The position numbers and the translations under genes are program-made. The notes beneath the pieces were generated by a model that saw only the letters and a program-made list of their open reading frames with translations, was not told the origin of the DNA and did not search any database. Of a stretch of 64,000 nt of DNA, positions 1 through 64,000 are shown piece by piece (position 1 is the first letter of the stretch; every line of letters starts with the position of its first letter). Source of the DNA: Bacillus marasmi (GTDB taxonomy: Bacteria; Bacillota; Bacilli; Bacillales; Cytobacillaceae); assembly GCF_902168435.1 (NCBI RefSeq), contig NZ_LR656175.1:91077-155076 (forward strand). Reading direction: 5' to 3'.

Positions 1-1262
1 GTGAGGTCAGACCCCGATTTCACTTGGTTTGAGATGATTGGTGGGTCTGACTAAAAAAATAGAGGGAGAATTTCCTGTTATTCTAGGAAATACCCTTATT
101 TCCCTAATAATAGAGGGAGTTTTTCCGCTTATATTATTAAAATCATTAGTTTTTGCCTTATTTTGAGGGGTTAAGCGGAATTTCTCCGCTTATTTCTGCT
201 TCTCTACCCACTTTTATAAACATTAAGCGGAATTTCTCCGCTTATTTAGTATCAGTTTAGGGGTCAGACCCCACAATTTCTTTTAGTGCACATATCCTTG
301 TTACGAGGCTCATCTTAAGAAGATAGAACTTGGCTTGAAACGATTGGTGAGGTCAGACCCCGATTTCACTTGGTTTGAGATGATTGGTGGGTCTGACTAA
401 AAAAATAGAGGGAGAATTTCCTGTTATTCTAGGAAATACCCTTATTTCCCTAATAATAGAGGGAGTTTTTCCGCTTATATTATTAAAATCATTAGTTTTT
501 GCCTTATTTTGAGGGGTTAAGCGGAATTTCTCCGCTTATTTCTGCTTCTTTACCCACTTTTATAAACATTAAGCGGAATTTCGCCGCTTATTTAGTATCA
601 GTTTAGGGGTCAGACCCCACAATTTCTTTTAGTGCACATATCCTTGTTACGAGGCTCATCTTAAGAAGATAGAACTTGGCTTGAAATGATTGGTGAGGTC
701 AGACCCCGATTTCACTTGGTTTGAGATGATTGGTGGGTCTGACTAAAAAAATAGAGGGAGAATTTCCTGTTATTCTAGGAAATACCCTTATTTCCCTAAT
801 AATAGAGGGAGTTTTTCCGCTTATATTATTAAAATCATTAGTTTTTGCCTTATTTTGAGGGATTAAGCGGAATTTCTCCGCTTATTTCTGCTTCTTTACC
901 CACTTTTATAAACATTAAGGGGAATTTCTCCGCTTATTGAGTATCAGTTTAGGGGTCAGACCCCAACATTTCTTTTAGAGCACATATCCTCGTTACGCGA
1001 CTCATCTTAAGAAGATAGAACTTGGCTTGAAATGATTGGTGAGGTCAGACCCCGTCAGACCCCACAAGTTTATTTTGAGCACATATCCTCGTTACGCGAC
1101 TCATCTTAAGAAGTTTGGACTTGGTTTGAGATGATTAGTGAGGTCAGACCCCGTCAGACCCTACAAGTTTATTTAGAGCACATTCCTTTGCTATGCAACT
1201 CATCTTTAGAAGGTAGAACTTGGTTTGAGATGATTAGTGAGGTCAGACCCCGTCAGACCCCC
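1..1262. repeat. Tandem repeat: three 346-bp units then two 99-bp units
   Basis: Three near-identical 346-bp units start at 1, 347 and 693. Two shorter 99-bp units start at 1039 and 1138, and a fragment starts at 1237. Each long unit holds the palindrome GGGGTCAGACCCC and four self-complementary elements of the TAAGCGGAATTTCTCCGCTTA type, starting about 60, 111, 172 and 224 in the first unit. The 99-bp units look like long units that lost the central 247 bp. Copies differ by only a few bases, so amplification looks recent. I see no credible gene in the block; it ends 3 bp after the thiF stop codon on the opposite strand, and the left end of the array lies outside the window. Confidence 0.95.
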
Positions 1263-1265
1263 CAC

Positions 1266-2273
1266 TTAACTTATGATTCTATTATAGATTGACCGTGCGC
1301 GGACTGGGTCGTTGGTGCCGTGGATGATGGCGCGACCATCACGGAACAAGACAATTCGATGGCCTTCATACTTGAAGGACAGTAAATAGGTGTTCGCGAT
1401 GACCTCATCGCTGATGCCGACCACTGCTTGCGCCAATAGCTCCAACGATGGCACCTTCGCTCCTCCAGGACGGAGCTGCACTGCGTCACGACCGCATAAC
1501 ACATCCGTTTTGGTGCTATTTTCAAAAGACAAATATGGGAAGGTAGCAGCCTCGCCACAAGTTGGGCAGCTACTCTGCTTTAATTTTTCAATATTAATCT
1601 TCGAGCTTTCGCCCCTCCAAATGTCAAATGAATTTAAAACCGGCGGGACTTCACAGCCAGTTAATAGTTGAAATACCCTTGTCACCTGAAACGATGCCAC
1701 GACTGAAACAATCGGGCTGATCACCCCAACTGTATCACAGGTCATCCCTTGTGTTGGAAGGTTGTCCATCAAGCAATGCAGGCACGGAGTTACACCAGGC
1801 TGTACTGTAAAAGAAAGCCCATAACTGCCCACGCATGCCCCAAATACAAATGGAATGCCAAACTTCACCGCAGCATCATTAACAATTAGCCGCGTTTCAA
1901 AGTTATCGGTTGCATCGACAATAACTGATTTACCAGCAACGAGCTCTTCAATATTTTGACTATTCACATCAGAGACAATCGCTTCAATCGTAATTTCACT
2001 ATTAATCTGCGAAAGCCGCATTTTTGCAGCGACTGCTTTTGGTAAAGTTTCAGACGCATCACTCTCAGTATAGAGCTGTTGGCGCTGCAGATTGCTCCAT
2101 TCAACATAATCACGATCAACAATCGTCAAATTCCCAACACCAGCGCGAGCGAGCATTTCAGCACTAGATGACCCAAGTGCACCAGCACCAACAACCAAAA
2201 CATGCGCATCATGCAATTTTGCTTGATTGTCACGTCCTAAAAATAATTCCTGTTTTTTGTAGCGCTCAATCAA
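1266..2273 (-). CDS. thiF: ThiF-type sulfur-carrier adenylyltransferase (E1-like)
   Basis: Activates the C-terminal glycine of ThiS by adenylation so that it can accept sulfur for thiazole synthesis. The 335-residue protein has the nucleotide motif GAGALG at about 29-34, [12 protein letters not shown] at about 54-65, zinc ligands as CxxC at 164/167 and 236/239, and a cysteine in GMTCD (about 179). A C-terminal region of about 80 residues (from VLCGRD) is shared with the second paralogue at 7791-8858. The start is TTG, overlapping the thiG stop in TTGA, which indicates translational coupling. It is the last gene of the thi operon. MoeB-like activity is possible, but the operon context favours ThiF. 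Confidence 0.9.
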
Positions 2274-3037
2274 GATGTCACCATTCCTGTCAGTGGGCTG
2301 CTGGCAACAGCGTAGTTTTTCTCAGGGATTCGTCCAGCTTCAAAACCGAGACGACCAGCTTCAATCGCCATTTTCATCGCCAAGGCCATTTTGACCGGAT
2401 CATTCGCGCCAGAAACGGCAGTATTTAACAGCACTCCATCAGCGCCAAGCTCCATTGCATAGGCAGCATCTTTAGGAGAGCCAATCCCAGCATCAACAAT
2501 AACCGGAACAGAGGATTGCTCGATGATAAATTTAAGGTTTAATGGATTCAAAATTCCTCGACCTGAGCCAATAGGTGAGGCACCAGGCATAATGGCATGA
2601 ACGCCAAGCTCACAAAGGCGACGAGCCAACACAACGTCATCAGAAGTATAAGGTAGGACGATGAATCCTTCTGCTAACAGCATTTCCGACGCTTTTAAGG
2701 TCTCAACCGGGTCTGGTAGCAATGACTTATCGCAACCGATTACCTCAACCTTAATCATATCGCATAAGCCAGACGCTTTAGCCAATCTGGCAATCCGAAC
2801 CGCTTCTTCAGCCGTTTTTGCTCCAGCTGTATTCGGGAGCAGCTTATATTTCTGCAAATCTAGCTGTTCGAGAAAATTAGGCTGTGAAGCTTCAAAAATA
2901 TTCATTCTGCGCACTGCAAAGGTGAGGATTTCCGCCTCAGACACTTCCACTGCCTGCTTTTGAATTTCAAAAGATGGATACTTACCTGTGCCCAATAGTA
3001 ATCTAGATTTAAAAGTTTGATTTCCGATTTTCAACAT
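2270..3037 (-). CDS. thiG: Thiazole synthase ThiG
   Basis: Condenses deoxyxylulose phosphate, dehydroglycine and ThiS thiocarboxylate into the thiazole phosphate moiety. The protein is 255 residues when started at the ATG at 3035-3037, which lies 9 bp after GGAGG and matches the usual MLxIG N-terminus. The ATG at 3043 lies only 3 bp after it. The Schiff-base lysine is K96 in DMIKVEVIG, and the phosphate-binding end has [10 protein letters not shown] and [12 protein letters not shown]. The protein is nearly full-length conserved relative to Bacillus ThiG. It sits between thiS and thiF and shares overlapping ends with thiF. Confidence 0.97.
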
Positions 3038-3039
3038 GT

Positions 3040-3261
3040 TCATCCGCCTCCAACAAAATGGATAATTTCAATAACATCACCAGCGACAACTGGTGTGTGT
3101 TTATAGTTTTCTTTTACAGTGATGTCCTTGTTCACTTCAACTACGACAATGCGATTTTCCAACTCATAAAACTTTAGCAAATCCCAAACAGACTCAACAT
3201 CTTCAGGCAGTTCAACAATTTCCCCATTAAGCTGCACCTTTTTTATAAGAACAGTCATCAT
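3040..3261 (-). CDS. thiS: Sulfur carrier protein ThiS
   Basis: Small ubiquitin-like sulfur carrier of 73 residues ending in HFVGGG; the terminal Gly-Gly is adenylated by ThiF and converted to a thiocarboxylate. It carries the beta-grasp pattern with conserved [10 protein letters not shown] and GDVIEIIHF. Two adjacent ATG codons (3261 and 3258) follow AGGGGAGT, so the start is uncertain by one codon. Its end touches the thiG start region, giving a coupled thiS-thiG pair. Confidence 0.95.
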
Positions 3262-3269
3262 ACTCCCCC

Positions 3270-4379
3270 TTAAATTAGTACTGGATTGCCCCGGCCAACC
3301 TTGAACGCTTCGACCCAGTTTTGATTAACCGCACGACCAAGCATTAAATCTCGAATCATCATTCCGGTTACAGGTGCAAGGAGGACCCCATTGCGAGAAT
3401 GGCCCGTTGCAAAGAAAATCCCATCTTGCTCAGGGTGCTGGCCGATAAATGGCTTTGTGTCAAATGTTTGTGGACGTAAGCCTGCCCAAGCAGATTCTAT
3501 TTTCATCTTCGCTACGTCAGGGAACATCGTTTTAGCCTTCGCAATAATCTTTTCAATATTGGCCACCGTCGGATAATCGCTCCAATCATGAGCTGTCATC
3601 GTCGAGCCGACAACAAAGCTGCCATCACGTCGTGGGACGATATAGCTGCCATTATGGAAAATGGTGTGTTTTAGTGTTACCTGGTCGCTAGAAAGCGAGA
3701 GGATTTCACCTTTTATCGGAAAAAGCTCGTGGCTTAAGCCTGCCTCTTTAAATAACGTACTGCTCCAAACCCCATTTGCGACAACGACCTTTTGTGCTGT
3801 GAAGGCGCCTTGCGTAGTTTTCACCTCATAGCCGCTGCCACTTTGACTAAGCGCTACAACACTAGTATTCTCAAAAATTGTTCCGCCTAGAGCTTGAACA
3901 CCCTTACACATTGCCCGTGAAGCTTGAGCTGGCATAATATTGACGTCATCCTCGATGTAAGCTGCCCCGATAATGTTTTCAGCGACACCTGGCAACGCCC
4001 GCTTCACCTCGGCTGCCTCAACCCACTTCATTGTTTCTAATGCCAATGCACCAGCGAGCTCTTGCTTTTCAGTTTCAGAATAGGCTAGCTTGAAAATACC
4101 ACCAGCCTTCATGTCAAAATCAAGCCCGGTCAAGCTTTGCACTTCAGCTTGGAGTATATGATAGGCCTGCTGGCTCTCTCTGGCGAACGGATAAAAAAGC
4201 TCAAGGTCATCAGCTTCAGAATGGGCACCAAGCATTCCTGCTGCTGCACCAGTTGCTTTGCTGCCGATTGCACCTGCTTCAAATAAAGCGACATTCATGT
4301 TCTCCTTGGCCAAGTTAAAGGCGACACTCGAACCGATAATTCCCCCACCGATTACAACTACATCAAATACTGTCTTCAT
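3270..4379 (-). CDS. thiO: Glycine oxidase ThiO
   Basis: FAD enzyme that oxidises glycine to the imine (dehydroglycine) used by ThiG. The 369-residue protein starts at the ATG at 4377-4379, preceded by GGAGGTAACGAA. An N-terminal Rossmann motif VVIGGGIIGSS lies at about 8-18, and the C-terminal FAD contact GHSRNGVLLAPVTG near 325-340. The DAO family fold is evident over the full length (AHSEADD, WAGLRPQT). It lies 4 bp after tenI, in the same order as the B. subtilis tenI-thiO-thiS-thiG-thiF operon. Confidence 0.95.
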   Translation of the reverse strand: MKTVFDVVVIGGGIIGSSVAFNLAKENMNVALFEAGAIGSKATGAAAGMLGAHSEADDLELFYPFARESQQAYHILQAEVQSLTGLDFDMKAGGIFKLAYSETEKQELAGALALETMKWVEAAEVKRALPGVAENIIGAAYIEDDVNIMPAQASRAMCKGVQALGGTIFENTSVVALSQSGSGYEVKTTQGAFTAQKVVVANGVWSSTLFKEAGLSHELFPIKGEILSLSSDQVTLKHTIFHNGSYIVPRRDGSFVVGSTMTAHDWSDYPTVANIEKIIAKAKTMFPDVAKMKIESAWAGLRPQTFDTKPFIGQHPEQDGIFFATGHSRNGVLLAPVTGMMIRDLMLGRAVNQNWVEAFKVGRGNPVLI

Positions 4380-4383
4380 TTCG

Positions 4384-4980
4384 TTACCTCCATTTATCAT
4401 AAAAGTTCCTTGCATCCTTAACTGGATCCTTTGCGGCAAAAATCCCTGACATCATCGCGATTCCTTTTGCACCAGCAGCACTAACCAGCCCTACGTTTTC
4501 TTGGGTGATGCCGCCAATTCCATAGACTGGAATCTTGAGTGTTTGTGCTATCTCTGATAGAAGTTTGAGCCCATTTGCCGGCTTACCAGGCTTACACGTT
4601 GTTTCATAGCAATTTCCGTAAAGGACGTAATCAGCCCCCGCTTGCTCGACCATCTGTGCTTCCTCTAATGAATGAACTGAACACCCTACTGTTAATTGCG
4701 GAAATGCTTGCTTTACTAATTGAACAGGAAGACCATGACCAGGCAAATGAACGTTATTGATGCCAAACAGCAGTGCTAAATCCAAGCGATCATTGAGAAC
4801 GATTTTTCGAAAATCAACATTGGCTTGCTGCAAAAACGTTAAAAGTGTAGCGATTTCTCCAGCAGTTTTGCTTTTCTCGCGTATATGGATGTAATCAACG
4901 TAGCTTTGTATACTTGCAATCATTTTTGCCAGTTCGGGAACTGGATACTGGTCGTTCGTCACAGCAAGGATTTTCATCAT
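4384..4980 (-). CDS. tenI: TenI-family thiazole tautomerase
   Basis: ThiE-fold protein of 198 residues. TenI aromatises the ThiG product to the carboxy thiazole phosphate. The sequence matches TenI rather than thiamine phosphate synthase in having YIHIREKSKTA, CSVHSLEEA, IGGITQENV and IAMMSGIF. The position held by the catalytic histidine of B. subtilis TenI (FGHVFET) reads YGNCYET here, so histidine is replaced by asparagine. tenA, which precedes tenI in B. subtilis, is absent. First gene after the TPP riboswitch; AAAGGAG lies 10 bp before ATG-ATG. Confidence 0.88.
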   Translation of the reverse strand: MMKILAVTNDQYPVPELAKMIASIQSYVDYIHIREKSKTAGEIATLLTFLQQANVDFRKIVLNDRLDLALLFGINNVHLPGHGLPVQLVKQAFPQLTVGCSVHSLEEAQMVEQAGADYVLYGNCYETTCKPGKPANGLKLLSEIAQTLKIPVYGIGGITQENVGLVSAAGAKGIAMMSGIFAAKDPVKDARNFYDKWR

Positions 4981-5008
4981 CAGTTCACTTCTCCTTTAAA
5001 TACAAAAA

Positions 5009-5037
5009 AACCACTCTCCTAAATAGGAAAGTGGTTG
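5009..5037 (-). terminator. Riboswitch-controlled terminator of the thi operon
   Basis: Read on the minus strand, AACCACTTTCCTA-TTTAGGAGAGTGGTT is followed directly by a T run, between the TPP aptamer and tenI. Its left arm, CCACTTTCC, is complementary to the GGGAAGTGG end of the aptamer. This is the layout expected for a ligand-controlled terminator/antiterminator switch. Confidence 0.85.
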
Positions 5038-5082
5038 GATTCTTCAATTGCACGTCAAAAAGACGCGCATAAAAGTATGCGC

Positions 5083-5173
5083 CACTTCCCTACGCAGGTA
5101 CGAACCTGTTCAGGTTTTGAGGGTTTAAAAGTAACTACTTTATTCTCAGCCCTTATCAAGGGATCCCCTAGTG
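5083..5173 (-). promoter_or_regulatory. TPP riboswitch (thi box)
   Basis: On the minus strand the conserved thi-box parts are in order: CTAGGGGATCCC (P1/P2 start), GGGCTGAGA, ACCCTC, AACCTGAACAGGTT, and the closing GCGTAGGGAAGTGG. CTGAGA and the final GCGTAGGGAAGTGG are diagnostic. A further hairpin (5065-5082) and the terminator at 5009-5037 follow before tenI, so thiamine pyrophosphate should stop transcription of the operon. Confidence 0.95.
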
Positions 5174-5181
5174 TTATTTAG

Positions 5182-5247
5182 AAAAGCGGAAGGCGCTAAG
5201 CTTATCGGCTTGTGACCTCGAGCCGATGGCGCCTGGAGCTAGACATT
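5182..5247 (+). repeat. Short copy of the dispersed 120-nt hairpin element
   Basis: This is a 66-bp deletion form of the dispersed element described at 22078-22573. It begins GAAAAGCGGAAGGCGC and ends GGCGCCTGGAGCTAGACA, lacking the middle arm. The outer stem GGCGC/GCGCC and the inner TCGGC/GCCGA pair are kept. About 220 bp of AT-rich DNA without a recognised feature follow before gerQ. Confidence 0.8.
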
Positions 5248-5474
5248 TTTCAATTCAAATAAAATCAAGGCTAATTATAGCACAAATCAAAATTGTCGCA
5301 ATAATCAATTTCAAATTAATTTTTACAATGCACCTGAAAAAGGGGCAATCACTCGGCTTAAGTCCTATTCGTGAGTTTATGTAAACATTTGCTCAATCAT
5401 AATTTTCCAATTAACTCATATTATTTAATTAGTGATTTTGTTTTTTAAAAATGGGGTTCAAGGAGGGAAATTAA

Positions 5475-5984
5475 TTGAGCTATTCAAATCCATATTCGGA
5501 TTACAGAGCATATCCGCAAGGTTACAATCCATATGCAACAACCGGAGGACAAATGCCGGGCTTTCAGGGACAAATGCCAAGCTTTGGTGCCCAAGGAGCA
5601 TTTCCACCAACACCAACAGGAAGTTTGCCGCAGGCTGGTTTTCAGCAGCAAATGCAGCAACAACAGCAGGCTCCTGTTTCACAGATTCCAGGTATGCTCC
5701 CGATAGAAGAATCTTACATTGAGAATATTTTCCGACTTAATAAAGGAAAGCTCGCAACAGTCTATGCGACATTTGAAAATAACACCCAGTGGAACGCCAA
5801 GGTGTTCAAGGGTATAATCGAGGCAGCTGGGCGTGATCATCTTATCCTTTCCGACCCGCAAACTGGGCAACGGATTTTGCTTCCAATGGTTTACTTCGAC
5901 TATGCGACCTTTGATGAAGAGCTTGAATATGAATATCCATTTGGAGCTGCTCCACAGCAGCTGGCCACTTATCCTCCACGATAA
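5475..5984 (+). CDS. gerQ: Spore coat protein GerQ
   Basis: Spore coat protein needed for localising the cortex lytic enzyme CwlJ; cross-linked by transglutaminase Tgl in B. subtilis. The protein is 169 residues. Residues 1-70 are low complexity, rich in Tyr, Gly, Pro and Gln (an MQQQQQ run near 55), and the conserved domain follows (PIEESYIENIFRLNKGK, VFKGIIEAAGRDHLIL, YDYATFDEELEYEYPF region). The start is TTG 8 bp after AGGAGGGAAA. The neighbouring ywdK and ywdI homologues repeat the B. subtilis ywd arrangement. Confidence 0.93.
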   Translation: MSYSNPYSDYRAYPQGYNPYATTGGQMPGFQGQMPSFGAQGAFPPTPTGSLPQAGFQQQMQQQQQAPVSQIPGMLPIEESYIENIFRLNKGKLATVYATFENNTQWNAKVFKGIIEAAGRDHLILSDPQTGQRILLPMVYFDYATFDEELEYEYPFGAAPQQLATYPPR

Positions 5985-5987
5985 TAA

Positions 5988-6024
5988 TAAAACTCCGCAG
6001 GTTTCAATACCCGCGGAGTTTTGT
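5988..6024. terminator. Bidirectional terminator between gerQ and ywdK
   Basis: AAAACTCCGC and GCGGAGTTTT arms enclose a short loop and are flanked by A and T runs on both sides. The two genes converge here. Confidence 0.9.
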
Positions 6025-6030
6025 TTTATT

Positions 6031-6414
6031 TTATAAATGCTTGACTGCTGCAACGATAATTAATACCCAAGCAGCTAGAAAAGCCACGCCCCCAAACGGC
6101 GTAATCGCTCCAAGTACACTGATTTTCGTTAACGCCAATACAAATAGGCTACCAGAAAATAGGATAATACCTGTCAGCATTAACCAACCAGATGTTGTGA
6201 CAAGTGAGGTTTGTGGCAGCTTAGCTGCAAGAATTCCCACTATAAGCAAGCCCAACGCATGATACATTTGATATTGACAGCCAGTGTTCCAAATATCGAT
6301 GTAATACTGGTCTAGCTTTCCCTTTAAGGCATGTGCCCCAAATGCCCCTAAGGCAACTGATAAAAAGGCATTGATTGCCCCTAAAATAATAAATACTTTC
6401 ACTTTCTTCCCCAT
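6031..6414 (-). CDS. ywdK: DUF423 membrane protein (YwdK family)
   Basis: Small integral membrane protein, 127 residues with about four transmembrane helices (near 7-25, 48-65, 75-95 and 100-125). The DUF423 signatures GAFGAHALKGKL and ITPFGGVAFLAAW are present. Function is unknown in the family. The ATG at 6414 directly abuts AAGAGG. A GTG at 6400-6402, preceded by GGGGAAGAAA and giving the N-terminus VKVFIILGAIN like its homologues, may be the real start. Confidence 0.85.
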   Translation of the reverse strand: MGKKVKVFIILGAINAFLSVALGAFGAHALKGKLDQYYIDIWNTGCQYQMYHALGLLIVGILAAKLPQTSLVTTSGWLMLTGIILFSGSLFVLALTKISVLGAITPFGGVAFLAAWVLIIVAAVKHL

Positions 6415-6540
6415 CCTCTTTATTAATTAAGAGCTAATTGCTAGCTCCTGCTCCCCTTGATATTAGTTCAGTTTTCCATTTTTTGTAATAATGATTAAAA
6501 GCCATATAAGTGACCTTTTTTCAGATCTTTTTTAAAAATA

Positions 6541-7060
6541 GGGCACGTAGATTCGCTATACGTTACCTTTTCTCATGCTTTTTTCAATATTCGGGTACGT
6601 AGATTCGCTCTAGGTTACCTTTTCTCATGCTTTTTTCAATATTCGGGTACGTAGATTCGCTCTAGGTTACCTTTTCTCATGCTTTTTTCAATAATCGGGC
6701 ACGTAGATTCGCTCTATGTTACCTTTTCTCATGCTTTTTTCAATATTGGGGCACGTAGAACCTCTCTATGTTCCCTTTTCTAATGCTTTTTTCAATATTC
6801 GGGCACGTAGAACCTCTCTATGTTCCCTTTTCTAATGCTTTTTCCAATATTCGGGCACGTAGAATCGCTCTAGGTTACCTTTTCTCATGCTTTTTTCAAT
6901 ATTCAGGTACGTAGATTCGCTCTAGGTTACCTTTTCTCATGCTTTTTTCAATAATCGGGCACGTAGAACCTCTCTACGTTACCTTTTCTCATGCTTTTTT
7001 CAATATTGGGGCACGTAGTACCGATCTATGTGGCCTTTTCTCTAGACCCCTTCAAAAATT
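6541..7060. repeat. Ten-unit tandem array with exact 52-bp period
   Basis: Units start at 6541, 6593, 6645, 6697, 6749, 6801, 6853, 6905, 6957 and 7009, always 52 bp apart with no insertion or deletion. Each holds a hairpin; in the ninth it is perfect (ACGTAGA-acctc-TCTACGT). Then comes a conserved TTTTCTCATGCTTTTTTCAA stretch. Units differ mainly in the hairpin loop and right arm. The array lies between the start of ywdK and the end of ywdI; no gene is seen in it. Confidence 0.97.
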
Positions 7061-7082
7061 GGACACTAGAACCCATCCCTAT

Positions 7083-7361
7083 TTAAAAATCAAACAAAGA
7101 ATCACCATTGGCATCATCCTCGCTGTCGAGCTGACGACCTTGCGACTGCCTCATAGGCTGTGGCTGAACTGGACGCAACTGTGAACCAACTATATTGTTT
7201 GGCGCAGTTGAACTCGCAATCCCTGGTTCCTCCAAAACTAACTCGCATAACGTCTTAATGGCTCGAACTCTTTCTCGTATATTCGCTTCTGAGGAAGTTG
7301 ATTGCGCTTTCTGGATTTCCTCTTCCATTTTTTGAAGCAACCGACTTAGCGGGATATTCAT
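7083..7361 (-). CDS. ywdI: YwdI family protein
   Basis: 92-residue protein of unknown function. It has an N-terminal helical part with MNIPLSRLLQKMEEEI and IRERVRAIKTLCELVL, and an acidic end (DSEDDANGDSLFDF). It resembles the small YwdI proteins encoded beside ywdK and gerQ in Bacillus, and neighbourhood is the main support. No membrane segment. A hydrophobic-helix plus acidic-tail design suggests a protein-protein interaction role, which is inference. Confidence 0.75.
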   Translation of the reverse strand: MNIPLSRLLQKMEEEIQKAQSTSSEANIRERVRAIKTLCELVLEEPGIASSTAPNNIVGSQLRPVQPQPMRQSQGRQLDSEDDANGDSLFDF

Positions 7362-7527
7362 AGTTTCTTCACCTCAAGCGTATTTTTGTGGATCGTTTGT
7401 CAGGTTTCGTCGGAATCTGTTAAAAATACTGCCTCTATCATACCCGATTTCTCAAAAAAGTTCCTAATAGTTAGCTTGAACAAAAAACACTTATCGTTTT
7501 GAGCTCTTTTGAAGTTCGCTGTGTTTG

Positions 7528-7718
7528 AAAATAACGGGAAGAATTCCGCTTAATTTTAAAAACATCATTAATTCCCTCAAAATAAGTGGAGTTTTTCCGC
7601 TTATTTGATCCAAATCACCGGATTTTTTCATATTTTGAGCATTTAAGCGGAATTTCTCCGCTTATTTCAGCTATTTTTGCTCCTCCAAGATACATTAAGG
7701 GGAATTTCTCCGCTTATG
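7528..7718. repeat. Four-unit AAGCGG-type palindrome module
   Basis: Four self-complementary units start near 7531, 7581, 7644 and 7696, spaced 50, 63 and 52 bp. The last two are TAAGCGGAATTTCTCCGCTTA-like. The same four-unit layout recurs inside the repeats at 1-1038 and at 63650-63840. The rest of 7362-7754 holds nothing else I recognise. Confidence 0.88.
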
Positions 7719-7754
7719 AAATCTCATACCTAATCCAACTTTCCTCCAAACGCT

Positions 7755-7786
7755 AAAAAACCCGTATCTATTGTAAGATACGAGTT
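7755..7786 (-). terminator. Terminator of the fdh-mo operon
   Basis: On the minus strand, AACTCGTATCTTACAATAGATACGGGTT followed by TTTTT lies 5 bp after the moeB stop. It closes the 12-kb operon that begins with fdhD. Confidence 0.9.
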
Positions 7787-7790
7787 CACA

Positions 7791-8858
7791 TTAGCCAAGT
7801 AGGCGTTGGTATATTGATTTAGCTTGGTTTAAGTCTTTTGTACCGTGAATCAAAGCTCGGCCGTCAGCGAAAATGACCATCCTTGTTCCTTCATATTCGA
7901 CTGAAAGCAAGTAAGGATTCGCTTTAACTTCATAGCCTAATGAATCGAGGCTAGAGGCTAAAACATTTAAATCGAGTCCACCTTCTTGTTTTGGCGGGCG
8001 AATCTGAACTGTATCGCGACCACATAAGACCGTCGATTTCGTCATGTTATCAACATCGAGATATGGATAGGTTGGCGCCTCTCCGCATGACAAACAGCCA
8101 GGATCCTTTGCTTTTGACATTTTCATTGTTGAATATTGATTTCTCCATAGATCGAAGCTAACAAAGCCTGATCGCACTGCCTCCCAATCCTCAACGAGAA
8201 TTTTCAAGGCCTCCGCAGCTTGATGAGCAATGACCATACCAACGGCTGGGGCAATAATCCCCCCTGTATCACAGGTCATCCCTTGAATCGGAACGGTCTT
8301 TAATAAACAGTTTAAGCAAGGAGTTACCCCAGGGATAATCGTAAAGCTCATTCCAAAACTGCCAACACAAGCACCGTAAATCCAAGGAATCTGGTATTTT
8401 TGCGAGATATCATTCAGCATCATTCTTGTTTCGAAATTATCAGTTGCATCAAGTATTAAATCTATCGGCCAACCCGAACCTGAATACGAACCTGCAGCCG
8501 AACCCGCACCAGCCCCGACAAGCTCCTCCATTAATTCCGGTGTAGCATCAGCAATTAATGCCGTAATCTCGACCGCCGAATTAATGGCCTTTAGACGCTT
8601 TTCGGCTGCTGCAGCCTTTGGCAATTTTTCAAGTACATCCTCTTCTGTATATAGCTGCTGACGCTGGAGATTGCTCGCTTCGACATAATCGCGATCGACG
8701 ATTGTCAACCGACCTACACCAGCTCGTGTCATCATTTCGGCACTGCCCGATCCGAGCGCACCTGCGCCAATAATTAGCACATGCTTATCGCGAATTTTAC
8801 TTTGCCCGATCGAACCAATCGGAGGAAATAACACCTGTCTTGAATAGCGCTCGCTCAT
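7791..8858 (-). CDS. moeB: MoeB-type molybdopterin synthase adenylyltransferase
   Basis: E1-like enzyme that adenylates the C-terminus of MoaD. 355 residues: nucleotide motif GAGALGSGSAEM near 31-42, RDYVEASNLQRQ, zinc CxxC pairs in TPCLNC and GCLSC, and the C-terminal domain from VLCGRD shared with ThiF at 1266-2273. A glycine/serine/alanine-rich insert (GAGAGSAAGSYSGSG) near 113-128 is absent from the paralogue. It lies 4 bp after moaD and is the last gene of the operon. Role assigned from position; cross-reaction with ThiS cannot be excluded. Confidence 0.88.
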   Translation of the reverse strand: MSERYSRQVLFPPIGSIGQSKIRDKHVLIIGAGALGSGSAEMMTRAGVGRLTIVDRDYVEASNLQRQQLYTEEDVLEKLPKAAAAEKRLKAINSAVEITALIADATPELMEELVGAGAGSAAGSYSGSGWPIDLILDATDNFETRMMLNDISQKYQIPWIYGACVGSFGMSFTIIPGVTPCLNCLLKTVPIQGMTCDTGGIIAPAVGMVIAHQAAEALKILVEDWEAVRSGFVSFDLWRNQYSTMKMSKAKDPGCLSCGEAPTYPYLDVDNMTKSTVLCGRDTVQIRPPKQEGGLDLNVLASSLDSLGYEVKANPYLLSVEYEGTRMVIFADGRALIHGTKDLNQAKSIYQRLLG

Positions 8859-8862
8859 CCGC

Positions 8863-9096
8863 TCAACCTCCGCTTACAGGTGGAATAAATGCAATAACAT
8901 CGCCAGCTTTGATTACTTCATCATTCGCGGCAAATTCTTCATTTACCGCCGTCATCACTGTATCGAGCTTTAACGTAGGATATTTCTCATTGATTAACGT
9001 TTTAGCCTCAGCAATTGTTTTTCCATCAAAATCGAAGCTGACGGATTCTTCGCCAACAGCGTCGCGGAGATGGGCAAAAAACATGACTTTATTCAT
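8863..9096 (-). CDS. moaD: Molybdopterin synthase small subunit MoaD
   Basis: 77-residue sulfur carrier for molybdopterin synthesis with a beta-grasp pattern and terminal PPVSGG; the Gly-Gly is thiocarboxylated. The start is the ATG at 9094-9096; longer versions into moaE would be out of keeping with the family. It overlaps the moaE end by 8 bp and lies 4 bp before moeB, so the whole MoaE-MoaD-MoeB activation set is consecutive. Confidence 0.93.
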   Translation of the reverse strand: MNKVMFFAHLRDAVGEESVSFDFDGKTIAEAKTLINEKYPTLKLDTVMTAVNEEFAANDEVIKAGDVIAFIPPVSGG

Positions 9097-9553
9097 GTAA
9101 ATCACCACTTTCTGGTTTCCCGGATGGATATGCGACGGTTTCGAGCTGGTTGCCAATCCACTCTTCGCCATCTTCCCAATGTTCTTTTTTCCAGATTGGG
9201 ACGATTTCTTTAATACGTTCAATCGCATAACGATTGGCATCATAGGCATCAGCTCGATGTGGAGTTGACACAGCAATCACGACCGCTATATCGGTAATTT
9301 CAAGTCGACCAACACGATGAGTAATGGCTACTTGTGCGCCTGGCCAACGTTCGTTAATTTCAGCACCAATTTGTTCTAACTTTTTCACAGCCATGGATTC
9401 GTAAGCGTCATAAATAAGGTAAAGCGTTTTTTTGCCCTTTGTGAGCTCGCGGACTGTACCGATGAACGTTGTAATTGCACCAGCGTCACGCTGAACTACT
9501 TTATCGATGATCGATTGAATATCAATTGGCTCTTTTGAAATAGCAAAGTTCAT
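9089..9553 (-). CDS. moaE: Molybdopterin synthase large subunit MoaE
   Basis: Catalytic subunit that inserts two sulfurs from MoaD into precursor Z. 154 residues, the usual length. Recognisable motifs are GAITTFIGTVR (about 25-35), HRVGRLEITDIAVVIAVS, HRADAYDANRYAIERIKE and PIWKKEHW, whose lysines form the active site. It follows the fused MoeA/PBP gene after 68 bp with GGTGACC before the ATG. moaA and moaC, needed upstream in the pathway, are not in the window. Confidence 0.94.
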   Translation of the reverse strand: MNFAISKEPIDIQSIIDKVVQRDAGAITTFIGTVRELTKGKKTLYLIYDAYESMAVKKLEQIGAEINERWPGAQVAITHRVGRLEITDIAVVIAVSTPHRADAYDANRYAIERIKEIVPIWKKEHWEDGEEWIGNQLETVAYPSGKPESGDLHE

Positions 9554-9621
9554 TGATGGTCACCTCAACTTGTTTCATTTATTAGTCATTAGAATTTCCA
9601 AAAATGGGAAAGCGCACTAAG

Positions 9622-11547
9622 TTATGCATTAAAATAAATTGGCTCAGGGTTCACCTCTACTGTGTATCCACCAATTTTTTCTACTTCTTGTCTGAAGCTT
9701 TCACTGCCGATTACCTTAAGGAGCATTTGGCCTTGTTCACTTTCAAAAAACGCTCGTGACATCAGCAAATCATAAGACTCATCAGCAATAGCCTGGAAGT
9801 TTAGTCCCATTGCTTTTGCTGCAGGGTAAATACCTAAACCACAAGCCTGATCGTCACCTTTCACTTCGGCTGCGACAGCTAAATGGGAAAACATTTCACG
9901 CTCATATCCGGTAATATCATCTGCGGAAACGCTTGCTTGCTTGAGAAGCATATCAAACAGAATTCGCGTACCTGCCCCTTTTTGACGATTGACAAAATGA
10001 AGCTCTCTTTCAACTAATTCTTTCACATTCATGTTGTCTATATCACTATCTTTTGGTAGCATCCAGCCCTGGGTTCTTTTTAAAAATGGATATAGAACTA
10101 CGTTTTGACCAGCTAATAATTTCTTCACATAAGAAACATTATATTCGCGGGTCTCTGGATCTAATAAATGAATTCCTGCTACATGCGCTTCGCCTTTACG
10201 AATAGCCATAATTCCGGCCATGCTGCCAACATGTGCAGAGACGATTTTCATGTCGCTGCGTTCTTTTCTCAAGTTGGACGATAATAGGTCAATCGTTAAA
10301 TCATGACTTCCGGTGAAAAGCAAAGCATTTGTGATTTCCGAAAGCGGTCTTAATAGCTCGACTTCAGCCATATCACCTTGCTCATAGCCAATGACTTCAG
10401 AAGGAATGACCAAAAGCCCATCGGCTCGAACGTATGACATGGTTACCCCAGCCGCTCTTGTTAGCGGGTTAGCTACGTATTGACCATTCACATAACCAAT
10501 ATTCATTCTAATAAAGTCCTCTGCACCCATTGACGAAACAATGCGGCGACCAAGCTTTACTTCGATAGTTTGCCGCTTAGGCTCCGGTATTTGCAAATAC
10601 TTACAAATCAAAGGTCGGACGAACCACTCAAGGGCAAGATAGGCTGATACTGGATAACCTGGTACTCCGACAACGACCTTATTGTTAATTTCCGCTAAAA
10701 TAACCGGTTTTCCAGGGCGAGCAGCGACGCCATGGGTAAATACCGTTCCAAGCTCTTGTAAAATATGTACTGTATAATCCTTCGAACCAGCAGACGAACC
10801 AGCATTAATCACAACAATATCAGAGGTCTCAACAGCAGAAAGGAGCGCTTCCTTAATCTTTTCAGGCTGATCACGAACAATTGGGGATAGGATTGGCTCA
10901 CCACCCCACTCCTTTACAAAGCCTGAAAAAACCGTGCCATTAAATTCGATGATTTGTCCTGGTGCAGGTGTTGAATTTGGTGCCACAAGCTCATTACCAG
11001 TTGGAATGATAGTAACAAGCGGTTTTTTTGTTACGTTAACCTCTAAAATCCGCGAGGCGATTAGCACACCTAAATCCGCCGGTCGTAAAATATGGCCTTG
11101 TGGAAATAACATTTCCTCTTGCGTAACATCCTCACCAATTGGACGGATGTGCTGCCAAGGCGTGGCAGGCTCGATGATTTCGATTGTATGTTCATCGATT
11201 ACATGAACATGCTCTATCATGATGACGGCATTGAATGGTGAAGGTACCGCATTTCCCGTATCAACATAGGAAAACTGTTCACCTATCGTTAGATGGAGTG
11301 GATTTTGCTCATGGGCTGTATATGTATCTTCGGCACTTACCGCAATTCCATCCATAGCCGAAGCGTGGTAGTGTGGTACCGATACTTTTGCGAAGATGGG
11401 CTCAGCCGTTGCGCGTCCAAGTGCTTGATCTGTCGGAATGCTTTCTGTTACGATCGGCAAATTGAAAGCTGCTAGAATCTCTTCTTTTGCCTGATTTCGT
11501 GGTTTATCTTCTAAGTATATTTTGCGTTTATATCCGTTTCCTTCCAC
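9622..11547 (-). CDS. MoeA-like protein fused to a periplasmic-binding-protein-like domain
   Basis: 641 residues in two parts. Residues 1-400 are MoeA-like (molybdenum insertase) with SAMDGIAV, GEDV, INAGSSAGSKDY and GVPGYPVSAYLALE. Residues about 410-641 resemble a molybdate/LysR-type substrate-binding domain (TGSHDLTIDLLSS, SAHVGSMAGIMAIRKGEAHVAGIHLLDP, NRQKGAGTRILFDMLL). The binding domain has no signal peptide, so it would act in the cytosol, perhaps as a molybdate or tungstate sensor or donor (inference). The start is GTG after GGGGAG. It follows a stand-alone moeA by 15 bp. Confidence 0.88.
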   Translation of the reverse strand: MEGNGYKRKIYLEDKPRNQAKEEILAAFNLPIVTESIPTDQALGRATAEPIFAKVSVPHYHASAMDGIAVSAEDTYTAHEQNPLHLTIGEQFSYVDTGNAVPSPFNAVIMIEHVHVIDEHTIEIIEPATPWQHIRPIGEDVTQEEMLFPQGHILRPADLGVLIASRILEVNVTKKPLVTIIPTGNELVAPNSTPAPGQIIEFNGTVFSGFVKEWGGEPILSPIVRDQPEKIKEALLSAVETSDIVVINAGSSAGSKDYTVHILQELGTVFTHGVAARPGKPVILAEINNKVVVGVPGYPVSAYLALEWFVRPLICKYLQIPEPKRQTIEVKLGRRIVSSMGAEDFIRMNIGYVNGQYVANPLTRAAGVTMSYVRADGLLVIPSEVIGYEQGDMAEVELLRPLSEITNALLFTGSHDLTIDLLSSNLRKERSDMKIVSAHVGSMAGIMAIRKGEAHVAGIHLLDPETREYNVSYVKKLLAGQNVVLYPFLKRTQGWMLPKDSDIDNMNVKELVERELHFVNRQKGAGTRILFDMLLKQASVSADDITGYEREMFSHLAVAAEVKGDDQACGLGIYPAAKAMGLNFQAIADESYDLLMSRAFFESEQGQMLLKVIGSESFRQEVEKIGGYTVEVNPEPIYFNA

Positions 11548-11562
11548 GTTTGCCGCTCCCCT

Positions 11563-12795
11563 CTATCTTGTTGGTAATACGGGCACATATTCCCCTTGGA
11601 AAATACCTTCCTTAACTGAAGCGACTTCAACTATTCCATCGCTCTTTACAAGAGTAGTAATTAAGCCAGATTTCCCAATGATCGGTTCAGCCCACCATTC
11701 TCCATCCTTCTCAAACAAACTGACGCGAATATAATCCGCTCGACCTGGAGCTGAGGCGATATTTTTCGTGATTTTTGCAAAGACTCGATCCGGTTGTTTC
11801 GTTAATTTTTCGCCTTTAAGTCTACGAAGAATACGTTCGCCGAATAATTGGAAAATAATCATCGCGGAGGCGGGATGACCTGGTAAGCCGATGACTGGTT
11901 TACCTGATGCAACGGAAAGAATCGTTGGTTTGCCAGGCTTAATTGAAATTCCGTGGACAAATACGCCTGGATTGCCCAAGGATTGAATCACCTCGGTTGT
12001 ATAATCCTTAGCCCCAACCGAGCTTCCTCCAGATAAAATTAAGCAGTCGACACGATCAAATAATTGTTTAGCCTGATTCGCAAATTGCGTGTAATCATCC
12101 TTCACAATTCCACCGTAAATACAATCAATATTCCAATTTTCCAGCATACCCGCAACCGTTAAGTAGTTAATATCGCGAATCTGACCTGTTTCTAACTTTT
12201 CTGTCTCGTATGGAACGATTTCATCGCCTGAGGAAAGATAGCCTACAGTTAGGCGACGGTACACTTTCACTTCAGTAATGCCCAAAGAGGCAAGAGCACC
12301 AAGCTCTTGTGGCCGAAGCTTTGTGCCTGCATCAAGAACAATAGCGCCAGACTTAATATCTTCGCCACGCTTGATGATATTTTCACCTGGGGCAATTTGC
12401 TTATATGTATTCAAAAGTCCATGGATATCCTCACAATGCTCAATCATAATGACAGCATCACTTCCAGGCGGAATCATTCCACCGGTTGGAACATAAATGG
12501 CTTCAGAACGGCCCACAGGCTTTGATGCTTCCTGACCCATATTAACTTCTCCAACGACATTTAAGAATCCTGGCATTGTTTCAGATGAACCATATGTATC
12601 CTTTGCACAAACAGCGTAACCGTCTACTGTGGAACGATCAAAGCCTGGTACGTCTTCGCTTGCTAGTACTGGCTCTGCAAGTACATAATGGAGGGCATCC
12701 TTAATCGGTCGAACTTCAGTATCATGAATACCATTAATCATCTCATCGATTAGGGAGAAGGTTTCCTCCACTGTTTTAACTTTGAAAAATTCCAT
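11563..12795 (-). CDS. moeA: Molybdopterin molybdenumtransferase MoeA
   Basis: Inserts molybdenum (or tungsten) into adenylated molybdopterin. 410 residues from the ATG at 12793-12795 (MEFFKVKTVEETF); an in-frame start at 12864 would overlap mobA and is less likely. Motifs: FDRSTVDGYAV (about 52-62), PTGGMIPPGSDAVIMIEH, LSGGSSVGAKDYT, HGISIKPGKPT and GLPGHPASAMI. Two consecutive moeA homologues are common where Mo and W enzymes or several oxidoreductase families are made. Confidence 0.93.
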   Translation of the reverse strand: MEFFKVKTVEETFSLIDEMINGIHDTEVRPIKDALHYVLAEPVLASEDVPGFDRSTVDGYAVCAKDTYGSSETMPGFLNVVGEVNMGQEASKPVGRSEAIYVPTGGMIPPGSDAVIMIEHCEDIHGLLNTYKQIAPGENIIKRGEDIKSGAIVLDAGTKLRPQELGALASLGITEVKVYRRLTVGYLSSGDEIVPYETEKLETGQIRDINYLTVAGMLENWNIDCIYGGIVKDDYTQFANQAKQLFDRVDCLILSGGSSVGAKDYTTEVIQSLGNPGVFVHGISIKPGKPTILSVASGKPVIGLPGHPASAMIIFQLFGERILRRLKGEKLTKQPDRVFAKITKNIASAPGRADYIRVSLFEKDGEWWAEPIIGKSGLITTLVKSDGIVEVASVKEGIFQGEYVPVLPTR

Positions 12796-12832
12796 TGTTC
12801 CTGTACATCCTTTCTCTGACGATGAAAAGAGG

Positions 12833-13432
12833 TTATTGTTCAGTGTCAGCCATCCTTTTGGCAACTTCGTACTCTTCTGGTCGATTCATATTGAAAAAAT
12901 ATTTATCTAATTGATGCTGGAGATGCTCCGGTAAATCAGCTTCCGTCATATATCGGACATTAAGCCGCTTCAATAATCCTCTAACAGTAAGCTCATTTTG
13001 AACTATACATGCTTCAATTTCGGCACAAATGCTCTTTCGATAAACAGCAAAAAGTGGTTGATGCTTTCCGTGAATAACCGGCAGCACCGCATCATAATTG
13101 TCTGTAGCATCTAGGAGATAGCTCCCCAATTCCATTGAAATAAATGGCATATCACAGGCAACAATTAAATTAACATCAAAGGACGAAGCCAATAAGCCCG
13201 CGTGGATTCCAGCAAGTGGTCCTTGGCCCGGATACACATCAGAAACCGTATTTAACTGTAAAAACTGATAGGTTTCTGGATTATTCGATACTAGGACAAT
13301 CTCAGAAACAAGCTTATCAAGTTCATCCTTAATCCGTTCAATATTTGGCTTTTGGTTTATTTTAAGGAGGGATTTGTTCGTTCCCATTCGGCTTGATTTT
13401 CCACCTGATAAAATAATGCCTCCTGCTTTCAT
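12833..13432 (-). CDS. mobA: Molybdenum cofactor guanylyltransferase MobA
   Basis: Attaches GMP to Mo-molybdopterin to give the bis-MGD cofactor used by formate dehydrogenase. 199 residues with the N-terminal nucleotide loop ILSGGKSSRMGTNKS at about 6-20, GPLAGIHAGL, and VACDMPF (metal-binding aspartate). The start is the ATG at 13430-13432, 6 bp after AGGTG; an upstream GTG at 13441 is less likely. Dependence of the exported FdnG on bis-MGD fits its place in this operon. Confidence 0.92.
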   Translation of the reverse strand: MKAGGIILSGGKSSRMGTNKSLLKINQKPNIERIKDELDKLVSEIVLVSNNPETYQFLQLNTVSDVYPGQGPLAGIHAGLLASSFDVNLIVACDMPFISMELGSYLLDATDNYDAVLPVIHGKHQPLFAVYRKSICAEIEACIVQNELTVRGLLKRLNVRYMTEADLPEHLQHQLDKYFFNMNRPEEYEVAKRMADTEQ

Positions 13433-13488
13433 GAACAGCACCTGCTTTTCTTTCTTTTACTATAACCTAAATAACATAAATACCATTA

Positions 13489-14322
13489 CTAATTTGTTTT
13501 ATCACCTTCTGGTTGATTACCAGTTGAGCTGTAACCTTTTTCTTGGGCAATATAATCAAGATGGATTGTCTTTAAGTCAAGTAACGTCGTTGATGGCTTT
13601 TCAAGATGTTGTCTAGTATCAATAACCTTAGTATAGCCTTTACATTTATCACAAACATGAATTTGTGAGGAAGAATCTCCTTCAATCGTTAGAAATTGAA
13701 TCGTACCATGATCTGTGTTTCCACAGTGTGAACAGGAAATTTTCTTATCTAACCAATATGCTAAGCAGCGCGGACAGTGTAACACTTTTTGGCCTTTTCC
13801 TTCGAGTTGACCAAGACGAACTGGTTCACCGCAAACAGGACAGCCACAACCTGGAACAGCTACTCCCTTTTCAGCCGCATTTATTCTTGGCTGAACTTTT
13901 TCAGCGATTAATTGTAAATACGGACGCAAGGCAGTCTCAGCTAAAAATTGCGGAAGCCATGGCTCCAAGCCATGTTGATTGGCATATTCTTGGAAATAAA
14001 TATGATTTAAGGCATATGCTTCTTCCAGCCATAAAACAGCAGTTTGTTCATCTAATAGCTTTGCTAATTTATCAAATTGCTCAGATAGCTGTGGGTTATT
14101 TTTTAATAATACGTCTTTTAGTTCATCTATCCACTGTACAAATAGTGCAATATCGAAATCAATCGCTGTAAAGGCGGCAATTGGTACGCCAGTTTCCATT
14201 ACTGCTTGATCATAATTTGGTCTAACTGAATCAGGGTTGAGTCCCTTTTTCCATTGCTCTTGAAGCTGGATGATTTCCTTTTGTAGATTTAAATATTCCT
14301 TTGATACCACAGATGTCTTCAT
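13489..14322 (-). CDS. fdhE: Formate dehydrogenase accessory protein FdhE
   Basis: Redox-type chaperone for respiratory formate dehydrogenases. 277 residues from the ATG at 14320-14322 with AGAGGTG upstream. The N-terminal half is helical. The C-terminal half has four CxxC pairs: CPVC, CPRC, CSHC and CDKC (rubredoxin-like metal sites). The position directly after the three structural genes supports a role in FdnGHI assembly. Confidence 0.92.
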   Translation of the reverse strand: MKTSVVSKEYLNLQKEIIQLQEQWKKGLNPDSVRPNYDQAVMETGVPIAAFTAIDFDIALFVQWIDELKDVLLKNNPQLSEQFDKLAKLLDEQTAVLWLEEAYALNHIYFQEYANQHGLEPWLPQFLAETALRPYLQLIAEKVQPRINAAEKGVAVPGCGCPVCGEPVRLGQLEGKGQKVLHCPRCLAYWLDKKISCSHCGNTDHGTIQFLTIEGDSSSQIHVCDKCKGYTKVIDTRQHLEKPSTTLLDLKTIHLDYIAQEKGYSSTGNQPEGDKTN

Positions 14323-14350
14323 GAGCTGCACCTCTTTCGTTTTTAAAGGG

Positions 14351-14378
14351 AATGGCTGTCCTTTTACAGACAGCCATT
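14351..14378 (-). other. Intra-operon hairpin between fdnI and fdhE
   Basis: AATGGCTGTC and GACAGCCATT pair across an 8-nt loop. On the minus strand no T run follows, so it is more likely an mRNA processing or stabilising hairpin than a full terminator. It could lower expression of the maturation genes relative to the structural subunits. Confidence 0.6.
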
Positions 14379-14416
14379 TTAAGATTATTGTTATCTGCGT
14401 TACCGCATTTTATTTA

Positions 14417-15136
14417 TTATGCGCCTTTAGATTTCTTGTCATCATCGTGGCCATGAAGTGGTACATCAGGGAAGTTACCCTTTCTTACTTCTTCATCATA
14501 CCAGTCAGTGTAGTGGCCCTTAGCCCACCATGCTGGTACTTTACCATCAACAATACCTCTGAATCCTGGTGATGAATGCTTGTGAACTGCTGCTAAATAA
14601 ATATGACCGACAACTACAGCAATCGCAAGACCCATACATGCACTATGAAGGAAGTAGCCCCACTGTACTGCCCATTGCGGGAAGAAATCAGGGAACCATA
14701 GTGTGAATCCTGATGCGATAATCATGATAGCAGTTAAAATTTGAATCCAAGAGTTAATCTTTTCACCTGCGTTAAAGAATGATTGTGGCACATGCTTAAA
14801 CTTAAGACCCACAAGTTCCTTAACTGTTTCTTGGAACCACTGAAGATCACGTTTTTTCCAAGTAACGATATCTTTGAACCAACGGAATAATCCTTTACGG
14901 TCAAAAATAAACCAAATGAATGTCGGAGTGATGAAGACGACTGCAAAAATACGGTGCAATAGTCTTGCCATTTCCGGTCCACCTAAAACTGGATAAAGCC
15001 AGTCAAAGAACTCTGTATACATTGGTAAGGCCGTTATATACAAAATGAAGAACGAAATGAAATTGATATTATGGGCCCAAACAAACGCCAACGAGAAGCG
15101 TCTTACTTTAACCTCTGGCTGATTTGGTTTACTCAT
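14417..15136 (-). CDS. fdnI: Formate dehydrogenase cytochrome b subunit (gamma)
   Basis: Membrane subunit that passes electrons from the iron-sulfur subunit to quinone. 239 residues with about four membrane helices (near 20-40, 58-78, 125-145 and 160-180) and histidines placed in or next to them (VWAHNINF, LLHRIF, YFLHSACM, VVGHIYLAAVHKH) as haem b ligands. The start is the ATG at 15134-15136 after GGAGGTGATAGCC, overlapping the end of fdnH by 8 bp. The C-terminus is charged and histidine/aspartate rich. Confidence 0.92.
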   Translation of the reverse strand: MSKPNQPEVKVRRFSLAFVWAHNINFISFFILYITALPMYTEFFDWLYPVLGGPEMARLLHRIFAVVFITPTFIWFIFDRKGLFRWFKDIVTWKKRDLQWFQETVKELVGLKFKHVPQSFFNAGEKINSWIQILTAIMIIASGFTLWFPDFFPQWAVQWGYFLHSACMGLAIAVVVGHIYLAAVHKHSSPGFRGIVDGKVPAWWAKGHYTDWYDEEVRKGNFPDVPLHGHDDDKKSKGA

Positions 15137-15953
15137 GGCTATCACCTCCAGCATCATGTCCTTTGTCTTTGTTAAATAATCTATAGGACACTGCTAATCC
15201 AAGAACACCCATTGTAGTTGCACCAATCATCATCTTACCAAGTGGTTGTGCGTAATCTTTCCAAAGTACTGCAGATGTTGGTACTTTTGGTTTTTCAGGC
15301 AGGCCGTAAACGGATGGCTTTTCAGCTAACACGTAGATTGTGTTTGTTCCGCCAACACCTTCTGGATTATAGATCATTGCGTTAGGATAACGGTCTTTAA
15401 TTTGACTTAAGCGTTTTTCTGCTTTAGCAATCATTTCGCTTCTTTCACCAAATTCAAGTGCTCCCGGATGGCAAGTCGTTACACAAGCTGGCTGCATACC
15501 TTCTTCGATACGGTCTGTACACATTGTACATTTTGAAGCCTTACGGTATTCCTTACCTTCTTTATCCTTGTAAGTTGCTAATGAGATAACATCAAACGGA
15601 CAGTTTTGTACGCAATAGCCACAGCCTACACACTTTTCGTGGTCAACTACAACTGTGCCGTATTTTGAGTAAGTGATTGCATCTTCAGGACAAACTTTTT
15701 CACATGCTGCCTCTTTACAGTGGAAACATGCAGAATGACGGAATAGGTAGTCTAAATTGCCTTTTGTGTTTTCATGCTCGATAAATTCGATTACATTCCA
15801 AGTATGCGCAGTAACCTTTGCATGAGATTGATTACTTCCTAGGAACTCCTCTGGCTCAGCCGGAAGGTCATTCCAGTTTTTACAAGCAACCATACAGGCA
15901 CGGCAACCATCACATTTCGTAACATCGACTAATTTTGTATATTCTTTAGCCAT
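15129..15953 (-). CDS. fdnH: Formate dehydrogenase iron-sulfur subunit (beta)
   Basis: Electron-transfer subunit with four [4Fe-4S] clusters. 274 residues. Cysteine groups: CDGCRACMVACKNW (about 14-27), CFHCKEAACEKVCPED, CVGCGYCVQNCPFD, and CTMC with CVTTC. A single C-terminal membrane anchor is predicted near 240-260 (MMIGATTMGVLGLAVSYRLF). Its start shares bases with the fdnG stop. The layout matches E. coli FdnH. Confidence 0.96.
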   Translation of the reverse strand: MAKEYTKLVDVTKCDGCRACMVACKNWNDLPAEPEEFLGSNQSHAKVTAHTWNVIEFIEHENTKGNLDYLFRHSACFHCKEAACEKVCPEDAITYSKYGTVVVDHEKCVGCGYCVQNCPFDVISLATYKDKEGKEYRKASKCTMCTDRIEEGMQPACVTTCHPGALEFGERSEMIAKAEKRLSQIKDRYPNAMIYNPEGVGGTNTIYVLAEKPSVYGLPEKPKVPTSAVLWKDYAQPLGKMMIGATTMGVLGLAVSYRLFNKDKGHDAGGDSHE

Positions 15954-18940
15954 TATTTTGCCCTCCTAACATCGCAAAGGAATGCTTTATATTCTGGGAT
16001 GTTTGTATTGGCGTCCCCAATATGCGGTGTTAAGTGGTTCGCTGTTCCGCCAGTTGCGATTCCCTTGAAACCAAAGTGCCAAGGCATACCAACTTGGTGA
16101 ACAGTTTTACCTTTAACCTTAAACGGCTTAAAGCGCTTTGTAACCATTGCGTATGCTTTAATTTCACCGCGAGCAGATGAGATAATAACTTCATCTTTAT
16201 TTTTGATGCCCTTTTCACTTGCAAGTTGTTCGCCAATTTCCACGAACATATGTGGTGCTAATTCAGATAACCATGCTTGGTTACGTGTCATCGCTCCTGC
16301 CTGCCAGTGTTCAGACACACGATATGTTGAAGCAATGATTGGGTATTTAGAAGCATCACCTTGTGTCATGAACTCCTTCTCACCAAACTTAGTAGCAGGG
16401 TTCAATTGAACACTTGAGAATGCATTTGAAACTGGAGTTTCATATGGTTCATAGTGTTCAGGGAATGGACCTTCATTCATTGGTGCAAATAATCCACCTA
16501 ATCCAGTCGCATTCATAAAGTATGCATCTTTTCCTCCAGGTGCTTCAGGACCACGATCTTTCGGGAAGTCTGGTACGTCTTTACCAACCCAAGCGTTTTG
16601 TGCTCCATCCCACCAGATTACATCTTGGTTATTTTCTTTAGACCATGGAGTACCATCTGGTTTAGCAGAACAACGATTGTAAAGGACACGACGGTTTGCA
16701 GGCCAAGCAAATGACCAGTTTAGATAGTTACCATTTCCTGTATCTTTATTATCACGACGCTGTGATAAGTTTTTGCCTTCTTCTGGATAGAATCCGGAAT
16801 AAATCCAGCAACCACTTGCAGTAGAACCATCAGCCATTAGCTTAGCAAATCCAGGTACTAACTTCTTCGTTGCTGTCTCGTAACCATTAATTTCACGTGC
16901 AACTAAATCGATATCAATATGATGTCCTTCACCATATTCCCATGTCATAGCATTCATTGATGCTGCTGCTGGTGTCGATTCATTTTTATAAAGCTCTTTT
17001 AATTTAATTGCCAATAGGTGGATAATTTCTAAGTCACCTAATGATTCACCCTTTGGCTCAATTGCTTTCCAACGATACTGCATCCAACGGCCAGAGTTAG
17101 AAATTGATCCTTCTTTTTCAAATGATGAACATGCAGGTAGGAAGAATACTTCTGTATCAATCTCACTTGGATTAACACCAGCTTCCTTCTGCCAGAATGC
17201 GCTAGTCTCTGTTTCCCATAAGTCTACAGCGACCATCCATTTAAGATTGCTTAGCGCTTCATGTTCCTTACCTGAGTTTGGTCCACCAACAATTGGGTTT
17301 GTACCAAACATGAGTAAACCTTCGATTTCACCTCTAGACATCGCATCGAAAATTCTCATATGTGTGTAATCTTTCTTCGGTGTTAACTTAGGTAACCAGT
17401 GGTAACCAAATTCATTAGCACTTGTTGCGTTATCACCATAGAAAGCTTTTAACATACTTGTGTAGAACTTAGGCTTGTTTGTCCAGTAACCTGCTGCAGG
17501 TGTTACTTTCTTTAAGAAACCTTCGTAAGTTGCTTCTTCAGGAGTAGAAGTCGGAACTTCCATATATCCTGGGACATTGTTATATAATAAACCAAAGTCT
17601 GTAGAGCCTTGTACGTTTGATTCACCACGTAACGCATTGATTCCGCCGCCTTGTAAACCGATGTTTCCAAGTAGCAATTGAAGAATCCCGTATGAACGAA
17701 CGTTTTGTGAACCAACTGTATGCTGAGTTGTGCCCATCGCATACATAATTGTTCCGGCTTTACCTGGCTTACCAGTTTCAGCAAATGCCTTCACTACATT
17801 TAAGTAGTCTTCCTTTGGTGTACCAGTTACTTCTACAACTTTTTCAATCGTATAACGTGAGTAGTGCTTTTTCAGTTGTTGGAACACACAGCGTGGATCT
17901 TGAAGTGTAGTATCGCGTATAAACTTACCTTCTGCATCCTTCTTGAATGTCCACTTAGATTTATCATAGCTTCTTGTTTTCTCATCATAACCATTGAAAA
18001 TACCATCATCATAAGAGAAGTCATCTGTAACGATTAAAGAAGCATTAGTATAATAACGAACATATTCTTCATGATATAGCTTGTTTTCTAAAATATAGTT
18101 AATCATCCCGCCAAGGAATGCAATATCTGAACCAGAACGAAGTGGGGCATAAATATCTGCTTGGCTAGATGTTCTTGTAAATCTTGGGTCTACTGAAATG
18201 ATTTTTGCACCACGTTCTTTTGCTTGCGTTAACCATCTAAAGCTAATTGGATGGTTTTCTGCTGGGTTTGCACCCATGATTAGTGCGCAATCAGTATTTT
18301 TCAAGTCAACCCAGTGGTTTGTCATCGCGCCACGACCAACTGTAGGTGCCAGACCGGCAACCGTAGAGCTGTGTCATATCCGGGCCTGATGCTCAAGATA
18401 GGTTAACCCTAATCCCGCACGCATCAATTTACTTAGGATGTAAACTTCCTCATTATCTAGAGCTGCTCCACCCATGCTGGCAATTGCTTCTACTTTATTT
18501 GCAGGCATGCCATTTTCAGTTGCGATAAATTTACGATCGCGTGTATCTTTCACTTTCTTTGCAATTTGTTCAATTGCCCAGTCCCAATCGACCTCTTTCC
18601 ACTTATCAGCACCAGGTGCACGATACAAAGGTTTCTCTACACGCTTGTCTGATGTGAAAATTTGACGAACAGTTGTACCTTTACTACATAGGGTTCCTTC
18701 GTTGATCGGATTGTCTGGGTCCCCTTCTGTGTAAACTACGTCTTTCTCATTGGCATAAACCAAGATTCCGCAGCCTACTCCACAGAATGGACAAATGGTT
18801 GGTGTTGGTTTTAATGCTGCAATCTTAAATTCTTTTGTGCTTGCTTTGGCCTTTTTATCATCGAAGCCAAGTTCGACTACGGCCATCGTAATCGCTGTAG
18901 CACCAGACAACTTCAAAAATTGCCTTCTTGTAAAATCCAT
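15953..18940 (-). CDS. fdnG: Selenocysteine formate dehydrogenase catalytic subunit (UGA readthrough)
   Basis: Oxidises formate at a bis-MGD site outside the membrane. 995 residues from the ATG at 18938-18940 (AGAGGGGGCAGAAAT upstream). A twin-arginine signal, TRRQFLKLSGA, lies at about 4-14, followed by the [4Fe-4S] motif CPFCGVGC plus TLCSKG. An in-frame TGA at 18374-18376 occupies residue 189 in QARI-U-HSSTVAGLAPT; E. coli FdnG has ARV-U-HGPTVA at its selenocysteine. The frame continues unchanged for 806 codons, and a SECIS-like hairpin follows. A normal gene finder would call two genes. Selenocysteine genes (selA, selB, selC, selD) must lie elsewhere. Confidence 0.95.
18330..18376 (-). 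promoter_or_regulatory. Bacterial SECIS element after UGA of fdnG
   Basis: In RNA sense the UGA is followed after 11 nt by GGUUGCCGGUCUGGCACC (18345-18362). The arms pair with one bulged U and present a GGUCU loop. In the E. coli fdhF SECIS, GGUUGC-AGGUCU-GCACC begins at the same 11-nt distance and has the same bulged U and GGUCU. This one has one extra C-G pair. Confidence 0.9.
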
Positions 18941-18987
18941 ATTTCTGCCCCCTCTACTACTGTTGTATATCATCTATAAAACCCTAA

Positions 18988-19752
18988 TTAATAGGAAGAA
19001 CCCCCGACTTTCAATTCGACGAGATCATTGTTGACCCTACCAAAGGAAGTGTAGGCAATCGCCATTTTTCCTCTTAAATAGCCAATAAGCTCGATATTTA
19101 AATATTTGGCAAGTTGAACTGCTTGCTTTGTCGCAGCTGTTCGTGAGCCAATAACAGCAAAGCCATATTTAGCTGCCTTTGACAGCATTTCGTATGAAAC
19201 TCTACCAGTTGTTAATAGTATTAATTTCTGCGGGTCAAGGTGATTTCGCAGTGCATAGCCGATGATTTTATCGACTGCATTATGGCGACCGATGTCCTCA
19301 CGTACTGCGATGCTCCCATCCTCATGGACGATGCAAGCACCATGCATGCCGCCCGACTCTAAATACAACGGCGACTCCTGCGCGAATTGACTCCGCTTTT
19401 TTAATAGATAGCTTAATTGATAGGTTTGTTGTGAATTCACTTTGTCAAAGCTTTTGACATCGGTCATTGAAAAGAAGGTTACTCCTCTTCCGCAACCAGC
19501 AGTATAGTGTTTCTTTTTCGTGAAAAACACTTCACTATCAAACGCCTCGCTCAAAGTCACATGGATTGTACCCATATCTTCATTCACGCTAACCCCAAGC
19601 ACATCTTCAACCTTATCTATTAATCCTTCTGAAAATAAATATCCATAAGCCCAATCTACTAGATCCATATTCGTTAATTGAAAAACAGCGATTTCATAAC
19701 CATTTACAATCAATGAAATTGGATATTCATCAGGACAGCCTTTTCTATTCAT
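18988..19752 (-). CDS. fdhD: Formate dehydrogenase sulfurtransferase FdhD
   Basis: Transfers sulfur to the molybdenum cofactor of formate dehydrogenase. 254 residues from the ATG at 19750-19752 (AAAGGGGTGAAGTT before it). Motifs: CPDEYPISLIVNG, AVREDIGRHNAVDKIIG, TTGRVSYEM and IGSRTAATKQAVQLA. The conserved loop reads AGCGRG, i.e. CxxG, where E. coli FdhD has a CxxC pair, so only the first cysteine remains. First gene of the operon, 48 bp before fdnG, with an FNR-type promoter upstream. Confidence 0.93.
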   Translation of the reverse strand: MNRKGCPDEYPISLIVNGYEIAVFQLTNMDLVDWAYGYLFSEGLIDKVEDVLGVSVNEDMGTIHVTLSEAFDSEVFFTKKKHYTAGCGRGVTFFSMTDVKSFDKVNSQQTYQLSYLLKKRSQFAQESPLYLESGGMHGACIVHEDGSIAVREDIGRHNAVDKIIGYALRNHLDPQKLILLTTGRVSYEMLSKAAKYGFAVIGSRTAATKQAVQLAKYLNIELIGYLRGKMAIAYTSFGRVNNDLVELKVGGSSY

Positions 19753-19806
19753 AACTTCACCCCTTTTAGGTCCATAACACCGACGGGATTTGCTGATTTG
19801 GTTTCC

Positions 19807-19856
19807 CTTTACCATCATAGAGATTAGCAAGTAATCTGACTGCGACAAAAGTCACA
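19807..19856 (-). promoter_or_regulatory. FNR-type class II promoter of the fdh operon
   Basis: On the minus strand TGTGA-CTTTTG-TCGCA (19841-19856) differs from TGTGA-N6-TCACA at one base. A -10 hexamer TATGAT (19819-19814) begins 29.5 bp after the palindrome centre, predicting initiation near 19807 and a centre at -41.5. Confidence 0.75.
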
Positions 19857-19929
19857 CAAAAAAACCGTAAACACTAGAGAAATAGAACAAACTATCCTCT
19901 TAGTATTAATGTACAGCAAAAGCGATTGT

Positions 19930-19943
19930 TGACAGCGGTTACA
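19930..19943 (+). promoter_or_regulatory. Candidate catabolite response element (cre)
   Basis: TGACAGCGGTTACA fits the consensus TGWNANCGNTNWCA at every position. It lies about 130 bp upstream of the predicted fdh start site and 322 bp before pdxK. This would suit CcpA action, perhaps activation, on fdhD; the target gene is not decided by the sequence. Apart from this site and the FNR promoter, 19861-20264 is AT-rich with no gene seen. Confidence 0.5.
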
Positions 19944-20264
19944 TTGTGGCAAAGTTATTCCGATTTTATGACTTTTTTTTGGATATTTTGTGAACTACCA
20001 CAGTAATAATCTTTACCATCTATTTAATATGATAAATGTTTATTACTTGTCTCTTAATCTTAATATCAGTTCCAAATTATCACAGTAACTTTTCTCACGC
20101 ATTTACGGAATTTTTGACATTTTACGCACTTTTATATTAGTTTTTTGTATAAATTTTTTCATTAGGTAATGAGTATAATAAAAGGAATTTTTTCACAACG
20201 TTATAATACTGATATAATGATATCGATAAAATCGTTCTAGGATGATTTAAGGAGGATTAACAAT

Positions 20265-21104
20265 ATGGTGATGAAAAAAGTACTAACAATTGCCGGCTCT
20301 GATACTAGTGGAGGAGCAGGTATACAAGCGGACCTAAAAACATTCCAAGAGCTTGGAGTTTATGGGATGACAGCACTTACAACAGTTGTCACAATGGACC
20401 CGAAAAACCATTGGCATCACAACGTGTTTCCAATTGCGTTACATACACTAGAAGCACAGCTTGAAACGGCTCTATCCGTTGGTATAGATGCAATGAAGAC
20501 CGGAATGCTTGGCTCGGTTGACATTATTGAATTAGCTGCAAAAAAAATGGACGAAAGCAAAGTGAGTTCAATCGTTGTCGATCCAGTTATGGTTTGCAAA
20601 GGCGAAGATGAAGTTCTTCATCCAGAAACAGCCGATGCTTTACGTGAAGTGCTCGTTCAACGAGCTACAGTTGTGACGCCAAATTTATTCGAAGCCAGCC
20701 AACTTGCAAAAACAGGACCGATTCGCACTGTTGATGCAATGAAAGAGGCAGCAGCTAAAATTCATGAACTAGGTGCAAAGTATGTGTTAATAAAAGGCGG
20801 CAGCAAGTTAGCGCACGAGAAAGCTGTTGATTTATTGTTTGATGGGAAAAATTATCAGCTATTAGAATCTGAGCGAATTGAAACCACATATATTCATGGT
20901 GCAGGCTGTACATATTCAGCAGCAATTACTGCAGAACTCGCAAAAGGGAAATCAGTTGAAGAGGCAGTTAAAGTTGCTAAAGATTTCATTACTGAAGCGA
21001 TTCGCCACGGCTTTAAGCTGAATGAATATGTTGGACCAACGATGCATAAGGCATACCGATTATATGGCGCCGGCGCTTTAGAGGCTGAGCAGCTTAGCAA
21101 GTAG
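20265..21104 (+). CDS. pdxK: Pyridoxal/pyridoxine kinase (PdxK, ThiD-like)
   Basis: Ribokinase-fold vitamin B6 kinase, 279 residues. N-terminal [50 protein letters not shown], and the anion-hole motif [10 protein letters not shown] with catalytic Cys/Asp context near 210-220. It is closer to B. subtilis PdxK (YwdB) than to ThiD in VFPI, FEASQ and the [11 protein letters not shown] end, and ywdB also neighbours gerQ and ywdI there. HMP kinase activity is the main alternative. AAGGAGGATTAACAAT precedes ATG. Confidence 0.88.
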
Positions 21105-21153
21105 GGACTGTTTTTGCAGGGTGACCTTAGTTGGGTTGAGGGACATTTCGGTT

Positions 21154-21353
21154 GTGCATAAACTAAGATTTGTGTGCATAAATCGATATTTATGTTCATA
21201 TACAACCTTTCTTGTGCATAAATTTAACACTGCCTGGAAAAGTTGTGCATATATTTTAAAAGTCGTGCATATATCAAAAAAGTTGTATCATTTAATTTTT
21301 GAAATGAAGCATAAACATCAAAATCTGTGCATATATCACTGTTTGTGTGCAAA
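21154..21353. repeat. GTGCATA array with 20-bp period
   Basis: GTGCATA or close variants occur at 21154, 21174, 21194, 21214, 21245, 21265, 21285, 21307, 21327 and 21347. Most steps are exactly 20 bp and one unit is decayed. The array follows pdxK. The remaining DNA to 21570 is AT-rich without a recognised feature. Confidence 0.88.
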
Positions 21354-21570
21354 TAGATTTTCGGAAAAGTGTCTCTGATTAGTTTTTGGGTATAATTTAT
21401 TCCCATTTCTTCAAAAAAGGGACCTACGGCATCGAAAATTGAACAATATAGGATTTTTTTCTCCAAAAACACATTAAAGTGACGCAAAAAGCCCTCTAAT
21501 TTCTAGATTTTTTTGCTATTAAGTGCCTAAAAGTTTGATTGCATCATTAAATGCTATTCATAGATTATTT

Positions 21571-21606
21571 CAGACAGGACCAAAAGTATGGTCCTGTCTT
21601 ATTTTG
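21571..21606 (+). terminator. Intrinsic terminator upstream of yojF
   Basis: AGACAGGACC-aaaagtat-GGTCCTGTCT is followed by TATTTT. It lies 470 bp after pdxK and past the repeat array, so the pdxK transcript would include the array. Confidence 0.8.
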
Positions 21607-21729
21607 GAAATTTTTACCTACTAGTGCCTTATTTTTCGCAAATCAATATTGTTTTTAGTAAGATGTATATATGTCAAATTAGTGAAGCTAATCAGTAGTT
21701 TGGAAAGAATACAGGAAGGAGCAGATATT

Positions 21730-22077
21730 ATGGAGCTAATTATTCCAGAAAAGGTCCAGGCAGAAATCGATCGCTTTGCACAACAAGATGTCTACCTCCA
21801 CCTCGAAACAACCAACGGAGCCTATGCATCCCATTATAATGAAACTTTTCTTTCTGCTGGTGCATATATTCGCAACGCTTTAATCCGTTATGAGCATGGA
21901 AAAATCGTTGGAAACGGGCCATACCGTGTCGGACTCAAACTGGGAATCGGTTGGGTTTATGGAGAGGGACTAACGCATTTTGAAATTGCTGGTGAAGACC
22001 GCTTATTATTAGCTGGCCACGATAGCGAAGGAAAACTTGCCGTCGCACTAGAGCTAAGCAAAACCCCGTTTGAATAG
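21730..22077 (+). CDS. yojF: YojF family protein (DUF1806)
   Basis: 115-residue cytosolic protein of the YojF family, typically encoded directly before bshB2 and linked to bacillithiol by neighbourhood. It has IPEKVQAEIDRFAQQDVY, HLETTNGAYASHYN and GLKLGIGWVYGEGLTHF. The start is the ATG at 21730 after AGGAAGGAG; the frame is open further upstream, but without a better site. The usual tight yojF-bshB2 pairing is broken here by 550 bp of hairpin repeats. Confidence 0.88.
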   Translation: MELIIPEKVQAEIDRFAQQDVYLHLETTNGAYASHYNETFLSAGAYIRNALIRYEHGKIVGNGPYRVGLKLGIGWVYGEGLTHFEIAGEDRLLLAGHDSEGKLAVALELSKTPFE

Positions 22078-22573
22078 GAAAAGCGGAAGCGGCTTGTTCA
22101 GGGGCGACAGGCACAAGACAAGCAGGCTTGAAGGTCGTTCTTTGACCTTCTAGACTGATTGGCTTGTGACCCCGAGCCCCTAGCCGCTGAAGCTAGACAA
22201 ATCGAAAAGCGAAAGGCGCCCGGTTATCGGCGACAAGCACAAGACGAGCCGGCCTGAAGGTCGAACTTTACCTTCTGGACGGATTGTCTTGTGACCTCGA
22301 GCCGATGGCGCCTGCAGCTAGACAAATCGAAAAGCGGAAGCGGCTTGTTCAGCCCCGACAAGCTTAAGACGAGCCGGCCAAAAGGTTGTTCTTTAACCTT
22401 TTGGTCGGATTGGCTTAAGACCTCGAGGGGCTAGCCGCTGCAGCTGGACAAATCGAAAAGCGGAAGCGGCTTGTTCAGGGGCGACAGGCATAAGACGAAT
22501 CACGCAAGAGACGCTAGTCTCTGGAGGGATTTGGCTTATGACCCCGAGCCCCTTGCCGCTGCAGCTGGACATT
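22078..22573 (+). repeat. Four tandem copies of a dispersed ~120-nt hairpin element
   Basis: Copies begin near 22078, 22206, 22329 and 22454, each opening with GAAAAGCG and closing with AGCTAGACA or AGCTGGACA. Outer and middle segments are self-complementary (GACAAGCTTAAGACGAGCC with GGATTGGCTTAAGAC; GAAGGTCG with GACCTTC). The inner pair changes between copies but stays complementary: GGGGC/GCCCC, TCGGC/GCCGA, GCCCC/GGGGC, GGGGC/GCCCC. The elements fill the yojF-bshB2 gap. Confidence 0.93.
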
Positions 22574-22627
22574 AATCAAGTTCAAATACTTATAAACCAA
22601 TAATGTAGATAGAAAGGAGTTTTCCAA

Positions 22628-23293
22628 ATGGAGAAAGAGCGTCAATTACTAGTGATTTTTCCGCACCCTGATGATGAAGCCTTCGGTGTTTCAGGGACAA
22701 TTGCTCAACATGTCGCAAACGGGACACCAGTTACTTATGCCTGTTTAACACTAGGGGAAATGGGCCGAAATATGGGAAACCCTCTTTTTGCGACAAGAGA
22801 ATCACTTCCAAACATCCGTAAAGAAGAACTAATCAATGCTGCTAAAGTGCTTGGTATCCAAGATTTAAGAATGATGGGCTTGCGGGATAAAACGATAGAA
22901 TTTGAAGATGAGAATAAGCTTACGGAGATGATGACCTCCTTAATTGAAGATGTAAAACCATCACTTGTCATTTCATTTTATCCAGGCTACTCTGTCCATC
23001 CCGATCATGACGCTACTGGGGCAGCGGTTGTACGCGCTGTTGGCCAGTTACCTGAACATAAGCGTCCTACGCTCCACTGTGTTGCTTTTTCTAAAAACTG
23101 TGAACAGGAGATTGGCGAGCCGGATATTATCAACAATATCAGTTCAGTAGCTGAAATTAAAATGAATGCGATTAAAGCACATCTTTCCCAAACGCAATTA
23201 ACAGCTGCCGCCATGTCTGATAAACTCAGAGAAAATGATCCAGAAATCATTGCTCGAATGTTAACAGAACGTTTCTGGACGTATAAATTTTAG
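22628..23293 (+). CDS. bshB2: Bacillithiol biosynthesis deacetylase BshB2
   Basis: Zinc amidase of the PIG-L/LmbE family that removes acetyl from GlcNAc-malate in bacillithiol synthesis. 221 residues. Metal and catalytic residues: HPDDEAFG (about 12-19) and HPDHDATG (about 123-130). The PIG-L fold is kept by GEMGRNMG, LRDKTIEF and LRENDPE. AGAAAGGAG precedes the ATG. It is paired with yojF as in B. subtilis yojFG. Confidence 0.94.
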   Translation: MEKERQLLVIFPHPDDEAFGVSGTIAQHVANGTPVTYACLTLGEMGRNMGNPLFATRESLPNIRKEELINAAKVLGIQDLRMMGLRDKTIEFEDENKLTEMMTSLIEDVKPSLVISFYPGYSVHPDHDATGAAVVRAVGQLPEHKRPTLHCVAFSKNCEQEIGEPDIINNISSVAEIKMNAIKAHLSQTQLTAAAMSDKLRENDPEIIARMLTERFWTYKF

Positions 23294-23303
23294 ATATCAT
23301 ACT

Positions 23304-23340
23304 AAAAAAGTTAGCGAGGTCCATCCTCACTAACTTTTTT
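23304..23340. terminator. Terminator after bshB2
   Basis: AAAAAAGTTAGCGAGG and CCTCACTAACTTTTTT form a strong stem with A and T runs on both sides. Confidence 0.9.
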
Positions 23341-23348
23341 GTTTTTAT

Positions 23349-23527
23349 TCGGACACACGGTCCCTTATTTCGGTTAAAATCCTTAGTTTTTGTAATTATC
23401 CGGACATACAGTCCGCTATTTGTTTATTTAGAAGGTTGTTTTACGTGATTTAAGATAAATAAGAGCACCGGTGTCCGTTAAACGATCATTGTAGCATTTA
23501 TTCGCAAAATAAGGGCTGCTATGTCCG
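23349..23527. repeat. GGACA-type four-unit inverted module
   Basis: Two forward units, GGACA...TCCCTTATTT (GGACA at 23351) and GGACA...TCCGCTATTT (23402), are 51 bp apart. Two inverted units ending in TGTCCG (at 23472 and 23522) follow 50 bp apart. From the second GGACA to the first TGTCCG is 70 bp, the same as at 31405-31475 and 54635-54705. Confidence 0.9.
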
Positions 23528-23613
23528 CCAAAATCATAAACCTGCAATAAGTCACCCCATTATCCTCAATTTCGCAATACTATAATCAAAATCATGCGAA
23601 AACCTTCGCACCA

Positions 23614-24354
23614 TTAGCCTCGATTTTGGGTCAAAGCGCAGAAGTGGCACCAATCAAGAATAATGATTTTTTTGCCTTGAATATCAATAACGCCGTCCTT
23701 TTTTAATTTAGAAAATACTCTGCTAATGCTTTCTCGGGAGGTTCCGACTAGTGAAGCAAATTCCTGAACAGTTAGGGGTATTTCAATATGCATTCGATTG
23801 CAGTGGTTGGCGCCAAACTTTTGAGCGAGTCGTTCTAACGTTCTCATCGTTTTTGTATAAACGTCAAGCAAAGCGATATCTCGCATAATTGTCGTCATAT
23901 CCCGCAAAGCTTCACTCATATAACGGATCATCTGTACAGCCATTTCAGGTGACTTCATCAATTCGGCCTCAAGGTCGAGTGTATTAAGGAAATAAATATC
24001 TCCAGACTGAACCATTCGTGCTGTAGCTGGATAAAGGCTGCCAATTTGATTAAAAAGGCAAGCTTCCGCGAAAATTTCACCTTTCTTTTTTATACACACA
24101 ATAATTTCATTTCCTTGGTCGTCTTGCTTCGTTAGTTTAACGATACCTGAATGAACAAAATAAACCCCTTGTGCTTCTTCGTACTCAGAGATAATTTGCT
24201 CTCCTTTACGATGAGACTTTTTTATGATTCGATTCTCCAACAGGTTAAAGGATTTCTTAGGAAGGTTTTTGAACACTTCGATTTTCCCCAAAAACTCTTC
24301 AACTGTAGTCTTTTCTTGATTGTATATAGTTGAATTAATTAAACCATTGCTCAT
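23614..24354 (-). CDS. fnr: Crp/Fnr-family regulator, likely Fnr
   Basis: 246-residue transcription regulator. A cyclic-nucleotide-type beta barrel (about 25-140) is followed by a long dimer helix and a winged helix near 180-235. The recognition helix has GTSRESISRVFSKL; the E-x-x-S-R pattern is that of FNR proteins reading TGTGA/TTGAT. The C-terminus carries WCHFC, recalling the C-terminal cysteine cluster of B. subtilis Fnr, with further cysteines at VCIKK and NHCN; whether a cluster forms is inference. It is divergent from the nos operon and has its own near-consensus box. Confidence 0.85.
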   Translation of the reverse strand: MSNGLINSTIYNQEKTTVEEFLGKIEVFKNLPKKSFNLLENRIIKKSHRKGEQIISEYEEAQGVYFVHSGIVKLTKQDDQGNEIIVCIKKKGEIFAEACLFNQIGSLYPATARMVQSGDIYFLNTLDLEAELMKSPEMAVQMIRYMSEALRDMTTIMRDIALLDVYTKTMRTLERLAQKFGANHCNRMHIEIPLTVQEFASLVGTSRESISRVFSKLKKDGVIDIQGKKIIILDWCHFCALTQNRG

Positions 24355-24380
24355 TTACCCCATTCCTTCCCACCGTCACT

Positions 24381-24430
24381 TTTCCTTATTGTAACGAAAT
24401 TCAAACACTAATTAAGTGAGGTTTTTCACA
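24381..24430 (-). promoter_or_regulatory. FNR-type promoter of fnr
   Basis: AGTGA-GGTTTT-TCACA (24415-24430) has one mismatch to TGTGA-N6-TCACA. On the minus strand TACAAT (24393-24388) starts 29.5 bp from the centre, the class II distance, suggesting autoregulation. Confidence 0.6.
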
Positions 24431-24513
24431 GTTTCGTCATTTACGAACATTTTTTGACGATTTTAACCAATAAGGCACACTGACACAAAAACGTCACTAA
24501 AGGCCTGAAAAAC

Positions 24514-24563
24514 TGTGAACTACGTCACAATACGAGAATGGCATGCGCGTTAAGATGATTCAT
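24514..24563 (+). promoter_or_regulatory. Consensus FNR box and promoter of the nos operon
   Basis: TGTGA-ACTACG-TCACA (24514-24529) is a perfect match. TAAGAT (24551-24556) is placed so that the box is centred at -41.5 from a start near 24563. This puts the first in-frame ATG (24543) upstream of the transcript and supports the TTG start at 24591. Confidence 0.85.
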
Positions 24564-24590
24564 GTAATTAAGTCTAGGGGGGAAAACAAC

Positions 24591-25046
24591 TTGAAAAAAG
24601 CGACTATCTATTTTCTTATTAGTGCCTTAATCGGACTTGGCATAGGATATCTTGTTTTTGATGTCATGTTGGGCAAAAACAGCCAAACGGATGCGATAGC
24701 AAGCTCTGACACGAGTTCGGAGGAATCAAGTAGTACAACTGATGCAACGACGGAAGAATCTAAAGGTACAGAAACGGCTGTATCAGCTGAGGCTGAGATC
24801 CTTAACCAAAAAGGATGCCTTGGATGCCACGCTGTTTCATCACTAGATTTAAGCGGTGGTGCAACAGGTCCTGACCTTTCTCAAGCATTTAATAATGTCG
24901 AAGGAAAGCATGGTAAACCTGTTAACGAATTCTTAAAAGAACCAACTTCAGCAGTTATGTCTGGGGTAATTAGCGGAAGTCCATTATCAGATGATGAAAT
25001 CTCTAAAATAACTGAATTGCTACAAAAAGCAGCAGAAGCAAACTAA
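24591..25046 (+). CDS. Membrane-anchored cytochrome c of the nos operon (NosC-like)
   Basis: One-haem c-type cytochrome, probably the electron donor to NosZ. 151 residues from TTG at 24591, which follows AGGGGGG and lies downstream of the predicted transcription start. An N-terminal membrane anchor (about 4-25) is followed by a Ser/Thr/Glu-rich linker (residues 30-75), then the haem motif CLGCH near 85-89 and ATGPDLSQAF. A methionine in SAVMSGV can act as sixth ligand. It is encoded 23 bp before nosZ, as in Gram-positive nos clusters. Confidence 0.88.
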   Translation: MKKATIYFLISALIGLGIGYLVFDVMLGKNSQTDAIASSDTSSEESSSTTDATTEESKGTETAVSAEAEILNQKGCLGCHAVSSLDLSGGATGPDLSQAFNNVEGKHGKPVNEFLKEPTSAVMSGVISGSPLSDDEISKITELLQKAAEAN

Positions 25047-25069
25047 ATCAATAAGGTGGTGCTTTATAG

Positions 25070-26938
25070 ATGAAAAGTTGGATCCCAATCTCAAGCGGGT
25101 TAGTTGCAGGATTGTTAGCGGCAACCGTATTTTTTGGAGATTTTACTTCAGGAGCTAAAACTGAAACAGCATCGAATGACAATAAATCAAACGCAGAAAA
25201 AGTTTATGTCCCATTTGGTGAAAAAGACGAATATTATTTAATGGCATCAGGTGGACACTCTGGTCAAATGTTTGTTTACGGTGTTCCTTCCATGCGTAAA
25301 ATTAGAACGATTCCAGTATTCTCACCAGATTCTGCAACAGGCTATGGTTTTGATGAACATTCTAAAGAAATGCTAGGCGATTACACTTGGGGCGACCTCC
25401 ATCACCCAGCAATATCTGAAACAAATGGGGAATACGATGGGAAGTACCTTTTCGCTACAGACGTAGCCAATAGCCGTGCAGCAGTCGTAAACTTAGAAAC
25501 TTTTACAACGAAAGATATTATTAATGTACCGAATACAAGCGGTCCACACTGTGCGGCCTTTGTTACGGAAAACACTGAATATATGTTCCTACCTACTCGC
25601 TTTGCAGTGCCAATTGGTAGTGAGTATGCAAGCTTAGATGATTATAGCGATAAATATCGCGGCGTTATGTCCGCTGTAACGTTTAATGAAGAGAAAGAAG
25701 AATTAAATATTGCTTATCAGGTGGCACTTCCACCTTGGTCATATGACTTATCAGATGCAGGTAAAAAGATTTCTAAAGATTGGGCAGTTATGACCACATA
25801 CAATACTGAAGAGGCGACAACAAATCTTGAAATTAACGCATCTCAAGCTGACCGTGACTATATCGTTCTTTTTAACTGGAAAGAGCTTGAAGAAAAAGTT
25901 GCTAAAGGTGAATATGATAATGTTACTGGGCAAAAAATGATTTTCCCTGAAAAGCATAAAGGCGGAATTTATCTTGTACCAGTTGCAAAATCTCCACACG
26001 GTGTTGATGTAACTCCGGATGGAAAATACTTTATCGCTTCTGGAAAATTAGCACCGGCAATGACCGTCTTCTCTTTTGAAAAAGCATTTGAAGCAATTGA
26101 AAAAGGTCAATTTGACGGTGAAAGAAACGGTATTCCAGTTCTAAAATATGATTCAGTAATGGAACGTGAAGTTGACCCAGAAAACGCACTTGGACCACTT
26201 CATACGCAATTCGATGATAAAGGTATGGCTTACACAACAATGTTTATCTCTTCTGAGATAGTTAAATGGGATCCTAAGACTGGTGAAACTTTAGACCGTG
26301 TTCCGGTACAATACTCACCAGGTCACGCTGCTGCTGCAGAGGGTGATACAGCTACTCCTGATGGTAAATATATCGTTGCACTTAATAAAATTGCCAAGGA
26401 TTCCTATTTATCAGTAGGTCCATCTCATCCAGAATCAATGCAGTTAATTGACTTAGCAGGTTCAAAAATGAAAGTAATTCAATCTGCACCAGTAGATCCT
26501 GAACCACACTATGCTCAGATGATTAAAGCTGACAAAATCAAAACGATTTCTGTATATCCAAAAAATGAAAATAATAAGCTAGCCGTTTATAAGCAAGAGG
26601 ATGCACGAATTGAACGGAAAGGAAATGAAGTTCACGTATACGGTATTGCAATGCGTTCTAAGTTTATCTTTGACGCAAAAGCAAAACGTCCTGATGCTAT
26701 TGAAGTAAATCAAGGAGATAAAGTATTCATACACTTAACTAATATCGACCTTGATCAGGATATTACTCATGGATTTGGTATCAACCAATATGACTTAAAT
26801 ATGGAAGTCCAGCCTGGTCAAACCAATACATTGGCCTTTACCGCAGATAAAGCGGGTACCTACCCACTTTACTGTACGAACTTCTGCTCAGCATTACACC
26901 AAGAAATGTCAGGATATCTTTTAGTAAAACCACAATAA
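25070..26938 (+). CDS. nosZ: Nitrous oxide reductase NosZ, clade II
   Basis: Reduces N2O to N2 outside the membrane. 622 residues with a Sec-type N-terminus (no twin arginine; hydrophobic stretch about 8-24), which marks clade II. A beta-propeller with the CuZ histidines follows (DLHHP, GPHCAAF, SPHGVDV, SPGHAAA, PEPHYAQ). A C-terminal cupredoxin domain has the CuA ligands in CTNFCSALHQEM (C-x3-C-x3-H-x2-M) and DITHGFGI. GGTGGTG precedes ATG. It is followed by its membrane and maturation genes. Confidence 0.97.
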   Translation: MKSWIPISSGLVAGLLAATVFFGDFTSGAKTETASNDNKSNAEKVYVPFGEKDEYYLMASGGHSGQMFVYGVPSMRKIRTIPVFSPDSATGYGFDEHSKEMLGDYTWGDLHHPAISETNGEYDGKYLFATDVANSRAAVVNLETFTTKDIINVPNTSGPHCAAFVTENTEYMFLPTRFAVPIGSEYASLDDYSDKYRGVMSAVTFNEEKEELNIAYQVALPPWSYDLSDAGKKISKDWAVMTTYNTEEATTNLEINASQADRDYIVLFNWKELEEKVAKGEYDNVTGQKMIFPEKHKGGIYLVPVAKSPHGVDVTPDGKYFIASGKLAPAMTVFSFEKAFEAIEKGQFDGERNGIPVLKYDSVMEREVDPENALGPLHTQFDDKGMAYTTMFISSEIVKWDPKTGETLDRVPVQYSPGHAAAAEGDTATPDGKYIVALNKIAKDSYLSVGPSHPESMQLIDLAGSKMKVIQSAPVDPEPHYAQMIKADKIKTISVYPKNENNKLAVYKQEDARIERKGNEVHVYGIAMRSKFIFDAKAKRPDAIEVNQGDKVFIHLTNIDLDQDITHGFGINQYDLNMEVQPGQTNTLAFTADKAGTYPLYCTNFCSALHQEMSGYLLVKPQ

Positions 26939-26951
26939 GCATGAATAAAGC

Positions 26952-27077
26952 AAAGAGGCTGGCTTAAAACTATTAAGGTTAGACCATCAAACTGCGAATT
27001 CAAACAATGGCTCAAAGTAGTCATAGAATTCCTGTTTTGCTGGAACACCCAAAATAGCTAAACCAGCCTCTTTTTCT
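26952..27077 (+). terminator. Long-range hairpin after nosZ
   Basis: AAGAGGCTGG (about 26953) pairs with CCAGCCTCTT (about 27063) across a loop of about 90 nt and is followed by a T run. It may act as a partial terminator or protect the nosZ mRNA, leaving the accessory genes at a lower level. Confidence 0.55.
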
Positions 27078-27123
27078 TTCTGTTACAAAATACGTAGGAT
27101 TGATGAAAGAAGGCGCGTTTACG

Positions 27124-27690
27124 ATGAACGGAAAAAAACTTTCACTATTTTCTAGTCTAATGATTGCGATTTCTGCTTTACTGATTGCCTCATCACTATT
27201 TTTCCCATGGTGGAAAATGGAATTCTTTGCACCTCAATATCCAGAGGGATTAAACATCGTCGTTTATCCTGATAAGCTGGAAGGCGAAATTGATAATATC
27301 AATGCCTTAAACCATTATATTGGTATGAATAAATTTAGCGAGGAGAGTTTCCCTGAGCTACAATACTTAACTTATTTAATCGGTGGTTTAGCTGTCATTG
27401 TCTTATCAGCTGCACTAATTAGAAAGAAATCGTATTTATACGGAACAATCATCCTTTTTGCCGTAGGTGGTGCAGTCGGCGTTTGGGATTTACGACGTTG
27501 GCTCGTGAGCTTCGGTACAGACCTTGACCCAAAAGCACCAATTACAATGGATCCGTTCGTACCACCGATTATTGGTGAAAATATCGTTGCAAATTTCACG
27601 ACCTACAGCTTATTGCAAACAGGCTCTTATCTGATTGTCGCTGCATTCATTTTGATTTTAATTCCGCTATGGAAGGACCGACAAAGATGA
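27124..27690 (+). CDS. nosB: NosB-like membrane protein
   Basis: Integral membrane protein of 188 residues with about four helices (near 8-28, 78-95, 103-120 and 160-180) and an extracytoplasmic loop (SLFFPWWKMEFFAPQYPEG). Clade II nos clusters usually place such a protein, called NosB, between nosZ and nosD; its job is not known. The start chosen is the ATG at 27124 after AGAAGGCG; an ATG at 27103 is an alternative. Its stop overlaps the nosD start (ATGA). Confidence 0.75.
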   Translation: MNGKKLSLFSSLMIAISALLIASSLFFPWWKMEFFAPQYPEGLNIVVYPDKLEGEIDNINALNHYIGMNKFSEESFPELQYLTYLIGGLAVIVLSAALIRKKSYLYGTIILFAVGGAVGVWDLRRWLVSFGTDLDPKAPITMDPFVPPIIGENIVANFTTYSLLQTGSYLIVAAFILILIPLWKDRQR

Positions 27691-29030
27691 CAAAAACTCT
27701 GCTCCTCCTCATGTTCAGTTCAATATTGATGATTGCCATGCCGCAGGAAAGCACTGCTGCTGAAAATTTGCAGGCTATGATTGATTCTGCTGAGGAGGGA
27801 GCAGTTCTCCAGCTTGATAATAGGACGTATGAAGGAAATATCGTGATTGATAAAGAGATTCAAATCATCGGGAATAAGAAAACCATTATTAAAGGGGACG
27901 GTACAGGGAATGTCATCTCTGTGACCGCTCCAAATGTAACTTTGCGGAATTTAACTGTCACAAACGGCAGCATGAACCGCAATTCTGCTGAGGAATATGC
28001 AGCAATTAAGCTATATAGTAATGGGAATACCGTTGATCACATCGCTGTTACTGATTCATTCCATGGCATTTATCTAAGCCAGTCCCATCATAATACGATA
28101 GAAAACTCTAACATAACGGGGCATGGTTACGGCATCATTGCTAAACAGGGCAATGGCTTACATATTTATTACTCGAATGATAATCTCTTGAAAAATAATA
28201 TCGTAACAGGAACGCGCGACGGCATGTATTTTGATTATGCCAATAACAATAAAATTGTCGGAAACAAATTAAGCGAAACGCGATACGGTCTGCATTTCAT
28301 GTATTCAAATGAGAATGATTTCCAAGGAAATACGTTTACGTTTAATACCGGTGGCGCGGCCATAATGGAATCGAACGGAAATAAGCTCAATAACAACGAT
28401 TTTATCTTTAATTATGGTCACAAGTCTTTCGGGTTATTTTTACTCTCGGCGATTGATACGGAAATCACCAACAATACCTTTATCCTCAATCAGCGCGGAC
28501 TGTATATTGACCAATCAACCAATAATTTAATAAAAAACAATACGATTATTCGTAATCAAATTGGGGTCGAGCTCTGGGCCAGCTCCAATGATCAAACCTT
28601 TACGTTAAATAATATTTCGGAAAATACGATTCCGGTGTTCGCGCTTGGTGGCCAAGGGCGTAACTACTGGACAAAGGACAATCAGGGAAATAACTGGGGG
28701 AATGAATTCCCTGTTCTCGACTTAAATCAAGACGGACTTGGCGATCAGACAGTAGCCTACCAATCGTCTTTGTATGAGCTTATCGAGGATCAGGAATTGA
28801 CTTATTTATTTTTAAAAAGCCCTGCGATAGGAATTTATGAAAAAATCAATCAGTTCTTCAACCAATCAAAAACCATGTTTGAGGATTCCGCGCCACTGGT
28901 CGTGCATGATGAATCAACCGGACGATGGCCTTGGTTTCTAGCTGCAGCTATCGTTATACTAGCGGTTATTTTACTAAAAGGGAGATATCCACTATGCATT
29001 ATATTTGGAAGGAATGGAAGGAAAACATAA
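27687..29030 (+). CDS. nosD: Copper-site maturation protein NosD (first copy)
   Basis: Extracytoplasmic right-handed parallel beta-helix protein that partners the NosFY ABC transporter in CuZ assembly. 447 residues: signal peptide 1-25 (ending STAA), repeated N/D/G-rich coils typical of the NosD/CASH fold (NNKIVGNKLSETRYGLHF, NNLIKNNTI), then a C-terminal membrane helix near 415-435. The start is the ATG at 27687, coupled to the nosB stop. A second nosD is at 52719-54011. Confidence 0.93.
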   Translation: MTKTLLLLMFSSILMIAMPQESTAAENLQAMIDSAEEGAVLQLDNRTYEGNIVIDKEIQIIGNKKTIIKGDGTGNVISVTAPNVTLRNLTVTNGSMNRNSAEEYAAIKLYSNGNTVDHIAVTDSFHGIYLSQSHHNTIENSNITGHGYGIIAKQGNGLHIYYSNDNLLKNNIVTGTRDGMYFDYANNNKIVGNKLSETRYGLHFMYSNENDFQGNTFTFNTGGAAIMESNGNKLNNNDFIFNYGHKSFGLFLLSAIDTEITNNTFILNQRGLYIDQSTNNLIKNNTIIRNQIGVELWASSNDQTFTLNNISENTIPVFALGGQGRNYWTKDNQGNNWGNEFPVLDLNQDGLGDQTVAYQSSLYELIEDQELTYLFLKSPAIGIYEKINQFFNQSKTMFEDSAPLVVHDESTGRWPWFLAAAIVILAVILLKGRYPLCIIFGRNGRKT

Positions 29031-29791
29031 GGGGAAAAGGCTTTTGGCTCTCACTTGGAATTATTGTGCTTGTTTCTACTAGTTTATTGTTCAATGCTTC
29101 CACTCTTTCCTTTGAGCAAGGCTTTTATGTACTATTAATCAATTTATTTGATGCTTTTATTTACTTCATACCGATCCTTTGTTTATTTTTGGGTGCCTTT
29201 GCGATTTTTCAAGAAAAAGAACAGAAAACACTCATCATGCTCCTGACGCGACGCGATGACTTTAAAAGCTTTCTATTGAGAAAAAGCTTGGCTATCCACC
29301 TTTGCCTACTCGGACCAATTATCATTTGGTTTTTAGTGTACCTGTTACCGTTAAAATTTTTATTTGAGCTCGATTTTGCCAGCTATCTTTCGTTTTTAAT
29401 CTCGCTCATTTGTATCGTGATTATTTTCGGCCAGATCGGGATGCTAATAGGCAGTATTAGCCGCTCAAAAATGCAAATTGTCGGGGCAACAATTGCTGTT
29501 TGGTTTTACTTTTTCTTTTTACATGACTTTATTCTGCTTTCATTTCTTGCTGATGTTACATATGAGAATGTTAAATGGTTTTCTAGCATTTATTTTCTTA
29601 ATCCTCTCCAAGCTGCACGTGTCTTTTTGGAATCGTCGCTTGGTGTATACTCCTTTGACCATATGTCAAAGCTTTTACAATCATTTATTTGGCTAAAACC
29701 AGGGCTATTTTTACTCATTAACGCCACCCTGTTAATGTTACTTTCTTATCTTAGCGCAGTCTTGTTCCATCGGAAGGAGGGCGTAGAATGA
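28994..29791 (+). CDS. nosY: ABC transporter permease NosY (first copy)
   Basis: Six-helix permease of the NosDFY complex, 265 residues. The start is the ATG at 28994 (MHYIWKEWKEN), overlapping the end of nosD by 37 bp; GGGAGATATCC precedes it. Typical NosY segments are an N-terminal cytosolic helix, FLGAFAIFQEKEQKTLIMLLTRR after the second helix, and LNPLQAARVFLESSLG before the last helix. Its stop is overlapped by nosF. Confidence 0.92.
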   Translation: MHYIWKEWKENIRGKGFWLSLGIIVLVSTSLLFNASTLSFEQGFYVLLINLFDAFIYFIPILCLFLGAFAIFQEKEQKTLIMLLTRRDDFKSFLLRKSLAIHLCLLGPIIIWFLVYLLPLKFLFELDFASYLSFLISLICIVIIFGQIGMLIGSISRSKMQIVGATIAVWFYFFFLHDFILLSFLADVTYENVKWFSSIYFLNPLQAARVFLESSLGVYSFDHMSKLLQSFIWLKPGLFLLINATLLMLLSYLSAVLFHRKEGVE

Positions 29792-30411
29792 TTGAAGTAA
29801 AAAATCTTTATCAATCCTTTGGAAATAAACAAGTATTAGACGATGTAAATATGGTGATTGAAAAAAATGAAATAACCGCACTCGTCGGCCGTAATGGCGC
29901 TGGCAAATCAACGCTCATTAATAGCCTGCTGGGATTACTCCCTATCAAAAAAGGGAAGATTAATATCAAAGGAAAAATCAGCTATCTTCCTGAAAAATTT
30001 ATGCTTTATCCTGCATTAACTGGAATGGAAAACATGCAATTTTTTGCTGAGGCTATCGATAAAAAAGCTGACGCAGAGCGCATAGAGGAGCTTTTGCGAT
30101 CGGTAAGGCTCTGGGACGATCGGGATATGCAGATAAAGGGCTATTCAAAAGGGATGCTTCAACGGCTCGGGCTCGCCATTACGCTTTACCAAAATAGCGA
30201 AATCCTGATCTTGGATGAGCCAACCAGCGGAATCGATCCAATCGGTCGCAAGGAAATCCTCGAGGTTTTGAGATCACTGACTGATAAAACGATTTTGCTT
30301 TCCTCTCATCATCTTGATGAAATTAAACAAATTTGTACGCATGTTGCGTTTCTAGAAAACAATAAACTTGAGAAATATACGGTTGAACAATTTCTACAAA
30401 TGAACGGCTAG
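29788..30411 (+). CDS. nosF: ABC transporter ATPase NosF (first copy)
   Basis: ATPase of the NosFY transporter, 207 residues, on the short side for an ABC subunit. Walker A GRNGAGKST (about 34-42), signature YSKGMLQRLGLA, Walker B ILILDEPTSGID and the switch SSHHLDE are intact. The start overlaps nosY (ATGA). The deletion relative to the usual ~300-residue NosF is at the C-terminus. Confidence 0.93.
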   Translation: MIEVKNLYQSFGNKQVLDDVNMVIEKNEITALVGRNGAGKSTLINSLLGLLPIKKGKINIKGKISYLPEKFMLYPALTGMENMQFFAEAIDKKADAERIEELLRSVRLWDDRDMQIKGYSKGMLQRLGLAITLYQNSEILILDEPTSGIDPIGRKEILEVLRSLTDKTILLSSHHLDEIKQICTHVAFLENNKLEKYTVEQFLQMNG

Positions 30412-30424
30412 GAGGGCAATCCCT

Positions 30425-31336
30425 ATGTTGAAAAAATCATTACATTATATGCTTCTCGGACTTGTATTACTGTTATTAAGCTCTTGTGGAACACCCGGGG
30501 AAAATTGGGTTGTTGATTTCACTGAGCCACTCCGCTATACGAAAGGCGCAGAAACGCAAATTGAGGTTAAAATTATTGAAGAAAATGAGCCCGTTGTTGA
30601 TGTGAGCGTCAGAGCGCACTTTGAAATGAGTTCCATGAGTCATGGCAGTGTTGATATTAAGCTCGAGGAGCAAGGTGAGGGTATTTATAGCGGTAAAGCA
30701 GAATTCCCGATGGCCGGTAAATACACTGCAACATTCACACTTAAAAAAGAAGGCTACACAGTTGAAAAGATAGTTGATGTAGAGGTCGAGAAGGTCGAAG
30801 GGGTCGCCACCATTAATGGTGAGCCCATAAATTCAGATGACCTCGAGTTCTACAAGTTTATTAACGAGTTGCATATCGCCATTAATCGCGAAGATGATAA
30901 AAAAAAATTTTCTGGAGCTGAGCTCGAGCAGCGGATGGCTCATTGGGATGATCAGCAACAACAAATTCAAAATAATAACCAGCTGTTAACCCAGATCATC
31001 CGCCTCCGCGCAATGGCACTACTTGGAAAAGAAAAAGGCTATACTGCTTCGGATGCTGAAATTAATAAAGAAGTCGAAGCCATTCGCGACAAGTATTATC
31101 AGTCTGAAGTGGCGAAAGACATGATTAATAAGTTTGGCGAGGATAAGTTTTGGAGCAAAGAACAGAAGCAATATGAATATATTGTATTAACGCAAAAGGT
31201 GCAAAAGGACGTAACTGAAAAAGTGAAAAAGGAAAATCCCAATGTCGGTGAACAGGAGATTAATTTCTTAGCACAAAAAGATTACGAAGAGCTGCTCGTT
31301 TCCCAAGTAAGTTCTTTGGATATCGTGATTTTGTAG
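30425..31336 (+). CDS. Two-domain lipoprotein at the end of the nos operon
   Basis: 303-residue lipoprotein with lipobox LLSSC (Cys about 21). Residues 30-125 look like an immunoglobulin-like FixH/YtkA-type domain (EPVVDVSVRAHFEMSSMSHGS, GIYSGKAEFPMAGKYTATF) with Met and His residues that could bind copper. Residues 130-303 resemble the helical N-domain of SurA/PrsA-type foldases (VATINGEPINSDDLEFYKF, EKGYTASDAEINKEVEAIRDKYY) without a recognisable isomerase domain. It lies 13 bp after nosF, with AGGAGGGC before the ATG. An extracytoplasmic role in NosZ folding or copper delivery is inference. Confidence 0.75.
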   Translation: MLKKSLHYMLLGLVLLLLSSCGTPGENWVVDFTEPLRYTKGAETQIEVKIIEENEPVVDVSVRAHFEMSSMSHGSVDIKLEEQGEGIYSGKAEFPMAGKYTATFTLKKEGYTVEKIVDVEVEKVEGVATINGEPINSDDLEFYKFINELHIAINREDDKKKFSGAELEQRMAHWDDQQQQIQNNNQLLTQIIRLRAMALLGKEKGYTASDAEINKEVEAIRDKYYQSEVAKDMINKFGEDKFWSKEQKQYEYIVLTQKVQKDVTEKVKKENPNVGEQEINFLAQKDYEELLVSQVSSLDIVIL

Positions 31337-31351
31337 GATCTCAGCCATTTG

Positions 31352-31531
31352 ACGGACACAGATGACCTTATTTGGATAAATTCTACTCTATATTTGTATT
31401 TAGCGGACATAGATTACCTTATTGATTAAAAAATCACTAAATCATTACCGATTTTTATAGAATAAGGATTCTGGTGTCCGTTCGCCAATAAAATTCATCC
31501 TATTTTAATGAAATAGCGGCATATATGTCCG
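31352..31531. repeat. GGACA-type four-unit inverted module
   Basis: Forward units have GGACA at 31354 and 31405 (51 bp). Inverted units have TGTCCG at 31475 and 31526 (51 bp). The inner distance is 70 bp. Core bases differ from those at 23349 and 54581, but the geometry is the same. The module fills the gap between the nos lipoprotein and the ABC exporter promoter. Confidence 0.9.
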
Positions 31532-31550
31532 TCAAACTCATCATTCACAA

Positions 31551-31617
31551 AGTGAGTGATTACTCACTTTACAAATCACTCTTTTTATTTTATTATCTAA
31601 GTGAGTGATTACTCACT
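31551..31617 (+). promoter_or_regulatory. Exporter promoter flanked by two TetR operators
   Basis: The same 18-bp palindrome AGTGAGTGATTACTCACT lies at 31551-31568 and 31600-31617. Between them TTTACA (31568-31573) and TATTAT (31591-31596) form a promoter with a 17-bp spacer. Operators cover both the -35 edge and the start site, as expected for repression by the TetR gene at 33488. Confidence 0.88.
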
Positions 31618-31641
31618 CCAAACAAAACGAGGTGACATACC

Positions 31642-32373
31642 ATGAGTAAACGCGAGAGCATAGTCAGTATTAAAGATGTCTCAAAGTCATTTGGTAAGCA
31701 ACAAGTGTTAAAGAATGTATCCCTCGAGATTGCGAAAGGGGAAATTTTTGGGTTCCTAGGTCCATCCGGTGCTGGCAAAACCACATTAGTAAAAGAGCTT
31801 GCAGGTCTTGATACCCCATCAACTGGGGAAAACCTTGTCTTCAACGATAAAATGCCATCGCTCGCACTTATGCAGCGAATCGGCTATATGGCTCAATCCG
31901 ACGCTTTGTATGGTGAGCTTACTGCAAAGGAAAATCTGCAGTTTTTTGCTTCCCTCTACGGACTAAAGGGTAAACAGCAAGAGGCTCGAATAAAAACCGT
32001 GATGGAAATCGTAAACCTTCACGATGACTTAAACAAGCTTGTTTCTAATTATTCTGGTGGCATGAAGCGCCGACTTTCGCTTGCAGCGGCCCTATTGCAT
32101 GAGCCTGAGCTTCTCATCTTAGATGAGCCGACCGTCGGGATTGATCCATTGCTGAGAAAAGGCATTTGGGATAGCTTTAATGAGCTCAATAAAAAGGGCG
32201 TAACGATTATTGTCACGACACATGTTATGGACGAAGCCGAAAAATGTCACCGGCTCGGGATGATCCGTCAAGGTGAATTAATTGCTGTCGGCACTCCAGA
32301 AGAACTGAAAACTAACACGAATAGCGCGTCGCTTGAAGATGCCTTTCTAGCTTACGGAGGTGCTCAACTATGA
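31642..32373 (+). CDS. ABC exporter ATP-binding protein
   Basis: 243-residue ATPase of a drug/ABC-2-type exporter. Walker A GPSGAGKTT (about 40-48), signature YSGGMKRRLSLA, Walker B LLILDEPTVGID and H-switch VTTHVMDEA are intact. GAGGTGACATACC precedes ATG. Its end overlaps the permease start by 4 bp. The linked TetR regulator and operators suggest induction by a toxic or membrane-active substrate that the sequence does not reveal. Confidence 0.92.
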   Translation: MSKRESIVSIKDVSKSFGKQQVLKNVSLEIAKGEIFGFLGPSGAGKTTLVKELAGLDTPSTGENLVFNDKMPSLALMQRIGYMAQSDALYGELTAKENLQFFASLYGLKGKQQEARIKTVMEIVNLHDDLNKLVSNYSGGMKRRLSLAAALLHEPELLILDEPTVGIDPLLRKGIWDSFNELNKKGVTIIVTTHVMDEAEKCHRLGMIRQGELIAVGTPEELKTNTNSASLEDAFLAYGGAQL

Positions 32374-33428
32374 GGGTTAAAGCATTGATGGTTCGGATAT
32401 TGCGACAAATTGTTCGTGATAAGCGCACAATGGCTCTAATGATTATGGCACCTATCTTAATTTTAACGATGATGGATTTAGTTTTTAATGGCGAAGCTTA
32501 TACTCCTAAAATTGGAATGGTCAATATACCTGAACCAATTGAAGCTAAATTAGAACTAGACGATGCAAAAATAACAGATTTTGATTCATCTGAGAAAGCT
32601 AGAGCAGCATTAGAGGAACGAGATATCGACGGCTATATTGAATTTGCTAATGGTACTCCGTCCATCATGCTCGAAGGCAGTGATCCATCTATAAATGGAG
32701 CAGTGATGAAATGGGTGCAAACGGCATTTAAGCCGTTACAATCAGTAGGCCAAGGCCAAAGTCAAGGTCAAGGTCAGGCTCCAGTAATTGAACCCGAAAT
32801 CGAGTTTTTGCACGGCTCTTCAGATATGAGTCAATTTGATTATTTCGGTCCGGTCTTATTAGGATTCTTCGTATTCTTCTTTGTTTTCTTGATTGCTGGT
32901 GTTTCATTTTTACGTGAACGGACGAGCGGAACGCTTGAGCGCTTATTATCTAGTCCACTAAGAAAATGGGAAATTGTTATCGGTTATGTATTAGGTTTTG
33001 GCGTGTTCACAATGCTCCAAGCAACGATTATCGCCAGCTATGCCATCTATATTTTAGACATGCAAATGGTCGGTACATTTTGGTTTGTGCTCCTGATTAT
33101 CTTATTGCTATCAATGTCAGCGTTAACGCTCGGTACACTACTATCAGCTTTTGCTAACAACGAGCTGCAAATGATTCAATTTATTCCGCTTGTTGTCGTA
33201 CCGCAGGTGTTCTTTTCCGGATTATTTAATCTGGAAACAATTACTGATTGGTTAAGCTGGATTGGCGTGGTGACACCGTTGTACTACGCTGCCAATGCAC
33301 TCCGCGATGTTATGGTTCGCGGACTTGGTTGGGAATCAATTTATCAAGATATTTTTATTCTAATAGGCTTTTCGGTATTGTTTATTACTCTAAACATCTT
33401 AGCGCTTAGAAAGTATCGGAAGGTTTAA
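32370..33428 (+). CDS. ABC-2 type exporter permease
   Basis: 352-residue permease. One helix near 20-38, a large extracytoplasmic segment (about 40-160) containing a Gln/Gly-rich run (GQGQSQGQGQ), then five helices from about 165 to 345 with the ABC-2 signatures RERTSGTLERLLSSPLRKWE and VVVPQVFFSGLFNLE near the C-terminus. Substrate unknown. Translationally coupled to the ATPase. Confidence 0.92.
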   Translation: MRVKALMVRILRQIVRDKRTMALMIMAPILILTMMDLVFNGEAYTPKIGMVNIPEPIEAKLELDDAKITDFDSSEKARAALEERDIDGYIEFANGTPSIMLEGSDPSINGAVMKWVQTAFKPLQSVGQGQSQGQGQAPVIEPEIEFLHGSSDMSQFDYFGPVLLGFFVFFFVFLIAGVSFLRERTSGTLERLLSSPLRKWEIVIGYVLGFGVFTMLQATIIASYAIYILDMQMVGTFWFVLLIILLLSMSALTLGTLLSAFANNELQMIQFIPLVVVPQVFFSGLFNLETITDWLSWIGVVTPLYYAANALRDVMVRGLGWESIYQDIFILIGFSVLFITLNILALRKYRKV

Positions 33429-33487
33429 GAAATCTAGCTTATGTTAAAATAAAAAAAATAAGTTTGTAAGTTAGGAGAATCACTGTC

Positions 33488-34138
33488 ATGACAGATCAAG
33501 ACTTATTGCTATCACAATGGTTCGAAGATGCTGATGAATTAACTGATAAACAAAAGCAGATCCTCCTGGCAGCAATTGATTCTTTTTCAGAAAAAGGCTA
33601 TGCTGCAACCTCAACAAGCGAGATTGCCAAAAAAGCCGGAGTGGCCGAAGGAACCATTTTTCGCCACTACAAAACGAAAAAGGATTTATTAATGGCAATT
33701 GTCGCACCAACGATGGCCAAATTTTTAGCACCATTTATCATAAAGGATATTAGCAAGGTGTTAAAGACTGATTATGATTGTTTTGAGGATTTTTTAAGGG
33801 CAATGATTGAAAATCGAAAGGTTTTTCTACAGCAAAATCTATCTCTATTTAAAATCATACTACAAGAGCTTCCGTTCCAGCCCGAGCTTCAAGCACAGTT
33901 TAAAGCACATATTCTGCCAACCGTTTATGACCGGATTAAAGGACTGATCAAGCATTATCAGCAAAATGGGAGCATTATCGAAATACCACCGTATTCCGTG
34001 GTAAGGCTAATTGCCTCGACGATATTTGGTTATTTGATCGGCCGCTATTTGCTTTTTCCAGAAATAGATTGGGATGAAGAAGCTGAGATAGAGCGAACCA
34101 TTCAATTCATCATGCACGGACTTGCCACAAAGGAATAA
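33488..34138 (+). CDS. TetR/AcrR-family repressor of the exporter
   Basis: 216 residues with an N-terminal TetR helix-turn-helix (about 20-66: FSEKGYAATSTSEIAKKAG, EGTIFRHYKTKKDLL) and a helical ligand domain. It is the third gene of the exporter operon, 59 bp after the permease, and the likely reader of the paired 18-bp palindromes at 31551-31617. This gives negative feedback, because it is cotranscribed. Confidence 0.92.
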   Translation: MTDQDLLLSQWFEDADELTDKQKQILLAAIDSFSEKGYAATSTSEIAKKAGVAEGTIFRHYKTKKDLLMAIVAPTMAKFLAPFIIKDISKVLKTDYDCFEDFLRAMIENRKVFLQQNLSLFKIILQELPFQPELQAQFKAHILPTVYDRIKGLIKHYQQNGSIIEIPPYSVVRLIASTIFGYLIGRYLLFPEIDWDEEAEIERTIQFIMHGLATKE

Positions 34139-34183
34139 GAAAAAAGGGGTCTGAACCCAATTAGGTTCAGACCCCTTTTTGTT
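34139..34183. terminator. Bidirectional terminator after the tetR gene
   Basis: AAAAAGGGGTCTGAACC and GGTTCAGACCCCTTTTT arms form a 17-bp stem closed by a short loop. It serves the exporter operon and the converging sugar dehydrogenase gene. Confidence 0.95.
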
Positions 34184-34197
34184 TCACATGAAACAAT

Positions 34198-35295
34198 TTA
34201 TAGGTCGCTAGTAGCACTAGTGAGCTCAATCTTGTAGAGCTTGTCGGCATTTTTAGTGGGTGTGCCTCGACCATCGGTATTGTTGGAGATAAAATAAAGC
34301 GTGTCTCCCACGATGAACACATCACGAATACGGCCTAGTCCGTTAACTAAAATCCGAGTGGTTTTGTTCTCAACGTCAAATTCCCGTACCGCATTGCCTC
34401 TTAATGTGGCAACATATAACTTATTTTTATCATAAGCCATACCTGATGGTGCCCAAGTCTCCTCGCCGGATTCAAACAAAGGGCTCTCCATTCCAATCTT
34501 TTCTTCTCCTCCGACAATTTCTGGCCAGCCATAATTTTTCCCTGGCTCAATTTTGTTTATTTCATCATGAGCTGATGGTCCGTGTTCACTTTCAAACAGC
34601 ACTCCCTCCGCACTCCAGGCAAGTCCCTGTGGATTGCGATGTCCTAAACTATAAACATAAGAATTTGGAATAGGATTGTCACTCGGAATGGTTCCGTCTA
34701 GGTTCATGCGTAGAATTTTCCCGCCAAGTGAAGCAATATCCTGGGCGACTTTTGGATCACGCGCAGCATCACCAGTTGTAGCATACAGATAACCGTCTGG
34801 ACCAAGCTCCAATCGACCACCATGATGATAGGCACCACTAGGGATTTTATCAAGCAACACTTTTACCTCGCTCCATTCATTCCCCGTTAACTGCAGCTCA
34901 ATAATCCGATTATATTGTCCCGAACCGTTCTCATAAGTGTAATAAGCAAACGCTTTGTGCGTCTTTTGGAAATCAGGCGCCAATACAAATCCTAATAATC
35001 CCGCTTCAGCTGCTGTCGCTAGGCGTTTGGTCAACTTCACCTTTTGGCGCGTCATTTCCCCGTTAGGTGCTACTTTCACCACATGGCCATTACGCTCACT
35101 AATGTAAAACGTATCTCCTGATTTGGCAATCGACCATGGAATCTTTATGTTTTCAGCAACTACTGTTGGCTGGCTGCGATCGGCAATAACTGACTCCTCT
35201 TGATTTTTACGCGGTTGCTCAGTATTCGCACTACATCCAATCAAAGTGGACAATAATAAAATCAGCAATAGTTTTGATTTAACGATAAGGCTCAC
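34198..35295 (-). CDS. Glucose/sorbosone dehydrogenase-like lipoprotein (PQQ-type propeller)
   Basis: 365-residue six-bladed beta-propeller of the soluble aldose dehydrogenase/YliI family, exported as a lipoprotein (lipobox LIGC, Cys about 21). Family motifs: IPWSIAKSGDTFYISERNG, EAGLLGFVLAPDF, HHGGRLELGPDGYLYATTGDA, GHRNPQGLAW, SEHGPSAHDEIN and NYGWPEIVGG. The catalytic histidine is in HHGGR. It needs PQQ or another quinone in relatives; no PQQ genes are here. The GTG start at 35295 has no clear upstream ribosome site, so the exact N-terminus is uncertain. Confidence 0.88.
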   Translation of the reverse strand: MSLIVKSKLLLILLLSTLIGCSANTEQPRKNQEESVIADRSQPTVVAENIKIPWSIAKSGDTFYISERNGHVVKVAPNGEMTRQKVKLTKRLATAAEAGLLGFVLAPDFQKTHKAFAYYTYENGSGQYNRIIELQLTGNEWSEVKVLLDKIPSGAYHHGGRLELGPDGYLYATTGDAARDPKVAQDIASLGGKILRMNLDGTIPSDNPIPNSYVYSLGHRNPQGLAWSAEGVLFESEHGPSAHDEINKIEPGKNYGWPEIVGGEEKIGMESPLFESGEETWAPSGMAYDKNKLYVATLRGNAVREFDVENKTTRILVNGLGRIRDVFIVGDTLYFISNNTDGRGTPTKNADKLYKIELTSATSDL

Positions 35296-35310
35296 CTCAA
35301 ATTCATTAAG

Positions 35311-36171
35311 CTACGATTCCAACACCGCCTGGATAGCTTTTGCCACACCATCAAGCTCATTTGTTTCAGTAACATAATGAGCTTGGGCTTTAATATGCGC
35401 TGGTGCATTACCCATTGCCACCGCTTTCCCTACAAGCTTTAACATGGATAAATCATTATCGTTATCTCCAATTGCCATTGTTTCTATAAGGGAAATCCCT
35501 TTACTGCTCACAAATTTTTGTAATGCAATGCCTTTTTGGGCTTGGACAGAAGTTATTTCCAAGTTTCCATCCCCTGACGAACTAACAGCGATATTTGTAA
35601 ATGCTGCTAATGCTGACCGCGCTTCCTTAAGTTTCTCTAATTTAGATGAGAAGGCCAGAAGCTTATAAACCTCCTTGCTCTCATCCTTAAAGATCTCTTC
35701 AAAATTTTCAACGGAATGCACAAAGCCTTCAGAAATGCGCCCCTTTGCGAAAGCTTCCACCTGTTCCTTTGATATGTGATGATTTGCGCTTGTAAAAACG
35801 TCAACCATTACTGAGATGGCCTTTTCTAAGTTATTCGTATATGTCCCATCATTCGTATAAACCTCAAAATAAATATCATCATTTGCTAAAATTGCCGCGA
35901 TTGCGGTTGCATCCTCTTTGGAAAGCTGCTGAGAGGTAATCATTTTCCCATCGTTTCCTACCACGACGGCACCATTCACACTAATCACTGGGCAAACAAT
36001 TCCCACCTGTTTCAAAGCATATTGAGCTTCTTGATAAGAACGTCCGGTGGCAACAATGAATTCGATTCCCTTAGCTTGTGCGAGCTGTATTGCCTGCTTA
36101 TTTCCCTCCGAAATGCTCCCACTTCCTGTTAATAAAGTTCCATCCATATCACTTGCGATGCATTTAATCAT
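35311..36171 (-). CDS. Cof-type HAD phosphatase
   Basis: 286-residue haloacid dehalogenase hydrolase of subfamily IIB (YitU/YkrA-like). Motif I DMDGTLLTGSG (about 8-18), motif II VATGRS, motif III lysine region and motif IV GDNDNDLSMLKLVG near 235-248. Likely acts on a sugar phosphate or flavin-type phosphate; the substrate cannot be told from sequence. AGAGGAG precedes ATG. Its stop is 15 bp from the sugar dehydrogenase start, suggesting one transcript. Confidence 0.92.
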   Translation of the reverse strand: MIKCIASDMDGTLLTGSGSISEGNKQAIQLAQAKGIEFIVATGRSYQEAQYALKQVGIVCPVISVNGAVVVGNDGKMITSQQLSKEDATAIAAILANDDIYFEVYTNDGTYTNNLEKAISVMVDVFTSANHHISKEQVEAFAKGRISEGFVHSVENFEEIFKDESKEVYKLLAFSSKLEKLKEARSALAAFTNIAVSSSGDGNLEITSVQAQKGIALQKFVSSKGISLIETMAIGDNDNDLSMLKLVGKAVAMGNAPAHIKAQAHYVTETNELDGVAKAIQAVLES

Positions 36172-36240
36172 ATATGTTGTTCTCCTCTTCTTAGCGAATT
36201 GCTATATTACTATATTAACATGAGTGTGTTAATAACCTAA

Positions 36241-36900
36241 TTAAATATACTTTGAGCCTTCACGAACACTTAGCGGCTTTAAGGTATGACTGTTAATAAA
36301 CTGCTTCACTGAGTCAGGGTTTGTCTTTGAATACTCCCGCAGCGCCCATCCGATTGCTTTTTGAATAAAAAACTCCTGGCTATCAGCATTTGCAACGATA
36401 TAACGATAAAGCAGATCCGCATCAGTCTCTTGCTTATATTTTAGTTGTATTAAAATCGCACTGCGCCGTAGCCACATATTCTCATGATGAGCCCAGCCAT
36501 CGACCACTTCAGGTATTAATTCCTTCGCTTCTGCAACAACTGGACCAGCGATATTTGCTGCAAGAAGATCGACAGTATCCCACCAAGATTTTGTCGTTAT
36601 TAATGTTTGAATTAAACCAATGTGCTGTTTATTTAACTTCTTGACTGATTTTGCAAGATAATCTAATGCAAGATATTGGTACTCCCGCTCAGGCAGTTCC
36701 CATAAGCCCAAGACAAAAGCCTCATCAAATGGCTCTTTTTTAATACCAATTTTGTTAAATATTTCTCGGGTTAACTTTCGCCGTTCAGGCGTTTTAATTC
36801 CTAAATATGGAAACAAATTCTTCATGTAATTGGCCATCGGGATTGCATTTTCAGGATTCCTATGCTGTTCTAACGTAGTTTTAACCATATCCAACTTCAA
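36241..36900 (-). CDS. DNA alkylation repair protein (AlkD-like HEAT repeats)
   Basis: 219-residue all-helical protein of the AlkC/AlkD alkylpurine glycosylase family. Conserved parts: MKNLFPYLGIKTPERR, EREYQYLALDYLAK, LITTKSWWDTVDLLA (DNA backbone contact with conserved Trp and Asp), MWLRRSAILIQLKYK and FIQKAIGWALREYSKT. The start is TTG, 6 bp after AGGAGGAT. Stand-alone gene; role in removing N3/N7 methyl purines is from family knowledge. Confidence 0.9.
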   Translation of the reverse strand: MKLDMVKTTLEQHRNPENAIPMANYMKNLFPYLGIKTPERRKLTREIFNKIGIKKEPFDEAFVLGLWELPEREYQYLALDYLAKSVKKLNKQHIGLIQTLITTKSWWDTVDLLAANIAGPVVAEAKELIPEVVDGWAHHENMWLRRSAILIQLKYKQETDADLLYRYIVANADSQEFFIQKAIGWALREYSKTNPDSVKQFINSHTLKPLSVREGSKYI

Positions 36901-37084
36901 ATTAATCCTCCTCCTTCATGCCCTCATTTTATTATTTTACGAAAAAATAAATCCTTTCTCTCAACTATCTCCCTTTTTCAAAAATAAAGAAAGATTGCGA
37001 CTATAGTAAATTGGGTTGGCAAAAAAACATTATTGCATTAAAATAAGTTTCGACTTATAAATATACTCCAGGAGAGAATATAGA

Positions 37085-38452
37085 ATGAAAGAATCTAGCA
37101 TTACATTAAAAAAATCAAAATCGAACACAAACATTCTCCTATTTCTAATACCATCATTAATAGGAATTGTATTGTTTATGCTACCTATATCATATCAAGG
37201 ACAAATGACTATTCCTATTGCCATCCTATCTGGCTTAGTGCAATCTGGTTTAGAAGGTTATTTGCCACAAATCATGACTGTCATCATTGTGCTAACCTTT
37301 ATTTGTACAGCAATGGCAAAAATGATCCGCCCAGCCATTCTTGCTCGAAATCCGTTTTTAAAAACTTTGTTTGATGTAACACCTGTTTGGTTTTTTGCAA
37401 GAGGACTAGGTGCAGTGTACGCTGTGCTTACAGTATTTCAAATTGGTCCAGAATTTATTTGGTCTGAGAATACCGGCGGCTTACTGCTAAACAGCCTATT
37501 ACCAATTTTATTCTCAGTGTTTCTATTTGCTGGTCTTTTCTTACCTTTACTATTAAATTTTGGTTTACTAGAACTATTTGGTGCATTACTAGTAAAAGTG
37601 ATGCGACCTATCTTTAAATTACCAGGTCGCTCCGCTGTCGACTGTGTTGCTTCGTGGCTCGGTGACGGTACAATTGGTGTTTTATTAACGAGCAAGCAAT
37701 ATGAAGAAGGATATTATACAAAGCGTGAAGCCTCCATTATTGGTACAACATTTTCAGTTGTTTCGATTACATTCAGCTTAGTTGTTATTTCCCAGGTTGG
37801 CTTAGCACACCTATTTGTTCCTTTTTATTTGACTGTTACTCTTGCTGGGTTTGCGGCTGCCGTTATTAGCCCGCGCATCCCACCGTTATCTAGAAAACCA
37901 GATACATTTATTACGGAATCAAAGGATGAGTACTCAGAAGTCATTCCTAACGACTATACGCCATTTCAATGGGGAATGAAGCAGGCACTCGAAAAAGCAG
38001 AGACAAGTAAAGATGTTAATAAGTTCTTCATTGACGGTACTAAAAACATCCTAGATATGTGGATGGGTGTAGCACCAATTGTGATGGCACTTGGTACGAC
38101 TGCACTAATGATTGCTGAGTATACGCCAATTTTCCAATGGCTTGGCACACCGTTTATTCCGTTATTAGAATTGATGCAAATTCCAGAGGCAAAAGCTGCA
38201 GCTGCTACACTGGTGGTTGGTTTCGCGGATATGTTTCTTCCATCTGTAATGGCGGCCAGTATTGAAAGCGAATTGACTCGATTTGTGATTGCCGCGGTTT
38301 CAGTTACACAGCTTATCTATATGTCAGAAGTAGGCGGCCTGCTATTAGGCTCGAAAATCCCAGTCACATTCAAGGAATTAGTCATTATCTTCCTACAGCG
38401 GACACTGATTACACTACCAATAATAGTCATTGTCGCACATATACTATTTTAA
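37085..38452 (+). CDS. YjiH family nucleoside-recognition (Gate) membrane protein
   Basis: 455-residue polytopic protein with about ten membrane helices and the Gate/nucleoside recognition pattern (KLPGRSAVDCVASWLGDGTIGVLLTSKQY, EASIIGTTFSVVSITFS, PVTFKELVIIFLQRTLI). Homologues are annotated YjiH; transport of a nucleoside or another solute is presumed, not shown. CAGGAGAG precedes ATG. A terminator follows directly. No metabolic neighbour hints at its substrate. Confidence 0.85.
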   Translation: MKESSITLKKSKSNTNILLFLIPSLIGIVLFMLPISYQGQMTIPIAILSGLVQSGLEGYLPQIMTVIIVLTFICTAMAKMIRPAILARNPFLKTLFDVTPVWFFARGLGAVYAVLTVFQIGPEFIWSENTGGLLLNSLLPILFSVFLFAGLFLPLLLNFGLLELFGALLVKVMRPIFKLPGRSAVDCVASWLGDGTIGVLLTSKQYEEGYYTKREASIIGTTFSVVSITFSLVVISQVGLAHLFVPFYLTVTLAGFAAAVISPRIPPLSRKPDTFITESKDEYSEVIPNDYTPFQWGMKQALEKAETSKDVNKFFIDGTKNILDMWMGVAPIVMALGTTALMIAEYTPIFQWLGTPFIPLLELMQIPEAKAAAATLVVGFADMFLPSVMAASIESELTRFVIAAVSVTQLIYMSEVGGLLLGSKIPVTFKELVIIFLQRTLITLPIIVIVAHILF

Positions 38453-38457
38453 TAATA

Positions 38458-38494
38458 AGGACACCCCAGTCGCAAAGGACTGGGGTGTTCTTTT
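38458..38494. terminator. Terminator after the YjiH-family gene
   Basis: ACACCCCAGTC-gcaaag-GACTGGGGTGT is followed by TCTTTTATT. The facing small gene also ends here. Confidence 0.9.
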
Positions 38495-38507
38495 ATTACT
38501 ATGAAAT

Positions 38508-38825
38508 TTATGATTTGATTTTTTCGTGTTTAAAGCCTTTTTCAGTTTCAAATACTTCGTACCAGTGATACTCTGGCGATTTAAACCATTCATGTTTTGG
38601 TTGATACACAACATAGGATAAAGTACCCTCGGCATCCACCAGTGTGTTGAAAAGTGTAACAGTGTTGTAGCCAAATATTTGGTCTAAATATCCTTCAATG
38701 CCTTCTCTGATCTGATTTAGTTTACCATCTTGTTCCTGCTTATGTAATTTCAACAGACCATCGATAAACATACTCAACAAGAAAAAGGTGATTAGGATTA
38801 GCAAGACCATTAGTATTTTAATCAA
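38508..38825 (-). CDS. Small membrane-anchored protein of unknown function
   Basis: 105 residues: an N-terminal membrane helix (about 3-24, MIKILMVLLILITFFLLSMF), then a soluble part with aromatic residues (GYNTVTLFNTLVDAEGTLSY, HEWFKSPEYHWYEVFETEKGF). I do not recognise a family. The soluble part would lie outside if the helix inserts as a signal anchor. AGGAGGTTGC precedes the ATG, a strong ribosome site that supports a real gene. Confidence 0.7.
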   Translation of the reverse strand: MIKILMVLLILITFFLLSMFIDGLLKLHKQEQDGKLNQIREGIEGYLDQIFGYNTVTLFNTLVDAEGTLSYVVYQPKHEWFKSPEYHWYEVFETEKGFKHEKIKS

Positions 38826-38971
38826 GGTGCAACCTCCTAAACGTTTTAAGATTCGTTACTATTTTACATTCACTTCAGATTGTGTACTGTGATGTAGATA
38901 ACATAATGAACATATCTATAAAATTTTGTTTAGGAGGGTGACTTTGACTTTAAACTCCAATCAATTTGGGT

Positions 38972-40063
38972 TTATTTTGCTATCTGTAATAATTTGTTTT
39001 TTATTTCCTGGGTAATCTGGTCTAGTTTTTCAAAATCCATTGCCGGGGTGTAAATAGCCTCTAATTCATCATTTAGATCCTTCGCTTCTGCTAATAACCC
39101 AATCGCTTCCTTCATTTTCGCCTTATAGCGACCTGAAATCTCAGCTATCTCCTCGCTATGTTTTTCATCCGTTCCTGGCGTGATTAAGTGTTCATACATA
39201 TCGATGATTTCATCACCTTGACGATTTGGAAAATATTCATGTGGCGCCGTGCTATCAAAGATAGAAAAGCCTAATTCTCGAACAATAACCATATCAAGGC
39301 TATTGGGGTCGAAGCCGCAATGGTATACCTCTACCTCAAAGTCCCGTGATTCTGCATGAGCTACTAATTTTTTCAACAAGGTTGACTTTCCAGAGCCTGG
39401 ACGACCTTTAATAAAATAACGATGCGGAGTTTCTTCAGTTAAGTTTTGAACGAAATCAACAGCTCCCTTTGGCGTAGCTGCACCTAAGAAACGATGCCGA
39501 ACGATCGCTGCTCCACTGCCACGCTGAGTACCGAATAGTTCTTCAATAAGCTGGTCTGTAAATTGGTTCGTCTTTTCAAAATCCATATTTTCGATATAAA
39601 TTTTCTCCCACTCATCATGGACCCTTAATGCTTCGGCAAAGGTGCTATAAGCCTTTTGAGTTGTAGCGTTAATCTTATTTGAAAGCTCAAGGATTCTTTC
39701 TTTATGAGGGGATAGTTTGCTAGAGTCCCAAGCTACACCAATATTTACATATTCCTCTACAGCTCCTGGTGCCTTCGGCTCAATTACATGTGGTGCAGTT
39801 CCATCGACGATGCCGGCTTTGAGTGCTGGGATTTTGACTCCATCAATTGAGTCGTTGTCGGAAGGACAATGTAAATATTCTACATCAAAGCCTTGTTCTG
39901 AGAAGGCTTTCCCGATTCTTTTCATCAAGGTTGACTTACCTGTGCCTGGACCACCTTTTAAAATAAACAATTTATTTAAGTCTTGAAGGCTTGATTCATA
40001 TAAGCTATAAAAGCCTCGTGCTGTATTTCCGCCAGCGTAATAATTTAATACCTTTGCCGTCAT
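38972..40063 (-). CDS. Tandem P-loop ATPase (PRK06851-like)
   Basis: 363 residues made of two related halves. The first half has GGPGTGKST (about 38-46), VEYLHCPSDNDSIDGV and a long helical region. The second half has GRPGSGKST (about 216-224), VEVYHCGFDPNSLDMV, and again a helical end. Both halves contain the pattern MDFEK. Both P-loops look intact. Homologues in Firmicutes are uncharacterised. The start is the ATG at 40061-40063 after GGGAG; a GTG at 40069 is less likely. Function unknown. Confidence 0.85.
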   Translation of the reverse strand: MTAKVLNYYAGGNTARGFYSLYESSLQDLNKLFILKGGPGTGKSTLMKRIGKAFSEQGFDVEYLHCPSDNDSIDGVKIPALKAGIVDGTAPHVIEPKAPGAVEEYVNIGVAWDSSKLSPHKERILELSNKINATTQKAYSTFAEALRVHDEWEKIYIENMDFEKTNQFTDQLIEELFGTQRGSGAAIVRHRFLGAATPKGAVDFVQNLTEETPHRYFIKGRPGSGKSTLLKKLVAHAESRDFEVEVYHCGFDPNSLDMVIVRELGFSIFDSTAPHEYFPNRQGDEIIDMYEHLITPGTDEKHSEEIAEISGRYKAKMKEAIGLLAEAKDLNDELEAIYTPAMDFEKLDQITQEIKNKLLQIAK

Positions 40064-40303
40064 ACTCACACTCCCTCGTTTCGTAAAGAGTTCTTACACT
40101 CAATCCAATTTATGCGTAGAGTATGACTTAGGTGATTGCCCACAGTGTGGGATTTTCCCTTAGGAAGAGAAGGGGTGTTAACTTCCTTATGCAATAACAT
40201 TCTAAGGATTGGGGGTGTTTTCGTTTTTGAATTTGAGGTTTGGATGTAAATTGATGCTGCGGAAGTTGAATTGGGAATTTCACAATGAGATTGGGGTACA
40301 TTA

Positions 40304-40675
40304 CGAGCCTCTATGGGACTTTCTCGCTTTTTTCGCGAGGTTTTTGGTCCATAGAGCATCCCTATGGGACACTTCTCGCTTTTTTCGTGTGGGTTTTGGT
40401 CCATAGAGCCTTCCTATGGGACACTTCTCGCTTTTTTCGAGCGGGTTTTGTCCCATAGAACATCCCTATGGGACACTTCTCGCCTTTTTCGTGTGGGTTT
40501 TGGCCCATAGAGCCTTCCTATGGGACACTTCTCGCTTTTTTCGTGCGGGTTTTGACCCATAGAGCCTTCCTATGGGACACTTCTCGCTTTTTTCATACGG
40601 GTTTTGGCCCATAGAGCCTTCCTATGGGACACTTCTCGCTTTTTTCACGGGGGCTTTGGTCCATAAGATACTTTC
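40304..40675. repeat. Seven-unit hairpin array with 52-bp period
   Basis: CTATGGGAC recurs at 40311, 40362, 40414, 40466, 40518, 40570 and 40622, i.e. 51 then five times 52 bp. Each unit has a hairpin CCCATAG-agccttc-CTATGGG followed by ACACTTCTCGCTTTTTTCG. The spacing and the TTCTC...GCTTTTTTC part resemble the array at 6541-7060, although the hairpins differ. 40064-40303 holds no recognised gene. Confidence 0.96.
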
Positions 40676-40699
40676 TTTCAGTCCGATCATTAGGCCTTG

Positions 40700-41176
40700 T
40701 TATTTTACTATATCAAGCATTGTTGCTGCGGTAAGCTCAGCTAGGTTGTTTACACTGACTTCGATTTGCAGTCCGATTTTGCCACCACTCACGACCATTG
40801 TCTCAAGACTTAAAGCATGTTCATCAATAAATGTTGGATATTGCTTTTTCATGCCGATTGGCGAGCAGCCGCCGCGGATATAGCCTGTATTGGCTTGGAT
40901 ATCCTTGACTGGTAGCATTTCTAGCTTCTTTTCACCTGCAGCTTTAGCTGCTTTCTTTAAATCTAGCTCTAATTCTACTGGAATCACAAATACATAAATA
41001 TTTTTGCTTGCCCCACGTGCCACGAGCGTTTTAAATACCGTATTGACGTCTTTACCTATTTTTTGGGCAACTGAGATGCCATCAATTTTTCCGTCTTTAT
41101 TTTCATAGGTGTAGTATTGATATTCGACTTTGTGCGAATCGAGAATTCGCATTGCATTTGTTTTAGGCTGAGCCAT
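40700..41176 (-). CDS. ybaK: Cys-tRNA(Pro) deacylase YbaK/EbsC family
   Basis: 158-residue trans-editing enzyme that hydrolyses mischarged Cys-tRNA(Pro). YbaK-fold motifs: VEYQYYTYENKD, VFKTLVARGASKNIYVFVIPV (catalytic lysine in VFKTLV), and GYIRGGCSPIGMKKQYPTFID. Standard length. AGGAGCGGAG precedes ATG. Stand-alone gene downstream of the 52-bp array. Confidence 0.93.
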   Translation of the reverse strand: MAQPKTNAMRILDSHKVEYQYYTYENKDGKIDGISVAQKIGKDVNTVFKTLVARGASKNIYVFVIPVELELDLKKAAKAAGEKKLEMLPVKDIQANTGYIRGGCSPIGMKKQYPTFIDEHALSLETMVVSGGKIGLQIEVSVNNLAELTAATMLDIVK

Positions 41177-41316
41177 ATTCTCCGCTCCTTAAATAATCTA
41201 CAACAACAGTATAGCTAATTTCCTTTTATCAGCAAACATAATGCCAAACAATGACACATGAATTTTCCGATATAGGAGAAATTATCCACTATAAGCTATT
41301 TTAGGAGGAGTACTAT

Positions 41317-42849
41317 ATGACGAAAAGCTACAGCCAAGGAAGAATGCCCCAATATCCAAAAGCCTACTGGCTTGATTCAGTCAGCATTCCATCATTTCCA
41401 AGCTTAACAGAGGATGTCGATGTCGACGTGGCCATTGTCGGTGGTGGAATTACCGGTATAACTAGTGCCTATTTATTATCACAAAAAGGGGTAAAGGTGG
41501 GCTTAATTGAATCGGGAAGGCTGTTAAACGGGACTACTGGCAGTACAACCGCAAAGGTAACAGCACAACATGGGCTTATTTATGACGAACTCATTACGAC
41601 CCTTGGTGAAGAAAAAGCAAAGCTCTATTATGAAAGTAATAAACAAGCGATGGACTTTGTTAAAAGTGTGGTCAAAGAGCAGCAAATCGACTGTGAGCTT
41701 CAAGAGGAAGACGCCTACATCTATACGCAATCAGCGGATTATATTCAACAGCTTACTAATGAAATAAATGCGTATGAAAAATTAGGTATTCCGGGAGAAT
41801 TTGTTTCCTCCACACCACTTCCTTTTCCGGTTAATGGTGCTGTTATTATGAAAAATCAGGCCCAATTTCATCCGTTAAAATATTTGATTTATTTTATTAA
41901 TAAAATCACCGAAAATGGTGGGCTTATTTTCGAACAAACACCAGCCGTTGATATTACGACTGGACCACGGGCTCAGGTTATTGCGAAAAATGGGAATAAA
42001 TTATCCTGCAACCATATGATTATCGCCACCCATTTCCCATTTGAAGACAAGCTTGGTTTCTTTTTTGCGAGGATGCATGCAGACCGTTCGTATGTGCTTG
42101 CTGTAAAAACGAAGCAGGAGTTTCCAGGAGGAATGTATATAAACGCTGAACAGCCAACCCGCTCACTCCGGTATACAATGATAAATGGCGAAAAACTTGT
42201 TCTATTTGGTGGAGATCATCATAAGACTGGGCAGGGAATTGACACGTTCAAGCATTACGAGGCACTTGAAGCATTCGCAGACAGTACGTTTGGAATTGAA
42301 AAAATTCCATATCGCTGGTCTGCCCAAGATCTAACTACCTCTGACAAAGTTCCGTATATTGGAAAAATGACAGACCAATACAATCATATTTTCCTCGCAA
42401 CTGGGTATCGAAAATGGGGTATGACAAATGGCACGGTAGCTGCGCTAATGTTATCTGATATGATACTAGGAAAAGAAACACCATATGAGGAGCTATATCG
42501 TCCGTACCGTTTTCATGCCGATCCTGATTTAAAACAGCTCGTTACAGACAATTTAGATGTGGCCAAACATTTAATTAAAGGGAAACTTGAATTGGTTAAA
42601 CGCCAGCCTGAGGACCTCGCTAACGATGAAGGTGCTGTTGTTTCAGTAAATGGCAAGCGAGCTGGCGCTTATCGGGATGAACAAGGCAATCTGCACATTG
42701 TCGATACAACCTGTACCCACATGGGCTGTGAGCTAGAATGGAATAATGGTGACCGTTCATGGGATTGTCCTTGCCATGGGTCTAGATTTTCAGTAGATGG
42801 TGATGTCCTCGAAGGTCCAGCCGAATATCCATTACAAAAACTGGACTAG
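41317..42849 (+). CDS. FAD oxidoreductase with C-terminal Rieske domain (YhfW-like)
   Basis: 510 residues. N-terminal DAO-type FAD domain (VAIVGGGITGITSAYLLSQKG at about 38-58; TTGSTTAKVTAQHG) up to about 390, then a Rieske [2Fe-2S] domain with CTHMGC (about 466-471) and CPCHGSRF (about 485-492); both Cys-His pairs are intact. B. subtilis YhfW has the same fusion. The physiological substrate is unknown. AGGAGGAGTACTAT precedes ATG and a terminator follows. Confidence 0.92.
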   Translation: MTKSYSQGRMPQYPKAYWLDSVSIPSFPSLTEDVDVDVAIVGGGITGITSAYLLSQKGVKVGLIESGRLLNGTTGSTTAKVTAQHGLIYDELITTLGEEKAKLYYESNKQAMDFVKSVVKEQQIDCELQEEDAYIYTQSADYIQQLTNEINAYEKLGIPGEFVSSTPLPFPVNGAVIMKNQAQFHPLKYLIYFINKITENGGLIFEQTPAVDITTGPRAQVIAKNGNKLSCNHMIIATHFPFEDKLGFFFARMHADRSYVLAVKTKQEFPGGMYINAEQPTRSLRYTMINGEKLVLFGGDHHKTGQGIDTFKHYEALEAFADSTFGIEKIPYRWSAQDLTTSDKVPYIGKMTDQYNHIFLATGYRKWGMTNGTVAALMLSDMILGKETPYEELYRPYRFHADPDLKQLVTDNLDVAKHLIKGKLELVKRQPEDLANDEGAVVSVNGKRAGAYRDEQGNLHIVDTTCTHMGCELEWNNGDRSWDCPCHGSRFSVDGDVLEGPAEYPLQKLD

Positions 42850-42884
42850 CTCAAAGAAATGATTAAGCCAATTTATAAACACGA

Positions 42885-42915
42885 AAGAGCTCAGTCTGCG
42901 ACTGAGCTCTTGTTT
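42885..42915. terminator. Bidirectional terminator, yhfW-like gene / yckD-like gene
   Basis: AAGAGCTCAGTC-tgc-GACTGAGCTCTT is followed by GTTTAATC on one side and flanked by AAAGC on the other. A perfect 12-bp stem between converging genes. Confidence 0.85.
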
Positions 42916-43315
42916 AATCTTGGTCTTCCTTTTGTTCGTTTTGGTCATCCTGATCATCTTGATCGTTTTGGTCATTTTCTTGACCAGGTTTTTGGGTTTT
43001 CATCGGATGATGTGGCATGGTGAAACCATTTTGCTCCATCATTTCGTAATGTTTCTCAAAGTGAGCAATCATCATTTGACCCTTTTCTTCTTCAATCACA
43101 CCAAACTCCACATACTTCTGAATCATTTCTTTCTTTTTTTCGAGAATGTCCTTATGTAGCTTGGCTAGTTCTGCCTTTTGTTGCTCATTAAGCTGAACTT
43201 GTGGCTGAGCAGGTTGAACAGGTTTATTGACAGCATTTTTTTCAGCGTATGCTACCGAAATCACCATAGCAGATAGGAACACTGTGACCATGACACTCCA
43301 TAAATATTTACGCAT
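42914..43315 (-). CDS. Secreted small protein, YckD/DUF2680-like
   Basis: 133 residues from the ATG at 43313-43315 (AAGGAGGATT upstream). Signal peptide 1-25 (LWSVMVTVFLSAMVISVAYA). The mature part has LNEQQKAELAKLHKDILEKKKEMIQKYVEFG and the Met/His-rich EKHYEMMEQNGFTMPHHP, then an extreme acidic tail of about 25 residues of Asp, Gln, Glu and Asn. The helical core resembles DUF2680 (YckD). Function unknown; a metal-binding role is only suggested by composition. Confidence 0.75.
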   Translation of the reverse strand: MRKYLWSVMVTVFLSAMVISVAYAEKNAVNKPVQPAQPQVQLNEQQKAELAKLHKDILEKKKEMIQKYVEFGVIEEEKGQMMIAHFEKHYEMMEQNGFTMPHHPMKTQKPGQENDQNDQDDQDDQNEQKEDQD

Positions 43316-43442
43316 CTTTAGAAATCCTCCTTTTTTGTTGGTCGATTTATTATTTTCCAACTAAAGTTTTTTTATGTATGTTTTTCCAATTAAAAAAATA
43401 CATAAAGTGCCAGGAGGCATCCGGATTCTAATCCTCTAACTT

Positions 43443-43892
43443 TTAAGCCAGCTTTTTAATTAAGTATTTACAATGCTCATCACCATTTACATTGCATTGC
43501 ACTTCTCGCAATATGAACTGTTTGTTCCAAACCTTTGAAAGGGCACCTTCCAAAATCGCTCCTTCTAAATCACAAACCATTTTCCCTTCATGAGCAGGTA
43601 AGCCTTCACAGAAACAATCGTTAACGACTATCTCCATCTCTTTGTCAGTGTCGCGGACTATTGATGGAATACCAATTTTCAGTTCCACAAACATATTTAA
43701 AATATCCTCTACAGAATTTGCGGGTAGGCTAGTACCAATCTTTCTGCCGATGGCAAGTGTCGTACTTTTCCCGTTCATTGGGAGTCCCTCATACATTCCG
43801 ATTAAACGAATGGCTCGAAACAGTTCGAGTGGTACATCTTTGCCAAGTCGGCTTCGTTTAATTTTTTTCATATCAGTAAATTCAAATGTCAT
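43443..43892 (-). CDS. V4R-domain (4-vinyl reductase type) sensor protein
   Basis: 149 residues, essentially one V4R domain: LGKDVPLELFRAIRLIGMYEGL, AIGRKIG, an NDCFCEGLP cysteine cluster, DLEGAILEGAL and the C-terminal EVQCNVNGDEHCKYLI. Cysteines and a histidine in these positions could hold a metal or iron-sulfur group (inference from pattern). The gene is divergent from the GGDEF-EAL gene, and both share a perfect FNR box at 43954-43967, so it may sense a redox signal or small molecule for that enzyme. Confidence 0.8.
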   Translation of the reverse strand: MTFEFTDMKKIKRSRLGKDVPLELFRAIRLIGMYEGLPMNGKSTTLAIGRKIGTSLPANSVEDILNMFVELKIGIPSIVRDTDKEMEIVVNDCFCEGLPAHEGKMVCDLEGAILEGALSKVWNKQFILREVQCNVNGDEHCKYLIKKLA

Positions 43893-43918
43893 CGAAATTC
43901 TCTCCTTGAAACACTAAT

Positions 43919-44002
43919 TTCTTCTATTGTCTTAGATTCAAAGCAAAATGTACTTGATTTAAATCAATGTTCAAACAATGAATAGGTTGTATAAATAGGT
44001 TA
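43919..44002. promoter_or_regulatory. Shared FNR box of the divergent V4R / GGDEF-EAL promoters
   Basis: TTGAT-TTAA-ATCAA (43954-43967) is a perfect palindrome of the E. coli FNR/ANR type. To the right TATAAA (43990-43995), and to the left GACAAT on the minus strand (43931-43926), both begin 29.5 bp from its centre, so one box can sit at -41.5 for both genes. Confidence 0.8.
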
Positions 44003-44035
44003 GATAGTAATGGAAAAGGAGTTTGGGGGATTTTC

Positions 44036-45691
44036 ATGACAGAATCAGACATAGTAGCTTTTTTCGAAGATAGAACTAGCGATGGCCCGCTTGAGAATTT
44101 ATTTCAACAGTTTAGCCAAGGGGTGTTGATTGCTGATGATAATGGGAAAATCCTTAAGATTAACCAAGCCTTTGAATTATTATCGCAATATACAGCAAAT
44201 GAACTTTTTCATAAAAATCTTGAAGATTACGCTTTTGGTTTACCCAAAAATGAACATATAAGTCGAGCTGGTAAATGGAAGGGGGAAATTCCATTCACTC
44301 GTAAAAGTGAGGAGTCCATCCATCTTTGGTTGGAGGTACTAAGTTACCAGTCTCAAGGAAAAAAACATTATCGCCTTTATTTATTTAGAGAGCTTCATCC
44401 TTTGGCATATAAGGATCCGCTCACTAATTTGCCTAATCGACGTTGTTTCCTTCAATGCATAGATAAGATCATTAAACAGAAACAATTCCGCGATGGTTTT
44501 ACGATTATGTATTTGGATTTAGACCACTTTAAAAAGATTAACGATACTCTCGGACATAGATATGGCGATGAATTGCTTGTTGAGGCAGCCAAAAGAATTC
44601 GCGCCAGTATTCGTAAAAAGGATGTTGTAGCTAGGCTCGGTGGAGATGAATTTATCTGCCTCTTAACGAACCTCATTGACAAAAAGGTAGCAGAAAGCAT
44701 TGCCGTGCGAATAATTGATGCCTTTTCCAAGCCCTTTTACTTATTAAATCAGGAGGTCTACATTTCTGTCACTATTGGCTTAAGCCTTTATCCTTTTGAT
44801 GGAGAAACCTTTGAGGCACTGATTACAAATGCCGATATGGCGATGTATCAAGCAAAACGATTGGGCAAAAATCAGTGGCGTTGGTTTCAAGCAGAACACC
44901 AGGCAAGCCAATTCGAAACATTTATTTTGGAAAATCATTTACGAAAAGCGATCCAAAATAATGAGTTTACCTTGCATTATCAGCCGCTACTTAGCCTTAA
45001 AAATAGGAAAATTTCAAGTGTTGAAGCACTAATACGCTGGAATCATCCTGAATACGGTCAAATTCCACCTAATGACTTTATTCCAATCGCTGAGGATACT
45101 GGCATGATTATACCAATCGGCAATTGGGTGCTACTTGAGGCTTGTAAACAAAAAAGGAAATGGACCGCTCAAGGTTTTTCCTCCGTAAAAATTGCTGTAA
45201 ATGTATCGCCAAGTCAATTTTTAAGGAGGGATTTTCCAGCAACAGTTAAAGATATTATCAAGAAAACTAGCATGGACCCCAAACAATTAATTATCGAAAT
45301 TACCGAAAACGCCATTATTCAAGATTTTGAAGTTGCTACTGAAAACCTTAATCAGCTTAAAACACTCGGAATTTGTATTTCTATTGATGACTTTGGGACA
45401 GGTTACTCTTCCTTACATTATTTAAGTAAATTGCCGATTGATTATTTAAAAATAGATCGTTCATTTATTTGCGATATTGAAACAAATCAAAAGAACAAAG
45501 TGTTAACAAAGGCGATGATTTCACTTGCTCATGCTTTAGAGCTAGGCGTAGTTGCTGAAGGAATTGAAAACGATAGCCAAATGGATGAGGTTACAAATAT
45601 GGATTGTGATGTGCTGCAAGGATATTTAATTAGTAAACCCTTAGAGCCTACTCAAGTCTGTGATTTTTTTTGTAACAAGAAAGGGGAATGA
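44036..45691 (+). CDS. PAS-GGDEF-EAL c-di-GMP enzyme
   Basis: 551-residue cytosolic protein that can both make and break cyclic di-GMP. An N-terminal PAS domain (about 15-120: LFQQFSQGVLIADDNGKILKIN) is followed by GGDEF with active-site RLGGDEF (about 201-207) and DPLTNLPNRR, then EAL (about 300-545) with VEALIRW, VNVSPSQF, ITENAI, IDDFGTGYSS, LKIDRSF and VVAEGIEN. All catalytic residues look intact. No I-site RxxD directly before GGDEF was noted (KKDVVARLGGDEF). It is followed with no gap by a DUF2249 gene and preceded by an FNR box. Confidence 0.93.
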   Translation: MTESDIVAFFEDRTSDGPLENLFQQFSQGVLIADDNGKILKINQAFELLSQYTANELFHKNLEDYAFGLPKNEHISRAGKWKGEIPFTRKSEESIHLWLEVLSYQSQGKKHYRLYLFRELHPLAYKDPLTNLPNRRCFLQCIDKIIKQKQFRDGFTIMYLDLDHFKKINDTLGHRYGDELLVEAAKRIRASIRKKDVVARLGGDEFICLLTNLIDKKVAESIAVRIIDAFSKPFYLLNQEVYISVTIGLSLYPFDGETFEALITNADMAMYQAKRLGKNQWRWFQAEHQASQFETFILENHLRKAIQNNEFTLHYQPLLSLKNRKISSVEALIRWNHPEYGQIPPNDFIPIAEDTGMIIPIGNWVLLEACKQKRKWTAQGFSSVKIAVNVSPSQFLRRDFPATVKDIIKKTSMDPKQLIIEITENAIIQDFEVATENLNQLKTLGICISIDDFGTGYSSLHYLSKLPIDYLKIDRSFICDIETNQKNKVLTKAMISLAHALELGVVAEGIENDSQMDEVTNMDCDVLQGYLISKPLEPTQVCDFFCNKKGE

Positions 45692-45943
45692 ATGATGTTA
45701 AATATTAAACAGGATGGAGTTCGGATGGTTATTGATATTCGGGAATTAGTAAAGCAGGGGATGCATCCGAAGCGGGAAATTCTTGAGACGATTCAACATG
45801 CCCAAAAGGGTACTATCTTTGAAATTCATCTGCCACATGCAGCTCAGCCACTCGTAGCTGCCATTGAAAGTCTAGGTCAGGACTGTGTCGTCAACCAACT
45901 TGGCCCTGGACATTTCCGATTACTAACATTAAAAATGGACTAA
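45692..45943 (+). CDS. DUF2249 small protein
   Basis: 83-residue TusA-like fold protein of family DUF2249, with IDIRELVKQGMHPKREILETI, GTIFEIHLPHAAQPLVAAIESLG and GPGHFRLLTLKMD. DUF2249 proteins are common beside hemerythrin, cupin and denitrification genes; function unknown. It starts immediately at the stop of the GGDEF-EAL gene and ends at a terminator, so both form one unit under the FNR box. Confidence 0.85.
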   Translation: MMLNIKQDGVRMVIDIRELVKQGMHPKREILETIQHAQKGTIFEIHLPHAAQPLVAAIESLGQDCVVNQLGPGHFRLLTLKMD

Positions 45944-45948
45944 TTAAA

Positions 45949-45983
45949 TAAGGCTGATCTCTTAATTGAGACCAGCCTTTTAC
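45949..45983. terminator. Terminator after the DUF2249 gene
   Basis: AAGGCTGATCTC and GAGACCAGCCTT arms followed by TTACTATTT. It separates this unit from the converging FNR-like gene. Confidence 0.85.
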
Positions 45984-46006
45984 TATTTAATATTGAAACG
46001 AATTTT

Positions 46007-46699
46007 CTATGCTAATCCAGCAATTTCCTTTAGTTCTGCAATATCAAAAAGTTCTATCCCTTTGCGCCCGTTGAGCTTGAGTAGCTTGAGCTCTTGCAAT
46101 GAGACTAGTTTCCTGCTCAGCGTTTCCGGAGTTGTACCGATTAATGACGCAAAGTCTTTCTTTGAAACTGGTAGGTCGAACGTAAGCTTTTTTTCTTTTT
46201 CATAAAAGGTAAGAAGAGCTTTTGCAAGACGCCTTTCTACCTCCATCAAGCTGATTGCGCTAATCCACTCGTCGGCAGCCTGAAGTCGTTCGCTTAATAC
46301 CATCATAAACTTCATTGCAATATTCGGATTGCGTTCAAGAATTAAGCGGAAATCGTCCTTATGAATACTGCAAACCGAAGCTTGCTCAAGCACTTCGGCA
46401 TGAGCATGGTGCTGCTTATTTTCAAGCAACGCGTATTGTCCGAAGAAATCTCCTGGAAAGAGCAAGCGAATAATTTGTTCCTTACCCTCATCCGATAGCT
46501 TTGATACCTTTACCATGCCTTTATGGACGATATACAGTGTATCAGACTGTTCACCTTCTTGAAAAATATATTCTCCCTTTTGAAAGGTTTGACTGTTTAT
46601 GGCCTGTTGAATTTGGCAAATTTCCTCATCATTAAGCCCTTTAAAAATTGGCACATTTCTTACGCAAGAACCGGTCGACGTATGGCATTGGCAGTTCAT
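46007..46699 (-). CDS. FNR/ANR-type regulator with N-terminal cysteine cluster
   Basis: 230-residue Crp/Fnr protein from the ATG at 46697-46699 (AGAGGTGAGTTT upstream). The N-terminus MNCQCHTSTGSC gives C-x-C-x6-C, and a further cysteine lies in ASVCSIHK at about 115. Together these are the four-cysteine arrangement expected for an oxygen-labile [4Fe-4S] FNR. Effector domain 20-140; recognition helix GTTPETLSRKLVSLQ with the E-x-x-S-R FNR pattern. It differs from the fnr at 23614, whose cysteines are C-terminal. It lies divergent from a cupin gene with TTGAT-type box. Confidence 0.87.
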   Translation of the reverse strand: MNCQCHTSTGSCVRNVPIFKGLNDEEICQIQQAINSQTFQKGEYIFQEGEQSDTLYIVHKGMVKVSKLSDEGKEQIIRLLFPGDFFGQYALLENKQHHAHAEVLEQASVCSIHKDDFRLILERNPNIAMKFMMVLSERLQAADEWISAISLMEVERRLAKALLTFYEKEKKLTFDLPVSKKDFASLIGTTPETLSRKLVSLQELKLLKLNGRKGIELFDIAELKEIAGLA

Positions 46700-46723
46700 A
46701 AACTCACCTCTAGTTTTATCCAT

Positions 46724-46773
46724 ATTTCTTAGCATAACCGATTTAATTTGAAAAAATTGTGCAATAAATCACC
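46724..46773 (-). promoter_or_regulatory. Candidate FNR-type promoter of the FNR-like gene
   Basis: TGTGC-AATAAA-TCACC (46758-46773) has two mismatches to TGTGA-N6-TCACA. TATGCT (46736-46731, minus) begins 29.5 bp from its centre. Weaker than the other sites; support comes from the identical spacing. Confidence 0.45.
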
Positions 46774-46787
46774 TTTACGAAGAGTTT

Positions 46788-46837
46788 CTTGATGTATGTC
46801 AAGGTTTTTGGAGATGATAACAAGTATCATAAGATTG
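46788..46837 (+). promoter_or_regulatory. TTGAT-type FNR box and promoter of the cupin gene
   Basis: CTTGA-TGTATG-TCAAG (46788-46803) is a perfect palindrome and also reads TTGAT-N4-GTCAA, one mismatch from the FNR/ANR consensus. TATCAT (46825-46830) starts 29.5 bp from the centre. Confidence 0.7.
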
Positions 46838-46880
46838 TAAGCAGCATTATCAATTTAAACTTCCTTGGAGGGATTACCAT

Positions 46881-47222
46881 ATGGATAAGAAATCAATTAA
46901 TGAAGCTATTACCTATAATGAAGAGCGTTTTACAAAAAGGGTGATTTTTCAAAAAGGGGACAGCACCGTTTTTATCCTAAACTTTATGCCAGGCCAAGAA
47001 CTGCCGGCACATAACCATCCAGGAACAGAAGTGTATTTGCTTGTTCTTAATGGATCCGGAACATTTACTATTAATGGAATTGATACAGAGGTCAGTGCAA
47101 ATGACATCGTCCATTGTGCCGGGGACGAAAGCCTCGCGTTTAAGAGCACAGGGAGCGAGCCAACTAGCTTATATGTCATGCTAAACAAAGTCCCAGACGA
47201 GCGCTATGTGCAGAATATTTAA
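46881..47222 (+). CDS. Cupin-domain protein
   Basis: 113-residue single cupin. Metal-binding motif 1 has PGQELPAHNHPGTEVYLLVLNGSG (H-x-H...E near 40-46), and motif 2 FxxAGDESLAFKSTG lies near 78-90. The family is small and functionally diverse. Its promoter carries a TTGAT-type FNR box and it is divergent from the FNR-like regulator, so it probably belongs to the low-oxygen response. TTGGAGGG precedes ATG. Confidence 0.87.
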   Translation: MDKKSINEAITYNEERFTKRVIFQKGDSTVFILNFMPGQELPAHNHPGTEVYLLVLNGSGTFTINGIDTEVSANDIVHCAGDESLAFKSTGSEPTSLYVMLNKVPDERYVQNI

Positions 47223-47430
47223 GGCCTTGTGTGGCTTCGATTGAATCTTAAATTGTCATGAGTATTTGGATGATATTTTGTTGTTTTTTATGAAAATTGG
47301 GCTGTTTTTCTTAAAAATCGAAATTGCGTGATATGAAAAATTGCAAATTAGCACCAAAATCTAACCAAAAATGCAAAAACAAATAAAAATTAACGATTTG
47401 AACTATAAATTTTTAAATGAAGAAAATTTT

Positions 47431-47600
47431 ATGCTCGGCTTTTCGGAAAATATGCTCGACTTTCAGGAATTTATGCTCGGCTTTTTAAAATTTATGCTCG
47501 GCTTTTTAAAATTTATGCTCGACTTCAAAAATTCAACGCTGAACTTTTTTAGTATTTGCTCGACTTAAGAGCAATATGAGGTGTTTTTGGAAGGTTTGCT
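47431..47600. repeat. ATGCTCGGCTTTT array with 21-bp period
   Basis: ATGCTC recurs at 47431, 47452, 47473, 47494 and 47515, each 21 bp apart, with decayed copies near 47536, 47556 and 47590. The consensus is ATGCTCGGCTTTTTAAAATTT. It lies between the cupin gene and the purU terminator. 47223-47430 is AT-rich without a feature. Confidence 0.92.
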
Positions 47601-47663
47601 CGACTATTATGCGATATGAGCGAAAACAAGACCACTGTTTCGCCCTCCTCCCCAAACCAATTA

Positions 47664-47701
47664 AAGGCTGACTTGCCCAAGAGCTAGTCAGCCTTCTTTT
47701 A
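47664..47701. terminator. Terminator of purU / downstream of cupin
   Basis: AAGGCTGACT and AGTCAGCCTT arms enclose a 12-nt loop, with CTTTT on the plus side and a T run on the minus side. Confidence 0.85.
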
Positions 47702-47705
47702 TCAT

Positions 47706-48605
47706 TTAAAACACAATCGTCTTATTTCCGTGTACAATGATGCGGTCTTCTAAGTGCCAGCGTACTGCACGTGCCAATACACTACGTTCAATCGAGCGAC
47801 CGATTTTCTTCAAATCCTCCACCCCATCACGGTGATCGACGCGCATTATATCCTGTTCAATAATTGGTCCCTCATCCAAATCATTTGTTACATAATGACT
47901 GGTTGCACCAATTAACTTTACACCACGCTGATAGGCACGGTCGTAAGGTCGCGCTCCAACAAACGCAGGTAAAAACGAATGGTGGATATTAATGATTCGA
48001 AACGGATGTGCTGCAACAAAATTAGGAGTCAAAATTTGCATATAACGCGCTAGCACAATCGTATCAACCTCATATTCTTCCAACAGCTTAAGCTGCTGCG
48101 CTTCCACCTCAGCCCGATTCTCGCGGCTAGCAGGAATATAATAATACGGAATACCTAACGATTCAATAATTTCACGTGAATCGTCATGATTGCTTACCAC
48201 TAAAGCAATCTCGGCCATCATATCACCGCTTTGCCATTCCCAGAGCAATTCTCTTAGGGCATGAAGTTCTTTTGATACGAATATCGCGATTTTCTTTAAT
48301 TCAGATACAAGGGATAGCTGCCACTCCATTTTGAAGCCTTCAGCAATTTTACTAAATTCCTGCTTCAATTCTTCCTTTTTTGCTTGTAAGCCCGGACATT
48401 CAAACTCAATCCGAATAAAGAAAGTTCCTCCAACTGGATTCGTAGAATATTGACTTGATTCAATAATATTAGCGTTGTGATCAAATAAAAACTTTGATAC
48501 AGCAGCAACTATTCCGGGCTGGTCCGGGCAATTGACCAATAGTCGGCCACGATTCTTACGTGCTTCCTTAAAGGTTGTTAATTTAGAATAAATGTCCTGG
48601 TTCAT
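47706..48605 (-). CDS. purU: Formyltetrahydrofolate deformylase PurU
   Basis: Hydrolyses 10-formyl-THF to THF and formate. 299 residues from the ATG at 48603-48605 (AAGAGGAC upstream). N-terminal ACT domain (about 18-95: RLLVNCPDQPGIVAAVSKFLF) followed by a formyltransferase domain (ALVVSNHDD, YYIPASREN, LARYMQILTP, NIHHSFLPAF with catalytic His/Asn, GATSHYVTNDLDEGPIIEQD). It is a cellular source of formate, which the membrane formate dehydrogenase encoded in this window could use. Confidence 0.95.
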   Translation of the reverse strand: MNQDIYSKLTTFKEARKNRGRLLVNCPDQPGIVAAVSKFLFDHNANIIESSQYSTNPVGGTFFIRIEFECPGLQAKKEELKQEFSKIAEGFKMEWQLSLVSELKKIAIFVSKELHALRELLWEWQSGDMMAEIALVVSNHDDSREIIESLGIPYYYIPASRENRAEVEAQQLKLLEEYEVDTIVLARYMQILTPNFVAAHPFRIINIHHSFLPAFVGARPYDRAYQRGVKLIGATSHYVTNDLDEGPIIEQDIMRVDHRDGVEDLKKIGRSIERSVLARAVRWHLEDRIIVHGNKTIVF

Positions 48606-48741
48606 ACACACAGTCCTCTTTTTCACTTTTTAGTTCAAATTATAAAGCAGTGACGCATTAATTTAAATATTTTTTCAAAAACTTCAACAAAACGACTTGC
48701 GTTAAAGTTGAAGTCTCCCCAACAACAAGATTTGGAATTTA

Positions 48742-48769
48742 TTGAGCATATTCATTTTTATGATATACT
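48742..48769 (+). promoter_or_regulatory. Candidate sigma-A promoter of the two-component operon
   Basis: TTGAGC (48742-48747) and TATACT (48764-48769) are separated by 16 bp, 67 bp before the kinase start. No operator-like palindrome was seen next to it. Confidence 0.55.
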
Positions 48770-48835
48770 AAAACCGATGCGAACAGACAAATTATTCAGA
48801 ATTAATGATAAAAGAGCAAATAAAGGGGTAATGAC

Positions 48836-49660
48836 ATGTCCTATTCATTTATTAAATGGTCCATATTACTATCACCAGCCTTGATGGTGGGAATTTGGGA
48901 GTACGTTCGACATGAATATCTACTTCCCTATATTTCAATGGATGCAGGGAACTGGCTGTCACCTTTAATTGTCGTTTTCTTTACATTAATCTTCTCTACT
49001 CCGTTGTTTCGGAAACTTGAGAAAATGCAAGATGAGCTTAATCAAGAACACGAGTATAAAGCGATGATGGAGGAAAGACAAAATATTTCTCAGGAGCTTC
49101 ATGATGGAATTTCACAGTCGTTATTTTTATTATCTGTAAAAGTGAATAAATTAGAGAAAAAAGTTACAGGTGAACAATTAAGTGAAGTCCATAAAATTAA
49201 GCAAACAGTCCAACACATTTACGAGGATATTCGTACGTCGATTCAAAATTTACGGACTCCTCCGCATGAAGAAGAACAAATTTATTTATACCAAACATTA
49301 AAGAAAATGTTAAAAGAGCTTAAAACAGAAACTAATATAAAAGTTCACTTAGATTGGGATTTTCCTGAAAGATCATTATCCTATAAAGAAAAGCTCGAGC
49401 TTCTTTCTATTATGAAAGAGGCGTTTATGAATGTCCGTAAGCATTCGCAATGTAAAAATCTGTACATCACAGCGAAGGAGCAAGACCTTAAGTTAATTTG
49501 TAAAATTAAGGATGACGGAATTGGCTATAAACCAACAGAGGATAAAGATAGCCATCATGGTGTAAAGATTATGAGTAATCGTGCCCGCAGTATTGGCTGG
49601 AACTTTAATATTGAAACTGACACTTGCGGAACGATGCTTTCGATTGTAAAAGGGGGATAG
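48836..49660 (+). CDS. HisKA_3 sensor histidine kinase
   Basis: 274 residues with two N-terminal membrane helices (about 7-25 and 42-60) and almost no extracytoplasmic loop, so it may sense a membrane or intramembrane signal. The dimerisation box ERQNISQELHDGISQSLF (His near 91) is of the NarL-partner class; the ATPase has EAFMNVRKHSQC (N box) and DDGIGY (G box). It is coupled to the response regulator 3 bp downstream. The converging gene set is the second nos maturation cluster, so a role there is possible but only by proximity. Confidence 0.9.
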   Translation: MSYSFIKWSILLSPALMVGIWEYVRHEYLLPYISMDAGNWLSPLIVVFFTLIFSTPLFRKLEKMQDELNQEHEYKAMMEERQNISQELHDGISQSLFLLSVKVNKLEKKVTGEQLSEVHKIKQTVQHIYEDIRTSIQNLRTPPHEEEQIYLYQTLKKMLKELKTETNIKVHLDWDFPERSLSYKEKLELLSIMKEAFMNVRKHSQCKNLYITAKEQDLKLICKIKDDGIGYKPTEDKDSHHGVKIMSNRARSIGWNFNIETDTCGTMLSIVKGG

Positions 49661-49663
49661 ACC

Positions 49664-50323
49664 ATGAACGATATAAAAATAACAAAAATTTTGATCGTTG
49701 ATGACCATGCCCACGCTAGAGAAGCTATTAGGGAGCAACTAAGTGAATATAAAGACTTTCTTATTATCGGTGAAGCACAGAACGGTGAAGAAGCCATCTT
49801 TTTAGCTGATGAGCTCAATCCTGACCTAATTTTGATGGATATAAATATGCCTGGTATCGATGGCCTAAAAACGACAAAGCTTATTAAAGAACAGCACCCA
49901 AATATCATAATTGTCATCTTAACCGTTTCCGAAGATAGCACACATTTGTTTGAGGCTTTAAAGCAAGGGGCACAAGGCTTTTTAATCAAAAAGGTTAACC
50001 CCGGCGATTGGTATCCATATTTGAAATCAGTCGTATCGGATAACATTCCTGTTTCTTATGAATTTGTTAATGAAGTGCTGCAAACGATGTCAAGCCATCC
50101 TAAGAAAAACACTAGCACCATACCAAATCCATTATCACAGCGCGAAATGGAAATATTAAAACTGGTCGCAAAGGGCTATACAAACAAAGAGATTTCAAAC
50201 ATCAGCTTCATATCAGAAAATACCGTGAAAAATCATTTAAAGAATATCACCAAAAAGCTAGGTATCAAAAATCGAGTCCATTTAACAAGACATGCTATCG
50301 AAAATGGCTGGATTGAACCATAG
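49664..50323 (+). CDS. NarL/FixJ-family response regulator
   Basis: 219 residues. Receiver domain with DD at about 12-13, phospho-acceptor D in LILMDINMPG (about 58), T/S in ILTVSED and K in FLIKKV. A LuxR-type helix-turn-helix at the C-terminus (LSQREMEILKLVAKGYTNKEIS, SENTVKNHLKNITKKLG). It forms a pair with the kinase upstream. AGGGGGATAGACC precedes ATG. Target genes unknown. Confidence 0.93.
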   Translation: MNDIKITKILIVDDHAHAREAIREQLSEYKDFLIIGEAQNGEEAIFLADELNPDLILMDINMPGIDGLKTTKLIKEQHPNIIIVILTVSEDSTHLFEALKQGAQGFLIKKVNPGDWYPYLKSVVSDNIPVSYEFVNEVLQTMSSHPKKNTSTIPNPLSQREMEILKLVAKGYTNKEISNISFISENTVKNHLKNITKKLGIKNRVHLTRHAIENGWIEP

Positions 50324-50468
50324 AAAAGCGGAGGGGGCTTGCTCAGGAGCGACAGGCATAAGACGAATCACGCAAGAGACGATAGTCTCTGGAGGGATTT
50401 GGCTTATGACCCCGAGCTCCTAGCCACCGCAGCTAGACAAATAGAAAAGCGAAGGGGGCTTGCTCAGC
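50323..50468 (+). repeat. Dispersed hairpin element, one full and one truncated copy
   Basis: A copy begins at GAAAAGCGGAGGGGGC (about 50323) and ends with AGCTAGACA at about 50440, with inner arms GGAGC/GCTCC. A second starts at about 50444 and stops after 25 bp. It overlaps the response regulator stop codon, so the element inserted or arose flush with the gene end. Confidence 0.85.
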
Positions 50469-50483
50469 CTAAATAAAATAATA

Positions 50484-50514
50484 AAAACAGAGACGGATTA
50501 GTCTCTGTTTTTTA
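50484..50514. terminator. Terminator between response regulator and nosF2
   Basis: AAAACAGAGAC-ggatta-GTCTCTGTTTT followed by TT. It overlaps the nosF2 stop codon and serves both converging operons. Confidence 0.9.
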
Positions 50515-51228
50515 TTTGAATCCATAAATTTCCTTATTTATTTGATAAAGTCTTGAATGTAAGTGGTCACGATCTACATCGTTTACTTCAATGACATGAT
50601 AAATTTGACCTTGATGCAAAAATACAATCACATCAGCAATCTGTGCGGCTACATCAAGCTGATGAGTTGATAATAAAATCGTCTTACCTTGTGCGCGAAG
50701 CTGTAGCAAAATATCAGCAAAGGTTGACACCCAAAATGGATCGAGTCCATTGGTCGGCTCATCAAGCAAAATCAAATCACTGTCACGAATATAACTTTGC
50801 GCGAACACTAAACGCTGTCTCATCCCTTTTGACAGATGACCTAGCTTTTCATTGCTTTTTATATCTAAACCAACTAATTTCAAAGCCTTCTCGATTTGTC
50901 CTTTAGGAGCTCGAGCAAGTTTCGCATAAAATGTTAGCCATTCTTTTACTGTTAAACCAGTCGGAAAATGAAAATCGTCAGGCATATAACTGATTTTATT
51001 TAGATAGCTTTTACGATTTAGATAATCTAAACCACCAACAGTAACCTCTCCGCTCGAGGGCTTAAAAATTCCACCAATCATTTTGATAATTGTACTCTTG
51101 CCGGCGCCATTTCCACCGACTAATACTCCAATTTGACCCTCATCCAACTGTAACGAAAATGGGGCTAGAACTTGCTTTTTATTAAAACTCTTTGTTAGAT
51201 TTTTAATCTCTAAAATAGGTTGGCTCAT
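50512..51228 (-). CDS. nosF: ABC transporter ATPase NosF (second copy)
   Basis: 238-residue ABC ATPase. Walker A GGNGAGKST (about 34-42), signature LSKGMRQRLVFA, Walker B LILLDEPTNGLD and STHQLD switch are all present. It is 31 residues longer than the NosF at 29788. It is the last gene of the nosD-nosL-nosY-nosF set and its ATG overlaps the nosY stop. Copper-site maturation of NosZ is inferred from the set. Confidence 0.9.
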   Translation of the reverse strand: MSQPILEIKNLTKSFNKKQVLAPFSLQLDEGQIGVLVGGNGAGKSTIIKMIGGIFKPSSGEVTVGGLDYLNRKSYLNKISYMPDDFHFPTGLTVKEWLTFYAKLARAPKGQIEKALKLVGLDIKSNEKLGHLSKGMRQRLVFAQSYIRDSDLILLDEPTNGLDPFWVSTFADILLQLRAQGKTILLSTHQLDVAAQIADVIVFLHQGQIYHVIEVNDVDRDHLHSRLYQINKEIYGFK

Positions 51229-52043
51229 TTTCTAACTTTCCTTCCTATTAGAAAAGTAGATATTGCTAGCATTCCAAAAACATAGAGTAGAACGTATATC
51301 AGTAAATACAGAAATGACTGAGTGCCTTTTAAGAAATCGATGATTTGATAGTATTGCTGTCCAAAAATCGAACCACCCTCAAATTGTATAACAAAGAAAA
51401 CCCTTAAAAGCTCTGCTGGATTTAAAACTGTTAAACCTAATAAGATTGGTTTTACCAAATTATATTTTAAAAAGCTTAGGCTACCAATCAACAACATCGG
51501 CCATATCATAATAAAAATAAACCAGAGGGCAATTGCAATCATCATTGACTGCCAGCGTGTCGAAGAAAGAACACCAATTAGAATACCGATAGCTAAAAAT
51601 GCTGCGGTGACCAAAATGGCAAAAAGAAAAATAAGTAGAATTCCGTTTACTGAAGTGGATCCATTAAAAATGAAGCTCATAGCGGTGAATACACCGAAGC
51701 TAAACGTAATAACAATTAGATGTGTAACAAATTGACCTAAAAATTTCCCCATAATAAAGGATGTCATCTTAAAGGGATACGTTAACAAAAGTGCAAATCG
51801 TCCTGCTTCTCTCTCTTCGGTTATCGAGAAAGCACCTAGCAACATGACAATGAGCGGCAGTGAGTAAAGCAGCACATTGAAAGCTGTTGCGGTAACATTT
51901 GTGAAGCTGTTTAATCCATCGATATTGAGCTGAATCATAAAAATAAACGCCATTATCAATAGAAACAAACCGGCAAACAAGTAAAAAGACTTTTGCCTTA
52001 AGGACGATTTCCATTCTTGGCGAAAGAAAACATATGTATCCAT
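51225..52043 (-). CDS. nosY: ABC transporter permease NosY (second copy)
   Basis: 272 residues from the ATG at 52041-52043 (AAAGGGGGAGTTTTAC upstream). Six predicted helices with FFRQEWKSSLRQKSF at the N-terminus, AFSITEEREAGRFALLLTYPFK after helix 2, and LTVLNPAELLRVFFVIQFEGG before the last helix: the standard NosY layout. A hairpin GAGGCTGA/TCAGCCTC (52079-52098) lies between nosL and this gene and may tune its expression. Confidence 0.9.
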   Translation of the reverse strand: MDTYVFFRQEWKSSLRQKSFYLFAGLFLLIMAFIFMIQLNIDGLNSFTNVTATAFNVLLYSLPLIVMLLGAFSITEEREAGRFALLLTYPFKMTSFIMGKFLGQFVTHLIVITFSFGVFTAMSFIFNGSTSVNGILLIFLFAILVTAAFLAIGILIGVLSSTRWQSMMIAIALWFIFIMIWPMLLIGSLSFLKYNLVKPILLGLTVLNPAELLRVFFVIQFEGGSIFGQQYYQIIDFLKGTQSFLYLLIYVLLYVFGMLAISTFLIGRKVRK

Positions 52044-52140
52044 GTAAAACTCCCCCTTTCTATTGAATGCAATGGAATGAGGCTGAAAAATCAGCCTCAT
52101 CCTTTATAGATTATTCAGCATGGTTCATGCCTTCATCCAT

Positions 52141-52722
52141 TTACATGCTCTCATCAGAATGCATACCATCCATGCTGTCATTATGCATTTTCATTGTCAT
52201 ATTGCTTTTATCTTGTGGCCATTCATGTTTATCTAATTCAGCCTTAGTCATAATAGTTCCCATACCGTTTTTATCGATGAACTTTTGTGCACCAGCTTCA
52301 TCTTTAAAAGCAATAACACCATAACCCATTGCAGTTGTAATTTTTGGATCAAATACGTATACAGCTTTATCATAATCTAACCATTCTTTATCATGGTGAC
52401 TACGAACGAATGCTTCATCAATATCATCAGTACCATTTGTTCTAATCCATTTATTTACCATACAGCCGATATCATCAAATACTAAAGTTTTTCCATCCTT
52501 TAACACAATCTCAGTTGCATCTGCATTGTCTCCAACAGCCATTTTACAGTTTTCACATTTGTCGACAGCTTCATCAATTGGTTTTGGCTCAACTGCTGCC
52601 TTTTCCTCTGTTTTTGGATCCTCTTTCTTTTCAGTGTCTTTCGCTGAATCGTCTGAATTACAGCCTGCTACAGCAAACATTAACACAAATAGTAACATTA
52701 AAATCCCCAATTTTTTTTTCAT
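52141..52722 (-). CDS. nosL: Copper chaperone lipoprotein NosL
   Basis: Outer-face Cu(I) lipoprotein that donates copper for NosZ assembly. 193 residues: lipobox VAGC (Cys about 21), an Asp/Glu/Lys-rich linker, then the NosL domain with CENCKMAVGD (about 56-65), FDDIGCM (about 81-87) and an Asp/His pattern in VRSHHDKEW. The C-terminus is Met/His-rich (MTMKMHNDSMDGMH), fitting copper binding. Only nosL in the window. Overlaps nosD2 by 4 bp; GGGGAGGAAG precedes ATG. Confidence 0.94.
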   Translation of the reverse strand: MKKKLGILMLLFVLMFAVAGCNSDDSAKDTEKKEDPKTEEKAAVEPKPIDEAVDKCENCKMAVGDNADATEIVLKDGKTLVFDDIGCMVNKWIRTNGTDDIDEAFVRSHHDKEWLDYDKAVYVFDPKITTAMGYGVIAFKDEAGAQKFIDKNGMGTIMTKAELDKHEWPQDKSNMTMKMHNDSMDGMHSDESM

Positions 52723-54011
52723 TGCAATTTCTTCCTCCCCAAAGAAAATAAAATAATACTTGCTAGTATGAATAGTATAGAAATATACATTATACCCATG
52801 TTTAAGCCTGACGAGCTTGCTTGTTCAATGTTAGGCTCCATTGTTGGTGATAAATCCTTAATCAATGTAGCCTCATCGCTTTTAAACAGCTTTTCCATCA
52901 ACATCATTCCTGGCGATTGAAATAGCAGTCCAAAAGCAGAATTCTTATCCGTTATCTCCATAAAATATGGATCAGCAACAACTTTTAAATCACTTAAGTC
53001 ATCACCATTCACATCCAAACCTTGTTGGTTATCCCAATAGTTTTTTGCAAGATTGTTCTGATTTGAACCATCTCCATAGGTAAGGATCGTCGTTGCATTG
53101 ATTTTAAAATCATTATTTGTAATATCATTGTCTGTAGACTGTTTAAAAATAATCCCTAAAGCATTTCCTTGAACATCATTCTTGGTAATTAGATTGGTAA
53201 AGCAATTGTCAATCATAATCCCAATTCGATTATCCTTAATCAGATTATTTTGAAATTTCGAGTCGTGAACGTCATATAAATATAGACCTTGCGAATTAAC
53301 ATTTTGTCTATTTTCCAGCAACTTATTATTCTCATATAACTCATTATAGGAAACCATTATCATGCTGCCCGTATGGTTGTTTATAAATGTGTTGTTCCTA
53401 ACTACATTATCCTCGGTATACATAAAATGTAGACCATATCGAGAACGGGTAATCGTATTACCGTGAATTTGGTTGGCGTTACTATACTCAACATAAATCC
53501 CGTCACGTATATCCTGTACCGTGTTATCGGCAATTTCATTATTAATTGAACGGTACAAATCAATACCGTTACCAACTTCACTAGCACCTGCGTAACCCTC
53601 AACTTTTACATTTCGAACTTTGATATTGCTGGCTTCATTTAATCGAACCCCTATCAGCGCTGTCTTAACTGTGACATTTTGGAGTGTATGCTCCCGTCCC
53701 GAGATAAAAATAGCGTAATCAGAATTCTTATTTTCCACACTTAGATTTTGAACGGTGGCACCTTTATTTTTAATGATAATCGCCGGTGATTCCCCATCCG
53801 ATTTAATTGTTACCTTATTTTGCCCAGTGACTGTTATTGCCTTATTGATTACGATGGGTCCCGTATATGTCCCGCTTGGCAATTCAACCGTATCACCATC
53901 CTGACTATGATTGATAAGGTCTTGCAAGTTTTCTTCTGCGGCAACACTTGTAAATCCAAAGGCTATATAAAGCAGTATGAACAATGAGATCATTCTTTGA
54001 AAAAGTTGCAT
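52719..54011 (-). CDS. nosD: Copper-site maturation protein NosD (second copy)
   Basis: 430 residues: signal peptide 1-25 (SVAA end), beta-helix repeats (NEIADNTVQDIRDGIYVEYS, NQIHGNTITRSRYGLHFMYT), and a C-terminal membrane helix near 405-424. Related to, but not a recent duplicate of, the copy at 27687-29030; corresponding repeats differ throughout. First gene of a nosD-nosL-nosY-nosF operon with no reductase gene. AGAGGTG precedes ATG. I found no FNR palindrome in the 110 bp upstream, unlike the main nos operon. Confidence 0.92.
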   Translation of the reverse strand: MQLFQRMISLFILLYIAFGFTSVAAEENLQDLINHSQDGDTVELPSGTYTGPIVINKAITVTGQNKVTIKSDGESPAIIIKNKGATVQNLSVENKNSDYAIFISGREHTLQNVTVKTALIGVRLNEASNIKVRNVKVEGYAGASEVGNGIDLYRSINNEIADNTVQDIRDGIYVEYSNANQIHGNTITRSRYGLHFMYTEDNVVRNNTFINNHTGSMIMVSYNELYENNKLLENRQNVNSQGLYLYDVHDSKFQNNLIKDNRIGIMIDNCFTNLITKNDVQGNALGIIFKQSTDNDITNNDFKINATTILTYGDGSNQNNLAKNYWDNQQGLDVNGDDLSDLKVVADPYFMEITDKNSAFGLLFQSPGMMLMEKLFKSDEATLIKDLSPTMEPNIEQASSSGLNMGIMYISILFILASIILFSLGRKKLQ

Positions 54012-54122
54012 TTCTCACACCTCTCACCATAAATATAGCATGTGGATTTTTGGTGACATATGACTCTTTATGGCTATAATTGTGACAAACAAATGACGAA
54101 AACATGAAGAAATGTGAAGTAA

Positions 54123-54540
54123 GAAAAGCGGAGGGGGCTTGCTCAGCCCCGACAAGCTTAAGACGAGCTGGCCGAAAGGTCGAACTTTACCTTTTGGACG
54201 GATTGGCTTAAGACCTCGAGGGGCTAGCCGCCGCAGCTGGACAAGAAAAGCGGAGGCGGCTCGTTCAGCCCCGACAAGCTTAAGACGAGCCGGCCGAAAG
54301 GTCGTTCTTTGACCTTTTGGACGGATTGGCTTAAGACCTCGAGGGGCTAGCCGCCGCAGCTAGACAAGAAAAGCGGAGGGGGCTTGCTCAGGAGCGAAAG
54401 GCATAAGACGGATCTCGGAAGAGACGACAGTCTCTGGAGGGATTTGGCTTATGACCCCGAGCTCCTAGCCACCGCAGCTAGACAAGAAAAGCGGAGGGGG
54501 CTTGCTCAGCCCCGACAAGCTTAAGACGAGCCGGCCTGAG
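54123..54540 (+). repeat. Three full and one truncated copy of the dispersed hairpin element
   Basis: Copies start near 54123, 54245, 54368 and 54487; the last stops after about 55 bp. Inner arms are GCCCC/GGGGC, GCCCC/GGGGC and GGAGC/GCTCC. Units are separated by only AA or AAG, so they form a head-to-tail array like that at 22078-22573. Confidence 0.93.
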
Positions 54541-54580
54541 AATAACATAAAAGGCTCTTAACTAAAAGAAAACTATCATT

Positions 54581-54761
54581 AGCGGACACTCAATCCCTTA
54601 TTTATGCTAATAACAGTATTTTTGAGGAGGAAGCGGACACTGAATCCTCTATTTGTAAAAAAGACTGTTTAACTTTCAAAATTTTGACCAAATAAGGTAT
54701 CTGATGTCCGCAAAACTGATAAATGGAGCCTCTATATTGAAAATAAGGTATTCAGTGTCCG
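54581..54761. repeat. GGACA-type four-unit inverted module
   Basis: Forward units have GGACA at 54584 and 54635 (51 bp). Inverted units have TGTCCG at 54705 and 54756 (51 bp). Inner distance 70 bp. Same geometry as 23349-23527 and 31352-31531, with a locus-specific core (CACTGAATCCTCTATTT). Confidence 0.9.
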
Positions 54762-54873
54762 TTGAAAATTCAAACGCTTTTTGTATATCAAAAACAACTT
54801 TCTTTGCGAAAACAGCAAAATAAAAAGACCTGAATTCAGCTTCAGATCCTTTACCTATGTACTTACATTATTG

Positions 54874-55152
54874 CTACTCACGTTTTAATTTAACCATTAA
54901 TTGCTTTAAGCCAGGTGGCAGTGACAATTGAAGTGCCGAGAACCAGGAGGCATTCATATCAACGCCAATTGAAGCGCTTACAGTTCTTTCATTTAAATCT
55001 GTGCCGCAGCTTTTACACTCAATTTGGTACTTATTGTAGTTCTTTTCCCCACAACTATAGCAATATGCTTTTGTCCGGAATGGTTTTACACCACATTTGG
55101 GACAAATCTCTGTAGTGTTAGCTATCACGACTCCACAATTGGAACAATACAA
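54874..55152 (-). CDS. Double zinc-ribbon protein
   Basis: 92 residues from TTG at 55152, preceded by GGGGGGAAGAAAA; a TTG further upstream has no such site. Two four-cysteine ribbons: CSNC...CPKC and CYSC...CKSC in the first 55 residues, then a short amphipathic C-terminus (LSLPPGLKQLMVKLKRE). Zinc binding is clear; function is not. Similar small zinc-ribbon proteins are often adaptor or membrane-associated proteins. Confidence 0.8.
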   Translation of the reverse strand: MYCSNCGVVIANTTEICPKCGVKPFRTKAYCYSCGEKNYNKYQIECKSCGTDLNERTVSASIGVDMNASWFSALQLSLPPGLKQLMVKLKRE

Positions 55153-55337
55153 TTTTTCTTCCCCCCATAAACAAAGATATGAACGAACCTTGTGCAAGTC
55201 TCTAAGTTTTAGCTATCCGATTGTTATAAAATATAAAATGTTTACACAATTATTATTATACTAAAATAAATACCATGATTTACACATCCCTCCAAAAAGT
55301 TAGAAAAGTATTCATAATTAGACATTTACAGAACAAA

Positions 55338-55366
55338 ATAAAGACAGTCTCGACTAAGACTGCCTT
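55338..55366 (-). terminator. Terminator of gltC
   Basis: On the minus strand AAGGCAGTCT-tagtcg-AGACTGTCTT is followed by TATTTTG. It lies 70 bp after the gltC stop. Confidence 0.8.
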
Positions 55367-55436
55367 GAATATAATTTATATTGTTTAGTTCATGCAAAAA
55401 GCGGCTAAGTTCATAAGCCCTTGTATGTTTCTTACC

Positions 55437-56339
55437 TTATTGATATTGCTCTAATCTATGGAAGAAATCTTTAATAAAACCATAAAAGGCCTTCTCTGAC
55501 GGTGAAAGTTCCCGTTTCTTTGGAACAATGACTCCAACCGTTCTTCTGACTACTGGAAACTCAATTGGGATTTTAACCGTAAAACGAGGTGGCTTTACAT
55601 CAAATGTACTTTCCGGAAGCAATGTAACTCCCATCCCTGCTGCCACGAGACCTTTAATTGCATCTAGATCTTCTCCCTCTGAAGATGTTTTTGGGGTAAA
55701 ACCAGCTTGCTTACAAGCGTCTATGGCAATTCTATGAAGGATCATTCCTTCTGGAAACAAAACAAACTCTTCATCCCTTAAATCATTCAGTCTAATGCTT
55801 TTTTGATTTGCTAATGGATGGCTAGCAGGTAATAACGCCGTAATTCTTTCGGAAAATAAAATATGAACTTCAATATCAGCATCCTCGGGCGGAACTGGGC
55901 CTAAAAAGGCTATGTTTATTTCCCGATTTTTCACTGCATCAATTAAAAATTTATATGAACCTTGTCTAAGTTGAAATGAAACATTTTGATGTTTTTCTTT
56001 AAATGCAGAAATAACAGTTGGCATAAAGTGACTTGCCAAGCTAGTTGGAAATCCAATTTTAATCGTTCCTTTTTCTGGGTTTAAATATTCATCGATTTGC
56101 ATTTTGGCATAATCGATTGCTTTTAATGCTGTTTCTGCATGCTCTAAAAAGAGCTTTCCAACCGGTGTTAATTTAACATTCCGTCCATCTTTTTCAAATA
56201 GTTGAACGCCTAGCTCATCCTCTAAGTTGCCAATCTGTCTGCTTAGCGCTGATTGGGCGACATGGATTTGCTGTGCTGCTTCAGAAACATGTTCTCGTTT
56301 CGCCACTTCTATAAAGTAACGTAATTGTCGAAGCTCCAT
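55437..56339 (-). CDS. gltC: LysR-type regulator GltC
   Basis: 300-residue LysR protein. Winged helix at 1-60 (MELRQLRYFIEVAKREHVSEAA, VAQSALSRQIGNLEDELGVQLF) and effector domain with IGFPTSLASHFMPTVISAFKE, LLGPVP-like LGPVPPED, LFPEGMILHRIAIDACKQAGF, EGEDLDAIKGLVAAGMGVTLLPEST and ending HRLEQYQ. This closely follows B. subtilis GltC, the activator of glutamate synthase. Here it is divergent from gdhA, separated by about 400 bp, instead of gltAB. Confidence 0.9.
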   Translation of the reverse strand: MELRQLRYFIEVAKREHVSEAAQQIHVAQSALSRQIGNLEDELGVQLFEKDGRNVKLTPVGKLFLEHAETALKAIDYAKMQIDEYLNPEKGTIKIGFPTSLASHFMPTVISAFKEKHQNVSFQLRQGSYKFLIDAVKNREINIAFLGPVPPEDADIEVHILFSERITALLPASHPLANQKSIRLNDLRDEEFVLFPEGMILHRIAIDACKQAGFTPKTSSEGEDLDAIKGLVAAGMGVTLLPESTFDVKPPRFTVKIPIEFPVVRRTVGVIVPKKRELSPSEKAFYGFIKDFFHRLEQYQ

Positions 56340-56360
56340 TGCTTTACCCCTTTTTCAATA

Positions 56361-56481
56361 TGTCTAGCTTCAGCGGCAGCCCCTCGAGGTCTTAAGCCAA
56401 TCCGTCTTGAAGGTTAAATAACAACCTTCCAGTCGGCTCGGCTTAAGCTTGTCGGGGCTGAACGAGCCGCTTTTGCTTTTC
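56361..56481 (-). repeat. Dispersed hairpin element, inverted copy
   Basis: One full copy read on the minus strand, from GCAAAAGCGGCTCGTTC to GCCGCTGAAGCTAGACA, with inner arms GCCCC/GGGGC. It sits in the gltC-gdhA divergent region. The remaining 56482-56757 is AT-rich promoter DNA; I could not assign GltC sites. Confidence 0.88.
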
Positions 56482-56700
56482 AATCATTCTCGTTTTGAGA
56501 TAGTTATTATCTAAATTATATATTGTTTATGCTATTTTAAAAAGATACTATATGACTTGTAAATGGTTATTTTTTTACAGGATGTTAACAAATTCGACAA
56601 ACTCCATCAAATACCAGCATGAATATCAGAATTTATTATTGTTTCTAACCACAGATTAGAATAGAATACAAGTGGATAAGAAATAATATAAAAATTCTGA

Positions 56701-58140
<1,440 letters not shown>

Positions 58141-58162
58141 ACATTAATTCACACTATATAAT

Positions 58163-58212
58163 AGAAGAGGATGATTTACCGGCTAGATCCGGGAAAATTA
58201 TCCTCTTTTTTT
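58163..58212. terminator. Bidirectional terminator gdhA / histidine kinase
   Basis: AGAGGATGATTTACCGG and CCGGGAAAATTATCCTCT arms are followed by a seven-T run. Confidence 0.92.
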
Positions 58213-58215
58213 GTG

Positions 58216-59442
58216 CTATCCATTATCCGGTTCAATTTTAGCTGGAAAGCTTACCGTTACCATTGTTCCTTTACCAATCTCACTATTATAACGAATTGCA
58301 CCGTTATATTTTTCAATAATATTGAAGCAAATCATCAAGCCCAAGCCCGTTCCTTTGCTTTTTAACGAATAAAATGGGGTGCCAATTACCTTTAATTCCT
58401 CATCTGTCATCCCTGAACCGAAATCTGTAATTGAGATATCGACCGTTAGCTTGTTTTGTTTTGCTTGAACAGAAACAGTAGAGCCATATGGCGAGGCTTC
58501 TATTGCATTCTTTAGTAAATTAATCATTAATTGTTTAAATTCAATCAAACTACAATTGATGTAGCTATCCTCTTTTATATCTATTTGTATGGAAATATTA
58601 TTTATTAACGCAAAAGATTGGATTAAATCAACTACACTATACAATGATTGCTTAACGTTAATCACCTGAGTAGCATCTCTAGTATCTTTTTCCTTTGCAA
58701 TTGTTAAAAAGTCGGAAATTACTGTTTCTGCGATGTTTAACTCATCAAGCATTAACCGAAAATGCTCCCGTTTCTCAACAAAAGCTTTGTCCTCATTAAA
58801 TAGCTGCAAAAACCCCTTAACAACAGTGATTGGGTTCCTGATTTCATGTGCTACTGCAGCAACAAGCTGACCAGTTGTTTTCAATCGTTCCGCCTGTTGA
58901 ATTTGTTCATAATATACTTGCATTTTTTTTATTCTGGAATTCATGATAAAAAAAATAAGAAAAACCGTTGCTTGACTGGCCAAGGAGTTCAATACATTTC
59001 CAGTTAAGTCATTATACAAATTTGAATAAGATTGCCCTTTATCAATAAAGTTTACATAGCAAAAGATAGAGCTAAGACCTAGCACATTTAGGCCAAGCGA
59101 GAAGTAAAAAACTCTTGGATCAAAAAATAATATCGCAATTCCAGGGCTTAAACACAATAAAACAAATGTAGAAGTTGTTTCTGGATACATAATAAACAGA
59201 GCATAAAAGTAAATCATAGATAATATCGTAATCGTCGCTTTAATCATAAGCGACTCACGTCTTGGATACACCCATAACGAGAATGCCAAAGCCATAACAA
59301 GAATTAAATGAACATAAAACTGTAATGATATAGCACTTGATCTCGTAAATACTACATATACCCCTGAAAACATGAATAATATGATTAAGATTATCGAAAG
59401 TCGGTAATATTTTAAGTTTGCAAAGCTATGAAGGTCCTTCAT
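58216..59442 (-). CDS. Membrane sensor histidine kinase
   Basis: 408 residues from the ATG at 59440-59442, 9 bp after GAAGG. Six membrane helices in the first 170 residues with short loops, then HisKA with AAVAHEIRNPITVVKGFLQL (His about 197) and HATPase (LLKNAIEASPYGS, DFGSGMTDEE, KGTGLGLMI). The architecture resembles sporulation kinase KinB/KinE-type phosphorelay kinases; no response regulator is adjacent, so an orphan phosphorelay input is plausible. Confidence 0.88.
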   Translation of the reverse strand: MKDLHSFANLKYYRLSIILIILFMFSGVYVVFTRSSAISLQFYVHLILVMALAFSLWVYPRRESLMIKATITILSMIYFYALFIMYPETTSTFVLLCLSPGIAILFFDPRVFYFSLGLNVLGLSSIFCYVNFIDKGQSYSNLYNDLTGNVLNSLASQATVFLIFFIMNSRIKKMQVYYEQIQQAERLKTTGQLVAAVAHEIRNPITVVKGFLQLFNEDKAFVEKREHFRLMLDELNIAETVISDFLTIAKEKDTRDATQVINVKQSLYSVVDLIQSFALINNISIQIDIKEDSYINCSLIEFKQLMINLLKNAIEASPYGSTVSVQAKQNKLTVDISITDFGSGMTDEELKVIGTPFYSLKSKGTGLGLMICFNIIEKYNGAIRYNSEIGKGTMVTVSFPAKIEPDNG

Positions 59443-59618
59443 ATATGTCATCCTTCAGATGAATTTATTGGTGAGTTTGAAGCAAATTATACTATGTAGC
59501 GCAAAAAGTGCTAGCTCCCCATTTTTATATTAATATAGTATCCAATAATTTTCTGTAATAAAATTCACACTCAAAATCATTATTCACAAAAGCCTCATTT
59601 TTATTGTAAAAATACTTA

Positions 59619-59676
59619 TTGACTTTAAAAACGTCGAATAATATAGTTTAATTATCGACATTGATAATCATTATCA
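59619..59676 (+). promoter_or_regulatory. Promoter with perfect Fur box of the siderophore ABC operon
   Basis: TTGACT (59619-59624) and TATAGT (59642-59647) with a 17-bp spacer, then the 7-1-7 Fur box TGATAATCATTATCA (59662-59676) just past the start site. Iron-loaded Fur would block transcription. Confidence 0.93.
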
Positions 59677-59715
59677 CTGACAAGTATAAACATTCACACA
59701 TTTTAGGAGGTTAAT

Positions 59716-60561
59716 ATGGTTCGCCTATATACAGATGATCTTAACATTGGCTATGGGGAACGGTTAATCGTTAAAAATCTTAGTGTTCGCATTCCAGATA
59801 AACAAATTACAACGATTATTGGTTCAAACGGTTGTGGAAAATCAACCTTGTTAAAAGCGATTACCCGAATCATCACCCATCAATCTGGCTCTGTTGTATT
59901 AGATGGAAAAAACATTACGAAAGAGAATACTAAGCTACTTGCGAAAAAAATGGCAATCCTTCCGCAATCTCCAGAAAGTGCAAGTGGATTAACTGTCGGT
60001 GAACTTGTATCCTATGGTCGTTTTCCTTATCAAAATGGATTCGGACGATTAACTAAAAAGGATTATGAAGTAATTGATTGGGCACTAGAGGTTACAGGGA
60101 CAATTGACTTCAAATACCGACCTGTTGATGCCTTATCTGGAGGACAACGTCAGCGCGTTTGGATTGCGATGGCCTTGGCACAAGAAACCGAAATTATTTT
60201 TCTAGATGAACCAACTACGTACTTGGACATGGCTCACCAGCTCGAAGTATTAGAGCTATTGCAAAAGCTAAATCACGAGCAACAACGTACAATTGTTATG
60301 GTTCTTCATGATTTAAATCAAGCTGCTCGCTTTGCCGACTATATCATTGCTTTAAAAAATGGTGAAATTGTCAAAGCAGGAGCATGCGAAGAAGTCATTA
60401 ATCATGAAGTTTTGAAAAAAGTATTTAATATTGACGCCGAAATCGGAATCGATCCGCGTACGAAAAAACCAATGTGTCTTACTTACAACTTAATTAAAGG
60501 AGAAACTACAAATGAAAAAGCTATTAGTTCCATTTATGATCGTACTCTTGTTAATTATTAG
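59716..60561 (+). CDS. Ferric siderophore ABC transporter ATP-binding protein
   Basis: 281-residue FecE/FhuC-type ATPase. Walker A GSNGCGKST (about 36-44), signature LSGGQRQRVWIAMALAQ, Walker B IIFLDEPTTYLDM and H-switch VLHDLNQAARFADY. AGGAGG precedes ATG. The stop at 60561 lies 50 bp inside the next gene, in another frame. First gene of a Fur-controlled ATPase-binding protein-permease-permease operon; the siderophore cannot be told from sequence. Confidence 0.92.
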   Translation: MVRLYTDDLNIGYGERLIVKNLSVRIPDKQITTIIGSNGCGKSTLLKAITRIITHQSGSVVLDGKNITKENTKLLAKKMAILPQSPESASGLTVGELVSYGRFPYQNGFGRLTKKDYEVIDWALEVTGTIDFKYRPVDALSGGQRQRVWIAMALAQETEIIFLDEPTTYLDMAHQLEVLELLQKLNHEQQRTIVMVLHDLNQAARFADYIIALKNGEIVKAGACEEVINHEVLKKVFNIDAEIGIDPRTKKPMCLTYNLIKGETTNEKAISSIYDRTLVNY

Positions 60562-61438
60562 TGCATGTAGCAATGATTCTACTGATACTGAAAAAAACTC
60601 AAATGATGATGCAAACAAAAAAGCAGAAACTATCACATATCAATCTGAAACAGGCCCGATTGAAGTACCAGCTGACCCACAAAGAGTTGTCCTTCTATCT
60701 GGATTTGCTGGAAACGTACTAGATTTAGGTGTCAATGTTGTAGGTGCTGATACTTGGTCTAAAAATAGCCCGCAATTTGCAGCTGAGTTAAAAGATGTTG
60801 CAGAAGTTTCAGAAGATAATCTTGAAAAAATCATTGAACTTGAGCCAGATCTTATCATTGCATTATCTACAGCTAAAAACCTTGATAAATTAAGCAAGAT
60901 TGCACCAACAGTTACCTATACTTGGGGTAAAGTTGATTATTTAACCCAGCACGTAGAGATTGGTAAGCTTTTAAACAAGGAAAAAGAAGCTCAAGCTTGG
61001 GTAGATGACTTCGAAAAACGCGTCGCTGAAGCTGGCGATGAAATTAGAGCCAAAATTGGTGAAGACGCTACCGTATCTGTCTTTGAAAGCTTCGACAAGG
61101 ATATTTATGTATTCGGTGATAACTGGGCCCGCGGAACAGAAATTTTATATACAGGTATGAAATTAAAAATGCCTGAAAAGGTTAAGCAAGTTGCTTTAGA
61201 TGCAGGCTATTTTGCGATGTCAGTTGAAGTATTACCTGAGTACGCTGGAGATTATATCATTTTAAGTAAGTATAAGGATGCCGACAGTTCATACCAAGAA
61301 ACTGAAACTTACAAAAATATTCCAGCAGTTAAAAACAATCAAGTCTTTGAGATGAATGGTAACGGTGCTTCCTTCACTGATCCAATTACATTAGAAATGC
61401 AACTGAAATTCTTTAAAAAATCATTTTTAGAAAATTAA
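60512..61438 (+). CDS. Ferric siderophore substrate-binding lipoprotein
   Basis: 308-residue class III binding protein with lipobox ISAC (Cys about 19) and a charged linker. Two lobes: PQRVVLLSGFAGNVLDLGVNVVGAD, then EKIIELEPDLIIALST, bridging helix, and VYVFGDNWARGTEILYTG. Delivers Fe-siderophore to the FecCD-type permease downstream. AAAGGAG precedes ATG, which lies 50 bp inside the ATPase gene. Family resembles iron(III)-citrate/hydroxamate binders. Confidence 0.92.
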   Translation: MKKLLVPFMIVLLLIISACSNDSTDTEKNSNDDANKKAETITYQSETGPIEVPADPQRVVLLSGFAGNVLDLGVNVVGADTWSKNSPQFAAELKDVAEVSEDNLEKIIELEPDLIIALSTAKNLDKLSKIAPTVTYTWGKVDYLTQHVEIGKLLNKEKEAQAWVDDFEKRVAEAGDEIRAKIGEDATVSVFESFDKDIYVFGDNWARGTEILYTGMKLKMPEKVKQVALDAGYFAMSVEVLPEYAGDYIILSKYKDADSSYQETETYKNIPAVKNNQVFEMNGNGASFTDPITLEMQLKFFKKSFLEN

Positions 61439-61445
61439 TCCCATA

Positions 61446-61471
61446 AAGAGGGTGACATTGTCATCCTCTTC
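61446..61471 (+). other. Hairpin between binding-protein and permease genes
   Basis: AAGAGGGTGACA and TGTCATCCTCTT pair (one G-T pair) with hardly any loop; no T run follows. It could stabilise the upstream binding-protein mRNA, which is usually needed in excess over the permeases. Confidence 0.5.
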
Positions 61472-61491
61472 CCTATTCTAAGAAAGAAAAG

Positions 61492-62508
61492 ATGAGACAG
61501 ATGACGAAAAATCAAGCTTCCATCCCATTTATTATTAAACTTATCGTTAGTATCATGGCCTTTTTGATTATGTTTGTCATGGCGATGATTTTTGGTGCTG
61601 CCGATATTTCTTTCAAGGATGTTTGGCAAGCGCTCTCAACAAATGCAACTGGAGAAAAGCTCTCAATCATCCGCGAAATCCGCTTACCTCGTGAAATTGC
61701 TGCCATTTTTGTAGGTGCCGCTTTAGCAGTTGCTGGTGCAATCATGCAAGGCTTAACACGAAATCCATTGGCAGACCCAGGAATTCTTGGTCTAACTGCT
61801 GGTGCAAATGCCACTTTAGCGATTACAATTGCCTTTATTCCTACGATTAATTATTTTGGAATTACGATTGCCTGCTTTTTTGGCGCTGCACTTGGAACGC
61901 TATTAGTATTTGGCATTGGCGCCTTAAATAAAGGTGGGTTTTCACCAATCCGTATCGTGCTTGCTGGTACGGCTGTTTCCACTTTCCTTTATGCGGTTGC
62001 CGAAGGGGTTGGAATTTATTTTAAAATCTCAAAGAATGTGTCAATGTGGACAGCTGGAGGTATGATTGGAACCTCTTGGACCCAGCTCAAAATCATTGTT
62101 CCCTTTATTACCATTGGGATTATTATCGCGATTATGTTCTCGAAGCAACTCACCGTATTAAGCTTAAATGAAGAGGTAGCGATTGGATTAGGTCAAAATA
62201 TCGCAAAAATAAAAATTATCCTGTTTATCACGATTATTTTATTAGCTGGTGCAGCTGTTGCCCTAGTCGGAAATATGGTATTTATCGGATTAATGATTCC
62301 ACATATCGTCCGTTCTATCGTCGGTACGGATTACCGTTATATTATACCGATGGCCGCAATTGTTGGCGCAACATTCATGTTGTTTGCTGATACATTAGGG
62401 CGAACGATAAACGCTCCGTTTGAAACACCAGTTACCGCCATCGTCGTGACGATGGGATTGCCATTTTTCCTGTTAATTGTCCGTAAAGGAGGGAAGGCAT
62501 TCTCATGA
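61492..62508 (+). CDS. Iron siderophore permease (FecCD family), first
   Basis: 338 residues with about nine to ten helices. FecCD signatures: IREIRLPREIAAIFVGAALAVAGAIMQGLTRNPLADPGILGLTAGAN region (positions about 60-110), and GNMVFIGLMIPHIVRSIVG near 255-275. ATG at 61492; a second ATG at 61501 is also possible because no strong ribosome site is visible. Overlaps the next permease by 4 bp. Confidence 0.92.
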   Translation: MRQMTKNQASIPFIIKLIVSIMAFLIMFVMAMIFGAADISFKDVWQALSTNATGEKLSIIREIRLPREIAAIFVGAALAVAGAIMQGLTRNPLADPGILGLTAGANATLAITIAFIPTINYFGITIACFFGAALGTLLVFGIGALNKGGFSPIRIVLAGTAVSTFLYAVAEGVGIYFKISKNVSMWTAGGMIGTSWTQLKIIVPFITIGIIIAIMFSKQLTVLSLNEEVAIGLGQNIAKIKIILFITIILLAGAAVALVGNMVFIGLMIPHIVRSIVGTDYRYIIPMAAIVGATFMLFADTLGRTINAPFETPVTAIVVTMGLPFFLLIVRKGGKAFS

Positions 62509-63515
62509 TTCATCCATCAATCATTAGAAAGCAACGCATCATTCTTGTTTTATTATTTACTTTAATCATAACAACGATATTCGTCAGCTTAGGTTTAGGT
62601 TTTTCGTCGGTTTCGTACGACCGAATACTTCCAACAATATTCGGTGAGGGGACTTTTAAAGAGGAATTTATCCTGTTTTCGATTCGCCTTCCTCGCATCA
62701 TTATTACTGTACTAGCTGGGATGGCACTTGCTTTGTCTGGCTCGATTTTACAAGGCTTAACACGCAACGATTTAGCTGACCCTGGGGTTATGGGAATAAA
62801 TAACGGCGCAGGTGTCGCCATCTCGATATTCTTTCTTTTCTCGCCAATTGAACCTGGATCACTTATATACTTGCTCCCGCTTGTTGCATTCGCTGGAGCA
62901 TTGATTACTACCATCCTCATTTATTTGTTCTCTTATAGCCGTAAAACTGGACTGCAGCCTGTTCGTCTAGTTTTAGTAGGTATCGGATTTGCCTTTGCCC
63001 TAGCTGGAGTATCAGTTGTGTTAATTTCATCAGCCCCCCGGGAAAAGGTTGATTTTATCGCAAAATGGCTCGCGGGAAACATTTGGGGCACTGATTGGCC
63101 GTTTATATGGGCGCTCCTACCTTGGTTAATCGTTCTTATACCGTTTACTTTATATAAAGCGAACCGTTTGAATTTGCTAGGCTTGAGCGAGCCTGTGTCG
63201 ATTGGCGTCGGCCTCTCAATCGAAAGAGAACGAATCATCTTATTGTTCACGGCAGTTGCCTTAGCAGCATCGGCAGTTGCAGTAACAGGAGGTATCGCCT
63301 TCATCGGTTTATTATCTCCACATATTGCGAAGGCATTGGTCGGTCCTCGTAACCAATTATTCATTCCTGTTGCCATATTAATTGGTGGTTGGCTCCTGTT
63401 ATTCGCTGATACAGTCGGACGTAATTTAGTTGAGCCCGATGGCTTACCAGCCGGAATCATGGTAGCGATCATCGGTGCACCATACTTCATTTATCTATTG
63501 ATGAAGCAGAAATAG
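62505..63515 (+). CDS. Iron siderophore permease (FecCD family), second
   Basis: 336 residues, partner of the previous permease. Same signatures: RLPRIIITVLAGMALALSGS, QGLTRNDLADPGVMGINNGAG and GGIAFIGLLSPHIAKALVG. Coupled through ATGA with GGAGGGAAGG upstream. Last gene of the Fur operon; no clear terminator was found in the following 120 bp. Confidence 0.92.
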   Translation: MIHPSIIRKQRIILVLLFTLIITTIFVSLGLGFSSVSYDRILPTIFGEGTFKEEFILFSIRLPRIIITVLAGMALALSGSILQGLTRNDLADPGVMGINNGAGVAISIFFLFSPIEPGSLIYLLPLVAFAGALITTILIYLFSYSRKTGLQPVRLVLVGIGFAFALAGVSVVLISSAPREKVDFIAKWLAGNIWGTDWPFIWALLPWLIVLIPFTLYKANRLNLLGLSEPVSIGVGLSIERERIILLFTAVALAASAVAVTGGIAFIGLLSPHIAKALVGPRNQLFIPVAILIGGWLLLFADTVGRNLVEPDGLPAGIMVAIIGAPYFIYLLMKQK

Positions 63516-63649
63516 AATATGATGGTGTTTTAGCAGCAGCAGTTAAATAGTCGATTTTAAAAAGTAAGAAGCTGGGACAGAACTAAATGATTTTTATGCA
63601 GGACTATATTAAAGTTCAGTGTTGATTTTCATGTAGGTATGAGAATCTA

Positions 63650-63840
63650 AATAAGAGTAGAATTTCCTCTTATTGTATGTAAGGGGGGCTAAATGAGCTA
63701 AAATAAGAGTAGATTTTCCGCTTAACTACTCCCCAAAAGATAAAATCAATCGATTTTTATGAAATAAGCGAAAAAACTCCCGTTATTCTAAGGGAAATAT
63801 GGGTCTTTTCCAAAATAAGCGTAATTCCTCCGCTTATTTT
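63650..63840. repeat. Four-unit TAAGCG-type palindrome module
   Basis: Units start at 63652, 63704, 63765 and 63816 (52, 61 and 51 bp apart). They read TAAGAGTAGAATTTCCTCTTA, TAAGAGTAGATTTTCCGCTTA, TAAGCGAAAAAACTCCCGTTA and TAAGCGTAATTCCTCCGCTTA. Same geometry as in the array at 1-1038 and at 7528-7718. 63841-64000 holds nothing I recognise. Confidence 0.9.
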
Positions 63841-64000
63841 CAAACACAAGGAAATCAACATTCGGGTTAACAAACCCTCAAGCAAAAAAACTGCACTTAA
63901 TGTGTGATCCAATCCACATTTATTTCAGGGTAGCTCTATAGTAAATAGGAATAAGAAAATCGAACTATTAGGAAATTCAAAGTAGAATTTCGCATGATAG

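Follow-up and report, generated by a model that had tools for sequence, protein, structure and literature searches.

A formate dehydrogenase gene with an in-frame TGA in Bacillus marasmi: a predicted selenoprotein of known type from a lineage in which selenocysteine is common

Introduction

The 64,000-nucleotide stretch of Bacillus marasmi DNA analyzed here (the window) contains a formate dehydrogenase alpha subunit gene that appears to be broken by an in-frame TGA, raising the question whether the gene has decayed or whether this codon is read as selenocysteine (Sec). A preliminary description of the locus favored the latter and attributed the Sel machinery to the organism, regarding selenoprotein formate dehydrogenases as unusual in Bacillaceae and Bacillus subtilis as devoid of selenocysteine decoding. 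A survey from 2006 gave a count of three selenoproteins for Firmicutes/Bacillales (PMC1794560), and selA was reported in two Aneurinibacillus species, there placed in Paenibacillaceae (PMC7996765); the passages of PMC1242214 that we read did not mention Bacillus selenoproteins. Among the papers listed by our searches, the sole paper joining selenocysteine, Bacillaceae and formate dehydrogenase was one on Moorella, and no selenocysteine formate dehydrogenase was named for Neobacillus, Mesobacillus or Cytobacillus, although one may already have been published. Our analysis indicates that the apparently stop-broken gene most likely encodes a formate-oxidizing enzyme with selenocysteine at the TGA.

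Results

The alpha subunit gene and its TGA codon

15953..18940, minus strand: fdhA/fdnG-like formate dehydrogenase-N alpha subunit gene, 995 aa, predicted Sec at residue 189 (TIGR01553)
18374..18376, minus strand: TGA codon, inferred selenocysteine, residue 189, context ARI-U-HSSTVAG
18321..18379, minus strand: SECIS element covering the TGA, Rfam RF01989 SECIS_3, apical GCC-GGUCU-GGC

The reading frame extends on the minus strand from an ATG at 18940, with a GAGGGGG stretch just before it, to the stop at 15953, and the TGA at 18374-18376 is its sole interruption. Under the standard code the gene is read as two ORFs of 199 and 790 aa, both of them pieces of one protein, which matched TIGR01553 (formate dehydrogenase-N alpha) over residues 4-992 with 1283.5 bits (curated cut-off 814.2). 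The Fe4S4, Molybdopterin and dinucleotide-binding domains (PF04879, PF00384 and PF01568) each scored above their own cut-offs, and close to the N-terminus the sequence TRRQFLK is similar to a twin-arginine signal, with a Pfam TAT_signal score of 20.3 bits, below the cut-off of 22.7.

Homologues have Cys or Sec at the site of the TGA. Residue 189 aligns with residue ~192 (hand count) of the PDB chain 'Formate dehydrogenase, alpha subunit, selenocysteine-containing', printed there as C, the letter that alignment tools use for Sec, and the site reads TGACACGGACCAACGGTAGCAAGT, i.e. U-HGPTVAS, in an Escherichia homologue (L103). The preliminary description had located the codon correctly; the TGA lies at the catalytic Sec position and is the single break in a 995-residue TIGR01553 match. 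Its comparison with the U-HGPTVAS motif of E. coli is borne out by the Escherichia sequence. Of the 30 close family copies whose codon was read (L024-L028 and L128-L152), 28 have TGA, a recurrence that, like the SECIS match on the codon, goes beyond chance; the more distant paralogues outside that count (L029-L043) had three TGA and 11 TGT codons, with one sequence not covering the site. From the genome_contigs set, 80 loci were fetched, all but two of which (L070 and L086) cover the site, and these 78 comprised 76 TGA, one TGT and one TGC.

The SECIS element

Scanning the window at the Rfam gathering thresholds yielded two matches, a TPP riboswitch and SECIS_3, the latter lying exactly on the TGA with 63.6 bits (E 1.7e-12) and thus only just above the gathering score of 63. 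In a genome-wide SECIS_3 search (E 0.001), the window site was the only match among the 150 of 455 first-look candidates that were scored; the statement of a single SECIS_3 in the genome holds within these 150.

Codon usage downstream of the TGA points in the same direction. In the 28 TGA-bearing family copies, whose members are related, 5 of 12 four-fold third bases at codons 190-208 were invariant, compared with 0 of 159 elsewhere in the gene (Fisher p 7e-7), and the invariant bases belong to five consecutive codons, 193-197; a larger set of 52 copies counts some genomes twice (L044/L130 and L045/L129 have identical scores), and the result rests on the 28-copy set. In an alignment of 19 SECIS segments, the Rfam helix was paired in 73.4% of cells vs 34-47% after a shift of one to three columns, and the covariation score of 0.249 exceeded all 500 shuffles as well as the shifted versions. 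Two of five pairing measures were not clearly above shuffles (double-change pairs, 85/500 as high; further pair types, 32/500), and four Rfam pairs were mostly broken, being unpaired in 11 to 15 of the 19 sequences. The folding energy of the window's segment was no better than that of shuffles (z -0.88). Support for the SECIS element comes from the comparative evidence, and none from folding energy alone.

Selenocysteine machinery of the genome

The genome is a 4.64 Mb draft of 46 contigs that is listed as 100% complete. Matches above the curated cut-offs were obtained for selA (562.3 bits) and selD (392.5 bits), both on contig C33, for selB on C29 (361.5 bits) and for tRNA-Sec (selC) on C13 (62.2 bits), whose anticodon was assigned as TCA by ARAGORN. 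The B. subtilis control gave no selA match and no tRNA-Sec match at E 1e-8, in accordance with the earlier assertion that this species lacks selenocysteine decoding. The tRNA-Sec model is not perfectly specific, because Caulobacter vibrioides, Thermus composti and Thermotoga maritima, three controls that gave no selA match, also scored above its cut-off. The preliminary description had named absence of selB or selC as evidence against Sec; selA, selB, selD and tRNA-Sec were all found, and this check does not refute Sec. The predicted decoding of UGA by this organism is backed by the four genes over their cut-offs together with the SECIS element.

Other UGA-containing genes in the genome

L124:5178-5411 = C33:148677-148910, minus strand: SelW-like (Rdx) ORF, 78 residues, motif CMMU (PF10262, 78.2 bits)
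L153:4213-6306 = C35:88212-90305, minus strand: second formate dehydrogenase alpha, 697 aa (TIGR01591, 808.8 bits)

At least three further genes of the genome have an in-frame TGA at a Cys/Sec site. In selD this codon is at C33:149095-149097, where the gene reads AG-U-GCK. The SelW-like ORF sits between selA and selD and is split by its TGA under the standard code; it was found in four of the five genomes of the genus, with one TGA each time. SelW-like proteins with a CxxU motif are listed as a prokaryotic selenoprotein family (PMC9312934). In the second formate dehydrogenase, a TGA at the equivalent site is followed shortly by GTCGCCGGTCTGGCGAC, and its apical GCCGGTCTGGC is identical to the apical sequence of the window's SECIS element. 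The SECIS elements of these three genes are only putative, because an Rfam scan of their loci (L153 and L124) down to E 0.5 gave no SECIS model match. Folding energy lent no support either (z scores: second formate dehydrogenase -1.71, selD -1.11, SelW-like gene -0.51).

Sec versus Cys in formate dehydrogenase and SelD

The two close family copies with Cys at the alpha site have TGC in G010 (L133, G010:C159) and TGT in G184 (L138, G184:C60), and in both genomes a second copy with one TGA is present, so that Sec and Cys versions form a natural pair. Both Cys copies are devoid of the apical SECIS signature. They form one clade (SH-aLRT 99), to which 18 Sec rows are sister and outside which lie more Sec rows, in a quick tree with long outgroup branches of which only the placement of these two copies was used. 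The preliminary description had reasoned that relatives carrying TGC/TGT in the absence of a SECIS element would speak against Sec: such copies do exist and their apical element is lost, but they are extra copies placed within the Sec group.

SelD behaves in a parallel manner. Eight family genomes have selD without selA, and all seven of those read at selD encode Cys (six TGC, one TGT), the eighth genome being G174. These seven are the top-scoring selD matches and contain no stop, and their genomes lack both selA and tRNA-Sec (G192 by elimination). The other selD matches, among those listed, contain one TGA each; TGA was likewise found in selD of 3/3 relatives read that have both selA and tRNA-Sec. 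The Sec residue and the machinery thus co-vary, the pattern expected from selenocysteine decoding.

Distribution in genus, family and order

All five genomes of the genus, B. marasmi included, carry the alpha enzyme with one TGA. Within the family, which includes Neobacillus (the N. drentensis match has the coordinates of the copy in family genome G106), selA and a tRNA-Sec match were each obtained in 172 of 193 genomes and selD in 180, and selA was present in 181 of the 397 genomes of the order sample. The alpha enzyme or a near paralogue was matched at E 1e-150 in 121 of the 193 family genomes, a count that includes G027, with a sole copy of 48% identity, as well as G101, G069 and G179, which have partial copies. 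All but two of these 121 genomes have selA, the exceptions being assemblies of 80-81% completeness, and enzyme and selA co-occur with a Fisher p of 1.4e-7 in a test uncorrected for phylogeny, in which G192 was placed by elimination among the genomes without selA and tRNA-Sec. Conversely, 53 of the 172 selA-bearing genomes gave no match to the alpha enzyme at E 1e-150.

TGA-containing formate dehydrogenases of Neobacillus, Mesobacillus, Cytobacillus, Evansella, Salipaludibacillus and Bacillus canaveralius share ~60-75% identity, the same TGA and a closely similar SECIS element with the window's enzyme, sequence divergence being the only difference seen. The genus, family and order counts together with these named homologues therefore identify the alpha enzyme as common among the relatives of B. 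marasmi. The view of the preliminary description that such enzymes are unusual in Bacillaceae is unsupported, because selA is found in 172/193 family and 181/397 order-sample genomes; the enzyme itself is matched in 121/193.

Two records stood out during this survey. In G089 (C1:4542246-4545210), the homologue consists of two overlapping pieces with one TGA inside each, and the selA score of this genome is below that of its genus mates; it is perhaps a genome losing the trait. The formate dehydrogenase in record L094 (JAGGQZ010000031.1), titled Chryseobacterium sp. ISL-80, is almost identical to the Cytobacillus oceanisediminis enzyme, and the record may be mislabeled or contaminated.

Neighboring genes

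18988..19848, minus strand: fdhD accessory sulfurtransferase (TIGR00129, 166.8 bits, above cut-off 140.9), given as the ORF as listed; the true start may be further inside
15129..15953, minus strand: formate dehydrogenase beta (4Fe-4S) subunit (TIGR01582, 227.2 bits, below cut-off 334.7; Fer4 domains)
14417..15157, minus strand: formate dehydrogenase gamma (cytochrome b) subunit (TIGR01583, 95.4 bits, below cut-off 115.85; PF01292 above cut-off)
13489..14331, minus strand: FdhE-like formate dehydrogenase accessory protein (TIGR01562, 44.2 bits, below cut-off 187.65)
12833..13441, minus strand: mobA-like molybdenum cofactor guanylyltransferase (all matches below cut-offs; TIGR02665, 105.6 of 151.85 bits)
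11563..12864, minus strand: moeA-like molybdopterin molybdotransferase (all matches below cut-offs; NF011068, 403.5 of 534 bits)
9622..11547, minus strand: second MoeA-like molybdopterin biosynthesis protein with a longer C-terminal end (NF011068, 710.3 bits, above cut-off 534)
9089..9553, minus strand: moaE-like molybdopterin synthase subunit (95.2 bits, below cut-off)
25070-26938: nitrous-oxide reductase NosZ, of the type exported by the Sec secretion pathway (TIGR04246, 907 bits)

The alpha gene lies in a run of minus-strand genes from ~19.8 to 9.1 kb, in the order fdhD, alpha, beta, cytochrome b, FdhE-like, MobA-like, two MoeA-like and MoaE-like, several of whose names rest on below-cut-off matches. 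For the beta and gamma genes that adjoin alpha, FDH-beta and FDH-gamma were the top-scoring families, with both scores below the NCBIfam cut-offs.

Discussion

We consider it nearly certain (probability about 97%) that the locus encodes an intact, membrane-anchored respiratory formate dehydrogenase of the three-subunit FdnGHI/FdhABC type, predicted from its sequence to contain Sec at residue 189. What we show directly is the gene itself, its match to the SECIS model, a full complement of Sec genes and the conservation; the steps of its synthesis and function follow from what is typical of the protein families involved. SelB with Sec-tRNA would bind the SECIS hairpin that begins at the UGA and thereby insert Sec at residue 189, which in turn would ligate the molybdenum or tungsten of the bis-MGD cofactor, while FdhD, FdhE and the products of the adjacent cofactor genes would mature the enzyme. 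Formate is most likely oxidized at the outer face of the membrane, to which the enzyme would be exported as family members are, and electrons would pass from the beta to the cytochrome b subunit and on to the quinone pool.

Other explanations of the TGA fare poorly. Near-cognate readthrough of UGA occurs in bacteria, and a near-cognate or suppressor tRNA (Trp or Cys) could in principle take the place of Sec-tRNA here; nothing specific favors this, and such a mechanism neither accounts for the presence of a SECIS element and of all four Sec genes nor predicts that both Cys copies lack the apical sequence or that SelD carries Cys in the seven machinery-less genomes read. On these grounds we rejected it as very improbable. 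A true nonsense mutation that leaves a pseudogene or a truncated protein would agree with the two ORFs obtained under the standard code. Yet the frame is otherwise open across 995 codons, the TGA is kept in 28/30 close family copies and 76/78 covering genome_contigs loci, and the genome has the Sec machinery in addition to the SECIS element; codon conservation and SECIS speak so strongly against decay of the gene that we discarded this idea as extremely improbable. The draft state of the genome, with its 46 contigs, might finally invite the suspicion that a TGC or TGT codon was misread in sequencing or assembly. Four other genomes of the genus have TGA at the site, as do homologues in records from many other organisms, and an error shared by independent genomes is so implausible that we dismissed it as practically negligible.

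Among known systems, the best solved matches were the Sec-containing alpha subunits of PDB 9qm0, 8cm4, 6sdr and others (query residues 1-993, 1032.5 bits, Cys/Sec in register), which we take to be Desulfovibrio-type FdhAB. Enzymes of the FdhAB type are soluble two-subunit enzymes of a diderm, whereas here a predicted cytochrome b subunit gene comes after the beta gene. In this latter respect the locus resembles E. coli FdnGHI (PDB 1kqf), with which it shares the family model, a full-length match and, as predicted from its neighbors, the alpha-beta-gamma gene order, although the score is lower (952.2 vs 1032.5 bits for 9qm0) and the SECIS letters differ from those in the window. The homologue from Escherichia sp. 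(L103) has its TGA at the same site at ~44% identity.

The alpha gene product is thus a well-supported predicted selenoprotein of known type, from a lineage with common use of selenocysteine, and should be annotated as one 995-residue selenoprotein instead of two fragments. The finding is real but not exceptional, since many of the bacterium's relatives do likewise; with the enzyme type already known, what makes it of interest is that it corrects the notion of selenocysteine as rare in this group. B. subtilis, without a selA match, is a poor guide to a family with selA in 172 of 193 genomes. One may go further and regard selenocysteine decoding as an old and common trait of this spore-forming order that was lost repeatedly, with SelD and formate dehydrogenase turning from Sec to Cys or vanishing alongside, a scenario for and against which we see even odds. 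If true, genera that mix species with and without decoding would represent a natural experiment on keeping versus losing selenocysteine. The Sec/Cys difference in SelD and the Cys paralogues of the alpha enzyme offer ready comparisons for the costs and benefits of selenium.

The window also contains a NosZ-type reductase gene (25070-26938), and denitrification may therefore take up formate electrons. This gene is part of a nitrous-oxide reductase region on the plus strand (24543-32373), in which NosZ and NosD were assigned by family match, and a small CxxCH-motif gene as well as ABC transporter genes by eye from the ORFs. The TPP riboswitch, at 5070-5179 on the minus strand, lies upstream of what by eye appear to be thiamine genes.
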